Source: Fragilaria crotonensis (taxonomy: Eukaryota; Bacillariophyta; Fragilariophyceae; Fragilariales; Fragilariaceae). From it: a stretch of 64,000 bases of DNA. Shown here in pieces: positions 1 to 64,000 of this stretch. The position numbers and the translations under genes are program-made. Numbering within the stretch: position 1 is the stretch's first letter; each line of letters starts with the position of its first letter. The notes beneath the pieces are model-generated. The model saw only the letters and a list, made by a program, of their open reading frames with translations. It had not been told where the DNA came from and searched no databases. The DNA is taken from the NCBI GenBank assembly GCA_022925895.1, contig JAKSYS010000109.1:54796-118795 (forward strand), in the 5' to 3' direction.

Positions 1-396
1 TGGACTTATCGTAACCCTTTTGGCAATAAGACAAACTATCGCTGTTCCGATGCAGTATGAGGCATTTTTGGTGGGGACGGTTCAAAGGAGGAGTGCCTGA
101 GAAGTCATGCCCAAGCAGTGCTTGATTTTGGCTGCTCTGAACATCAAAGTGGGTGCAATTGTTCGCGACTTGCATGATCAATGCCTGTGGTGCAGTGCCG
201 GCTTTCCTGTCCTTGGAAGTAGGATATATATGGTAGTGCTGCTCTAGCCGACTTCGATGATACTCTGGATGGTTAAGGAAACAAGACTGCTGTTGTAAGG
301 AGGTAACACTGTAGTAATTGCATCAAATACTTATTTGAATGGTTAGCTACTTCTAATGATAGGCATCAAGAAGAAAGGATCGAGAGTAAGGCCAAT

Positions 397-505
397 CCTT
401 ACGGTGTTACAAGAACAAGAACAAAAATTATTACATAAACATTCAGTTGAGTTTATGTTGCAAATCCTGTTTTACGTCCCTTACGATTTTTACGAATACA
501 AGAAC
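397..505. repeat. Degenerate inverted repeat, left arm
   Basis: The reverse complement of this stretch shares blocks with 1420-1520. Both contain a GTAAGGGACG block followed by a TTTTTGTTCTTGTT block ending in GTAAC, in the same order once one arm is inverted. The arms are imperfect, so this is an old or diverged pair. They flank the ACT-like and ClpP fragments. I saw no target-site duplication. Confidence 0.35.
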
Positions 506-579
506 GAATATCTTATAACCCTTATCCTTTTTGGAATGCCAAAACGAACTCTCGTACACTAGAGGACGTAAAATCGTAG

Positions 580-753
580 TGCTGCCTCCCTTTCGGGGAG
601 TCGCCTTTTCTCGCGTCTCGACGCAACGAAGGAGAACGCATCAGCGTCAATGCCGTATCCGCATACCATCAGGATCATTTGTTTATTCCGGAGGATCGCG
701 CCAACGATGCCATGCAGGGATTGTACGAATTGGTGAAAGAATCGGGGAATTGA
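580..753 (+). pseudogene. C-terminal fragment resembling a CASTOR-type ACT domain
   Basis: The frame opening just after the stop at 577-579 encodes about 57 residues ending at TGA 751-753. The stretch ERISVNAVSAYHQDHLFIP (about 640-700) resembles the last strand and helix of CASTOR-type ACT domains, where a similar ISV-NAVSAY-DHLFVP pattern is followed by a helix. No start codon or upstream exon was recognised, although the CGTAG just before the frame could be a splice acceptor. It is either the last exon of a gene whose earlier exons I cannot see, or a stranded fragment. The neighbouring ClpP remnant is convergent with it. The family call is from memory and tentative. Confidence 0.3.
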
Positions 754-826
754 AATGTTTCATATCCTATCAAATTATTAGTAGGGGTATGGAATGCTTC
801 ACAGCATTCACTCAGTTTTTAATAGT

Positions 827-1271
827 TTATAACTGAATCATCGGCATCTTAGGTGTGGGAATGTGCGACGTTTTCGTCTTGATCACTTCATCCATCAACC
901 CATAATCCAGCGCTTCGTACGGCGTCATGAAAAAGTCTCTATTCGTATCTTCCGCAATCTTCTCTTCCCGCTGAACACAGTACTCCGCATGTACTTGTTG
1001 AGGCATGCGTTGACGAACAAAATCTCCTTGGCTTGGATTTCAATATCCGCCGCGGCTCCCTGTGCCCCTCCGAGGGGCTGGTGGATCATGATACGGGCAT
1101 TGGGCAAGGACTTGCGCTTCCCCGGAGCACCGGCACCCAACAAAAGGCGCCCATACTCGTCGCCATGCCAAAACAGACAGTCTGAACGTCGCAGGGGATT
1201 AATTGCATCGTATTGTAAATGGCAAGTCCGGCACTGACGGAGCCGCCGGGGGAGTTGACGTAGAGAGTAAT
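827..1271 (-). pseudogene. clpP: ClpP protease subunit, 5'-truncated and frameshifted
   Basis: Read on the minus strand from 1271, three successive frames give a nearly complete C-terminal two-thirds of ClpP, the serine peptidase of the Clp complex. They contain [20 protein letters not shown], the nucleophile region GMATSMGAF, the catalytic-histidine region [20 protein letters not shown], and the tail [19 protein letters not shown], ending at TAA 827-829. A one-base loss near 1142 (four A where five restore the frame) and another near 988 break the reading. Upstream of 1271 the ClpP similarity stops and the frame is closed, so the N-terminal third is missing. Plastid or mitochondrial origin cannot be told without the leader. 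The frameshifts alone could be sequence errors, but the missing 5' part argues for a real pseudogene or an unseen upstream exon. Confidence 0.8.
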
Positions 1272-1419
1272 GTATGTTGTTAATTAATGGATGATGACGA
1301 GGATGCCATCGAATCATGAATCATGAGCAATCGAATTGATCAAAACATTCTTGTTCGCCGAACAAGAATTAATTTTATTTTTGTCAGCCGCAAGAATGTG
1401 TTTATGTTATGTTAGTATT

Positions 1420-1520
1420 CTTGTCGCCGTAAGCCGTAAGGGACGTGTTTTTCAAGAACAGAAACAAGAAGACGTTTTTGTTCTTGTTTTTGTAACGATT
1501 TTTGTTTACCGTAAGGGACG
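1420..1520. repeat. Degenerate inverted repeat, right arm
   Basis: This is the partner of 397-505 (see there). It contains CCGTAAGGGACG twice, and TTTTTGTTCTTGTTTTTGTA between them. Confidence 0.35.
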
Positions 1521-1882
1521 GCCTAAAGGTATGCTAATAACCATTCAGACTACAAGTGCGTTTCATGGCCATCAGTACAGTATACTACCGTAGGACCAGT
1601 AGTAAACTTTACGAGTCGAAGAAGAAAAAACCTTCAAATACCGTGTGCACTCGAACCGCCGCCTTGGAGGTCGTAGATTGTACTCCAGTCTACTTCGAGA
1701 ACAAGTACAGTCGTACTGTCGTGAATGTAGACCGGAAAGCTGCGAAACGCAAACTTCCCTCTCCTCCATCAACTCAAACCGAACCCTTCGAAAGACTTCG
1801 TCGTTCCTCGTGTCTGTGCTGTCGGATCTCCACTCTGCACCAAATTGCATTGACGCAACACGCAGCTCTTTTTTTCTAAATC

Positions 1883-2656
1883 ATGTCTCAACATATTCTA
1901 GCCCTTGGAAGTGTCCCTGTTAATCACCTCGATGGATCGTCATCGTCAGGGTTGACTCGCTTGGAAAGTAAGCAACTCGTCACGCAACACCGTCAGTCGA
2001 TTCCTCCAAATTCCATCAGTTCGTTGGTGTTTTGGATTCAAGCGGACGAACTCCCTACAGTCTACGATCCCATGGAATTGGCGGGATGGGTTCCTCTCTT
2101 GGTCAAGGATGACGCAAGTACTGTCGAATTTAAGATTGTTGGCGACGAAACCACCAGTCTGGCGACCATTCATACGTCACTTCTCTTGGCTGGTCTCAAG
2201 GCCACATCCGAACGGAGAGAGGGAGATGTTCGCATGCTGACGGCTCACCGCAAGGCAACAACACTGACCATTAGTCAACCCATTTCGTTGGGGGGTGCGA
2301 AGAATGCTGTTTCAATTGACGATGATGATGGCGATGATGATTTGATTGATGAAGATGACTTGTTGAATGACACGACACTTGGAGCTCCTAGTATGGAGCC
2401 GCGAACAGTGAAAGGGGGTGACGATTGTTCTGGTCGTAAGGCCTGCGATAATTGTAGTTGTGGACGAGCCGAAGCTGAAGCGGGGGGAAGTCCAGTACCT
2501 GTCCTGACCAAGGAGGAGTTGGTACAGAAAACATCTTCATGTGGCAATTGTGCCAAGGGAGATGCCTTTCGATGCGCGTCGTGTCCATACTTAGGCAAGC
2601 CAGCCTTCAAGGCCGGACAAGAGCATTTGGTTTTGGATCTCATGGATGATTTCTGA
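1883..2656 (+). CDS. DRE2: Anamorsin / Dre2, cytosolic Fe-S cluster assembly factor (CIAPIN1 family)
   Basis: This is a single-exon gene of 257 residues. Family knowledge: Dre2 receives electrons from the diflavin reductase Tah18 and feeds the early cytosolic iron-sulfur assembly machinery. The C-terminal half shows both diagnostic cysteine motifs. The first is C182-x5-C188-x2-C191-x-C193 (in [14 protein letters not shown]), which binds a 2Fe-2S cluster. The second is C220-x2-C223-x7-C231-x2-C234, followed by PYLGKPAF, the usual CIAPIN1 ending. Between them and the N-terminal region lies an acidic stretch ([14 protein letters not shown], near 2318-2365), typical of the linker. The N-terminal methyltransferase-like region is shorter than in animals and plants. 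The ATG at 1883 follows a T-rich tract and is the first in frame. The next element downstream is a transposon starting about 260 bases after the stop. Confidence 0.93.
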
Positions 2657-2914
2657 TTTGAGCAGGTTTCGAAACTGATTTATCCTCAAAATTATTGCAT
2701 AACAATTTAGATTGTGTTGTCGACAAGGAAGGCAATGTTGTCTGCGGCGGCTATTAAGCCTGGACTGATTTGCAAATGTGCCCCACCACCAAGTTCCAAC
2801 GGGGAAGGCCCTCTCCTCCACAGGAGTTGCAAAACAGCCACATCGAATATGAATGCTCTCTCTGCAGTACATATGTTATATGTTATATGTATAATCTAGT
2901 AGATCACCTAAACA

Positions 2915-2941
2915 GTACCAGTTTAAACCCAGTACCTGGAC
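2915..2941 (+). repeat. Left terminal inverted repeat of the DDE element
   Basis: Identical over 27 bases to the reverse complement of 6290-6316. Confidence 0.85.
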
Positions 2942-3442
2942 GAACTAAATTACGACGAGTACCTGGACTAATTGAGAAACGAGTTAAAACGATCTATTCG
3001 TACACGAAGATCCATGATATCACCCAGTTGAGAGTTGTACTAAACCCCGAATCATAGGGGGGTACCGTAGGTCGATCTTGCTGAGAAGGTGTACCGAAGA
3101 CGATGGCGCGGCCGAAAAAATTATCTTTTTTTTTGGCGCATGACATTTTACTTCGTAATTTCAATGCTCATTACTGGAACATGTCAACGAAAAGAAAGAA
3201 AGGTCAGACCGCTACTGCAGTGGCACAAGTAAATAATGGTAGACCGACAATCCAGTACACTGTCGAAGATGTGGTCAAGTTGGTGCGTTTTCATTTAGAC
3301 CGGCTCGACAAGTTGCCATTGTGAATTGCAAAATGGCTGGGGTGATAATTAAATTCGTCGTACAATTATATTTTGGTCCTACAGCAATTTCATACTAACG
3401 AAATAAATCGCAATCTCATTCCGACAACATCACCGCAGGTGG

Positions 3443-5820
3443 TTGTCAATGGTATCACGGTTGATATGGCACTTCGGGGTTGTGGATTGCATGGGAAAGT
3501 ACCAAACAGTACAGTGTACTCGCATCAAGGTAGCAAGGAAGAACGGAATGTACAATAAAGAAATCAGGAGAGAATGCGAGAAGAAAGAGCAGAAACTTGG
3601 GTTGATTATAGAAATTCCAGACAATGGCACTACAACCTCTCGGGACGACATATCACCAGTCACCATCACAACAATCAATTCTTCATTGGCAGAAGGAGGC
3701 TCCGACACAACAATCACGACGAAGAAATCGCGACAATCTTCAAGACAAGCAAGTATTGCTAGACTTGACGCGAAGAGAGTCAAGCTTGACTATGATGGCA
3801 GGTACAAGAAAGCATTCAAGGATGCAACCAACCTCGTTGTAGCGAATGCTCGAGGTGAACCAGTCAATACCATTTGCAACAGGCTCAATCAAGACTTCAA
3901 GCTGGACGGGCGAAGCGCTTGGCAAGAAGCACTGTGTACCAAGCGGCAAAGGATGGTCGTGCTGGAATGAGTCCACCGTCAAGGGGTCCCGAACCGAATA
4001 TCCCAGGCAAGTTCTTACAGTTGGTGGCAACGCATGCGGAGGTCAGTCAAGTCGGAGATGGCGAGTTAAAGGGAAAAGACTTCAAGCGCTTGATTGGAGC
4101 CTCAATCCTTGGTACAGAGCACGAGACGAGGTACACTGTTGAAGGAGTATGGCGGAAAGTCCGAAAGGTATTCCCAGAATCGCTCCAAGCTGCGACAAAG
4201 CTCACGGTTGAGGATGCGAGAGCACAATGGACGACACATGACAATCTGAACCAGTGGTTTGACGATGCGAAACAGGACTTGATCAACACTGGTTTAGTTA
4301 TTGATGAGGAAGTCCTGGATGAGAAAGGAGCAATGGTGTCAGAGGTTTTGTTTCGCAAAGACACTGAACGGCGTATCATAAATATGGACGAAACTCACCA
4401 CGACCTAAGTATCACTGGGGACAGAGGCGGACCGCGTGCAGTGTCTTATCATAACCCTGCATTCCAACGTGGCGCCGCACGAGGCGTGAAGTCAGCAAGG
4501 CACGTCACTGGAGCGTACGCAACCAACGCAGCAGGAGAGGCCCTGCCACCATTCTACATATTCGATTCCAGTGCGAAGTTGTGGAGAACTTCCGAGTCAA
4601 GGTTGAGTGGCTTGAGGGACTGCCGTTGGTGACTGGGAGATTTGGCTGTCCAACCATCATAGAATCAGGCAGCTTTACGCAGTTCGCCCGAGAGGATCCA
4701 TGGACGATTCGTTGCTCAACGATTATATCGAGAAGGTGATAGTGCCGCTGTATCCGAACATGCATAAGACAGCTGTGTTTGATCCGGTAACTGGCAAGCT
4801 AAATCAAGGTCCTGTTATCCTCAAAGTTGATGCTGGGCCTGGAAGAATTGTGTCGTCAGAGGCGATCCTTTTAAAGCGAGAACAGTTCTTTGAACGCGGA
4901 CTCATCATCTTGTTGGGCTTACCTAATGCAACGAGTGTACAGCAGGAAATGGACGCTCTGTACGGTCCTTTCAAATCATCAACGTATGCACGTGGCGAGA
5001 AGGTGGTTCAACAGAAGTTGAGAGCCCGAGGCCTCGCCAGACGGAATGGCAAGGTTCCACCAGCTGTTTTGAACCTTGACTTCAATGACTTGGCAACAGT
5101 TGTCAACGGCACGCCTGACGACGAACCTCGCAACAAACCATTTGATTCGATCTTCACTGAGGAGAAGATTCTGAGATCGTGGGCGAAGGTGGGCTTCGTG
5201 CCATTTACTAGGAACTGTTTGAAGGACAAGAAAGTGAGGAAGGAGTTGGGACAGCGAAAGGCAGATGAGCAACTCGAGAACTTACAACGAAGGTATGATT
5301 TACTTGTTGACTCGTTTGAGGGAGACGGATTTAACGCTGGAATTTTTGACTTGGAAATACCGACGGCTGCTCATGTTATCAGAGCAGAAACCGAGGACAA
5401 GCAGGCGGAGGAGTTGGTCGAGAATGGAAAAGCCTTCTCCGTCGCTGGGCAATGGAACCACTGTCAGTCAAGAATCGGCAACGCAGGCGTCACCATTAGA
5501 GCTCAGAAGATGCAGCTCGAGTTGAATGAGACTGCGAGGACAAAGGTTGCGAACAAGAAAAGTGAGGCTCAACTGAAAGCTCTGGAGAAGGCTCAGATTG
5601 CATTGGCAAAGTTCGAATTCGATAGCCACTCCATGAACGACAAGGATTGGGGTGACGTGATCAGGTGGGTGCTCCTGAGGCGAAGGTCGAGTTCCTACTG
5701 AAGGACTTGAAAAAGAAGGAAGACATTCTGGCGAAACTGGCAACACTTCCCAACAGTTGGACCACCTACATACCTCGCAGGGAGCACACTCTTCCTGCCG
5801 TCCCAACAACAACAGTCTAG
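3443..5820 (+). pseudogene. DDE_1-like (pogo/Tc1 superfamily-type) transposase, frameshifted
   Basis: At least four frames must be combined: roughly 3560-3925, 3925-4575, a short middle stretch at about 4575-4695, 4700-5690, and a tail ending at TAG 5818-5820. Catalytic positions are recognisable by analogy with the DDE_1 family. The first Asp is in NMDET (about 4382), the second in LKVDAGPGR (about 4822-4850), and the third in QQEMDALYGPFK (about 4943-4975), preceded by LGLPNATS, where related enzymes have LPPNTTS. The N-terminal part is Lys/Arg-rich and probably DNA-binding. A C-terminal coiled, Lys/Glu-rich tail follows. Frame changes occur near 3900-3930, between 4570 and 4700, and near 5690. 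The protein is not translatable as it stands. Assignment to a precise superfamily needs a profile search. Confidence 0.72.
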
Positions 5821-6289
5821 ATTAACAATCAAAAGAGCATTTGAAAGTCAATGGACTGATTTTATGATTGTTGCTTGTGCTCGAATGAAGATTTTGTGCA
5901 AACGGGACTTTTCCTACGAACGACTGCAAAAATTCTGGCATGAGCATCAACGGGAATTTGAAGTCCTAAACAAAACGATATCTCATTTCTAACACGACAG
6001 ATACATAGCTAACACAATGCTTATGAATACATCCATGCATGAGAAGGGGAATGGATCAACGCATTGTGGAAAAGGACTGGATTTGCTTCGCTCATGACTC
6101 ATGACTGAACCGTCCAGGTACTATGCTTAAAAAAATCGACGAAAAAAAAATTCGACTCATCATATCTCCATCAATATCTATCCTCAAAGCCCCAAACTTC
6201 TCTCAAACGCATTGCCAACATGCAGTCTATTGTATCCAGCCTTTAAAAATTAGTATCTGAGTGTGACAAGTACGCGAATAGTTTTTCTA

Positions 6290-6316
6290 GTCCAGGTACT
6301 GGGTTTAAACTGGTAC
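6290..6316 (-). repeat. Right terminal inverted repeat of the DDE element
   Basis: Perfect inverted copy of 2915-2941. Confidence 0.85.
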
Positions 6317-6574
6317 CCTACCTGATACTACAGTGCCGGTATGCGTATAGTACAACAGTACAAGCAAGCTGTACGGTGTTGTCAATTGTGTCGACAGGAT
6401 TTGTTCTGATTTTTCTGAGCAGCAATCCCACATCAACTCGTCAAGCAATCCCGAAGAGCACAAGAAGATACGGGAACTTACCGTACCACCGTAGGCTGCT
6501 GTCTCCTATTGATGACTATCGAGAATCTGCTTTTCTTGCTAATTCTGCACTCGCTGAATAGTCACGCATCATCC

Positions 6575-8170
6575 ATGATGTTAGCCCCTATTCGTCGTCA
6601 ATTCATCAAACCCCTTTATCGAGCAACGTCTCGCTTCAAGTCAACTGCAGCCGGTTCAGTGGAGTGGTTGGAAAATGGTGTTTACAACAACTGGATTGGA
6701 GGCAAATATGTCTCAAGCGCTGCCACTCGTTCGATTGATGTGAAGAATCCCGCCACTCAAGGTGTGGTGGGACGAGTGCCACAGTCAACCTCTGCCGAGG
6801 TTCAATTAGCAATTGATGTGGCTCATGCTGCCTTTCCAGCATGGCGTCAAGTCCCCATTCAACAGCGCCAACGCATCATGCTCAAATATCAAGCTCTCAT
6901 TCGTGAGCATACAGACGAGTTGGCCTACTGGATTACGCTTGAGAATGGAAAGACCGTGGCCGATGCCAAGGGTGACATTTTTCGTGGGTTGGAAGTCGTC
7001 GAAACATGCTGCAATATGGCAGACAAAATGATGGGTGAAACGTTAGGAGGTATCGGAACCAACATTGATTGCGTTAGTTACCGACAGCCGCTGGGAGTAT
7101 GTGCTGGGATCGCTCCTTTCAATTTCCCTGTCATGATTCCTCTCTGGATGTTTCCAGTGGCGTGTACTGCGGGCAACACCTTTGTTCTCAAGCCCAGTGA
7201 AAAGACGCCGGGGGCATCCATGTTATTGGCACAATTGGCTCAGAAAGCTGGTCTCCCTGATGGAGTTCTCAACATTGTACATGGTGCGATCGACGTTGTC
7301 GATCATATCTGTACTGCTCCCAAAATCAAAGCCATTTCGTTTGTCGGCAGCAACGCCGCAGGAGAAGCCATTCATGCCAAGGGCAGTGCTCATGGCAAGC
7401 GTGTCCAAGCCAACCTCGGAGCCAAGAATCATGCTGTCGTACTTCCCGATGCCTCCCGAGCTGCAACCGTCAAGGCTCTCGCCGGTGCTGCCTTTGGCGC
7501 GGCTGGTCAACGTTGCATGGCACTCAGTGCTGTCATTTTGGTAGGCGAGGCGCGGGAATGGGTGGTCGATTTGGTTGACGCTGCGCGTGCATTAAAGGTC
7601 GGATCGGGATTTGAGGAAGGAGTTGATGTCGGTCCATTGATATCCACCGAATCCAAACAGAGAGTGATCAGTATTGTGGATCAATCTGTCGCGCAAGGTG
7701 CCACCCTCGTAGTAGACGGACGTGACACTGTTGTTCCTGGATTTGAGAGTGGCAATTTTGTGGGGCCCACCGTTTTGACCAATGTTACTCCAGGAAACAT
7801 TGCGTATGAAAGCGAAATCTTTGGTCCTGTCCTCGTTTGTCTGGAGGCGGACACGCTGGAAGAGGCCATGGCGATTGTCAACCAGAATCCATACGGCAAC
7901 GGTTGCGCAATTTTCACCTCATCCGGAGCTGCAGCCCGGAAGTTCCAAACTGAAATCGATGTGGGACAAGTAGGCATCAATGTTCCTATTCCGGTGCCGT
8001 TGCCACACTTTTCCTTCACTGGAAGTCGAGGTTCGATTCGCGGAGACATTCACTTCTACGGGAAGCAGGGTGTTCAGTTTTACACACAAATCAAAACCAT
8101 CACGAGCAATTGGCCGTATGATGGGGCTGATTTGGGAGGAGTTACCATGCCAACCATGGGGAAGCAATAG
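6575..8170 (+). CDS. ALDH6A1: Methylmalonate-semialdehyde dehydrogenase (acylating), mitochondrial
   Basis: This intact single-exon gene encodes about 531 residues. Family knowledge: it oxidises methylmalonate and malonate semialdehydes to propionyl-CoA and acetyl-CoA in valine and pyrimidine catabolism, in the mitochondrial matrix. Features seen are the ALDH nucleotide-binding region ([16 protein letters not shown]), the [15 protein letters not shown] glycine motif, the conserved [14 protein letters not shown] block, and the active-site Cys at about residue 314 in [13 protein letters not shown], the ALDH6-specific form. The ATG pair at 6575/6578 starts an Arg-rich, amphipathic leader ([20 protein letters not shown]), an ideal mitochondrial presequence. 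An upstream in-frame ATG at 6512 would add a hydrophobic stretch and is less likely. The gene is convergent with the HSF gene. Confidence 0.93.
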
Positions 8171-8701
8171 CCTACTTCTCATTTATTTTCAAGATCCTTT
8201 TTTGGCTCGATCAAACACACTTTGCACATAGTCGGAGGTGTCTTGGGGTAGTCAGTACAACTACTCGCATTCTCTGGTCTCCTTCTGGAGTACATGTCCA
8301 ATAGTTACATGTACCAATGCCAAAACTGAGGCGATAATGCTTTGTAACACAACTACACCGCTTGCATGTCCATCCTTATGATCAACACTGGCTTTGAAGG
8401 TTCTATGTTGATATCGACAGGCAAGGTACTGAAAGTTCATACGTATCGAGGACGCATAATGCGGACTGAGTAAAAAAGGCATGGCCATCAATGCTTTGAA
8501 CTCCTGTTGCACGTTGCCTGTGGTGTTCGAAAATATGCAGTTATTCCTGTCGTGACTTGCAGAGAGACCCTACCTCGACGTATCGTGAATCGGCGCGTTG
8601 ACGCGCCGTTCATACTATGATATGTGAACACAGAACAAAATCGTGGGGCTAGATTAAACGTACTGTAGATCTTACAAGCAAAGAGCAACTGCTCTTAAAC
8701 T
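8171..8701. other. Intergenic region between convergent genes
   Basis: Holds the 3' flanks of the dehydrogenase and HSF genes. I see no coding signal or recognisable RNA gene. Confidence 0.5.
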
Positions 8702-10115
8702 TCATCGCAGACCAAGAGCATGCTCAGCTTGGAGGCGGGCCAAGTCATCGGCACCTCCCAAGGAAGGAGCACCGATCTGACGTTGGAAAAGCTGAAGATG
8801 CTGCAGGTGCCGCAGACGTTGCAATTGAAATAGTTGACTGTCACCACCACCAGGCACAGGGCCAGCGCCCATGAGGTCGCCACCACCAAGGCCGCCTTGA
8901 AGGGATGCTGCGGGTAAGCTACCCAAGGTCGGTGAACGTAGGCTTTCACTTAGACCTCCGAGGCCACCCATACCACTCATACCGTTCATCCCATTCGAGT
9001 TCATCCCGTTCATACTGCCAATATTACCCATGTTGCCCATGTTACCCATATTACCCATGCCGTTCATTCCACCCATGCCATTCATTCCACCCATGCCATT
9101 CATTCCACCCATACCATTCATTCCGCCCATGCCAACCATGCCGTTCATACCGCCCATGCCATTCAAACCTCCTAAACCGTTCAAGCCGCTCATACCATTC
9201 ATGCCTCCCATACTGTTGGTGGCATCCTTTCCGTTCTTATTGAACCCAAATGCTCCTCCTGCATTCATGAGCCCAGATGGTTGACCGGGATGATTCAGTT
9301 GTCCCATTTGTCCCATTTGTTGCGCCATGTTACCCGTGAATCCCGATGAAAGTGCACTATTATTGGTGCCGATGCCACCGCCGCCACCACCACCACTGGT
9401 GACAATGGCAGCGGATCCTTGTTGTCGCGGTCGTATGGCAATAGGCTGGTTGGCGTTCAACGAGTTGGCCGCTTGAGTGTTTTGGAGAGCAGGTAAGGTA
9501 CTTGTCTTGTCAAGCTTGTAAAAATCAGGTTCATCCTGTTTCCTCATGGGGAGTTTCTTGTGAGTCTTTGGAAGTCGTCGCATGTACTTTTGAAGATGTG
9601 GCTTGCCTCGAAGAAATAACTGGTAATGTGTGGGAAAAATGATACAGTATGTGTGTTAGTGATTTTGTGCCTGAATCGAAAATCAAGACAATGACCCGTT
9701 GCAACTTTACCTCGTGATAGTAAGAGCCACGATCCGAGCCAGAGCTAATACGGCGGAAACTCCATGCATTAACGAGACGGTTGAAAGAGTGGTAGTTGCT
9801 GTACTCGAAGAACAATGGCATAACCAAGCTTTCAAAGAGATTCGGTTTCAGTACCTTCCAGGACCGACCGTGTGGCATCCATGTGATGATATCAGAGAAT
9901 TCCTTCTGTGCGAGAATGGAGTAGAGCTTGACTGGGAATTTCTGGACTCGGATGGACGATTCCAGACTGCGATTGGCTTGATTTTGGGTTGAAGGTTCAC
10001 AATCGTTATCAACATCGAGAACTAATGCAAAGTCTCTGTATTTATATAAAGTGGCATCCGCATCTTCCCGAAGCATCGGGGGAAGCGGGGTGTTATCATC
10101 TTCGTCGTCGGACAT
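8702..10115 (-). CDS. Heat-shock-factor-type DNA-binding protein with Gly/Met/Asn-rich tail
   Basis: There are two exons, complement of 9711-10115 and 8702-9619. The intron 9620-9710 has a GTAAAG donor and a CAG acceptor, and the joined frame is phase 0 (HE|LFLRG). The product is about 440 residues. The HSF DNA-binding domain spans about residues 58-160: QKFPVKLYSILAQKEF, then SWKVLKPNLFESLVMPLFF (helix 2), then NYHSFNRLVNAWSFRRI, the recognition helix, then GSYYHE|LFLRGKPHL. The intron lies inside the wing, as in many HSF genes. The tail holds about twelve Gly-Met/Asn repeats (9030-9200), low-complexity Gly and Gln stretches, and a C-terminal leucine-containing helix. No clear heptad oligomerisation domain follows the DBD. 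HSF-type regulators are expanded in diatoms; the target genes cannot be inferred. Confidence 0.88.
9027..9205 (-). repeat. In-frame tandem repeat encoding GMNGMG units
   Basis: A short degenerate repeat inside the HSF gene, with period about 18 bases or less, encoding repeated Gly-Met-Asn-Gly-Met-Gly. It is likely length-variable by slippage. Confidence 0.75.
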
Positions 10116-12108
10116 GCTGTGAATGACAATATCTGGCGCAAGAGTCAGTGGATAAGAGTGCGGTGATCAAAGGAACAAAATGAGCACTCTAGAACATCGA
10201 AGTGATGTGTATGAGATATGAGATGGTGCAGGTGAGAATTTAGAACGGCTCGTCCACAAAACTCACGGTAGTCAGACGCTGGAGTCGGATGTAATCTCTT
10301 TTTCGAACCTACGTTCTGCGTACAAATGGTATCAATTCACCCCGCGGGACATGGATGGTGTCTACTCTGAGTACCTCAAGCAAATCCGTTACCTATACGG
10401 ACCTAAAAGTTCGATGGTCCTTTCAAGGTCCCTGGTACTCGAGGTACTGGGATATGCACGTTGCATATAATACAAAAAAACTCTTATCGTTTGTCCGAGT
10501 CGCGAATGGTCTCGAACATGCTCAGACATTCTGAAAATGACTTCTTCCGATGTCAGATCAATTTCAAGTCTCAAGTTGAGAAAGCCTCGCTCGACACGAA
10601 ACGCGAGCGAGATTTGAGAGTCTCACGCTTCATTTCTGCACCAATCGCAACTCAGGACTCGGGACTGACTGAACAACTGGAATGACTACGACAAATCTGA
10701 CAACTGTTCGCATTCATGTCGCGCGACAAATTCCACCGCAGTACACGTGTCCGTTTCAACAAGACTGATCGTGAATTGTTGAGTCTTTTGTGCCTCTCGA
10801 AGGTCCTTACCGACTCCCGACTGGCATTCAAGAATCAGAACATCCCCATACGCAGACTCTAAATGCGCATGTTCTGATTGTGCCCGGTCATAAGAAATTG
10901 AATCCTACCAGATTCAGTAGTAGAGTTTTGTCGACCAAACTAACATTTCAAATGTGCAACCAAGGTTCGACGCGTCCCAGCGTCAACATTGTCTGCACTC
11001 GGAGTCCGTTTGCCCTGCACTCCTAGGTAGCTACTGTACAGAAACTCGTTCGAGTACCAAATAGTTTTGAATAGTTTTCGGCATTCAGGAATAACACACG
11101 TATATGAATATCATTTGAATCGAGTTACGAAGATGACTGTCCCGACTTAGTGATAAGTTTCCTCGAAATATTTCGTAGTCAGAGTACTTCTAAGAACTAC
11201 ATACACGCATGACTACTCGTTACCGACTACCGGTAGGCAATATTGTTATGTGCTGAACAATAAGCTTTGAAGGTAGATTAGACACATTGGAACGAAGTTG
11301 GTATGACATATAAGACGTTCAACAGATTGAAGCGATGAAGAACGTTTCAAATACAACGCACACAGTTCAATGTCCTTGTACCAGGGCCTCGACCAGTTTC
11401 TCCCTCGGCCCCCAATTGAATTAACAGCGACATATTTACTTAGAATCATTCCTGGCATTCGACCAAAACGTCAGGTCATTCAAATAGACATTAGTCATAA
11501 CTCTTCAAAGGCGCTTCATTGCAATATATTTCAAAACAAATTGCCAGAACTCAGTTGCTTCCTCACCAGTGCCAGGAGCAGTGCAACAAGCAACAAAATT
11601 TCATTCTTCTGATTCTTGGTGAAATAAACGTTAAGATGGACATTCAATGATTTGATCTACATGAATCATCTCTTCATCACGGGATGAAGAGGAAATTTCA
11701 GCACCATGTCATCTCATGAATGAGAACTGCCATGAAGCTAGCTATTGTAGTAGGTAAAGATACATACCAAATAAATGAAAATTCAGTGCGCAATTGTGAG
11801 AGTTCTGCACCCACAAGATGTTTGTAGTAGTATGTAGGTGTGTCGCTTGATATGGAACGGTATGAGTGGACTGCATTCAGTCCAGGTTCCCTGGATAGAA
11901 CTATGTTTCGTCGCCTTGCATTTCAAACGCTTCCTGAAGATGTAATCTGATTGAGTTTCATACGAACAAGCCATAAGGAGTTCACATAAAACAAATGACG
12001 ACAATAGTGCAAATGAACTTCACTTTATACATGAGTTGACTAGTCAGAATCGCAGTGGCCATGTTTGCCCTTCGCGGTGGGGAAATTTTCATGCGCACTC
12101 AGGTCAGA
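10116..12108. other. Intergenic, no gene recognised
   Basis: About 2 kb with only short frames and no conserved protein pattern. The part next to 10116 is the 5' flank of the HSF gene. The part next to 12108 is the 3' flank of the UBR4 C-terminal gene. Confidence 0.45.
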
Positions 12109-15100
12109 TCAAGCAGACACCATACCCTTCTGCAGCTCTTCGATAATGCTATCGTTGTCAAGTTTCACGCCAGCCTTTCGCAGGAGGTCGTGAATTCCCT
12201 TGGCTTTTTGGCAGTCTTCCACATGCTTCACCAAACCTTCGGCACTTTCTTTTATCATCTCATCTGTCATATCCGGAACGTACACAAGCGACATGTAATC
12301 GAAGATTGCGTAAAGGGTAATCATAGGACGCAGTGCATTCGCAAAATCGTCGATCTTGAGGAGACCGCGTTTGCCCATTGCTACAGACGTTGGTCCCTTG
12401 CGCTTAGTGGCAGCTAGGGTTGGAGATACTTCGGTCTCCGTACTCTCATCTTGCACGATTTCCCAGTCAGAAAACGAAGACTGTCGGGGTCGACCTTTGC
12501 GGCTAGTTTGGCAACAACTGTCTTCAGCGCCAAGAGCATGTCGTCGGCCGGCGCATACAACAAGTCCACACAAGAAGTCCTCCTTATTAAGTTCCCAACG
12601 ACGGTTTGGGTGAGGAATCATAGCGCCCTTCTCCGGCTTGGCTGCGTCTTCGTCTTTGGTATTATGATACACAATACAAGTCAGTGCAGCCATTGGAGCG
12701 GCATCTGCGATTGCACGACACAATGAAGCATGTGTAGCTTTGCCGGCACCATCGTAGTCATCGGCCTCGACAATCTTGCAGGCAGCGAGAAATCCGCCGC
12801 TGAGGCAAATAGCATGGCGGGCAGTTTGGGGTGAATCGTGCTCGGCATCGTTCGTAAACATGTCAACGAGTAAAAGTTGGTAGAACAACAGGGACGCATT
12901 CGATGAAAGCGATCCTCCACCACAATCTGCATTGAGTGACTCCCCATAAGCCATGCGAAGCAACAGCAGCCGAACATCGTTGAGCACAGTCCATAACATT
13001 GCTTTTGGGCGCGCCCCCAACAAGTTCGAAATGGCATTCTGATACTCGGTCAAAGCCATTTCGACCGCAACGAGAGGAACCTTGGAGCTTTTCGACGAGA
13101 CAAGTGGTAAAATTACATTGCAATTCACTCTTGAGTTACGCAAGCTTGCTCCCTCCCATTCACTCTTAGGTGCCTTCGGATGGTTTCGATCGGCAGAACG
13201 AGCCTTGGAGTGACAAGCGCAGTGGATGGCATTCCCTGCAGAGACCGTTGTAGTAGCCTGAGTAGGCCTTTGGCTTGCTCCAGAAGTCGAATTGCTGTAG
13301 GGTGTGTTCGAGCTTCGGAGACTATCGCCAGTGACCTTGGCAACCGAGAACCATTGATGCTCCAACGGAGTGCCAACCAATGACGTAGGCAGCGATGAAG
13401 GCAATGCCATCAATAACATGGCGCCATCAATATAAGCCCTGGTTCCCCATTTGCTCGGAGGAATTGCAACCTTCTTGACGTAGCAATACAAGCCAAGTAG
13501 TTCTCCAGGTTGAAGAGTGCGACCTTCCTGGCAAACAGCACATGTAAGGCCTGTTTCATCCTCGAGCGCTTCCATTTCTGCTAGCCACGCGGGTAGCTCG
13601 GCACTTTTGGCGACAACTCCCTCTGTACTTGGGCTGAAAAATCCCAAAACAGGAGCAAGGAAAGAAGAGGCGCTGCTCCGGATAGCACCCCCCACTCCAG
13701 AACGAGCTTCGGGTACAGATCGTTCATCAACGACACCAGCAACCGGACCGAACGAGCTCATACTTACGAGCGCCTTGCTTCGTCGCTCGTCAGCGATTTC
13801 CTTCTTGCGATCGCGAGTCTTTCGACGAATGGCGCCAACCATTTTGGCAACCTCAGCATTCTCCTCCTTCAGTTCGTCGAGAAGCGTTTCCGCAACCAGG
13901 CCAAGTCCATTCAGACAAATTCGAACCGTCTTGTAATCTGAAGTCGACTCAATCCAATGACATGCATTGATGAAACGACCATCGCCGTACTCGGCCAACA
14001 CCGATTGTACGCCTTTGTGACCACGGCAGAGACCAACTAGCATGTCAATGGCAGTTTTGATGCCAGACCGAAGGAAATAGTACTTCCATGATTGCTCCAA
14101 ATCTGCAACATCTTCCTTCTTGGAAGCCTTTGGCCATAAGGAGGTTGACCATGGGGGCGGTTGATCGGGCATGTCTTCGAGAATAAACCTTATCAACTTC
14201 TCCAAGAAACCACACCTCAACAACTCGGAACGCAGCGAATGGCACACATCATTAGGAGGGAGACACACCGCTGCCTGAACGAAGGTTTCCATTAGTACAA
14301 AGCGCCTTGTCTTGGGTTGCTCTTTGGCCTCGCAATCACTCAATTTCTCCACCTTAACGTGCGTTTCAAAGTTTTCTGCCAATTCTCGCGCGAGAGAAGG
14401 GAGTCCATACGTAAGGAAGGGCAGTAGTTTTGCGATAACCTTGCGGAGCTGGGGTCCTAGGTAAATGGTTTTGAGTGACGACAACAACAAAGGGAGAGTA
14501 TTTGAGCCTTCATCGACTTCCATGTCATAGTCCGACGTATCAGCGTCGGTCGAGATGTCGGATGCTAATGTCTCTATAAGATCTTCCAACAAGACTGCCG
14601 TTGGGTTGCTCACAACTTGAGCATTTTGATCTGCCGAATTGTCATGAGCATCTGCGCTTGACGATTCGTCAATTGCATTCAAGGCATCCAACAACAACCG
14701 TAGCAAGATTGTCGGTGCTCGAGCGTCCACGAGTTTCTTGCAGTTGCTCGGCAACTTGGTACAGTAGTTCAACAAAACAAGTCCGGCAAACGGTGAACTC
14801 TTCTCGAATTTTGCGAGTGACAGATTCTTCTCACATCGCTTGCCGCGTCCACTGCGCTTGAAAGCCACGTCATCTCGTCGAATCCGACGCAATGTATCTT
14901 TGATATGCGACTGCAGCGACCGCAATAACACATTAATGCCACGGCCGTCCGTCACCAATCTTGTGAGACCAAATTCATTCTCCATGAGTCGCTCTTGTTC
15001 CTCCGGAGCTAAATTGCTAGATAAAGGTGCTTCCGGGTCATTCAACGTTTCCACCAAATCTTCAGTAGCTTCACCGTCGACACCTGCCAGACGATAGGTC

Positions 15101-16999
15101 ACAACCGTGGGAGGTAAGGCCGACGCAGGCGTCTCAGAAGTAATGGACGATCTTCGATCTGTCCGATCGGAACTGAAAACCATAGAGAGGCCGGATCCAG
15201 TTGAGAAGAAGGTCGGCGCGCCGACACCACCGGAGCTAAACACCGAGGATGAATTCTCGAGGAGGTGAGTCTTCCACAGTACTTGATGTACCACTCGCAA
15301 CTTTAAGTCGAGATTCAAGATTTTGTTGGCACAGAGCAGTTCAAGTAATTCAGCTGTTTCCGACATTTGCAGTTGGTCAGCGATGTATTGTCGCAAATGG
15401 CGCACCGTCGGTTCTTCTTGCTGCGATGTCGATAAGTGCGACAATGGGATCGGATTTCGGGTGAGCGACCCTCTAAAGAATTCCTCTTGCGATGGTGCAC
15501 GTCGCATGAAAATTTTAATATTGAGTGGTTTCTTGGGTGGTTGAATGACGTTACAGATCGTGAGCAGCAGACGCTGTTCTGCGGTCGTTGTTAGGAATTT
15601 GGTGTCCTCCTTGTAGCTATGGTTTGCGATGTGCTGTGCATTCAGAACTTGGAGACTGGCTTGCAAATAAAACGCTTGCCGTTTTGCGTCAGCTGGAGCA
15701 TCTTGTGTGGCTTCTTGCTCGCGAGACGATGATGATGGGCGCGATTCGTCTACTCCATTGTCATTGATATCCATTAGTCGTTCCTCGAAGTGGAGAACCA
15801 CGTCGACAATCTCTTGTTCCGCTTCCGTCTGGCGCCGATGTTAGATAGTTTATTAGGGCGTGGTAGTGGATTGTTATCAACGTTGACTTGATGATTAAAC
15901 TCACCATTTCTGCATCATTATCCTGATTGCCATTTTGCTCCTCGTCATTCTCGTCTTCTCCGTCGTCATCATCCTCCTCGTCATCCTCATCACCATCATT
16001 TTCTGATTCTCCACCCTCACCTCCAGCACGGATGACCAATTGGTAATCTGGATCGTCATCGCCTCCCTCTTCTTCAATTTCATCATCATCGTCGTCGTCT
16101 TCCTGCTCGTCCTCCTCCTCGTCGTCTTGTTCTTCGACAGTCTCCATTTCCAATTGTCCCGCTTCTAATTCTAATCGCTCCAGGCGTAGTAATTGTCGTT
16201 TGACCGATGCAGCAGTGGCAGTCGTTGAAGAAGTGGCCAAGTCTTCGGACTCACTGCGAATTTTGGTAGTTGTTGATGAGGCAGGAGTCGCATTCGGATC
16301 AACCAGTTTGGCCAACAATTGCGTCGCCACATGTAGTCCCCGCCCAGGTCGCCGCTCCACTAGCATAACATGTGCAGCGATAAGATTGGACAAAAGTGTA
16401 GAAGATGACCAGAGATAATCGTAAAAGAGACGGCGATCTTCGTGTTCGCGTTCCACAGCGAGCGACATGGCATGAAGATAATGAATCAGAAGCACGATTC
16501 GAGTCGGATTCTGAGTCGAGTGACAAGCCAAACGTTTGAGTTCGCGACCGGCCCACCTCCATGTGCGTAAATGGACGCCGGAAAGTTCTGTGAGGAGACC
16601 AAAGCTTTGGACGTCACCAGGCGATGCTGTAGAAGAATTCGAAGCCTGCAAATGGTCCAATATCGCATCAGCAGGCGCTTTGTGGCGAAAAAGAATTCGA
16701 GCCGCCATTTGTCGGACGGCGAGGATCGAAGAATCCAGGGCTCGGAACAGCCAGTGTTCATAGGACGACTGAAGAGTCGGCCTTTCAGTATTTTTCACCG
16801 AGGATGATGCCATTCGCCGTTTCTTGCGCCGAGGTTCTGTTGATGTGGAATCAGCAGCTGCACTCATCTGTTGATACCTCTTTGCAACACACCATTTTGC
16901 AATTCGTTTCGCAGCCTCGTAACGATGAAGCGCCTCCTTCAAGACACGTTCTGATGCCGCAGGCTGTCGCCATAAGCCTTCTAACAGCGGCAAACTCAT
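12109..16999 (-). CDS. UBR4 (C-terminal part): UBR4/BIG C-terminal part (hemi-RING and UBR4 E3 domain) as a separate gene
   Basis: There are two exons, complement of 15905-16999 and 12109-15828. The intron 15829-15904 is GT-AG, and the frame is continuous (NDAEM|TEAEQ). The product is about 1,604 residues from the ATG at 16999; the frame stays open further 5' to about 17212 without clear homology, so the start is uncertain. The hemi-RING is recognisable as TCAVCQEGR...GLYCYVKKVAIP (about 13480-13545). It is followed by the typical UBR4 series HCACHSKA, SEWEGASLRNSRVNCNVILP, and LLLLRMAYGESLNADCGGG. The C-terminus keeps the ITLYAIFDYM...ESAEGLVKHVEDCQ-type helices of this domain. A highly acidic stretch lies at 15905-16140. 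In known UBR4/BIG proteins this part is fused behind the UBR-box part; here it is transcribed divergently from it. Confidence 0.9.
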
Positions 17000-17856
17000 T
17001 TGCAGATACGGCGAACTTGAAATGGAAGTGCGGCGAAAGGAGAGATGTTTCGTGCCTGCGGTTCCTGCAGCCTGCAGTACAGAGTACAGGTTCAACGACG
17101 AGAACGACTGATGTTGATGAGTATATATCATACATACACTGTATGGATAGGAAGGGAAACGACAGACCCCGATACTAAGTACCAGGTACTTGTAGCTTGT
17201 ACGTATATGCATAGCTATGAATAGTAGCTACCTGGTACCTGGTACTGGTAGCTCATGGTCGTATGCATTCGCCATATGCATGTGGGCTACCACATAAAAA
17301 GAGAATGGTACTGCAGTATTGTACTGGAGTATTGTATTTTGTACTCCCTGCTGCTACAACTATGCTGTACTGTACAGTACCTGGTACTTGTACCAAATGG
17401 TTCTCGTAATAGAGAGTGTATTTCAACATTTTAACACGAATGTGATACTGGTCTACTGTACATCATACGTAGCGATGTAGCGATACACAAGAAAACTGCA
17501 TACTGGGCGTACTACATACCGGCAGTAGGATACAGCCGAAATCCGTACAGTACTAGTACTACACGAGCATGAAAGCACGAAAGCACGAAAGCACCACACT
17601 TCTTGACTCTCGATTCTTGACTCGCGAATTATTTGACGCCGAACACAGAACTCACGGCTCTCATCACACAGCACACACCATTCGATCCCGCCGTCGTCCC
17701 TAATCGAATACCAGGACAAGTCGAGTAGTCGAGTATCCACTTGTTACTTGCTCATTCAAGCATATCACTGCGCCGTCTTCACCTCCGCAGTGCCAACCGC
17801 ATTCGACTCTTTGACCAGCCTGTCGATTCTCTCCGTAATCATTGGCAAAGATCGAG
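17000..17856. promoter_or_regulatory. Presumed shared divergent promoter region of the two UBR4 parts
   Basis: Only non-coding sequence lies between the divergent starts at 16999 and 17857. It is strikingly rich in GTAC-containing words (for example CCTGGTACCTGGTACTGG near 17230 and TGTACAGTACCTGG near 17370) and in a triple AAGCACG repeat near 17570. No TATA box could be placed with confidence. The promoter role is inferred from position. Confidence 0.45.
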
Positions 17857-20800
17857 ATGCCGCGAGTGCCCCCAAAGCGCAAGAGGGGAGGAGGATCTGC
17901 TGCCGTTGCAGTGTCCGAACATAGGTAAGCAACGCAATCTAAGCAGTAGAGGGGTGATGAAGTTGAATGTACTCACGCTCATTCACAACTTTTTCTTGTT
18001 CCTGTTGCTGTACAGTCCTGCAGACATGACGTTGATTTCATCAGTATTGTCCGAATGGAATACCATTGCCAAGGATAAGCCTCGCAGCCTGGAATTGGTA
18101 ACAGCCTTGGTGGAGAATCAGTGTATGACCCCTGGAATTCCCGACCACACCGATGCCTATTGGCTCTTGCTGGCAACGCATACCATCAATCGACTCGTGC
18201 ATTTCATGAGTACTCACATGAATGGTGCCGGTGGTGTTTCTGGAAAACAAAAGCAACATCAACAGCTGGGCCACGTCGCAGTGGTTCTTGCACGCTTGTG
18301 TCATTCAGTTGCTACTGTCATGATGGTCGATAAATCAAAATTGGAGCGATTGACATTGAAACAAGTGCGGAGTTTGGTTGGACGCGCCATGGTCACTTTG
18401 ACGGTTGGAAGTTTCACTGCAATGCCCTACACTACTGGGAAGGCTTTGTGGGCCAGTGTCTTGGCGCTTGATATGGTGGTTTTTCAACAGTCGATCAAAA
18501 CGACGCCGACGCTCGATAAATGGCATGTGGCACACCAGGCCCTGGCTTCGTATGTGGAGGACAACGATGCATCCCTGCCTGAGGCTGACGAAGTCGAGAA
18601 CCTCATCGTATTCTCGGCGGAGGAAAAGGCCTGTCTCACGGTCTTGCAGAATGAACCACAGCCCACTCCCACAAAACGTAATCGTCGCAGCCCTTCCGCT
18701 ACGCTTCCTTCCGATTCCACAGCTGAAAGTGATCAAGAAGTGTCTCCGCTGCAAGCAACATTCGGAAAAATCGATCAGACCGCTCTGGAAGGCCGAGTCA
18801 TCATCAAGCGGATGCCCAGTATGGCTCTTATTTGGTTGGTCAATGGGCAGGAACGTATCCTGCAGTTTTGCCTGGAAGTCTTGCAAAATGGCACTGGTGA
18901 AATCCCAGCACAAACCTTCGGGACGCCCACCAAAAAGAAAACGAATCGCAAACGGACGACAAGTCTTGTCATACCTGCAAACGTCGCCAAGGTCACGCTT
19001 GTATCTCGCCTCTTGGCGATCATCGCTGAAGCATTGACGAATGGTGGATCACGACCACCGGTGGGAGGCATGGATTCATATGTGCAGACTCATCTGACGG
19101 AGAAGAAAGTTTCGAAGACGGCTGATGTCCGTGATCTCATGGTTGTAACAATGCATGCACTCGTGCAAGCACATGCCGACTGCTTGGCCGATTCAAAACC
19201 ACTTGTTCTTGTCAATGACGATGAAGCAACTGCCGTTGTCACTTCAGACGGTGGTGGCGTTGCCCGCTTTTGCCCCTTGGTGCACAAAGCTCTGGATTCC
19301 CTCTGTCGGGCGGAAGGTGCATCGACACGGAAGTTATTGTCAATTGTAGCCTGTCACATACTGCAGTCCAATGTCTTGGATGCCAAATTGTGTTCTTTCG
19401 CTATTGGGCAATTTCATAACTCCTTTTCATTCCTCTTAGATGGTCGGGAGACTTCGTCAACTGATTTGGTTGAGTCCTACAAATCCCTCCCGCCTCTACC
19501 AACTCCGACTCTCCCAAAAAAGGCGAAAAAGAGCCGAAAAAAAGAAGACGAGTGCTCATTTGCGGGGTTGCTAGAGAACTCAAATGCGTTGGTAACGGAT
19601 CAAGCTTTGCTGCCGTTGTACTTTCGAGCGTTGGGATCACCAGCAGCCATATTTTCCATGTTGTTGGACATCATGGAAGCGTGCTATGATACTACATCCG
19701 GTCATGCACTTGACGAAACACCAGATGCTCCAGAGACTGGTAAGGCACGAAAACAGGCCAAACAGAAGAAATTGGCACTTGCCGTGAAGACGGAACCACG
19801 CCTTCGTCGACTCACAGCAATTCGGGCTGGGCTAGCATCGGATGCGTGCAACGTCTTCCGTTCGTTGACTACCAATCAACATTCGTTACAGGCATACTTT
19901 CGCAGTTGCCTGTCGGTTGATGATCTTTGTCGCTTCGTGAGACTGATGGGAACCCTGGAAGCCATCCTTACCACAACATCCTCAGACACAAAGAATCGCG
20001 GTCCAGCGGCATCCTTCTTCCACCCCTCCTCGACCGACTTCAATCTCTACGAGAGAACACTCTGGTCGTCTCACACGAATCTGTGTTACGTTCTGGGTCG
20101 GGGAACTTTACTTTATTCGAGTGTCAAGAAGGATAGAGTCACACCCATCCTTGGTGATTCAAAAACGAGATTGACGGTCTTCCAGGAAATACCCAAGGCC
20201 TGCGGTACCAAGGGTTGGCCACTGCATCTGCCTGCCTCGTTTCACGCGCTGGTGACGACCAATTTAACGTGTGAACCTGTTTTACCCGGTCATCTGGAAC
20301 CCGAGGAGTTCATAGTCAGCACGCTCATTAGGTCCATTTCCGAAGCGTTGGAAGATCCCAGTCTGGTGACACATTCGAAGCGTTTGGGTAACGACGATGA
20401 TGATATGGAGAGAACAACCGACGAGAAAGCCGCGTTGTCCTTCCGTGACGCGAGACTCTTGTTGGTGGCGATTTCGCGGATGCCAAGTAAGGATCAGCTC
20501 AAACATCTTTCAGTGCTTGCAAAAGTGCTGAGTAAGTCTTTGGCTGCCTATCAATTGGATCACTCGTTGCGGAGTGTCATCGTCGAGCACGGGGAAGTCT
20601 CCCAATTTGTGGCTCGGGTCGTTACTGTTTATGCAGCACTCTTGAATATAGTTTCAGCAGACTTGACTGATGCCCTCGTCGACCAAGTGGGTCCCTACCA
20701 GTACTCCCTTCCGCCCCTTTATACTCTGGGTGACATACTCAATGGAGTCATTGCCAAGGATGGAAATTGGTATAGAAAGGACTGTTGTTTCATGGGTCTC

Positions 20801-23800
20801 TTGACAGATTGGGAATCACCTGCGCTACCTGCCGCGACCCCCAAGATGCCGTTGCCCAAGGACATCTTGCGCGAGACGAACGACATTTTAGAAGATGCGC
20901 TGCAACTGGGCTTTCAGTGTGCCCGCAAGGACTACGGGCAACTTCTGTTGCCGCCTGGAATGCATCTGGACGCAAATTGACATGGGACCCTCGCGGTCTC
21001 AAAGATGCTTCCGTAAAAGAGTTCTCGAATGCGAAGTCCCTGCCGAGTTTCTTGATGGAGCTTCGAGACGATATCTGCAGTGTATACTTGCACATAAATA
21101 GCAACAAGCGGGCGTCTCTGTCCAATTCCCTGTTAGGCCAAACGCTGAAAAATCATGCGACGTCGGAGCGGGCTGAGCCTCTGCAGGTGACATTGAACAT
21201 AATGCTGACGAAAGCGATCGCCGCAATTCACCATTTATTGGATACGTCCATTATACAACGAGATTTCGAGGACATCGAGTTGACACTCTTGGAGGCGCTT
21301 CCTGTTTACATTGCATTCGTCATGGCCATGCATACGACAACCATCGACACAATGCTTGCAAGAGTAGAAGGAAAGAAAAAGGTGAAGGGCGGTCGCAAAC
21401 GCCGAAAGTTACCAGCGTCGAAGGGTTCCTGTTACGATATCGAACTTCTCGCGTCTATCATGTCAGATGAAGACTCCGGCGGATCTGATGACGACTTCGA
21501 CCATGACGAAGCGAATGAGGACGGTGGAATCGACGGTCTCGCACAGCTGCACGACGCGTGCAATCTGTTTGGGGCCGCACCTGTCCATCCCGACTGGTTG
21601 GACACCACGTGCTCCCTCCGCGAGGGAATCGATGCCGTGGTGGCCGGTCAGAATGCAGCAATGGCGATTCAATGTTTGACGAAACTTGGGACCGTTGCCA
21701 ACGCTCAACACTCTAAAGCCGTTAAGAAATGTATGGCAGTCTTAGCCGGAAAGAATCCTGGAGATTTAGTGTGCGACGCTGCAGCGAGCCTTTGCTGCCT
21801 AGCTATAGACAGCTCGAATGGCATGTTGCCCCCTGACACTGTTTTCAATGGAGAGAACGAGTTTCAACGTGCTGTGGCTGCTGTGTTTCAAATCCGACCA
21901 GTTGCCATCCAGGATTTTTACAACGACTCTGCCAGTACCGGTTGGCGTGCCGCAAAGGAAGCGTGGATACCGAATTGCCCTCAGCAAATCATTGGCTTTA
22001 TCCAGAGTCAGAGTATCGATGGTGTCGAGGCCTCTTGCGGAGAATACCGTGCTGGAGGTGATTGGGAAATGCTTCTTTCGGAAGCACTAACTGGAGCGTG
22101 TACTGGTTGCGGTATGGATGATTCGGATAACAACATCTGGAAAAGTTTCGATGTGACCTCTGGCGAATCCGTCGGCCAGGTGGAGCGGGTCTTCGATGCA
22201 TATGTTCTGGAAGAACGGTGGCTTCGAATTGCTCAAGGCGTTGTGTCTCAGTTGATGCCCGCTGCGGCCCTTCTGAGGTTTCGCCAGACTGCCGCAAATG
22301 GAAGGAATCCTCATCCTTTGAGCAATAATGAAGGGACCCAGGTTTTGGACCCGCTGCTCCTGACGTCTAACGACAAAGAGATGGCTGAATTTGCATGCCC
22401 TAGATATACTTTGACAGAACCACTTCGATTTGCACTGCTTGAATGCCTTTCTTTCCTTGCCAGACGGTCCGCTCGAAGCAATGGAGATGACCTTGCCAAG
22501 CGCTCTTGCTTCGCTGCAGCTTCCAACCTTCTCGTCGACGCCCAGCCATGCGAAGACATCGAGGGCATTGAAACTATTTCCATGGTTTTCGATACCATCG
22601 AAGCGATGCAGAGCATTCTCGTCGCCGCTCAACCAATCGACGACAATTACCGCACATCCATTCGGCATTTAATGAGTTTGTTAATCAAGGTACTTCAGAC
22701 TAGGGGTAAGAGCCCCGCCATGAGCAAGATTATTGGAAGAGAAACCGATGTCCTGAGAATTTTCGCCTGCATCAGCTCGGGGACCATCTTTGTCGCATCT
22801 GTGCTGGGTATCGCTCGATTTGAGAAAGAGCATCTGGTTGACGACGAACGCGCCTTGAGAGAACGTGCGATCAAGGGTCTGGTCTTTGTTCTGTGCGCCG
22901 ACGACACGTTTGTGGAGGACGAGAGTCGCGCGGCAGTAGCGGCTATACTAGGTGAAATCCTCGAGCTAGAAGTTGCAATCGATTCCACAAGCAATGATCC
23001 TCTGGCTGTTCGCAATACCCTTCAAAGAATACTGAGCTCGCTAGAGGGCTGTCGCTTACAGAAGTTTGTTGAATTGGCGTATCCGGAAAGGAAGGAGACA
23101 GCGGACTGCAGTCTTCATGCAAGTCGAACAGCGATTGGAGTAGCGAAGGTTTTGGCTCTGGTGCTTTGTGGAGACACACCAGGCTCGTCGTTAAAGTTCT
23201 GTCATGCGGTGTTTGGGATACTGCAGAAGCGACTTGAGTCAGTGGCAACTCCCCTCGCGTCCAGAGAGCACTCTTTAGGCGTGTTGTTTCTATATGGTTG
23301 TCGCCTCGGTTCGCTTGATGCAATAGGGGCAAGCCTTATCGAAAGGCTCAGCGTCAACATCCTACACGAGCCCGAATTGATTCAAATGGAGTGTTTACTT
23401 AGCTTTGTCCAGGGACTGAGAGCTGCTCGACGTGATAACGCAAAGAGCCTCGCCCTTCCAACAACTCAAGTGAAATCGAAAGCGTCGAAGGAGGGCGAAC
23501 GAGTTGAGAGATGTCCTGTGCCTGGGGGAAAGGTCACGCGTGCGTGTTCTCATTTTATGCGAAATGGGTTCTTCCATCAGCATTGGTATAATTGGTACGT
23601 TTCTATTCCATTTTGTGCGACGCTCCGAATGTGTTCTAATGTGCTTCAAGCTATACATGTGGACTGGTGTTCGACAAGGGATGCTGTACACTCTGTGCAT
23701 TGGTTTGCCACAGAGGGCATGAAGTAGCATATTCTCGGAGTTCTTCGTTCTTCTGTGACTGCGGAGCAGATGTTGCAAGCGCGGGAGAACAAAATCGAGT

Positions 23801-26800
23801 GATATGTAAGTGTCTCTCTCTTCTATCAGAGGAGGAAGCCGAAAACTTGTGGCAAGAAGAGAGGGCGAAGAACTACTTGACGGCAAAGTTCGAGAAGGCA
23901 TTCTCTGATAAGGCAGTAGTCAAAGCTTGCGCCGGAGAAAGTGGTCGTCCGATGGATCTCTTCGTCAATGTCGCCTTGCTGTTTCATGAGGAAGCGTTAA
24001 TTGCCATCAAGAAAGTGAAAGCCGCGGCATCTCGCGATTCGTGGGTGCTTACAATTTTTGGCCTAATCAACGATCAATCTCAAGGAGAATCGACCACATG
24101 GGTGCTTGGCGAGGGGGAGGGAGCGTCGAGTCCCACCATTACCCAGGAATCTATCATCTCTGTGCTTATCGGTCGTTCAGGCACACCTCTCAAATTGGAC
24201 AGTTTCGACGATCCCAAGCTGGTTCCTATCAGGGCAGTTCGAGCAGGGTCGTTCAACGTCAAATTGTCACTCGACTCGACGACTGATCGCGTGAAACGAA
24301 CTATGCTGGCTCGGCATGGCATAGTTAGGTCTGCTGTTGTCGCAGATAGCCGTGGCAGACTCATTATCGCTGAACCAAGCTCCCTTGTCTTTTGCTCCAT
24401 CCTTCCAGCGATTAACACCCGGTACGTTGATGATCCTCTCACCACTCAGATCGGACGCTCTCAGATGAGTGTAGTCGCATCCCATCCTCTGTCGTTTGAC
24501 ATAGTTGGGATGCGAACCTGCACGGAAAATGAAAGACATGTGGTTGTCTGGGGCACGTCTGAAGCTTGCGTGGTCGTGCTGGCAAGGCACGGGATTGGTG
24601 TTGAGAGAACGGTGCACTTGGACCTAGATCTGGAACCTCATGAGTGTGACTCGGATTATGTGCTCCGATGTGACTGGGTCCCAGCATCGCAAGCACTTGT
24701 TTCAGTTGCATGTGGGACATTTGTGAAGGTCTACAGCGTCGCGAATGCTGAGAACGATGAAATCATCATTCCACAACTCTCGTACAACGTGGCGTACGAG
24801 GCAGTGATCAAAGATAGTGCTTGGGTTTCACTGCCTTTTCGTTCACAAAGCAGAAAAGGCGAACCAAAGAAAAGAAAGCTCACGTTGTTCTTGCTCATGG
24901 ACACTGGGCGGCTGCACGAAATTCAGCTGCAACTCGACAACCAGGGCAACATCGACGGACAGGGGTCATCATTTCTCGAGGGATCAAGTCGGTGTGTTGA
25001 TATTCCAACTGTTGGCGTCCGCCCCTACGAAGGTGTAACTGCCGGAAAACCTGGTTCGTCTACAAGGAGCATGGGCGAAGGTTGCAGTCTATGTTTCTTG
25101 CCTTTATCGAACATGTTGCTTTACAAATGCATCTCATCCTGTGTTGTCGCCTTGCCCTTCGACAAGGCTGGTGACATTGCGGGAAGCTTCGAACTTCTTC
25201 CCAACCGCCTCGACAGTGAAGTGCTTGGCAATGGGCCTGACGCCTACAGTATCGTTGGGCCTTATACACACTGGACTGAGATTGGGGTATTGGATGGAGG
25301 AATCCGACTTGTCTGTGTCGGAAAGTCCAGTCGTACGAACCACCCTAAACTCCTCTCAGTTGTTGTGAAAGAAGCATCGGTGAAAGTGAAGGAAATCGCG
25401 TGGACCGCGGGTGGTTCAGTTGGGCTCGGATTGAGCCTTAGTTCTTCTTTCGAAGGGCTCGCACTATTCTCAGGTCCTTCCTTGTCAGCGTGCTCAAAAT
25501 TTGACGAACGTCTCTACTTCTGTGTTGTGACCTCAAATGGATCAATCTTGATCTACGGGGAAGACTCGAATGATTCCATTCATGCTGGTGAACGTCCCGG
25601 AACGCCAGTCGACAGCAGCGCAGAAGGTTTAGAAAAGAAAGGGTCGGCAACGCCTCACATTGCGTTGACTTTTTACGAGGACTTGCGAAATGTAAGTGAA
25701 GCTGACGAGGTGAAGTTCGCCGGGGACGGAATCGGAAGGTAAGTTGACAACGCTAAAATCATTGGCGCATTGCGGATCAAAATTCTCACCCAGCGTTGCT
25801 CAGCGGAAACTCCGATAGCATTAAAGAAAAGCTGTCATCCAAGAACAGTGTCTACTTAATGAGTCCGTCTAGAGACGGATGCACAGTCACAGTCACTTTG
25901 GAGGGACCTGTTGAGGTGTCGAAGCTGGGTGATCGTGAGATTGCCGACTTGCCGATGGACATCCCAAACCTCGATGACATGGGCAAACACACAGTTGACC
26001 TTGCCATAGTTGCCCTTCGTTTTTTGGTTGGATCCACTAACACAGATTGCGTGCCAAGTCGTTTGTTCGTTCATGGACGACCATTCCAACTTACACCAAA
26101 TGTTAAAAGATGGTACGACGTCCCGCTCACGATGGAAGAAGTTCTCATGGCAGTCCGAAGTGGATCTGTCTCCGTCGGCCTTGGACCCACTTTCGAAAGT
26201 GGAAACAGTCCAATGGTAGATGCGATTGAGGTGTATGCTGTCGAGAGGAACAGAATCCGCCACCTTGTACCGCAAACGTTGGAATGCAGCCGGGAGAACG
26301 TGTACGATTGGTCACCTTCGAAGATGTCGACGGAACAGAGCGATTGCGCTAGCACACTTGTTCTGAATACGAGAATTCTTTCGTTCCTGTATCAGCTTGT
26401 TGGGGCACGTGTCAATCATGACACCCTCGAAGGAAAGTCATTGAAGCACCTCATCCGGAGCACGGCACTTAACGACGATAGATCAGTGCTCGACAGCGTG
26501 AGAGAGCTTCTCGAACAAGTGGAGGCGAACCCTGATCTGCGGCAAAAGTTTCTTGATGAGGGAACTCTGCTGGGTATCTCCGCGGCACTTCAAGGCGTTT
26601 CCAACAACGTCCGTCAAGCAGAAGTGAACGAGCTCGAAGAGAAGCATTTGGGGAAAAAGCTGAAAACACTACTTGATGCCAGCGTACAGTCCGCAATTTC
26701 CATTGCTCTAACTCGCCCTCAGAATTACGTCAGTGCTACAGAGACCTTTTCTTCTGATGGACTCTCGCCTACGTCGATCGCGATTGATGCAAGTGACATC

Positions 26801-29800
26801 CTGTTGTATGCCATCAATGCGGGCATTGCGTATCAGGACGTTTTCGAAAGAATTGTTCACCTCGTGCTGGCAGAATTGTGCATCGGCAATTCTTACAAGG
26901 AATCATCCAAAAGCAGCTTTGCTACGTTTGCCATTATCTCGAAGATGCTCAAGCTGGAACGGCAAGACGTCGTTGAGCGCTGTTGCAACGCCGTCAGGTC
27001 ATTCGTCGACAATTATAGTCCTTCGGTAAATCGTCAGGTGGCCGATCTCTTCAAATCTGCAGACCCTGATTTGTCAGCGCCGATTGCATACCAATGTGAT
27101 AGCTGTTCCAAGTTTCCAATCACAGATTCGCGGTATACGCTTCTCGAAGATGACCACGATATTGACCTATGTACGAAATGCTATCAGTTAGCAAGAACAT
27201 ATGCAGAAGGAATCGATGCTAGCCCGAACGCACCGGTTATCATAAACGGGCGATCAATAGGTGGAAGCATTAAGCTCAGCTGCGGACAGCTCAAAATGAT
27301 GGAATCGGTACCGATCGCCAATGGAACGGCAATTGTAGAGCAGGTGGAACAGGCCCTGCAGGAAGCGAAGTCTGCTGGACCTCGATCCTCAGATGTAGAC
27401 AATCGCCTTCGTCGAGCTATCCAGCGCAGCCAGCCAGCGATAGCGACGTCACCCGACAAAATCGTGATCAACTTCGACACATTCACGGATTGTCTGTTCG
27501 ACAACATCGTCGGCCTTGTCAGCTATATGCTGGACGGTAGTAACGCTGGTATTCCCATTGGAAGATTGAATCCGCTTCTGACTCTAGTGTTGGACTCCAT
27601 CAATTTTGGAGCGAATGAGAACGCGCACATCGCTCGCGGCAAACGATATTCTCGAGAAGTCTTGACATACATCCGTCGTATGCTTGGTGCCGTTCGAAGT
27701 GGTCCAAGATCAGAGAAGACGCGCTACGTGCTATTGATCAATTTCTTGCGATCGCTTGGCCGACTGACTGGTGTGAATAACGATGACATCACTGGAACCG
27801 TTTACGAGCCCGGTGAAACAGGAGGGCAAAGCCCTGACAAGGTCAAGCGGAAGACTGATCCGCGCTTCGTATGCGATGTCCACAGTGTCCCGGCAGTCAG
27901 GCGTCGCTGTTCAACTGGGGGGAACAAAAACAAGCGATTTTACGTCTGCGGCATGGATCGCAAACAGCGGTGTAAATATTTCAAGTGGGCCGACGAATCG
28001 AAAACGCGCGATCGCGTCGGGCAGCAAAGTCGATTGGAGAAGGAGTTGGAACTGTTTATTTGGCAATTGTTAAGTGACTCATCGCACTCGCAGACAACAT
28101 CGTTGAGTGATAAATTGTGCGATCTAATGGAAGCGGAGTTTTCCAGATCTGATTGTGGCAAAGGACAAGACATCAGTCCTTCAGAAGTCAAATCCGATGG
28201 TGATCAAATCCCCCTTAATAACAAATCACGAAGCAGCAGCCTTTACGATCGCGAGGCTGCAATGAAGGACTTGGAGGATGGCGTCTTCTGCTCCAAGGAG
28301 AAGAAATTCTGGGTGGCACCGCTCTGGATGTGCTCGCACGATACACTTGCGCTACCGAGGGAGCTTTTTCTTCCCGATGACGAGTCAGACGATCAAAACT
28401 TGGCCGACAAATTTATCGAAGCATCTCTTGACTTGGTTTCCACAGTTGCCTCGGCGTCGTCGCACGGCGACCTGCAGATGCCGAGTAACAAGCGTTGGTG
28501 TTCCTTGTTGTGCGAGGTGATCAGTGCCAACCCGGCGTCGCGATTTCGGCCGCAAGCAAAGAAAGCTCTGAAACGAATGTGCGGTGGTAATCGTGCTCTT
28601 TACCACAGTGTAGGAGATCACTATGTATTTGGGTTTCAGCTGAAGGAAATACTTCACCATGCAAAAGCTACATTGGATGGAGCTCTGAGTGTTCGTGAAA
28701 TGGCTCGCCAATGCGGCGAGAAATGGAACGAAGAAGAAGTATCGTGGCAACGGCTCGATGCAGGCGAGTTGCTGGGAACAATTGATCTTATTCCAGAAGA
28801 CTGTATGACTGCGGTCAATTCAAAGCGAATCGGGGCTATCCTTGACGAGTTGTTGTCGGTTTCGAAAAGCAGAGTCGACAATTGGAGAAACTTTTGTAGC
28901 CTACTTGCATTGCCAGTTAGTTACCACCAGCGTCCAGGGCTATCAGTTTTTGGACAGGAGAGGCTTTTAGTTGAGCGGACATTCAGCGGGCCCCCGATTC
29001 TATCATTGTTCTGGCTCTGCTGCACTTTACCAGGTCCAAACCAGGTGCTGGTGATGAAATTGATTGATTTGGCACTTACTTCGGCACAGGACCGGAAATC
29101 CCTTTCCACGGTGCATTCAAAAGGATCCGCGCAAAGCGAGGTTTTTGGCGAAAACATCGAAGGAGTTGTATCAGATGCAATGGAGGTCGACACGGACGAG
29201 GTATCCCTTCCATTCACCAGTGCCCCGCAAGCAAACCCCGAAGAGACGTTGTTGAAGGGGACAAAAGCGCTCTCCGTCGAAGATATCTATGCATTCTCAA
29301 TACAATTTGTTCTCGGTGGGCGGACTGCTGATTTGAGGAGAATCGCTTGCCAAATCGCAAGCAAGCTCTGTCGACATCTAGAAGCACAAAGTCTTTTTCA
29401 GGTGTTCAGGTTCCTAATAGGCAAGCCATTGGCTGAGATAGAGAGTATGGGCTGTAGCTCGGTTCAGTTCCTACAACTACTGCAATCAACCATGAAGGTA
29501 GGAAACTGGAAAGGTTCTCATGACCTGGCACAAGCGGCAAGAAAGATCGCGGTTATGTTTACAAAACAGATGAATTTGTTCCGATGGATGGGAGGGAGGG
29601 CGCAGGTGCCTTTAGAGCCAGGAAGAACCATTCTCACGAAGCGTTTTGATCTAAGCACCTGCGTTCATTGTCATCGACTTCATCATCCGTCGCAGAAGAG
29701 TGGAAATGTAAAGGCTGGTCCGCAAACGAATGAGAAGAAATCGTCAAAAGATACACCTCGAACGATGAGCAACGAAAAGGGTTCTACGGATGCAAGCCAA

Positions 29801-31552
29801 CCGTCGGAGCAGCGGTGGCTTCCGGACCAAGTCCGACCTTTTGTTCGGGGCCGACTGGAGAATTCTACTGAAAACACCTGCAGTTCCGAGTTCGCCGTTC
29901 TAGTGCAGTTGAAGTGCCGTTTGGCGATCTCAGAGATTTATGCCACTGTAAGCGAACCTCGCGGAAGGTATGCGAAGACTATCGTTGTCTCATTTACGCC
30001 ACGACAGGTTGCAGAAGTCAACGAACTCAAGTCAATCGACTACGAGCACTTGTGGCAAGAATGCGCCACTCTGACCCTCACAAGGGGTGCCACTCACGCG
30101 TCTTGCACCTTGCCAATTGCGGTGACCGCTGCCAATCTCAAGTTCGAGTATCGTGATTTCTACGACAGAGTCGGTGGATCCAGGGCTGCTGATGGTTCGT
30201 TCGTTCTCTTCTGTCCGCGATGTTCTCGACCAGTTAACAACGCTCACGGAGTATGCGGCAGCTGCGGCGAATGTTTATTTCAATGCAGACGTTGCCGACA
30301 TATTCAATACGATCGTCCGGATGCATTTCTCTGCACTGAATGCGGACATTGCTCGTCAGGTTCGTTTTCTTACGAGCTAAATGCTGGAATAGCATCCAAC
30401 GCCGTTGCGATCGTTGACGACGAAAGCTACGCTCGGATGGTGAAAGTGTCACGGGTTGCAACCAAACTTCATTGCGACCTACAGACGGCGTTGGTCGAAA
30501 TGGTGCGGACGGGCTCTCGAAAGCGGGCACCACCTGAGGTTCACCCACTCTCCGAGTACAGCCCAGCCATGAAACGGGCCCTGATGGGCGACTTACCTGA
30601 GGTGGATGACGACATCAAAAAGGGAGGACCATCGTCGAGCGAAAGGAGAAATAACGACACCTCTGGAAGGATGTCTGAGGGTCGGTCATCGTCCAATGCT
30701 GCCAATCGCGCCCGTTCACTACTTCGATTGGCCAGACAGTTGCGCAGTGAAGGCGAGCACTCTGGACGGAGCCGTGAATTGTTAGTACGTGAGGCTTTCT
30801 TGGGCGGATCTGAATTCTCCCTGGAAGAGGTGGATGACGATGGAACGGACATTGTTGGACTCTTCGGTGGCGGTGATCGCAGCGACACACTGACTCGCCT
30901 TATAGCGTCAATAACAGGCAGAAGCAACGCCGGACGAATTATCGAAAGGGCCACCACTAATACTTCGACTGTTGCAGCTGCTAACAGTAACACGACTGCA
31001 CTGACCAAGAAAGATTCGAGCAAGAATTCTGCCCAGGAATGCGAAAAGCTGTATCAGCTGATGCGAGAAGCTGAACGTGAATGCCACGAGTTGGAGCGCC
31101 GCTTGGACGCATGGAATCGCCTCGAGCGTGATTGTCTGAAGGGCACAATCCTTGAATCGGAGGTGCTGTGTTCGCCGACGAAGTGTTCTCGCTGTGCTGG
31201 ACCTGTGACACTGCATTTGCTGTTACTTATGGTGCGCCTTGTTCGATCGGAGAAGATTAAGCATATCGAATCGGTCATCACCAAAGACTTTGTTAGGGCT
31301 CTCTTCGTGGAGCCTCCTTCAATGGTAAAGGAATTGTTCGAACTTAAGCGCTTGGCGATTACCACCCTTTGTTTGAAGTCGGAGTATGCCGCCAAGCTTA
31401 TTCTGGAGGAGCTGAGAGCAAGACTTCGTGCATCCAGCGATGAAGTTTCAGCTTCGATTTTGGGCAAGCTTTTGGAGCATGATTTTTCCTTGTCTGCTGA
31501 GTTCTTGGCACTTGCCGATGAAACCTTGAATTCTGATTTCATGATTTGCTGA
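17857..31552 (+). CDS. UBR4 (N-terminal part): UBR4/BIG N-terminal and central part (UBR box, ZZ finger, zinc-ribbon region)
   Basis: Exons inferred: 17857-17924, 18016-23594, 23651-25738, 25804-31552. All introns are GT-AG and 55-90 bases long, with continuous frame across the joins, giving about 4,490 residues. Family knowledge: UBR4 recognises N-degrons and is a giant E3 scaffold (calossin/pushover/BIG). Visible domains: the UBR box at about residues 1850-1925, split by the second 56-base intron (FHQHWYNC|YTCGLVFDKGC, then VCHRGHEVAY and SSFFCDCGAD); a ZZ-type finger at 27090-27190 (CDSCSKFPI...DIDLCTKCYQLA); a GRF-like finger at 27868-27990; and the hallmark zinc-ribbon block at 30210-30380 (CPRCSRPVNNAHGVCGSCG, then CRRCRHIQYDRPDAFLCTEC). 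A -1 frameshift near 20965 separates two long frames that otherwise read on smoothly. The frame ends at TGA 31550-31552 with no hemi-RING, which lies on the opposite strand upstream. The 3' end is uncertain. Confidence 0.9.
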
Positions 31553-32923
31553 TTTTTCAGCCACAGTATGTCAAATGCTTCGGTACAGGAGTCGATCGCC
31601 TTGGCGACGCTGGATGCGGAGATGGTCGTTGTCAACAATACTAAACTCTTCATTACATGTTTATAACCAATCTATTTCTAGGTTGACTCGTTTCATGTTG
31701 CTGGCCTCAAGGGCGGGCGAATTGGTTAGGGGCAGATAGGGACAATGGTCGTTGTCAACAATGTCTTTTGCGTTAAGCCCTGACAATTCGGTGAACAGCA
31801 TAAGCAATGAACTGTTCAGCGGAGCGATAAGATAGTGGGACAGTGTCAACCAGCAGGGAAGAATGGATCAGATTCCGCAGTGTCTTCCTGTGTGTACGTT
31901 CGTGTCAATTCAAGTGGGGAAGCATTGCTGTGGCTTTGTTAGGGTGGCTGAGGTCAGGAGCAAGCGAGCTGGAATCTCCGGACTTCTTTCTCATCAATTG
32001 GGCGATGGATCCACATTTATAGTCATTCACGCAGACTTATCCTTGGAATCGTGTTAACATAGCAAATAATTCAAATTCAACCATCGGAGAGTCCGTCTCT
32101 ATTCATGAATGGAAAGAAACGGGGTAAACTCCTCCAGAGTCCTTATTTTTTTGTCGAGGTAGCAACAAGAAAGTAGGACTCGGAGTACAAGCATGCAAAG
32201 AAGTGCCCGATTGTTCGACTTTTAACACCCACAATCCCACAATTTCCGTAACTGCCGAAGGCGCTACTCCGACAACGCTATTTAACTCGTCATTTGCACG
32301 ACGTATGATACAACAGGCAGTCGTGCACCGAGGATGTCATTTGTCACATAGAAGGACATTCCGACGTCCGACATTCTTATTCTCTATCCAATTGGGAGAC
32401 CTGAATCAGGTTCGGAGACTGCCTTATTTGAATTACGGTATTTCAGTTCAGTGTCGAAACTTCCGTTTACCGGTCGTTCTGAGTACAGCAAGCAAAATAT
32501 TGCCGTGTGTTGGAGTTTGGAGTCGACGAGTCGACCCTTGACGCAACAAGAAACGCGACATTTGTGTCGAATGTCGTCTGCATATATTTTCATACTTGAT
32601 AGGCCGAAGGCCTCTATAGGATTATGTTCATATGCATATTAACTGAGGACTTCCAGCTATGCATTTTATTACTGGTAGTTTAGTGCGAGTACTAGTACTT
32701 TGAACGACGTATGCATACATATGTACAGAGTTCAGTAGTTGTACTCTACGTGTAACGCTGCAACCGGCGACAGGCACGATACGAGGTTTTGCATCAATCG
32801 TTCCAATTCTGCATCAAGAAATCGCCTTTGCATTGTGTCCTCATTTGACTTCATTTGACCAGATTTACGTACTATTCCTTGGTATAACTAGCGAGCAACT
32901 TCTCCGAAGATAGATTGGTTGGT
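31553..32923. other. Intergenic region after the UBR4 N-terminal part
   Basis: The first 110 bases remain open in the UBR4 frame after the TGA, behind a splice-acceptor-like TGATTTTTCAG, and end at TAA near 31665. Beyond that I see no conserved coding sequence up to the LRR gene. This interval would contain the proposed inversion breakpoint. Confidence 0.45.
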
Positions 32924-34683
32924 ATGGTTGGCTTTATCGATGATGGAGGGCTAGGAATGGCCACAATTCATGAAGAAAATACCGATCACCTTTCTGAAAC
33001 TGCTTCTCACAGTGGTCTCAGAGCCTCTTGGCTACGAACTGATACCAGATCTGCAACTGGCGATTCCGAAGTTGGGACTGCGCAGGCGGACATCTTCGAA
33101 GATCAACCAGAGCAACGAGTGCCGACAAGGGTCGTGCCTCATCCTTACGAACCTCCTCGACTCACCGATCCTGGTCCTAAGCCGTGGTGCTCCAATATTA
33201 ACTGGAAGATATGGGCTTTGTTGGGGATGCTTGTGCTGGCTGCTGCGGTCGCAATTTTCTGGATTGTTTTAGCGGTCAGTGCCAAGCAAGCGTCACCCGG
33301 GGACGCTCCTTCAGTGTCACCTGCAATGATGTCGCCAAACGATGATTTTTTACCAACAGATAGCCCTTCAAGCCCATCGATGTCTCCGTCGGTCACGATG
33401 ACGAAAGATCTGCAAGAATTGCAAACCTTCTTAGCAACGAACGTATCGATTGCGGTATTGGACGAGTCAACAACGTTTTATCAAACCTGGAATTGGTTCG
33501 CTTATGACGACACTGCTCAAATGCGAGTCGGTGTCGACGACGACTGGCGAATCATCCAACGATTCTTGATTGCTCATCTTTTCTTTTCGCTGGATGGCGA
33601 GAACTGGTCGATTGACGATTTTCTAACGGGAAAACCCGAATGCAACTGGACTGGAGTAGGATGCGACAATGCCACGGTTACAGGGATCAATATGAATCAT
33701 GCACAACTTGCTGGAAGTCTTCCCTCAGAGTTGGTGCTGTTATCAGGCATGCAATGGTTGGTGTTTTCTAACAACAGCTTGAGCGGCTCTATTCCTGAAG
33801 CATGGTGGAATTTTGAGAATTTGAAGCTGTTGAACTTGAGTTCAAATGAGATCACCGGACAACTTTCGCCTCGATTGTGGGAACTCCCGTCCTTATTGTA
33901 CTTGTACGTTGATGACAATCTTCTCACAGGAGCTATACCGGAAGTTTCGAACGATTCGAGCCCTCTGAAACTTTTGAAAGCCGACGCTAATCAGTTGAAT
34001 GGAACGTTGCCGGCTAGCTTGTGGAACCTTCGGAACTTGACTCAGTTGTTCTTCAAATACAACAAGTTGACTGGAGAACTCCCAATAGTCCCTGAGGGTC
34101 GTAGCATCGCATTGCAAGCACTCCTCTTGGACCACAATGAGATGCAAGGCAGTCTCCCACCATGCACTGGGATGGGTTCACTAGGTTCGTGCTTCAGCCA
34201 CGTTTCGTTGAGATTGTTATCACTGTTGTTATAACTCACTCTCGTCAATCATCAGATCTGGTCCACCTTCACGGCAACTATTTCAGCTCTCAAATTCCGG
34301 AGTGCTGGTTTCAACTACCGAAAGTTACCTATCTTGACTTATCAGAAAACAACTTTAGCGGGACTATTCCAACGATTCTCAACACCTCGCTGATTAAGTA
34401 CCTGTATTTGAACAACAATTCCCTCTCCGGCCCACTTCCCGAGAAGCTACCACCTAACATCAAGCATGCATGGTTTCAAGACAATGATTTATCCGGCACC
34501 ATCCCTCATGATTTCGGTCTTGACTGTCCACAGTTGAAAAAACTGAGGATCCAGGAAAACAACGTCTCCGGTTCGCTACCATCGGAAATATGTGATTTGC
34601 AGAATCTGACGTTATTGGAAGCCGACTGTCTTGGAACAGATGCGTCATTCGTAATGTGCGATTGTTGCGATGCGTGCTATTGA
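32924..34683 (+). CDS. Single-pass membrane protein with extracellular leucine-rich repeats
   Basis: There are two exons, 32924-34184 and 34256-34683. The 71-base intron is GT-AG, and the join reads GMGS-L|D-LVHLHGNYF, which keeps the LRR register. The protein is about 562 residues. Residues 1-93 are polar and cytosolic by inference. A transmembrane helix follows at about 96-118 (WALLGMLVLAAAVAIFWIV). Then come a Ser/Pro/Asp-rich stalk, an LRR N-cap-like region (GENWSIDDF...CNWTGVGCD), and about ten plant-type repeats (NNSLSGSIPEAW, SSNEITGQLSP, ENNFSGTIP, NNNSLSGPLPE). It ends with a Cys cluster (CDCCDAC). No kinase domain follows. Such LRR proteins are numerous in diatoms; the ligand is unknown. 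The start could also be the ATG at 32957. Confidence 0.85.
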
Positions 34684-35329
34684 TTGCACAGCGAAGAGAG
34701 AGAAAGAGTGAAAAATGTGTGTTTTATGAGTGCAGCACCGTCCTGGAAGTGCGAACTCCTCTACTAGGGCAGTTCTAGAAACATGCCTGTATAGGTTCGA
34801 ACTAGGCGATCCGCACGCCATGTGCAGTCAAATGACTTGGCGAGTATGATACTTTTTCCAGAATGATACATAAAATCATTAATTTGATTCCATCTTCGAG
34901 CGTTTGTAGACGTCCTCAATGACTGTCGACGTGTTGGCTGAAGGCAGAAATAGGACGACGAGGCTCTTCGACGTAATCGGGGTATACTTCGGTACAACCA
35001 GGTAGCAGCAATGGGCATGGAGTATTTTGTGAGACCCAGACTCAAATCTGGCACCAGGCCTGATGATGTACATAGCCGTAAGTGTTTCGCATCGCGCGTG
35101 TTGCACCTTGGTCCCGAAGCCGAAGGCCAATTTTAAAAGGAATAGGGTTATCTGGTACCGGTACCGCAGTGGTCGGTGCAGTTTTGAAATGACGACTGAC
35201 GTGTGACGAGGGATCGACACGTTAGAATCCGTTATCGCGGGCTTGGGCCCTCTTCATACAAACTTGGAGAGGTGACAGTTGGAGTCAGCGGAGTGAAAGA
35301 CTTGCAGTGGAGTCAAATGTCCGAGAGCC
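34684..35329. other. Intergenic, nothing recognised
   Basis: Short frames only, with no conserved protein pattern. It contains a TGGTACCGGTACCG palindrome-rich spot near 35154. Confidence 0.4.
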
Positions 35330-36350
35330 ATGCTTTTTCAAAGAAAACCAACCATGATGAACGTTTGCACGTTTTTGGTTCTGTTCCTGTGTTCTGTACA
35401 CGGCTTCCAACCGCCCCTGACAACATTTCATTTGAAGACTTGTCTGGAAGCAAGGAGAGTGAAGAGGCAGTCGCTGGGATCCATCGCTGAAGATGGAATA
35501 GTATCCATGCCCAAGAAAGTCAATAAGGCATCGACTGCTAATAAGAAAACATTGGGCGGCCAAGTTTCATCAGATCTCGCTAAATGGGCTGCATCGCAAG
35601 AATCAGAAGATACGGTTGTGCCCGAGTCGACCAACAAGAAAAGTTCTAAAGTGGCAGGATTTGTTCCATTTGATCAAACCACATCACAGGACCGTCGGGA
35701 CGTCAAACCGAGCGTTTGCAGGTCGACGCGCAGAGAGACGCGGAGGTCCGCCAGATCGTCGAGGAGCTGGAAGAAGAACTGGAGAATAAGAACAATCTTG
35801 AGAATATTTTGGAGTTCACAAGGAAATTGATTCAAATTGAGAGTACACCGCTTAAAGTACTCACAGCGGCCTCCAGTAGTCGCAATTACCGGTTGGCGTG
35901 GGTGGGTAGCGATGAGGCTATCTGCCATATTGGGACTAGTCAGCACAAACTTCCTTTGGCACGATTGCAGGAAATCTTTTTGACGCTTGAAGGAAGGAAT
36001 CGAGTTCAACTCTACGAAGTCATCTCGCTCCTTGGACCTTTTCCGAACGTGCGCAATACATTACAAGGATCTTGCCAAGTGACAGGGATGGATCCATTCA
36101 ACTGGAAGATCATGTACGATGCTATGATTGATGGCTTGGGAAACGAACTGCTAGCTAATAAGGAAGGGAACACGCAACAAGTGGATTTGCAGGTCTGTTT
36201 TGTGACCAGAATGCGGTTGTCGCTGTGATACCGCCAAAAGATGGGAAGAGCACCCGATCTGATCCTCTAGAGTCGAACGGGGCGGACGTACTTGTCTTTC
36301 TCCGCGAAGACGATATGGATAGTAAGCTTGAAGCCATGCGAGTGCTTTAG
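35330..36350 (+). pseudogene. Plastid-targeted protein of unknown function, broken by two -1 frameshifts
   Basis: Three frames join into one about 340-residue protein. The first (35330 or 35354 to about 35707) starts with a signal peptide, VCTFLVLFLCSVHG|FQPP, whose cleavage site followed by F fits the diatom plastid-import motif; a basic transit-like stretch follows. The second (about 35707-36205) has a coiled coil (VRQIVEELEEELENKNNLEN), then a conserved-looking globular part (RLAWVGSDEAICHIGT, RVQLYEVISLLGPFPNVRN). The third reads CDQNAVVAVIPPKDGKS and ends at TAG 36348-36350. The frame changes lie at AAACC near 35707 and TTTT near 36207; adding one base at each restores the frame. This may be a sequence error rather than a dead gene. 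A PAP/fibrillin-like fold is possible but not established. Confidence 0.6.
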
Positions 36351-36408
36351 TTTGACGTCGTTGTGACAATGTTAAACAAAATTTCCTTTTTTCTACTTTG
36401 TTATCGCT

Positions 36409-38561
36409 CTATTTCTGCGGAACTGGTAGCAGCATGAAATCCCACGCCGATACAACTTGACTTTCGCTGTAGCCACCGGCTTGCATCGCTTGGCGCTCTA
36501 TTCTTGTCATGATCGAAATACTATCAACAGCTTGATCACCCTTGTATCGTGGACTGAAATGATTCAGTATAAGCCGCTTTGCATTGACACTCCGGGCGAA
36601 GCTTGCTGCCATTTGTGGTGTGGAGTGCCCGTGTGTCATGGAGTCCCGGGTCACACTTCTAAGATCAGCCGCATCCCTGTCGAGAAAGTCCAAGTAGGCG
36701 TTTGTTGCTTCATGAACAACCACGTCGGCATCCATGGCCAGATTAGTCAGTGCACGTGCGTCAGCCGTGTCGCCACAAATCACTACCTTCCTGCCAGCTC
36801 GAGGTGGCTCGACGGCATCCTCTTGGGACACAACAGTGCCATCGGGGAACGTAAACGAGCTTCCCTCGGGAAGATTCTTGATGATCGCCATCGCCTTCAT
36901 AGGTATTTTGAAGCCATTCGCTTTGAGCGCGTCAATGTTACGTAGGACAATGGGTTCGACGAAGTCATTCCTTAGTCTACCAGGTCTGTCTTGCTCCTCA
37001 ACCACATAACCAAGACATGGCACTCCGTGTGACATAGGAGCTGCATAGACTTTAACGTCGTCCTCATCCTCAACTTCCCATACTGGAGCACCATCAAACG
37101 ACATCGGATGATTGTCCTGGGGATAGATATCGCTGAAACAAGATGTTAGACCAAGAAAATGACAGATTCACTGGTATCCTGATTTGAACGCACCGACCGC
37201 CCTCCATCTCTCCAAACTTTGCAGAAGGTTCCAAGGGCATCCTATGCGCCTGGGAAATCCAGCTGTCAGGATCTTCTCCTGCCAAACCTTGCTTTCTCCA
37301 CGTAGCTTCCGGTCCAAATTTGAGCGTATTATAGTATCTGTTAGATTGCCGCGAATAGCGCCATTCCGGTGCCATTGGAATATTCATAATCTCATGTACG
37401 CGATAGGGAGGGACGATACGGGAGATTGAGTATCGAATGGCGACTCGAAGCCACATGCGCAACCCCTCGGGACCGTAAATTTCCAAAGGCGGACTTTCTC
37501 GGTCTCGATCTTGTCCCATGAGACACATCAAGCCTGGAAGGCCAAAGGTGTGATCTCCGTGAGCGTGAGTCAGAAAAATCTTGCTTATTTTCCCAGGTCG
37601 TACACGATTTGTTCGTTGTGCTTGAAGCTGTAAGAAATGCCAAACGTGTGAGCGACGCGGATTGCAATACAAAAACTCAGGTTGACAAAGATCGATAAGA
37701 AGTTGGAAATTCCAAGTCATACTCGAAATGCATCAGAAAATTTGTAAGATGAGAATCAGCAACGGACCGAGAACAATATTCGGTACTCTGACTGGTGCCA
37801 GCATCCGAGTTTCTTCACATGCATTCCAAGGGTGACTACGGCTTTCCCTATCCAAAAAAACGGAAACTTACCTGGGTACATTCACCAACATCAAAGAGCC
37901 AGGTTCCTCCCTGAAAACTGGTTTGTTCGACCACTGGTCCTCCTGCCGACGGCAAATATCTCCTCTGCCAGTGCAATCGAAGGGCCGTACACGAAACACC
38001 CCTTGTGATTCCAGGTGAACAACTGGCGGTCCCCAATGTAATGATATCCATGTCCGAATAGGTCGCGTTTCGTAGCATGGGATGATGCTTTTGTCGGACA
38101 TCGTCATCGGCCAGATTGGTGCAATTCTCGTCGCGCAGGGGAGGGTATTGTTCGTAGAGGTATTCGAACATGTCATCTTTGCTACTTGTCAATCTGATTT
38201 GTGGCATTCTTCCGAGTCGAACATTGTTCGCAATGGGAGTAGTTGACCCTTGACTCGTTGCCCCATGAAGTTCAACATTGGAAGGCTGTGTGTGGAGAGG
38301 CAGTTTCTGTTGAATGTAGTCAATGATATCTTGCTTTCGCTTCAGTTTACTCAGCGCACCACGCTCAAGCACGTTGGAATCTTTCAACAGCTGACGGAGA
38401 TCCTTTACAGTCATCGTGTCAAGATCAGCAGGCATGGAAGCCATACTTCCACTCGATTGTCTCTGTTGCGACCGCGGTACCGGTAGAACAAACGACGAAC
38501 AACTCCATCCAATGAGGAGCGTGAGGAAGATGGATAGCGTTTCGAACTCTCTATTTTTCAT
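36409..38561 (-). CDS. Ribonuclease Z (tRNA 3' processing), probably plastid-targeted, with SAP-like domain
   Basis: There are three exons, complement of 37872-38561, 37194-37627 and 36409-37132. Both introns are GT-AG and the frame is continuous (ECTQ|LQAQ and EGG-R|DIYPQ). The product is about 615 residues. Family knowledge: RNase Z is a metallo-beta-lactamase-fold endonuclease that removes the 3' trailer of pre-tRNAs. Seen: a signal-peptide-like N-terminus (LSIFLTLLIGWSCSSFVLP) with S-F at the likely cleavage site; a SAP-like helix pair (MTVKDLRQLLKDSN...KQDIIDYIQQKL); the start of the catalytic fold, IITLGTASCSPG; the zinc motif THAHGDH at about residues 250-256, followed by GLPGL; and later ligands in CGDTADA, VVHEATNA, HSTPQMAA and LNHFSPRY. 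This matches the short (ELAC1/bacterial) core with an added N-terminal region. The target compartment is inferred. Confidence 0.92.
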
Positions 38562-39793
38562 TTTAGAATCAGCACAGCTAACAGGGAGTTTGTTTATTCG
38601 AACGGCGAAGACAACACGTCCTCATCGTCAATGCATTGATCAGCAATGTGATCGTTTCTGAAACGAGCCCGTGAAAAATTATACTCAGTAGGTGTATGAG
38701 AGTATGAGTGTGAAGATCGGGTGGTTCAGTGGTATGTGGTATGTGGTCAGTCAGTGACAGCTTCATTGACCTCTGCAGAGGGGAAAATTCGATACGGTCG
38801 CCCACCAGAACAGCACTCTACCGCCTTGCATAGCACTGACACGAAAACTAAGCACTACTACTACCGGTAGTAGTAGTACTATACCAGGAATATGCACTTC
38901 AGATACTACTGGTACTAAACTACATGGAACGTAGGACCGTAGGACGTAGGACAGAGGACAGGCCATTGGAAAGGGCGTTATAACTTAGAACTGATGTAGC
39001 ATACGGGAGTACTGTCTTCCACTGATTACTGGTACGGTGTACGGTATTTCTGATAGGGAGAGGAGATGCCTGAGATTCATATGCATATATGTGATATGTG
39101 CTGATGGGTAAAGTTGATGTGGCTGAGTCCCTGTACTGTAGGAGTACTGAGTACAGCCAGTACAGCAGGAGTGTTGCGAGTTGCGATGCTGCGATACGTA
39201 CGGGTCCCAGAGTCCAATTATTTTTTAAGGCTCGACCGGCTCGATTTAGGGGATACACACGGGCTGCCCCGCGTTTCATTTTTAAGCGTGTTCATCACTT
39301 TTTGGCCATTTAAATGTAGACCTAAACGTTTACAAAAAACTTTTGATGAGTTTTCATGTATATTATGGTGCTGCGAGCGCCAGGTATCGTGTATCTACGT
39401 CTGGGTATGCATACCAGGTACTATTTGGGAATATGTGTTCACTTGCAATCTGATACATACGGCGCATTCCCTCCCAAATTGTCCATGACGTCCGGCGCAA
39501 AATGGCTGAAAATCCATTGCTCGATATATTGGTTAGCATGTGGCACAAGGTGTATACTCCGAGTAAGCGTCCACCAAAAACTCTCGCGGAGTTGCCCTTG
39601 GAATTGGACAAGTGGGAAGTCTTGTTCTGTGGACATCAAACTCACAACTACGACTCTAGAGTATACAAACGTCCTGACACAATTCATTGACAATCTGCGG
39701 TGAGGCTTCGCATCTCAACCACATTCATTTCGTTTCACCCCCGACTGCGTTGACTTTCAACTGTACACAGCACTGCTTGGTACAACGAAGTTA
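38562..39793. other. Intergenic, rich in GTAC words and repeat remnants
   Basis: Contains a perfect 24-base palindrome (38854-38877), many TAGTAC/CAGTAC words, and a diverged copy of the 42888-43115 repeat at about 39037-39275. A 62-codon ATG frame at 39502-39690 is open but not recognisable. No firm gene. Confidence 0.45.
39037..39275. repeat. Diverged, one-ended copy of the repeat at 42888-43115
   Basis: Shares ordered blocks with 42965-43115: TACGGTATTTCTG, a GAGATT block, GGTAAAGTTGATGTG, and the end block GGCTCGAT(T)TAGGGGA followed by ACACGG. The opposite inverted end is not visible here. Confidence 0.55.
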
Positions 39794-40093
39794 ATGGAAA
39801 CACTCCAGAAGTCAAAAAGTACGGCGTCACTGAAATCACCACGCATGAGTGTAGTCAACCAACATGCCAGGAGAGGCAATATGTTTCATCGGCAAGATGA
39901 CACTGAAAGCGTTGAAGTTATTCTACTGAAAGAACCAAGTTCTCCTACTTCTACGACGGGCCTTGTCCTTATGGAGGATCCGATGCGACCTTCAAAAGGA
40001 TCTTATCACCTCGTAACCATATCGAGCAGCGAAGACACGGAGGATGTCGAGGATGAGTTGGTGGGCCTTCAATTTCTTCCTGAAGATAAGTAA
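39794..40093 (+). CDS. Small protein of unknown function (99 aa)
   Basis: An ATG-started frame of 99 residues that I do not recognise. It is Ser/Thr/Glu-rich and hydrophilic throughout, with no membrane segment or signal peptide. Its C-terminal part is acidic (SSSEDTEDVEDELVG). Codon use looks coding-like, but there is no homology evidence. It could be part of a larger spliced gene. Confidence 0.35.
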   Translation: METLQKSKSTASLKSPRMSVVNQHARRGNMFHRQDDTESVEVILLKEPSSPTSTTGLVLMEDPMRPSKGSYHLVTISSSEDTEDVEDELVGLQFLPEDK

Positions 40094-40869
40094 CGAAACA
40101 TGATCGTTGCTGACCGAGCATTCCGACGCAACGCTCTGCGACGGAAATACAGTAGATTTCCTTCTCAACTTGTTTCAGCGCACACGCTTCAGATTCGCAA
40201 TTTTGTTTATGAAAGCAACTCTTCACACATCACCTGCCACTTAGGGTAAATTATAAAGATTCCTGTTTTTCATTACAACAATTGTTCTTGCTACCCTTCA
40301 ACTATAATTGTGGAACAAAAGCAATCGCAACCCCTCTCCGGCATTTCCACGACAGAAAGGAAAGACCCAACGGGCACCTCGGCCGCCCAGAGCCATCAAT
40401 CAAGCGACACTGAAATGGATACTCAAAAGCGTTCCACATTGGTATTCATGAGTTTTGAGTCTCTCGAACCGGGTTCACAAACAATTTTCACACTGCATGA
40501 CGGTGTGTCTCAATGCTCTGTTCTCCATGAAAAGTATTGTAGGCACATAGACTTTGAAGCAACGCATACTTGTGAATGTGGGACGCCACATAACGAAAAG
40601 AGGCAAAGATCATTCTGGTTTCTTCCAGGCAAAGTCTGAAGAAGCTTCCTTGGCGAGACCCACAGCAATGGAAATGCATCATGATTCCCTTGCGGCTGCC
40701 AACGAGCACGAGACGACGGAACTTCACAAATTTTGACGGGATTCAAGTTTGAATGAGGTGCTGTTTGGTAGCAAAGTGGAGGGCCCTTCCCTGAGCATAC
40801 TCTTACCATACCTGGATCAGTTGGTACCCACAAAACCAAGCGGCGATCCATACATCAAATAGCGACGCC
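40094..40869 (+). other. Intergenic or unassigned small frame
   Basis: An open frame at 40310-40639 (first in-frame ATG near 40415, about 74 residues) contains a CECGTPH motif, but I do not recognise it. The rest is the 5' flank of the HA-domain gene. Confidence 0.25.
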
Positions 40870-42281
40870 ATGATTCGTGACGACTTTGGATACCCAGTCT
40901 ATCAGGGAGACGATAATGGTTACGATCATCAATCGCGTTACCCACGCATAGTAACAGAAACAGACGCTCAAGGTCGTTTTCACGACCAACATTACCACCG
41001 CGTTGACAGCTTTCCAACACATCGAAGCCATCCGGGCAGAATGTACGCTTCGTCGTTCCCGCCCCATTTTGACGGAAGATCGTACCTGGAAGAGGGAGTC
41101 GATATTGCTCATGAAGGCCCTGGTGGCGAGGATGTGACTAGTGGATTGAATCTTGCATCTCCGATTCCAACGTCGAGAACCCGCAAAAGAGGGAGGCTGG
41201 GATCATTAGAGGATCCATCCTTCCTACCGCCGCTACCAGGAGACACCGAAGACAGATTCGACTTGCTTTCCGGCTATTCGATCTCGGCTGACATGCACAG
41301 CGAACAAGCGATGAAGCGAAGGCGGCAAGGCCCGCATGATCCCGACGGACTCGGTCACGCTACATACGAAGCAGTGGGAATCCTTCCTCATCCAGGAAGC
41401 TTTCATTCTTACGATCAGGATGGCGATCGCCGTTCTTGGGATGACCACCACGCGTCACATGATCATACCTTTGTTGATCCATACCACCAAAATCACACCT
41501 TTGCTGGTCCGATTGGGCATTTTCAGCATTTTCCTCCTTCCGGCGCCAGCAATTTTTCTCATTCTACTCATCACCAGCTGAACTCCCAGAGAACCGCTTC
41601 AACTGACGACGAAACACCAGACAATGACAATGATGATTTGTCGCCCGCATCCGCTCGAATAGACATGAAGTCCGCGGCGACATCAGTGACGAAAACCACA
41701 GGTGGTGAGCGCACTAGCGAGCTCAGATTGCATCCCTCTCCCAAAGAGCTTGAATTTCTCCCCAACCCTCGTGCTAAAGAAGCTCTCTATGTCTGGTACC
41801 AACGACTACGAGAACTTGTTGTATTCAAGAACGAACATGGCCACTCCAACGTGCGCCAGAAGTATCCCCAGAATCCACAACTTGGAATTTGGGTGAATAA
41901 GCAGCGTTGTACTCGAAGTACATTATCAAAGTACAAGTTGGAAGCTTTGGAAGCAGTTGGTTTTGATTGGGGCACTAAGAAAGGCGAGCACGCTTGGCAG
42001 AGTAAGTATAACGAGCTCATCAAATACAAGAAAATCCACAACGACTGTAAGTGAAACACTTCTGCGCCGTACACATGCATCCTCCATTTTTTCAACATTG
42101 TGTTTCTTCATTTCCAGGTCTTGTTCCAACAAAATGCTCGACAAACCCTTCGCTCGGTCGCTGGGTCAGCACCCAACGAGCTCAATACAAGCACTATCGA
42201 GCCAACGAGAGAAGTACCATGACGGCAGCGAAGGTGGAGAAACTGGAGGCGATTGGTTTTGCTTGGTCGATGGTTGAGTAG
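40870..42281 (+). CDS. Helicase-associated (HA) domain protein
   Basis: There are two exons, 40870-42046 and 42118-42281. The intron has a GTAAGT donor and a TTTCCAG acceptor, and the join makes HNDC|LVPTKC in frame. The product is about 446 residues. The first 290 residues are disordered and His/Asp/Ser-rich with a basic patch (SRTRKRGR) that could be a nuclear signal. The C-terminus carries two helicase-associated domains (Pfam HA type). The first is WYQRLRELVVFKNEHGHSNV...LGIWVNKQRCTRSTLSKYK...LEAVGFDW. The second, split by the intron, is KYNELIKYKKIHNDC...LGRWVSTQRAQYK...LEAIGFAW. HA repeats are common in diatom proteins without a helicase core. They are suspected to bind nucleic acid, but the function is unknown. 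Confidence 0.85.
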
Positions 42282-42887
42282 TGCTGACGGAAACGTCGCT
42301 GAGTTTAGGCTCATGCGAAGCTGTTCAACTGTCGAGACCAGCCTCTGCCGGAATCACATGTTATTTCGTCCAAAACAAAGAACCGCGATCCATGACCACT
42401 AAACGATAAAGTTTCTGATGAGATAGCAAAACTCCTGTAATGACCACTTTACCGAAAATCTATGTCATTGTATGCATGGACCATGCGACTGCCCTCATAC
42501 CTCCTGGCTTGGATTGTGCTTGTCATCCAGAGCGATTGATGCCCGTGTTGTGTTAGTGAGTTTGAGGATGAAATTGAGTGGGTTTTGTCCGTAAGATCCG
42601 TACGATTAATTGATATAGATTCTTCGTATGAACAGGATTTCGTCTTTGAAATGTACTTGTACTATGCATACGAGTATGTATTATGTATACACATGCATCA
42701 CTGTATACATACATATGGAATGAAAAGGATACAGTATATGTTGTAACACTGCGTTCATCGTTCATATGTCATATGGAACGCGCACTTGCATACAATCACA
42801 TTTTGGTGTGGGAGAGAATATGTACGATACTGTAGAGATGTAGAGATCGTCGCTTCTACAGTAGCAGTACTGCTAGTAGCTAGTAGT
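42282..42887. other. Intergenic, nothing recognised
   Basis: The 3' flank of the HA-domain gene, then an AT-rich stretch with ATGCATAC/GTATAC words. No coding signal. Confidence 0.4.
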
Positions 42888-43115
42888 GGGAGCCCGTGTA
42901 TGTCCCCTAATCGAGCCGGCCATCACCTGCAGTAGTGTACGGTAGTACTGAGTTCTACTTACTACTGTTAGAATATACGGTATTTCTGTCCTCAGAGGAG
43001 CAGTCTGAGATTTGTAGGTAAAGTTGATGTGTAACTTAATTTGCAATATAATTTATGGAGTCGATTTTTTTAGAAAAGCTCGATCGGCTCGATTAGGGGA
43101 CATACACGGCCTCCC
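42888..43115. mobile_element. Small inverted-repeat element (MITE-like), 228 bp
   Basis: The left end (from 42888, GGGAGCCCGTGTATGTCCCC, continuing TAATCGAGCCGG) is the near-perfect reverse complement of the right end (43084-43115, GGCTCGATTAGGGGACATAC, continuing ACGGCCTCCC). No open frame. A related, partly preserved copy is at 39037-39275. The target-site duplication is not clear. Confidence 0.65.
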
Positions 43116-43375
43116 GTTTGGAAAAAATGCATACTGTACTTAGTAGTACTACAAATTACAATATGGCACATAGTTGCCTTGAGCGACCGTTATCAGAATG
43201 GAGACGCGGGACCACCAGACGCGCACTCGCGTGCACCTCCAACCGTTGAAATTAGTATACAACACTGTATGCTACATGGAGTCTACGGTTCGTTCCCTCA
43301 CAATTTTCCTTTTTCTGGTGGCGGACTGAAGACATTGCGTTGCAAGCCCCTTGTGACATTCGCTTACACGCGATA

Positions 43376-44087
43376 ATGAAAGCGATCACCATGTCTCGAA
43401 GCACAATCATCTGTCTCTTTATCCTTTTCATTTGCGCGTACACTCTTTTCCGTGAAAGAGAGATGCTTGCTGAGGTGAGAGTTGTTTGATTCCGTCAGAT
43501 TGTAAATAGAAAACGATGAAATGCAGTCGCTAATTCCCTTTCGAAATCATCTAAAGATCGAAGCTCCGGATGCAACTGTGGTGGTATCGATTGAGCTCAA
43601 TTTCTATGGATCTAGAATTCAAAAGCTCCTGGCGGGTTCAAAGTTGGATACCGACGATGCGGATTCACAAGGTGTGTCACAACTGCATCGAAGAGCAACT
43701 TCCACAGCAACAGCTCGGCACGATGGCCGGGTACCGATCATTGACGTGAATACGCTCGAGGCTGCCCAGGAAATTGTCAAGACCAAGGCGGACAAGGTCA
43801 GAGCTATTCACGATAAGCGAGTCACTGAGGGAGAGGACGATGCTGACGACGAAGATAATCCACAAACCAATGTTCCACCGAAATTGAGCGCGTTCGATAT
43901 TGCAAAAGAAAAGGTTTTAGACAAAGCTAAGAAGGTAAGGGAAAGCCGGACAAAACGCATTCGCGATGGGAGAATTGAAGCTGGAAGCGCGCTAAAAAAT
44001 AAAGGAAAGACCATTGGCTTAAGAGGGACATCGAGGCACAGAACTCCGACGTCTGGGCCAAGAGACACTAGTGAAGATACCAATTAG
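43376..44087 (+). CDS. Small single-pass membrane protein of unknown function
   Basis: There are two exons, 43376-43474 and 43527-44087. The intron has a GTGAGA donor and an ATGCAG acceptor, and the join LAE|SLIPF is phase 0. The product is about 219 residues. The N-terminus has a hydrophobic helix (STIICLFILFICAYTLF) flanked by positive charge, acting as an uncleaved anchor or signal peptide. The remainder is hydrophilic, with an acidic segment (EGEDDADDEDN) followed by a highly basic C-terminal tail (KKVRESRTKRIRDGR). I do not recognise a domain. An alternative start is the ATG at 43391. Confidence 0.6.
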
Positions 44088-44868
44088 AAATAAGGCAAAA
44101 TGCCCACCGGTCGTGGCAGGTGTGCTTTAGGGTCCTTGGTATCGTGGCAAGCCATTGTCATTTTCTGGCACCAATTTTCATAAGTCGACACAGTCTCCGT
44201 ACAAGGGTTATAGCGATAGGTGTGTTGGAAGATCCTTCACGGTATACTCTGGTTTGATAGGACCTTCCAGTCCACTTTAGTACTTAAGCAGTCTATTGGA
44301 GTACTGCCCTCTGTGTTTGCAAAGCTGGAATATTTGTACTGTACAGCAAAGCACAGAGGATGTGTAAATCGTATTCCGAGTGAATTCCAAACACAAGCTA
44401 TGATTGTTGTAGGTCCTGAAACGTTGTGCCCAGTGCCCATGACAACAGGTATTTTTTGGATGTGCTCCTGGTACTCGGTACGTATACTTGTACGAGCACA
44501 AGATGTATGGTATGATATATGCATAGATATCCTACGCTCCAGTATGTACAAAATGTTGAACAAATTGTTTTGAGTTTTAATACACGCATCATTCTCATTG
44601 ACACATTTTCCAAACTCTGTTCTTTCATTTGGGTTATACAGTTTTGAATACTATATTCAACGGCTAATTTCGCTAAGTATTTTATTCCCTGGAGAGAAGA
44701 GCTCTGGTTCGAACACCATCCCCATACTACAAGTACGTATACTTCCTCACTGAACCGGGCCCGCTGCAATTATACTGCTGTAATGCCGGTACTGTATACC
44801 TCGTACAGGTTTATCCTCGACAGCTATGGCCGATCAACACAATTACACTCCTTCCGTTCGCAACAAAG
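44088..44868. other. Intergenic, nothing recognised
   Basis: Only short frames. The last part is the 5' flank of the four-helix membrane protein gene. Confidence 0.4.
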
Positions 44869-45539
44869 ATGGCTCCATCTTCGCAGGATGACGTTCCCGG
44901 CGACGAAGAAGAACACACAGATAAGGAATCACTCCTTAGTAAGCTGTTCACATCCTGTGCGGATGATCCGAAGGGATCAGTGCACAGAGCCTGGGGAGTG
45001 AGCCTCATCTTTCTCGTGATTTATTTCGCGCTTGCTGTCATTGAGAGTAAGTCGAACCGCACAATTACATGTTGTTTCGAATTCTATTTTGGATCATTGA
45101 CTAAATAGATTGTTTTCATTCTCTTGCGTTCTTGCCATTCGCAGTGCTCAACCTGCAATCTAGAGGCGGATCTCGTGCACTCGTAATGGCCGCCATTTGG
45201 ACTGGTATCTTGCATTTGATTTTGGCAATTCTCGGGACGTTTGTCCTCAAGCGATTTCCAACTTCTTTTGCACTAGGTTTCTTCCTCGGAATTCTTGTAG
45301 TCTGCGCCAATCAAAATATCATTCTATTTGGAGTCTTCCACGGGTATTCCTATGGAAATGTCAGGACCAATCACATCTTCTCGAGTCTGTGCTTCATCGT
45401 GGCGGTGGTTCTGATTTTCTTCACGGCCATTTTAGTGCACTTTCGGGATGCTTTGGTGGTGGCGCCTATTGATGTCAAGGGGCTACGGGATCGCTCGAAG
45501 GACCAGGCTTCGGCGGATTATCAAGCTGATCGAACTTGA
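44869..45539 (+). CDS. Four-helix membrane protein of unknown function
   Basis: There are two exons, 44869-45046 and 45145-45539. The donor is GTAAGT and the acceptor TTCGCAG, and the join (AVIE-M-LNLQ) is in frame. The product is about 190 residues. Four hydrophobic helices are visible: VSLIFLVIYFALAVI, MAAIWTGILHLILAILGTFV, ALGFFLGILVVCANQNIILF, and FSSLCFIVAVVLIFFTAILV. The N-terminus is acidic and the C-terminus hydrophilic, both probably cytosolic. No family recognised; the general layout resembles small tetraspanning vesicle or organelle proteins, but that is only topology. Confidence 0.65.
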
Positions 45540-45901
45540 GGTGCTCGTGTGACAAGTACGATTGGATAGCTGTATTAGAGGGATTGCATCTCAGTCTAAC
45601 AAGACCTTGCACTGACTTAACCGCATTGCTTAGTGTGAATTTTTAATGTACTCCACGGTCATTGGCCGAACGTTTGCAATGGATAGCTTCAAGAACCAAG
45701 TGTACATTGTACGAAGAATATCGTTCTTGAAGGGCGGCAGCGGCCTACGAAAAGTCAAATGTGGCTATGTGCAGCGATTCGAGTTCAATTATTGGCGCGC
45801 CAGTCTGTCGGTGACGTCCACATCTGGTACCGAAGGAAACAGAGGCAAAGTACGCTTCAATGTCACGGCAGACTCCAGCGTGACGACGTTCTCTTCTTCT
45901 T

Positions 45902-48604
45902 TCATGGCCTCCAAGTGATTTGAGCCGAAGACTTGGACGGACAACTTCCTCGCCCGGCCACATTTTTGTCAAAAAACTCAACGATGCTTGATGGCGTCAG
46001 AGCCTCCACAAAATCGGCAATTTTATGGCGTGCGTGGAAGCAATAGTTGCGCTTGCAGACGGCATCCCAGAAGATAGTAGATTCCTGCATCAAGTTCTTT
46101 GGCTTATCACGTAAAGCTTTTACGACAGCCTGCACATTCTTCTCGAAGTCTGCAGCTTCCACCAACTTGGTGCGAAAGCCCTGGACAAAAACGTCGACTC
46201 TGGATGCAAGGTGAACTGGGTCATAAGCATCGCTTTGAATCAGTATCATCAAACCCTTGATGCTCGCTCCGCTCGTGTGCGGAGCCGTATGCACGATATA
46301 CCCAAGCTGTTCCTCGGTTCGAAGTTGGTGGAAGGCAGGTTCCTTGATGACGTGTTGTAAGAATGCCAAGTGCGCTCGTTCTTGTAGTGACAAGTGTCCC
46401 ATCTGGTAGATAACTTCGACGACAGAGTTAGAGTTATCAGGATTCATCCCGGGAAAGCGCATAGTATGGGAATCAGTCAGCTGAACGACACGGTCCTCAG
46501 GCAAACGTGTTGGTGGAAGTGGTTGCAGCCCATCGACCCAAAGCATAGCGAGATTCTCGGCCTCCTCGGCGTACACATTACCATGAATCAACATTTCGAA
46601 CTTGCAGATCTTTATCAAAGTGTTTCGCCCGAAGTCAAGTACACTTTCACGAGTGACACTGGGCAAGATATCCAATTTCTCAGACGGCGTCCACTTGTGC
46701 TCCAACAGCACCATGTCTGCACCAAACATGGCGTGCTGATAGGCTTGTGAATATGAGAAGTTCTCGAGATCCTGCCCAAGCTTCGCTTGGAGACGCTCAA
46801 AGACCTCGTCCGTTATGTCCAAACTCAACATAACCTGCACGATGCGCTCTGCCAATTTGGAGATCTTATGGTTGTAGCCAGAGATATGAATTTCCAATCC
46901 ACTTCTTGTGGTGGAGACTTGACAATGCAAGCCGGCCATACTCGCCAGGTACGAAAAGTCATTGCAAGCATCTTCTAGCGCCATCTGCCAGAGATTAGTC
47001 TTGACCTGGTCGTCGGGTGATGCGTAGGCAACAGGGTTCAAAAGATTGACCAGAAGGTTGACTGTAGGCATTCGAAATTCCGTATCGGGCTTGTACCACA
47101 GACGACAGACGGGTGAATCCAGGAGCAAAGAGGGCTCTTTTGACTCCTCCTCCTGATTCTTCAACTCAAAATCAGTTGCAATCATATTGTTACGTTCAGG
47201 AAGGTGCAATTCAACTGGCGAGATGAATGTAGACCACTTATTCAACAATTCTTCAGGAATGACATTGGCGTTGTACTGAACACCGTACCAAGTTTCGGTT
47301 TCCGTCGTCTTACCCTCATACGCCTTTGGGTGCGCCAACAAAAGAAGCATATTTTCCGGGCTGACAGAAGACATGACTTCTGTCAGTATGGTAGGCTCAA
47401 AGTTGCGGAATACGTAGTCACCAGAGAGGATGTGTTCTGGGTCATACATATGGACATTGGTTGCAAGTGAACTCGTGTAATCCATGGGTTCTCTCTTATT
47501 CAAGAATCTGAAGGAGCAGTCCGCCACTGTCTTTGTTTCCTCGAATATCCATTCCTGAGGGCCTTGCTTCTTCATCATTTCAACGTACTCGAAGACCAGT
47601 CCAACAATCTCTTCATAATGTTCAAACCCCTGATCAGTCAGGGTGATGGATATCGCAAATGAAGACCAATCCGAACAGTTACGGGTAGTTCCTGCTGACA
47701 AATCATGGGCCCACTGGTTGTTCTTTAAAAGCGCAAAGAGTGAGCCCTTCGATTCATGACCGATCAGGTGGGCGAGGTACCTGGTTGGCTTCGATAGATA
47801 CAAGGAGTCCGTTTCTCGCATAGGAAACTGCATCTCCAGGGTAATGGCTTGCTTGACAGGGATCACCTGAAGGGCAAGAGGAAGTATGCCCTGAAATGGT
47901 TGGCCAGGAAACTTGTGAGGCTGCAACGAACGGTTTGGAATGTCTGTGAAAAAGTGGGCGACGAGTCTTTCCAATTCATCAAGAGTCGCCGTGCCCAAAA
48001 CTGCCAAGGACATGCGATTTGAGGAATAGTTGTTCTCGTAGAACTCCAGCAAGGATTCATGGGTGATGGCTGAGAGTGATTCTTGGTTGCCAGTTCCAAA
48101 TTTACTGTAGGGATGATCTTTTCGGCTGAGACTCTTGCACAATTGATACTTGCGCCACATGTCGGACTGCAGATTCTTGGCATGCTCACTATCGACAGCT
48201 TGGCGCTCCTTGTCGAGAGAGTCCTCGTTCAAGAGAGGGGCAATAAAGAATTGAGAAAAGCGATCGAGAGCTCCCTCCAGGTGTTCGGAGCTAACATCAA
48301 GGTAGTAGTTGGTGTGCTCTAGATCTGTGTACGCGTTGGAGGACCCCCCATGTTTACTGAGGTATTGACTGTAATCATTCTCGTTTGGGTACTTCTTGGT
48401 TCCCATGAACAGCAGATGCTCCAGAAAATGAGCTTCTCCGCCTTGGATGTCACTGTACGAACCGACATTAACGTCAATCGCAGCACTAGCTTTCTCCGAA
48501 GTCGGATCAGAAACAAGGAGAACCCTCAACTCGTTAGGCAAAACAAGGTATCTATAGAGACGATCATCCGAAGCGGACTTTTCGACAACTATGCTCTCGC
48601 CCAT
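45902..48604 (-). CDS. Insulin-degrading-enzyme-like metallopeptidase (M16 family)
   Basis: This intact single-exon gene encodes about 900 residues from the only in-frame ATG (48604). Family knowledge: M16A enzymes (insulysin/IDE, nardilysin) form a chamber that degrades short peptides, using an inverted zinc motif. Seen: the domain-1 motif H59-F-L-E62-H63 within GGEAHFLEHLLFMGTKKYP, the downstream zinc-ligand helix (ERQAVDSEHAKNLQSDMWR), GGSSNAYTDLEHTNYY, and the C-terminal half with EEQLGYIVHTAPHTSGASI, equivalent to the IDE substrate-binding Arg/Tyr region. It is slightly shorter than human IDE (about 1,000 residues), lacking part of the N- and C-terminal extensions. There is no organelle leader, so it is probably cytosolic. 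Confidence 0.93.
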   Translation of the reverse strand: MGESIVVEKSASDDRLYRYLVLPNELRVLLVSDPTSEKASAAIDVNVGSYSDIQGGEAHFLEHLLFMGTKKYPNENDYSQYLSKHGGSSNAYTDLEHTNYYLDVSSEHLEGALDRFSQFFIAPLLNEDSLDKERQAVDSEHAKNLQSDMWRKYQLCKSLSRKDHPYSKFGTGNQESLSAITHESLLEFYENNYSSNRMSLAVLGTATLDELERLVAHFFTDIPNRSLQPHKFPGQPFQGILPLALQVIPVKQAITLEMQFPMRETDSLYLSKPTRYLAHLIGHESKGSLFALLKNNQWAHDLSAGTTRNCSDWSSFAISITLTDQGFEHYEEIVGLVFEYVEMMKKQGPQEWIFEETKTVADCSFRFLNKREPMDYTSSLATNVHMYDPEHILSGDYVFRNFEPTILTEVMSSVSPENMLLLLAHPKAYEGKTTETETWYGVQYNANVIPEELLNKWSTFISPVELHLPERNNMIATDFELKNQEEESKEPSLLLDSPVCRLWYKPDTEFRMPTVNLLVNLLNPVAYASPDDQVKTNLWQMALEDACNDFSYLASMAGLHCQVSTTRSGLEIHISGYNHKISKLAERIVQVMLSLDITDEVFERLQAKLGQDLENFSYSQAYQHAMFGADMVLLEHKWTPSEKLDILPSVTRESVLDFGRNTLIKICKFEMLIHGNVYAEEAENLAMLWVDGLQPLPPTRLPEDRVVQLTDSHTMRFPGMNPDNSNSVVEVIYQMGHLSLQERAHLAFLQHVIKEPAFHQLRTEEQLGYIVHTAPHTSGASIKGLMILIQSDAYDPVHLASRVDVFVQGFRTKLVEAADFEKNVQAVVKALRDKPKNLMQESTIFWDAVCKRNYCFHARHKIADFVEALTPSSIVEFFDKNVAGRGSCPSKSSAQITWRP

Positions 48605-49150
48605 CGTTATATCACTTCTTGTGGTGCTCGTCGCAGAAAAAATGTATAGTTCCAATAATCCGATAGCCGGTGGCACCAGTTGGTGGTTCGTGCCTGTGCC
48701 CAAACATACGCCAACTGTCCTCAGTCCACCAACGGCAAAGAAAATTCGCTGTGATTCGTTGTCATTCCCTGAAATCGGCTTCCGGCTTCCTGGTATGTAC
48801 TTGTAGAGCTACTCTCTAGAGAGAGTATTAGTACTGTACTACTACTGTGGAAATCTTTGTTAGCTTACTCTACGTTCATACAAATCTGGTGTAGTACAAG
48901 TACTGTACTTGAATTCGGAGTACGACAGTAGATCTTGTATGTCATATCTTTTTCAGAGTGGAGTAACTGGTTGTATCTGGCAGGACTCCAGTACAAGTAC
49001 TCTACTCAGTACTTGGTACATCTTTGCCACAGTAGACAGTACTTGTACTCAGAACTCAGAGTGCTCGACAAAGCCACGGACCCGGTACAAGCTACTGTAC
49101 CGGTAGTACTTGAAGCTCGACGTACCTGTCGTACGCACAATGTTTTTCCA
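48605..49150. promoter_or_regulatory. 5' flank of the metallopeptidase gene, GTAC-rich
   Basis: Non-coding, with dense GTAC words (for example CAAGTACTGTACTTG near 48897) and a CTCTCTAGAGAGAG palindrome near 48811. Promoter function is inferred from position only. Confidence 0.35.
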
Positions 49151-49159
49151 TTAAAAAAT
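49151..49159. repeat. 9-bp target-site duplication (left)
   Basis: TTAAAAAAT, repeated at 49974-49982 on the other side of the element. Confidence 0.8.
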
Positions 49160-49973
49160 TGGGAAATTACAATATCACGCATTTTTTTGCCACTTTGCAA
49201 TATAGTTCAATGACTTACTATCCACAAATTCGTATTTAACTATATACTACATTTGCGTTTGTATTTTACAATATCACGCATTCTTTCGTCAACATTTTTT
49301 AAATCACGAATTCCTACAGGTCTTCCATACGGAACACCAATTTGCCTATTATTAGGAATTTAATTTTATCAATGACCCGGAATGTCTTAAAAATGAAATT
49401 CCAATCGGTGTCACATTTCTTAAAAGCAAAGTTCCAAAGGGTGTCACATTTCAGGATTCTGTCTGGTGTTTGAGAAATAAAATTCCCATTGATGTCGCAC
49501 TGCATACGGGAAATTTGTGTAGAATACTGTCATCTTGCAACAAGCACATCATCAAGAGGTGTTGTATTCATGAGCAAACATTGATGATGTGCCTCTAAAC
49601 CAAATTATGACCGCTATGCAGGGTTAGATATGAGGAAGTTCCAAGCAGATGATGGCTTGAGAGTAAAAGCATTGGACGTGAAATGAAAGAGAAAGCGACC
49701 ATGATGCAAGAATCATCAGTTGTAATCTTTATGTGCGTTACGAGACGGTGTACCATGCTGTCTGTGGAGGTCGAGCATGGCAGGCGACAAAAGCGTGATA
49801 TAGTAAAAGATGGCAAAAGAATGCGCTATATTGTAAATGCTTCTTTTCAAAATGCGTGATATTGTAAAATACAAACGCAAATGTAGTATATAGTTAAATA
49901 CGAATTTGTGGATAGTAAGTCATTGTACTATATTGCAAAGTGGCAAAAAAATGCGTGATATTGTAATTTCCCC
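49160..49973. mobile_element. Non-autonomous MULE-like element with about 125-bp inverted repeats and 9-bp target duplication
   Basis: The ends, 49160-49285 and about 49848-49973, are nearly perfect inverted copies over about 125 bases (GGGAAATTACAATATCACGC at the tip; one mismatch noted in the first 60). They are flanked by the direct 9-base duplication TTAAAAAAT at 49151-49159 and 49974-49982. Long inverted repeats with a 9-base duplication fit Mutator-like elements. The 560-base interior has no transposase. It carries a short tandem motif containing GGTGTCACATTTC (49405-49465). Confidence 0.85.
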
Positions 49974-49982
49974 TTAAAAAAT
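49974..49982. repeat. 9-bp target-site duplication (right)
   Basis: TTAAAAAAT, matching 49151-49159. Confidence 0.8.
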
Positions 49983-50039
49983 ACTAGTGGGTTCCTCACA
50001 AACTGATCGGAGTATGATACATACTGGTGTTTTACAGTA

Positions 50040-50733
50040 CCACCTAAAAACTGCTTAGAACCAATAATTTAACGCATGTTAGGACTCAATTTATCCATTC
50101 CTTCAAGCTTCGCACTCTATTTCCGTTCCGTTACAACTTCTTCTCCGTATAGTTCTCCACGTTACAATTGAATCAATCTTGTACTGGAGCAGATATTCAT
50201 CAAGAAATGGAACGATTTCATCGCCTCGTTTTGAGATTATTGGTTCTAAGTGATACATAAAAATTTATTGATGCATGAAGAAAAATTTATATGTGCGCGC
50301 GTAATCTTTTTCACACGTTCGCCCAAAATCGATGTAATTTCGGTCTACTGTTACGCTGGTAGCCACGTGTGTTTGTACCACCAACGTTGGACCACAAGAA
50401 AATACGGCGCGGTATCGTGTCACGCGCTTCTATAAAAATCGCAACAGTGAAAAAATACTCCGAGCATTCATGGAAGCCCACCTCGATGTGTTAAAATCGT
50501 GAGCTGATTTGAGCTCAATTGCCAAAATACAGTGTGAAATATGGAAGCGACCGCTCACTCAACCTCACTTTCCTGCAATTATACGAAGGCTGCAGGATGA
50601 ATAAAGGAATGAGGTTGTCATACATATTCATTGGGAAAAACATAATTTGAGCAACTTTTGTGTAGGGGATACGGATTTTAACGCGTTTATTGGTTCTAAG
50701 TGATATTATTGGTTCTAAGCAGTTTTTTGGTGG
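50040..50733. mobile_element. Inverted-repeat element with TA target duplication
   Basis: The ends, 50040-50068 and 50705-50733, are 29-base inverted repeats with one mismatch (CCACC[T/A]AAAAACTGCTTAG, continuing AACCAATAAT), flanked by TA on both sides (50038-50039, 50734-50735). This fits a Tc1/mariner-type non-autonomous element. The TTATTGGTTCTAAG part of the right end recurs inside at 50236-50250 and at 50687-50700, so the right end is partly duplicated. No coding sequence was recognised inside. Confidence 0.65.
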
Positions 50734-50935
50734 TAGCATATGTCGAGCAACCTGTTCACAGCAAATTCAATGAGCATTCCATCCAGTAACTTTGAATTCG
50801 TACAGTATTGTAATTCAGTAACGTAAGACACCGTCGTTTCAACATAAATTACCGTCGATTTATGTACTGTAGACCTGTAGTACATGTAATCCACGTAACA
50901 GTACAACAGTACCCCAGAGTGGTCATACTCCGTAA

Positions 50936-50972
<37 letters not shown>
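50936..50972. repeat. (AC)n microsatellite at the left edge of the retrotransposon array
   Basis: About 18 AC units directly abutting the first base block (CACATTGGAG) of retrotransposon copy A. Confidence 0.9.
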
Positions 50973-50973
<1 letters not shown>

Positions 50974-53900
50974 ACATTGGAGTTGTCGTCAAGTCAAGCC
51001 GACGAGAGAGCCTTTGTGTAGTGTCATGAGTGTGAATGGTGCCGCGAGGGGCAACGCCCGAGGAACGACAGCGAACAGAGCTGTAACGGCGGTGATCGAC
51101 GGTGTCGGTCATCGTCGCCTCATGTTGCCAACCGCGCGCCAGGAAATTCAAAACTCCTCGACGCGTAGCGCGCTCGTACCCCACGGTACAACGCGCGAGC
51201 GTCCGTCCTCTGTCCGTCCGCAGCCGTTGAATGACGACTCACGTCGATGCAGACGATGGTTCCACTCGCGAACCGCCGTTGCGTCGACAGCGACAAGTCC
51301 TTCAGCGCTGTTGCGACTGCTCCAGATCGTCGACCTGTGCTCTGTCACGGCCGACAGCTCGCTCCCAGGCTTGTCCCTGTCGAGTTGCGAACAGGCGCTG
51401 CACTTCGTGCAGCTGCTTCAACAACTGCCAGAACAAGCGAGCGCCGCTGCCGCCGCCGACGACAGCGACCCTCCGATGCTTCTTCACCAGCCCCGGCGCA
51501 ACTGCGACCACAGAGCCCACCCCAGCAATCGAATCCGCCCCCTCCAGCTGCCGTTCCGACCGCGACCGGGATCCCCCCAGCGCTTTCCCCGACATCCCGA
51601 CAACCATCCGCATCGACGATCGACGTCGACGGTGACGTCGGCATGACCCCGGAGCCACTGGATCGGACCCCCGCTCCGACGCCCGACGACGACAACGACG
51701 ACCCCTCCTTGCCCGCCCCGACGGATACAGAGACGGCCGCCGACGCTGGCGAGGACCCGATTCCTGCTTGTCCCCCCGTGACAGAGGCAGCGGCCAATAG
51801 GGCCAACGCCACTGCACGGGAAGATCCAGAGGCGGCCCCCGGACCGGCAGTAACGCCGGACGCGGGGGCCGATCTGCCCGGCTACTTCGTAACCGCGGCG
51901 GATCGCCTACTGGATGCCGCCTATGGAGATCACGTCCACGACAACGCTGGGACGCATCTCCATGGCGACTTCTCCGATGACGCGCTATGGCAGCGCCGAT
52001 GGAAGAAGATGGCTCAGATCGCCACCACACGCTACCAGGCCCCTGCTGGTAGAGTGGGGCGGCGTTTCATTGCCATCCTCACCTCCGAGTTCCGAGGCGT
52101 ACGCGAACGCCGCTGGAACTCGGAACGCCCCCCCTGGTGTTCGTTGCAACAGTGTTGCAGACGACACAAGGGGTTCGTCGCGCCAAGGACATTCGTTCGC
52201 GCCTCGCGCAACGAATGGACTTGTGGGACCAAGGCCACTACAAGGCCTTGGTCGACGACGCCGAGGGGGAAGTCCTTTCCCGACAACCCTCCTCCCGTCC
52301 GCCCGACGAAGAGGCGCGCGCTCGCTCCTTCAACGCACGCGTCCTCTCCGGCCGACTTCGTTCCGCCGTGCGAACGCTCACCAACCGCTCCGGCGGTGGC
52401 GTCCGCCAGCCTGACGACCTCTGCACGAAGTCAGGCCGCCCGTGTGGCAGGTGCTTCAAGAGAAGCACCCGCCCTTCGCGACCCGACCTCTGTTGGAGGA
52501 GGATGGCGCGAGCCCTACCCGATCTCCCTGCCCCCATCCCTGTGCGTCACACAGGACGACGTGGAGGCGATCTCCCCACGGCTCGCCGGCGCCGCCGGAC
52601 CCGGCGGCACCGATGCCGTCGACCTGGCCAACTGGCTACTTCGCTTCGGACGCGAGTCCGAAGCGCTGCGTGAGAGATGGCGGCCTGGACCAACTGGCTC
52701 GCCAACACCTCGCCGCCTTGGGCGGCCTACCGCGCCGTGATGGCGAATCGCCTGGTTGCACTCGACAAGCAACCGGGCACTCGCCCGTCGGCATCGGCGA
52801 AGTGTACCGTCGCCTGTGGGCCAAATGCCCTTGAAGGCAATTGGCTCGCAGGCAACGGCTGCGTGCGGCAACTTCAACCTCTGTGCCGGCCTCCAGGCCG
52901 GCATCGAGGGCGCCGTCCACGCCGTGCGGACGTCTTCGCCGACCCTCGTTGATCCCTGCTCCGCCCCTGACTCGCAGGACGCCGACGCCCCCTAACGCAA
53001 GCGTCCGAAGATCCGGCCGCGCCGCCTCCCATCCCCTCGCCGACATGACCCTGGACGAGGCCTTCGCGGCCATCGCCGACGACGGGCCTCTCCTCTGCTG
53101 AAGCCTCGGCCGTCCTCCTGGTCGACGCGACCAACGGCTTCAACGAGCTCGGCCGCAAGGCCATGCTCTGGACCGTGCGCATCGCTGGGCCAACGGTGCC
53201 CGGTTCAGTTTCAACTGCTACCGGCACTCGGCCCAACTCCTCCTGCGTCGACGCGGCGACGACTGCGATCATCCTCTCGCGAGGGGGTCACGCAGGTGAC
53301 CCTCTCTATGGTGCTGTACGGCCTCGCGCTGACGCCGCTCGCCGAGACCATTCGAGCGCGAGTCCCCACGTCGCCCAGCCATGGTACGCGGACGACGCGG
53401 CCATGGCAGGCCCAGTCGACGGCATCGCCGAAGCACAGCGCCTCCTTCTCGACTCGGTCGCGCAGGGATACTTCCCGAGCCGGACAAGTCGATCCTCATC
53501 GTCCCGCTCGCCACCCCGCCCACCGCCCTCGAATCCCTCGCGGAATTCAACTTCCGACACGAGGAAGGGCACCGCTACCTGGGCGGCTTCGTGGGATCGG
53601 GCGCCGCCGAGGCGGCATGGGTGGACCCCAGGTCCAGCAATGGATCGAGTGTCCACTGCCTCGCGGCGGCGGCGAGGAGTACCCGCAGACCGCCTACGCT
53701 GGCCTGTCGCAGTCACTCCAATCGGAGTGGCAGTACCTCCAGCGCGTGACGCCAGACATCGCGCCAGCCTTCGCACCGCTGGAGGCTGCCATCGCGACTG
53801 TCTTCTTGCCGGCCTCTCGACGCGTCGGTCGAGGAGGTCGCCAAACTCCGCCCCTCCTCGCCCTCCCCACGCGACTGGGAGGATTGGGCATCCCAGACCC

Positions 53901-55067
53901 GACGACGACGGGGCGTTCTGCTTCGCCGTCGACAGCGAGCACGAACCTCCTTCACTGCTCCTGGTGGAGGGCGCCTCTGTGCTGCAGCGCACAGGCGCGA
54001 CGCCTCCACCGGTCGCCTCGCGGCGAAGGCGCACCAGCGCCACGCCACGGGGCGGCTAGCCGCGATCCTCGACGGCTCGCGACCGATGGAGAAGCGGCGC
54101 ATCATCCGGTCGGCGGCGACCGGCGCGTGGCTCTCCACCCGGCCGAGCCTCCTCAACGGCTCCGACCTCTCGGCCGAGGAGTTCCGCGATGGCGTCCGCC
54201 TTCGCTAGGCCTGACGCCACCTCCTCCCACCCCGATGCGACGGATGCGGCGAACGCTTCACGACGGAGCACGCCATGTCCTGTCGCAAAGGGGCTGATCC
54301 TCCACCGCCACAACGACCTCGTGGCGACATGGGGCAGCTTGCGCGGCCAGGCGCACACCCTCCACAGTCTCTGACGAGCCCTCATCCAAACGAGTCAGGA
54401 CGCGCAGGCGGCGGGCGCCAACCGACCGAGCCCACCCCAGAACTCCGCGGCGACATCGCTGTCCACGGATTCTGGACCCGAGGCACCACGGCGATCTTTG
54501 ATGTCCGCGTCACCGACACGGATGCCCCTCGAATCGCAACACCGCCCCGGCGAAGGTCCTCCGCGACACGAGGCTGAAAGAAGCCAAATACGGCGCCTCT
54601 GCATTGCGCGACGCCGTACCTTCACCCCTCGTCTTCTCAGTGGACGGCATGCAGGCGTGGAGGCCACCGCCGCTTCGCGGCGGCTAGCCTCCAGCCTTGC
54701 TTCCAAATGGAGCGGTCGTATTCCGAAGTGTGTGGCTTCGTACGATCCCGCCTCGCGATCGCCCTGGTTCGCTCCGCGAGCCGCTGCCTCCGCGCCGACC
54801 GCAACCCGATGCGCCGTACCCCCTTCCCGATCTGGGACTGCGGAGCGGGCCTCGGCCTCTATCGCATGTAACGGATGTGCCCCTTCGCCCTTGCCCCCGC
54901 TCCCGCGGCCGAACGACGCATTTTCACGGTGCACGCCCCGGATTCTGGATTTTCGGATGTATAGCACTGGCGCACCGCTACATGATGCCCACGGCACTGT
55001 CGTACCGACCCATTCATACACACATCAATCATACGTAGCATAGCTCAGTCCCACGTAACATACATAG
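50973..55067 (+). mobile_element. Non-LTR retrotransposon copy A (frameshifted)
   Basis: Runs from CACATTGGAGTTGTCG to ACGTAACATACATAG, between AC tracts. It has the same gene order as copy C: a Cys-rich N-terminus, a reverse transcriptase with WYADDAAM (about 53380), a CCHC knuckle, and a restriction-like endonuclease. Many one- and two-base deletions break the frame, for example a missing GC near 51240 relative to copies B and C. Confidence 0.85.
51026..54871 (+). pseudogene. Retrotransposon polyprotein, copy A, many frameshifts
   Basis: It starts with the same ATG context as copies B and C and reaches a homologous stop (ATGTAA at 54866-54871), but the frame switches many times. The longest uninterrupted pieces are a few hundred codons. 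Domain content as in copy C. The middle of the element is close to copy B, while the first 500 bases are closer to copy C. Confidence 0.8.
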
Positions 55068-55086
55068 CACACACACACACACACAC
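55067..55086. repeat. (AC)n tract between copies A and B
   Basis: About ten AC units joining the 3' end of copy A to the 5' end of copy B. Confidence 0.85.
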
Positions 55087-58000
55087 CACATTGGAGTTGT
55101 CGTCAAGTCAAGCCGACGAGAGAGCCTTTGTGTAGTGTCATGAGTGTGAATGGTGCCGCGAGGGGCAACGCCCGAGGAACGACAGCGAACAGAGCTGTAA
55201 CGGCGGTGATCGACGGTGTCGGTCATCGTCGCCTCATGTTGCCAACCGCGCGCCAGGAAATTCAAAACTCCTCGACGCGTAGCGCGCTCGTACCCCACGG
55301 TACAACGCGCGAGCGTCCGTCCTCTGTCCGTCCGCAGCCGTTGAATGACGACTCGCACGTCGATGCAGACGATGGTTCCACTCGCGAACCACCGTTGCGT
55401 CGACAGCGACAAGTCCTTCAGCGCTGCTGCGACTGCTCCAGATCGTCGACCTGTGCTCTGTCACGGCCGACAGCTCGCTCACAGGCTTGTCCCTGCCGAG
55501 TTGCGAACAAGCGCTGCACTTCGTGCAGCTGCTTCAACAACTGCCAGAACAAGCGAGCGCCGCTGCCGCCGCCGACAGCGACCTCCGATGCTTCTTCACC
55601 AGCCCCAGCGCAACTGCGACCACAGAGCCCACCCCAGCAATCGAATCCGCCCCTCCAGCTGCCGTTCCGACCGCGACCGAGATCCCCAGCGCCTTCCCAG
55701 ACAACCCGACAACCATCCGCATCGACGATCGACGTCGACGGTGACGTCGGCATGACCCCGGAGCCACTGGATCGGACCCCGCTCCGACGCCCGACGACGA
55801 CAATGACGACCCCTCCTTGCCCGCCCCGACGGATACAGAGACGGCCGCCAACGCTGGCGAGGACCCGATTCCTGCTTGTCCCCGTGACAGTGGCAGCGGC
55901 CAATAGGGCCAACGCCACTGCACGGAAGATCAGAGGCGGCCCCGGACCGGCAGTAACGCCGGACGCGGGGCCGATCTGCCCGGCTACTTCGTAACCGCGG
56001 CAGATCGCCTTCTGGATTCCGCCTGGAGACCACGTCCACGACAACGCCGGGACGCATCTCCATGGCGACTTCTCCGATGACGCGCTGTGGCAGCGCCGAT
56101 GGAGGAGGATGGCTCAGATCGCCACCACACGCTACCAGGCCCCTGCTGGTAGAGTGGGGAGGCGTTTCATTGCCATCCTCACCTCCGAGTTCCGAGGCGT
56201 ACGCGAACGCCGCTGGAACTCGGAACGCCCCCTGGTGTTCGTCGCAACAGTGTTGCAGACGACACAAGGGGTTCGTCGCGCCAAGGACATTCGTTCGCGC
56301 CTCGCGCAACGAATGGACTTGTGGGACCAAGGCCACTTCAAGGCCTTGGTCGACGACGCCGAGGGGGAAGTCCTTTCTCGACAACCCTCCTCCCGTCCAC
56401 CCGACGAAGAGGCGCGCGCTCGCTCCTTCAACGCACGCGTCCTCTCCGGCAGACTTCGTTCCGCCGTGCGAACGCTCACCAACCGCTCCGGCGGTGGCGT
56501 CCGCCAGCCTGACGACCTCTGCACGAAGTCAGGCCGCCCCGTGTGGCAGGTGCTTCAAGAGAAGCACCCGGCCCTTCGCGACCCGACCTCTGTTGGAGAG
56601 GAGGATGGGGCCTTCGAGCCCTATCCCGATCTCCCTGCCCCCATCCCTGTGTGCGTCACACAGGACGACGTGGAGGCGATCTCCCCACGGCTCGCCGGCG
56701 CCGCCGGACCCGGCGGCACCGATGCCGTCGACCTGGCCAACTGGCTACTTCGCTTCGGACGCGAGTCCGAAGCGCTGCGTGAGGAGATGGCGGCCTGGAC
56801 CAACTGGCTCGCCAACACCTCGCCGCCTTGGGCGGCCTACCGCGCCGTGATGGCGAATCGCCTGGTTGCACTCGACAAGCAACCTGGCACTCGCCCGGTT
56901 GGCATCGGCGAAGTGTACCGTCGCCTGTGGGCCAAATGCCTCTTGAAGGCAATTGGCTCACAGGCAACGGCCGCGTGCGGCAACTTCAACCTCTGTGCCG
57001 GCCTCCAGGCCGGCATCGAAGGCGCCGTACACGCCGTGCGTGACGTCTTCACCGACCCCTCGTTGATCCCTGCACCGCCACCTGACTCGCAGGACGCCGA
57101 CGCCCCTCACGCAAGCTCCGAGATCCGCCGGCCGCGCCCCCGTCCCCTCGCCGACATGACGCTGGACGAGGCCTTCGCGGCCATCGCCGACGACGTGGGC
57201 CTCTCCTCGGCTGAAGCCTCGGCCGTCCTCCTGGTCGACGCGACCAACGGCTTCAACGAGCTCGGCCGCAAGGCCATGCTATGGACCGTGCGGCATCGCT
57301 GGGCCAACGGTGCCCGGTTCAGTTTCAACTGCTACCGGCACTCGGCCCAACTCCTCCTGCGTCGGCGCGGCGACGACTGCGAGATCATCCTCGCGCGAGG
57401 GGTCACTCAGGGTGACCCTCTCTATGGTGCTCTACGGCCTCGCGCTGACGCCGCTCGCCGAGACCATTCGAGCGCGAGTCCCCACGGTCGCCCAGCCATG
57501 GTACGCGGACGACGCGGCCATGGCAGGCCCAGTCGACGGCATCGCCGAAGCACAGCGCCTCCTTCTCGAACTCGGGCCGCGCAGGGATACTTCCCGAGCC
57601 GGACAAGTCGATCCTCATCGTCCGCTCGCGACCCCGCCCACCGCCCTGAATCCCTCGCGGAATTCAACTTCCGACACGAGGAAGGGCACCGCTACCTGGG
57701 CGGCTTCGTGGGATCGGGCGCCGCCGAGGCGGCATGGGTGGACCCCAGGTCCAGCAATGGATCGAGGGTGTCCACTGCCTCGCGGCGGCGGCGAGGAGGT
57801 ACCCGCAGACCGCCTACGCTGGCCTGTCGCAGTCACTCAATCGGGTGGCAGTACCTCCAGCGCGTGACGCCAGACATCGCGCCAGCCTTCGCACCGCTGG
57901 AGGCTGCCATCGCGACCGTCTTCTTGCCGGCCCTTGACACGTCGGTCGAGGAGGTCGCCAAACTCCGCCCCTCCTCGCCCTCCCACGCGACTGGGAGGAT

Positions 58001-59180
58001 TGGGCATCCCAGACCCGACGACGACGGGGCGTTCTGCTACGCTGCCTCGACAGCGAGCACGAACCTCCTTCAGCTCCCTGGTGAGGGCGCCTCTGTGCTG
58101 CGGCGCACAGGCGCGACGCCTCCACCGGTCGCCTCGCGGCGAAGGCGCAGCGCCACGCCACCGAGGGCCGGCTGGCCGCGATCCTCGACGGCTCGCGACC
58201 GATGGAGAAGCGGCGCATCATACGGTCGGCGGCGACCGGCGCGTGGCTCTCCACGGCCGAGCCTCCTCAACGGCTCCGACCTCTCGGCCGAGGAGTTCCG
58301 CGATGGGGTCCGCCTCGTCTGGCCTGACGCCCACTCTCCTCCCACCCCGATGCGACGGATGCGGCGAACGCTTCACGACGGAGCACGCCATGTCCTGTCG
58401 CAAAGGGGCTGATCCTCCACCGCCACAACGACCTCGTGGCGACGTGGGGACAGCTTTGCGGACAGGCGCACACCTCCACAGTCTCTGACGAGCCCTCATC
58501 CAAACGAGTCAGGACGTGCAGGCGGCGGGCGCCAACCGCACCGAGCCCACCCCAGAACTCCGCGGCGACATCGCTGTCCACGGCTTCTGGACCCGAGGCA
58601 CCACGGCGATCTTTGATGTCCGCGTCACCGACACGGATGCCCCTCGAATCGCAACACCGCCCCGGCGAAGGTCCTCCTGCGACACGAGGCGGAGAAGAAG
58701 CCAAATACGGCGCGCTCTGCATTGCGCGACGCCGTACCTTCACTCCTCGTCTTCTCAGTGGACGGGATGCAAGGCGTGGAGGCCGCCGCTTCGCGGCGGC
58801 TAGCCTCCAGCCTTGCTTCCAAATGGAAGCGATCGTACTCCGAAGTGTGTGGCTTCGTACGATCGCGCCTCGCGATCGCCCTGGTTCGCTCCGCGAGCCG
58901 CTGCCTCCGCGCCGATCGCAACCCGATGCGCCGAACCCCCTTCCCGATATGGGACTGCGGAGCGGGCCTCGGCCTCTATCGCATGTAACTGACGTGCCCC
59001 CTCGCCCCTGCCCCCGCTCCCGCTGCCGAACGACGCCTCCCCATGGTGCACGCCCCGGATTCTAGTTTTTCGGATGTATAGCACTGGCGCACCGCTACGC
59101 GATGCCTACGGCACTGTTGTACCGGCCCATTCATACACACATCAGTCAAACATAGCATAGCTCACACGTAACATACATAG
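55087..59180 (+). mobile_element. Non-LTR retrotransposon copy B (frameshifted)
   Basis: The second head-to-tail copy. Its 5' 230 bases are identical to copies A and C apart from the two-base deletion in A. Its 3' untranslated region differs from those of A and C. Confidence 0.85.
55140..58988 (+). pseudogene. Retrotransposon polyprotein, copy B, several frameshifts
   Basis: A long frame covers the region from about 56109 to 57420 (central domain and RT palm up to GVTQGDPL). A lost base at CTCTATGG near 57425 (CTCTCCATGG in copy C) then breaks the frame before YADD. Upstream breaks lie near 55575-56030 and further ones follow near 57575-58330. The C-terminal endonuclease reads in other frames. 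Not translatable as one protein. Confidence 0.8.
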
Positions 59181-59193
59181 CACCCAACACACA
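59181..59193. repeat. Short AC-rich junction between copies B and C
   Basis: CACCCAACACACA joins the 3' end of copy B to the 5' end of copy C. The same CACCCAACACAC follows copy C. Confidence 0.75.
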
Positions 59194-62100
59194 CCACATT
59201 GGAGTTGTCGTCAAGTCAAGCCGACGAGAGAGCCTTTGTGTAGTGTCATGAGTGTGAATGGTGCCGCGAGGGGCAACGCCCGAGGAACGACAGCGAACAG
59301 AGCTGTAACGGCGGTGATCGACGGTGTCGGTCATCGTCGCCTCATGTTGCCAACCGCGCGCCAGGAAATTCAAAACTCCTCGACGCGTAGCGCGCTCGTA
59401 CCCCACGGTACAACGCGCGAGCGTCCGTCCTCTGTCCGTCCGCAGCCGTTGAATGACGACTCGCACGTCGATGCAGACGATGGTTCCACTCGCGAACCGC
59501 CGTTGCGTCGACAGCGACAAGTCCTTCAGCGCTGTTGCGACTGCTCCAGATCGTCGACCTGTGCTCTGTCACGGCCGACAGCTCGCTCCCAGGCTTGTCC
59601 CTGTCGAGTTGCGAACAGGCGCTGCACTTCGTGCAGCTGCTTCAACAACTGCCAGAACAAGCGAGCGCCGCTGCCAACGCCGACAACAGCGACCCTCCGA
59701 TGCTTCTTCACCAGTCCCAGCGCCACTGCGCCCACAGAACACACCCCAGCAACCGAATCCGCCCCCCAGCTGCCGTTCCGACCGCGACCGAGATCCCCAG
59801 CGCTTTCCCCGACATCCCGACAACAAACCGCAACGACTGACGTCGACGGCGACGTCGGCATGACCCCGGAGCCACTGGATCGAGCCCACACTCCGCCGCC
59901 TGCAGACGACACTGACGACCCCTCCTTGCCCGCCCCGACGGAAACTGAGACGGCCGCCAACGCTGGCGAGGACCCGATTCCTGCTTGTCCCCCCGTGACA
60001 GTGGCAGCGGCCAATAGGGCCAACGCCACTGCACGGGAAGATCCAGAGGCGGCCCCCGGACCGGCAGTAACGCCGGACGCGGGAGCCGATCTGCCCGGCT
60101 ACTTCGTAACCGCGGCGGATCGCCTCCTGGATGCCGCCTACGGAGATCACGTCCACGACAACGACGGGACGCATCTCCATGGCGGCTTCTCCGATGACGC
60201 GCTGTGGCAGCGCCGATGGAGGCGGATGGCACAAATCGCCACCACACGCTACCAGGCCCCTGCTGGTAGAGTGGGGAGGCGATTCCTTACCATCCTCACC
60301 TCCGAATTCCGCGGCGTCCGCGAACGCCGATGGAATTCGGAACGACCCCTGGTGTTCGTCGCAACAGTGTTGCAGACGACACCAGGAGTTCGTCGGTCCA
60401 AGGACATTCGTTTGCGCCTCGCGCAACGAATGGACTTGTGGGACCAAGGCCACTTCAAGGCCTTGGTCGACGACGCTGAGGGGGAAGTCCAGTCTCGGCA
60501 ACCCTCCTCCCGTCCACCCGACGAAGAGGCGCAGGCGCGTTCCTTCAACGCTCGCGTCCTCTCCGGCAGACTTCGCTCCGCCGTGCGGACTCTCACCGAC
60601 CGCTCCGGTGGCGGCGTCCGCCAGCCAGACGACCTCTGCTCGAAGGCAGGTCGACCGGTCTGGCAGGTGCTTCAAGAGAAGCACCCTGCCCTCCGCGACC
60701 CGACTTCTGTGGGCGATGCGGATGGGGCTTTCGAGCCCTACCCCGATCTCCCTGCCCCCGTCCCAGTGTGCACTACACAGGACGACGTGGAGGCGATCGC
60801 CTCACGGCTCTCAGGTGCCGCCGGCCCAGGCGGCACCGACGCCGTCGACCTCGCCAACTGGCTTCTTCGTTTCGGACGAGAGTCCGAAGCGCTACGAGAG
60901 GAGATGGCGGCCTGGACCAACTGGCTCGCCAACACCTCGCCGCCTTGGGCAGCCTACCGCGCCGTGATGGCGAATCGCCTCGTTGCTCTTGACAAGCAAC
61001 CAGGCACCCGCCCGGTCGGTATCGGCGAAGTATACCGTCGCCTGTGGGCCAAATGCCTCTTGAAGGCAATCGGCTCGCAGGCGACAGCCGCGTGTGGCAA
61101 CTACAACCTGTGTGCCGGCCTCCAGGCCGGCATCGAAGGCGCCGTACACGCCGTACGTGACGCCTTCGCTGATCCCTCCGTGCTCCCAGCCCCGCCGCCC
61201 GAACCGCAGGACCCCGATGACCCCCTCACGCAAACACCCGAGCCTCCGCCGGTGGCACCGCCTCATGTCCCCCTCGCCAACATGACCTTGGACGAGGCCT
61301 TCGAGGCCATCGCCGACGACGTGGGCATCTCCTCGGCGGAGGCCTCGGCTGTCCTGCTGGTCGACGCGACCAACGGCTTCAACGAGCTCGGCCGCAAGGC
61401 CATGCTCTGGACCGTACGCCACCGCTGGGCCAACGGTGCCCGGTTCAGTTTCAACTGCTACCGGCACTCGGCCCAACTCCTCCTGCGTCGGCGCGGAGGG
61501 GACTGCGAGATCATCCTCTCGCGCGAGGGGGTCACGCAAGGCGACCCCCTCTCCATGGTACTCTATGGACTCGCGCTCACGCCGCTCGCCGAGTCCATAC
61601 GAGCGAGCGTCCCCACGGTCGCACAGCCATGGTACGCGGACGACGCGGCCATGGCAGGCCCCGTCGACGGCATCGCTGAGGCTCAGCGCCTCCTGCTCGA
61701 CCTGGGTCCGCGCCGGGGCTACTTCCCCGAGCCGGACAAATCCATCCTCATCGTCCCGCTCGCGACTCCACCACACGCCCTCGAGTCCCTCGCGGAATTC
61801 AACTTCCGACACGAGGAAGGGCACCGCTACCTGGGCGGCTTCGTGGGGTCAGGCGCAGCCGAGGCGGCATGGGTGGACCCCCAAGTCCAGCAATGGATTG
61901 CGGGAGTCCACCGACTCGCAGGAGCTGCGCGACGGTACCCACAGACCGCCTACGCCGGTCTGTCTCAGTCCCTCCAATCGGAGTGGCAGTACCTCCAGCG
62001 CGTGACGCCAGACATCGCGCCTGCCTTCGCACCGCTGGAGGCTGCCATCGCAACTGTCTTCCTGCCGGCTCTCCTTGCTGCCACGGTCGAGGAGGTTGCC

Positions 62101-63350
62101 AAACTTCGCCCTCTCCTCGCTCTCCCCACGCGACTCGGGGGATTGGGCATCCCGAACCCGACGACCACGGGCGAGCTCTGCTTCGCGTCGTCGACGGAGA
62201 GCACGACCCTACTCCAAGGGTCCCTGCTGTCTGGAGCCCCGCTCTGTGCTACGGAGCACAAGAGGGACGCCTCCAAAGGCCGCCTCGCCGCGAAGGCGAG
62301 TCGGTCTCGCGTCCACGCGAGACGCCTGGACGCGATCATCGCGAGCTCGCGTCCACTGGAGAAGCGACGCATCGTACGGTCGGCGGCGACCGGTGCGTGG
62401 CTTTCCACCCAGCCGAGCCTTCTGAACGGCTCCGACCTCTCGGCCGAAGAGTTCCGAGATGGCGTCCGCCTCCGATTCGGCTTGACGCCAACATCTCTCC
62501 CGCCCCGATGCGACGGATGTGGCGACCGCTTCACGACGGAGCACGCCATGTCCTGTCGCAAAGGAGGCCTGATCCTCCATCGCCACAACGACCTCGTGGC
62601 GACTTGGGGACTCCTTTGCGGACAGGCGTACACCCCCTCCACAGTCTCTGACGAACCCCTCATCCAACCCAGTCAGGACGTGCGAGCGGCCAGCGCCAAC
62701 CACACCGACCCACCCCCAGAGCTCCGCGGCGACATCGCTGTCCACGGGTTCTGGACCCGCGGCACCACAGCGATCTTCGACGTCCGTGTCACGGACACGG
62801 ACGCCCCCTCGAACCGCAACACCTCCCCGGAGAAGGTCCTCCAGCGCCACGAGAAGGAGAAGAAGGACAAATACGGCGCGCTCTGCATTGCGCGCCGCCG
62901 TACCTTCTTCACACCACTCGTGTTCTCGGTGGACGGGATGCAGGGCGTGGAGGCTACCGCCGCTTCGCGGCGGCTAGCCTCCAGCCTTGCTTCCAAATGG
63001 AAGCGATCGTACTCCGAAGTGTGTGGCTTCGTACGATCGCGCCTCGCGATCGCACTGGTTCGCTCCGCGAGCCGCTGCCTCCGCGCCGATCGCAACCCGA
63101 TGCGCCGTACCCCATCCCCGATTTGGGACAGCGGCACGGGCCTCGGCCTCTATCGCATGTAACTGAGGTGCCCCATCGCCCCTGCCCCCGATCCCGCTGC
63201 CGAACGCCGCATCCCCATGAAGCACGCCCCGGATTCTACATTTTTCGATGTATAGCACCGGCGCACCGCTACGCGATGCCTACGGCACTGTTGTACCGGC
63301 CCATTCATACACACATCCCTAGCTTAGTCTAGCTACACGTAACATACATA
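59194..63350 (+). mobile_element. Non-LTR retrotransposon copy C (intact frame), restriction-like-endonuclease type
   Basis: About 4.15 kb, with a short 5' leader, one long ORF, and a 3' untranslated region of about 190 bases ending ACGTAACATACATAG next to an AC-rich tract (63351-63375). There are no LTRs and no terminal inverted repeats. It is visibly richer in G and C than the host genes in the window, and the ORF has strong C/G third positions. Confidence 0.88.
59248..63162 (+). CDS. Retrotransposon ORF: reverse transcriptase plus restriction-like endonuclease, intact
   Basis: About 1,304 residues from the ATG at 59248. The domain order is as follows. Residues 70-140 hold a Cys-rich block (CCDCSRSSTC, then ACPCRVANRRCTSCSCFNNC), which is CXC/tesmin-like. 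Residues 150-290 are a Pro/Asp/Glu-rich linker. About 560-850 is the reverse transcriptase, with catalytic Asp 706 in LLVDATNGFNELG, EGVTQGDPLSM, and YADD at 796-799. A thumb and linker with PTRLGGLGIP follow. The CCHC knuckle is C1088-x2-C1091-x7-H1099-x3-C1103. A restriction-like endonuclease has D1162 (RGDIAVHGFW), D1178 (AIFDVRVTD) and the KDKYGAL motif near 1210. RT, CCHC and C-terminal RLE is the order seen in R2/CRE/NeSL-type elements. With no stop or frameshift, it is potentially active. Confidence 0.9.
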   Translation: MSVNGAARGNARGTTANRAVTAVIDGVGHRRLMLPTARQEIQNSSTRSALVPHGTTRERPSSVRPQPLNDDSHVDADDGSTREPPLRRQRQVLQRCCDCSRSSTCALSRPTARSQACPCRVANRRCTSCSCFNNCQNKRAPLPTPTTATLRCFFTSPSATAPTEHTPATESAPQLPFRPRPRSPALSPTSRQQTATTDVDGDVGMTPEPLDRAHTPPPADDTDDPSLPAPTETETAANAGEDPIPACPPVTVAAANRANATAREDPEAAPGPAVTPDAGADLPGYFVTAADRLLDAAYGDHVHDNDGTHLHGGFSDDALWQRRWRRMAQIATTRYQAPAGRVGRRFLTILTSEFRGVRERRWNSERPLVFVATVLQTTPGVRRSKDIRLRLAQRMDLWDQGHFKALVDDAEGEVQSRQPSSRPPDEEAQARSFNARVLSGRLRSAVRTLTDRSGGGVRQPDDLCSKAGRPVWQVLQEKHPALRDPTSVGDADGAFEPYPDLPAPVPVCTTQDDVEAIASRLSGAAGPGGTDAVDLANWLLRFGRESEALREEMAAWTNWLANTSPPWAAYRAVMANRLVALDKQPGTRPVGIGEVYRRLWAKCLLKAIGSQATAACGNYNLCAGLQAGIEGAVHAVRDAFADPSVLPAPPPEPQDPDDPLTQTPEPPPVAPPHVPLANMTLDEAFEAIADDVGISSAEASAVLLVDATNGFNELGRKAMLWTVRHRWANGARFSFNCYRHSAQLLLRRRGGDCEIILSREGVTQGDPLSMVLYGLALTPLAESIRASVPTVAQPWYADDAAMAGPVDGIAEAQRLLLDLGPRRGYFPEPDKSILIVPLATPPHALESLAEFNFRHEEGHRYLGGFVGSGAAEAAWVDPQVQQWIAGVHRLAGAARRYPQTAYAGLSQSLQSEWQYLQRVTPDIAPAFAPLEAAIATVFLPALLAATVEEVAKLRPLLALPTRLGGLGIPNPTTTGELCFASSTESTTLLQGSLLSGAPLCATEHKRDASKGRLAAKASRSRVHARRLDAIIASSRPLEKRRIVRSAATGAWLSTQPSLLNGSDLSAEEFRDGVRLRFGLTPTSLPPRCDGCGDRFTTEHAMSCRKGGLILHRHNDLVATWGLLCGQAYTPSTVSDEPLIQPSQDVRAASANHTDPPPELRGDIAVHGFWTRGTTAIFDVRVTDTDAPSNRNTSPEKVLQRHEKEKKDKYGALCIARRRTFFTPLVFSVDGMQGVEATAASRRLASSLASKWKRSYSEVCGFVRSRLAIALVRSASRCLRADRNPMRRTPSPIWDSGTGLGLYRM

Positions 63351-63375
63351 GCACCCAACACACACACGCACGCAC
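63351..63375. repeat. AC-rich tract at the right edge of the array
   Basis: CACCCAACACACACACGCAC continues to GCACAAAGC, the right remnant of the presumed AC target. Confidence 0.7.
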
Positions 63376-63685
63376 AAAGCAAATTTAAAAAGGAGTAGGA
63401 TATCATTTGTACCGTCAGTTCATCACCAATCTTAAAAGTCAGAAGGTTCGAAACATTGTAGTCCTTGCATTTCGTCAACCGTCGCAGCTGAAAAAGTTAA
63501 TAGTAGAGGAGAGCGGTGCCAGGGTATTGAGTCTTCTGCGCAGATTCGATTGTCGCTTTAGAACAGATTCCTTAGCTGGCTATAGGCTGACAAACCAGAG
63601 TCAATTCCATTCCAAAAAACTGGTAACATTTGGCGCTTTCTTGCGTAGATCTTGATTGTATTGGAATGAGTTTATGTAACTCAAT
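63376..63685. other. Unassigned, between the array and the repeat protein
   Basis: An 82-codon frame (63407-63655) without ATG context or recognisable similarity. Probably the 3' flank of the minus-strand gene. Confidence 0.3.
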
Positions 63686-64000
63686 CTAGAGGGACGACTG
63701 CGGAATCACGATATTTCCAGAAACCTGGGTTGTGCCCACCGCACGTGTCTCTGTCCAGTCAACCACAGGCGACTGCGGAACCTCGAGGTTTTCAACAACC
63801 TGGGCGGAGTTCACATTCTGCGTATCGTACGAGCTATCCAGAGGCGACTGTGGCGCCTCAGGACTTTCAACAACCAGGGCTGAGTTCACCTGTGTCTCGA
63901 TTGAACTGTCAGGAGGCGACTGCGGAACCTCGGGAGTTTCAGCAACCATCAGTGAGCTCATGTCCTGCGTCTCAATAGAGCTGTCAGGAGGTGACAGCGG
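63686..64000 (-). CDS. C-terminal part of a repetitive protein, 5' end outside the window
   Basis: The minus-strand frame is open from the window edge to TAG at 63686-63688, giving about 104 residues. It is made of four degenerate units of about 26 residues, each with a D-S-S-x-x-T-Q-then-V-x-E-x-P-E-x-P-Q-S pattern (for example VVESPEAPQSPLDSS). Low complexity, acidic, and rich in Pro, Ser and Val. The family is not recognised. Such repeats are typical of extracellular or cell-wall proteins in diatoms, but only the tail is visible. Confidence 0.55.
   Translation of the reverse strand, partial: PLSPPDSSIETQDMSSLMVAETPEVPQSPPDSSIETQVNSALVVESPEAPQSPLDSSYDTQNVNSAQVVENLEVPQSPVVDWTETRAVGTTQVSGNIVIPQSSL

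Follow-up and report, generated by a model that had tools for sequence, protein, structure and literature searches.

UBR4/BIG is encoded by two divergent genes in Fragilaria crotonensis, and predicted genes of many other diatoms are cut at the same point

The window analyzed here is a 64,000-nucleotide stretch of contig JAKSYS010000109.1 from Fragilaria crotonensis, an araphid diatom (Fragilariophyceae). It contains two divergent, head-to-head genes that jointly make up one UBR4/BIG ubiquitin ligase, as proposed in a first-pass annotation of the sequence. The gene on the plus strand (17857..31552; ~4,493 codons), here called the N-part, encodes the UBR4/BIG recognition scaffold, and the gene on the minus strand (12109..16999), the C-part, encodes the catalytic arm. 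The two start codons are separated by 857 bp (17000..17856), matching the 0.86 kb spacing reported earlier. With the domains divided between the two genes, recognition and catalysis fall on separate products, also as first proposed.

The N-part is modeled with three introns, at 17925-18015, 23595-23650, and 25739 to ~25803/25818. The second of these interrupts the UBR box (23542..23768; N-part residues 1872-1937), which shares 57.6% identity over 66 aa with Ricinus BIG and 58.3% over 48 aa with Ischnura UBR4. A family profile of the N-part, built mostly from its relatives, matches the UBR-box structure of UBR4 (8j9q) at 2.7e-19. Further downstream, a second beta-sandwich and zinc ribbon (~29906..30376) match human UBR4 residues 3564-3729 with an i-Evalue of 3.8e-24, and the whole frame bearing the zinc ribbon matches human UBR4 at 2e-31. 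The earlier placement of the UBR box and zinc ribbon on the plus strand is therefore upheld. Of the ZZ finger assigned to the same strand, the Cys pattern can be recognized by eye (27095..27187), and a Pfam scan of the window's N-part returned no ZZ match at 1e-3. The N-part also contains a GRF zinc finger (PF06839; 27872..27997; Pfam 1.2e-6), for which the matching solved structure is the DNA-repair protein Endonuclease 8-like 3, as well as a stretch that matches the propeller region. The protein ends in the last helices of a solenoid and a conserved stop (31454..31552), at about human UBR4 residue 4004. A stretch of ~18 bases right after this stop (~31620) recurs, by eye, ~120 bases on (~31740).

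The N-part reading frame changes near 20950 (about 20940-20960), and no canonical intron accounts for the change. As five of six N-part relatives carry an unbroken LLF/LLY..WNA.G.R motif at this site, a one-base indel in the draft sequence is the probable cause. The deposited N-part protein (P0121, "zinc ion binding protein") shows 100% identity across the region searched; it begins downstream of the frame change and is missing the first 1,035 residues of the new model as well as residues 1865-1939 (the UBR box region). We take these gaps to be a gene-model error arising from the frame change and a mis-called intron.

The C-part is modeled as 1604 codons in two exons (16999-15905 and 15828-12109, with an intron at 15904-15829), in keeping with the intact frame of ~1,600 codons described previously. 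It matches PF13764 (E3_UbLigase_R4) at 5.6e-89 and the solved chains of BIG and UBR4 at 1.6e-38 and 8.3e-33, respectively, which bears out the assignment of the hemi-RING and C-terminal E3 domain to the minus strand. The head of the protein (residues 1-240; 16280..16999) is predicted to form armadillo-like helices with a mean pLDDT of 86.3, its start lying at about human UBR4 residue 4001. A putative ubiquitin-like (UBL) region (15265..15570) has a RAWUL match below the cut-off (8.1e-4; 20.2 bits versus 33.5) and is tentatively assigned from the BIG alignment, the profile of this region matching BIG 4121-4238 at an i-Evalue of 4.2e-7 and human UBR4 4334-4429 weakly, at an i-Evalue of 35. In the hemi-RING (13114..13557), C763, C766, H869, and C872 (counted from 15828), which presumably bind zinc as in the UBR4/BIG family, are invariant in all 13 aligned rows, and the catalytic arm is therefore likely to be active. 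On the minus strand, past the end of the C-part, a frame with an HSF-type DNA-binding domain (PF00447; 6.2e-15) occupies 9534-10166. HSF genes are numerous in diatoms; the position of this one beside the C-part is curious, given that the C-part of Thalassiosira profunda has a weak HSF-like match (E 0.048, below the cut-off).

Relatives of the two halves were collected in three protein searches, with the best 8000 candidates scored in the C-part exon search, 1513 in the N-part search, and 2058 in the C-part-word search. The first, covering proteins of 684-2175 aa, yielded 161 relatives, of which 120 were listed and examined. PF13764 is present in all 120, which include proteins from Seminavis robusta, Nitzschia Nitz4, N. 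inconspicua, Fistulifera solaris, Epithemia, and Pseudo-nitzschia arenysensis, the last identified by its taxid. As this size limit bars unsplit proteins, the two wider-range searches matter. The N-part search, whose range of ~2,470-7,860 aa would take in unsplit diatom proteins, gave nine matches: the deposited F. crotonensis protein itself, six N-only relatives (P0122-P0127), including one from Cylindrotheca closterium, and two unsplit proteins, from the insect Ischnura and the plant Ricinus. The C-part-word search (2,090-6,650 aa) gave 27, comprising 23 C-only and four unsplit proteins, with the best unsplit protein scoring 303 bits versus 490-1370 bits for the C-only proteins. Named C-only proteins in this search come from Conticribra weissflogii, Cyclotella cryptica, Thalassiosira profunda, T. 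exigua, and Minutocellus polymorphus, the last again identified by taxid; Cyclotella and Minutocellus belong to the centric class Thalassiosirophyceae. The four unsplit proteins are one from Nicotiana, one that groups with plants in the tree described below, P0149, and P0150.

The two halves remain separate throughout this set. None of the C-part proteins examined contains N-part sequence (0/120 listed and 0/19 further, or 0/139), and PF13764 is absent from the window's own N-part and from all six N-part relatives. MMETSP proteins marked complete are found for each half separately (P0006, P0053, and P0054 for the C-part; P0122, of 4539 aa, for the N-part). Because no radial centric (Coscinodiscophyceae) is among the named matches of the protein searches, the fission as read from these sequences extends to pennates and Thalassiosirophyceae rather than to all diatoms. 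Scans of viral contigs (62 pattern matches) and prokaryote genomes (104 pattern matches) gave no confirmed relatives, as expected of collections without diatoms. On this evidence, many diatoms carry UBR4 as two separate genes, cut at one fixed point.

A common cut is seen from both sides. The window's N-part and all six of its relatives end at nearly the same position, to within a few residues, where a final helix follows a conserved ILGK helix. At the start of the C-part, a loose LPLLxGL-type motif (e.g., SLPLLEGL) occurs in the first 130 aa of 55 of the 139 C-only proteins, compared with 0/138-139 in each of seven later 130-aa stretches used as a control. A strict version is found in 34/139, carried by Seminavis, Epithemia, Pseudo-nitzschia, and N. 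inconspicua, among others, and also by Minutocellus, Conticribra, Cyclotella, and both Thalassiosira species. Of the 84 proteins in which the motif is absent, many start from an exon further along; that of Fistulifera is among the few that are full length but diverged. In a tree of the catalytic region, 30 C-only proteins are separated from six unsplit proteins by a branch with 100/100 support. The rows of this tree were a manual selection, and the tree program cautioned that the unsplit rows have long branches, which may mislead.

Structure comparison places both ends at one point of solved UBR4. The N-part tail, whose 12 Foldseek matches at E <= 0.001 are without exception UBR4/BIG chains, maps to human UBR4 3188..4004 and worm 2443..3123, and the C-part head to human 4001..4300 and worm 3125..3369. 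By this comparison, one solenoid is cut cleanly, with little or nothing lost. Weak sequence profiles had raised the possibility of a lost segment of 50-100 residues at the cut, an idea that was dropped because the human (4004/4001) and worm (3123/3125) positions show no gap. Conservation at the cut ends was likewise set aside as evidence. The first 12 C-part residues form the most conserved window of the head, a measure that is biased because most rows were selected for having the start, and N-part tail windows starting at 993-1009 fall below or near the middle (percentiles 0.15-0.54), with those starting at 977-989 at percentiles 0.55-0.86.

The domain content of the two diatom proteins was compared with that of known systems. 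Human UBR4 (PDB 9nwe, 9qws, 9qx0) is an E4 ligase with KCMF1 and calmodulin. Its UBR box, second beta-sandwich with zinc ribbon, and hemi-RING have counterparts in the diatom pair, and its armadillo scaffold and UBL region have probable ones, with the human order kept when the N-part and C-part are read in succession. Human UBR4 is one chain of 5,183 residues (9nwd), whereas the diatom chain is broken at ~4001-4004 in human numbering and its N-part has a GRF zinc finger. As described in the parts of the structural report drawn on here (PMC7618180), two human UBR4 chains form a ring-shaped substrate arena from which a C-terminal armadillo arm projects, carrying the UBL, an E2-binding hairpin, and the hemi-RING. 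By mapping, the diatom cut falls between the arena parts, which stay together in one protein, and the arm, which becomes a protein of its own. The same parts of that report describe a complex with KCMF1/DI19 and calmodulin, and E4 activity, for human, worm, and Arabidopsis, the worm complex being without calmodulin. Plant BIG (Arabidopsis; PDB 9qt9) is the best sequence match of the diatom C-part and, unlike the diatom proteins, a single chain of ~5,100 residues. Its internal ZZ domain, noted in those parts of the report (PMC7618180), may have a counterpart in the ZZ-like cluster seen by eye in the diatom N-part.

Two further domains vary among the relatives. The GRF finger is listed for three of seven N-only proteins (the F. 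crotonensis protein itself, P0122, and P0126) and does not appear among the precomputed domains of the four animal/plant proteins listed, three of them plant type. It is also found in P0149, an unsplit metagenome protein of 4926 aa that combines ZZ (2.2e-11), GRF, and PF13764 in one chain and has a UBR box below the Pfam cut-off (53% identity over 62 aa). P0149 is the best-scoring unsplit protein of the C-part-word search (303 bits) and has a long branch in the tree. As the finger is present in N-only proteins and in unsplit P0149, it may predate the fission. A UBA_4 domain lies near the start of the C-part in Cyclotella, T. profunda, and T. exigua (P0138, P0141, and P0143); in the domain scan, none was seen in the C-parts of Conticribra and Minutocellus.

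We consider it very probable that a single old fission produced the two genes, with both halves kept and reassembling noncovalently. An ancestral single-chain UBR4/BIG gene would have been cut once, before pennates and Thalassiosirophyceae parted, at a joint between two helical repeats of the armadillo solenoid. The divergence of pennates from the centric Thalassiosirophyceae is more than 100 million years old, and one fission predating it is the simplest reading of the sequences. Also in favor of this reading, the F. crotonensis assembly was built with Canu from nanopore reads with an N50 of 17.8 kb and then polished with Illumina data (PMC9476933, in the portion used). The larger product would be the substrate-binding scaffold, with the UBR box, the propeller-region match, the ZZ-like cluster, and the zinc ribbon, and the smaller product the catalytic arm, with the C-terminal armadillo repeats, UBL, and hemi-RING. 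The first helix of the C-part would then pack on the last helix of the N-part and restore the solenoid, so that the arm probably docks back on the scaffold as a separate subunit. The outcome would be a UBR4-type ligase with a detachable arm and, presumably, E4 activity; reassembly, this activity, and a single origin by inversion are what we infer from the arrangement. A folate-pathway gene fission, as far as it is described in the part of PMC4224340 used here, likewise turned one gene into two; that case concerns enzymes of one pathway, whereas in diatoms the break runs through the uninterrupted solenoid of one giant ligase.

More tentatively, the arm may be a free, exchangeable subunit that leaves the scaffold, docks under control or serves other scaffolds, with the arm of Thalassiosirales having gained its own ubiquitin-reading domain; if so, the scaffold and arm of a giant E4 ligase would be regulated separately. 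A rather improbable alternative is that the old fission left a self-sufficient C-part, a free E4 arm that has partners of its own, and an N-part that serves as a scaffold for other ligases. The separate conservation of each half fits this reading, as does UBA_4 in the C-parts of Cyclotella and two Thalassiosira species, possibly a ubiquitin-binding module of their own. However, each half lacks what the other supplies, and the cut ends meet at one point of the solved solenoid in both human and worm.

The remaining explanations fare far worse than an old fission with noncovalent reassembly. It is highly unlikely that a recent inversion in the Fragilaria lineage split a gene kept whole in other diatoms. 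The halves do adjoin and diverge, such that inverting one block restores a single gene, but an N-only protein is found in Cylindrotheca, C-only proteins are found in Nitzschia, Pseudo-nitzschia, Seminavis, Fistulifera, Epithemia, Cyclotella, Conticribra, Thalassiosira, and Minutocellus, and the ends are common to the relatives. An event private to this genome is thus rejected as the cause of the split. The same fate befalls the assembly inversion that the first-pass annotation had offered as an alternative. The sequence is a draft from a nonaxenic culture (PMC9476933, in the portion used), and the frame change and a sharp-edged GC-rich block lie in the same window, yet the stop and start at the cut recur in other pennates and in centrics, including in transcript-derived proteins. 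Inversion or chimerism of the F. crotonensis contig is accordingly very doubtful as the source of the split; at most, an assembly error could have altered how the two genes are oriented and spaced in F. crotonensis. Least credible of all is a joining of the halves after transcription, e.g., by trans-splicing, into one protein; it would account for their precise complementarity, but no evidence for it was found, a separate start and stop are present in each half, and the complete MMETSP proteins represent the halves individually.

Within the old fission, an inversion is a plausible cause, as inverting the N-part block restores the ancestral gene order. Both the inversion and a shared promoter are conjecture, and the head-to-head adjacency of the halves is an observation from the F. 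crotonensis genome only. With 26,015 predicted genes in this species (PMC9476933, in the portion used), we estimate that two given genes would be neighbors by chance about once in ten thousand cases. The adjacency is therefore probably meaningful, either as a relic of a local inversion or as linkage kept for shared control.

Searches of the open-licence PMC literature gave no account of a split UBR4/BIG in diatoms, and the architecture of the UBR4 complex is described as conserved across eukaryotes in the parts of PMC7618180 drawn on here. A two-gene UBR4, cut where scaffold meets arm, amounts to a natural split-protein experiment in an algal group, indicating where the ligase is divisible yet kept by selection. 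For biochemistry, a single 5,000-residue chain gives way to two more manageable pieces, and the split could serve as a rare genomic marker within or for diatoms.

The GC-rich block is an observation apart from the UBR4 genes. At ~50950-63300, a block of ~12 kb with ~62-69% G+C per kb and sharp edges is flanked by sequence of ~40-50% G+C. It contains long open frames, five of which were tested and gave no Pfam match; possible origins are foreign insertion, chimerism, or an unusual gene rich in G+C.
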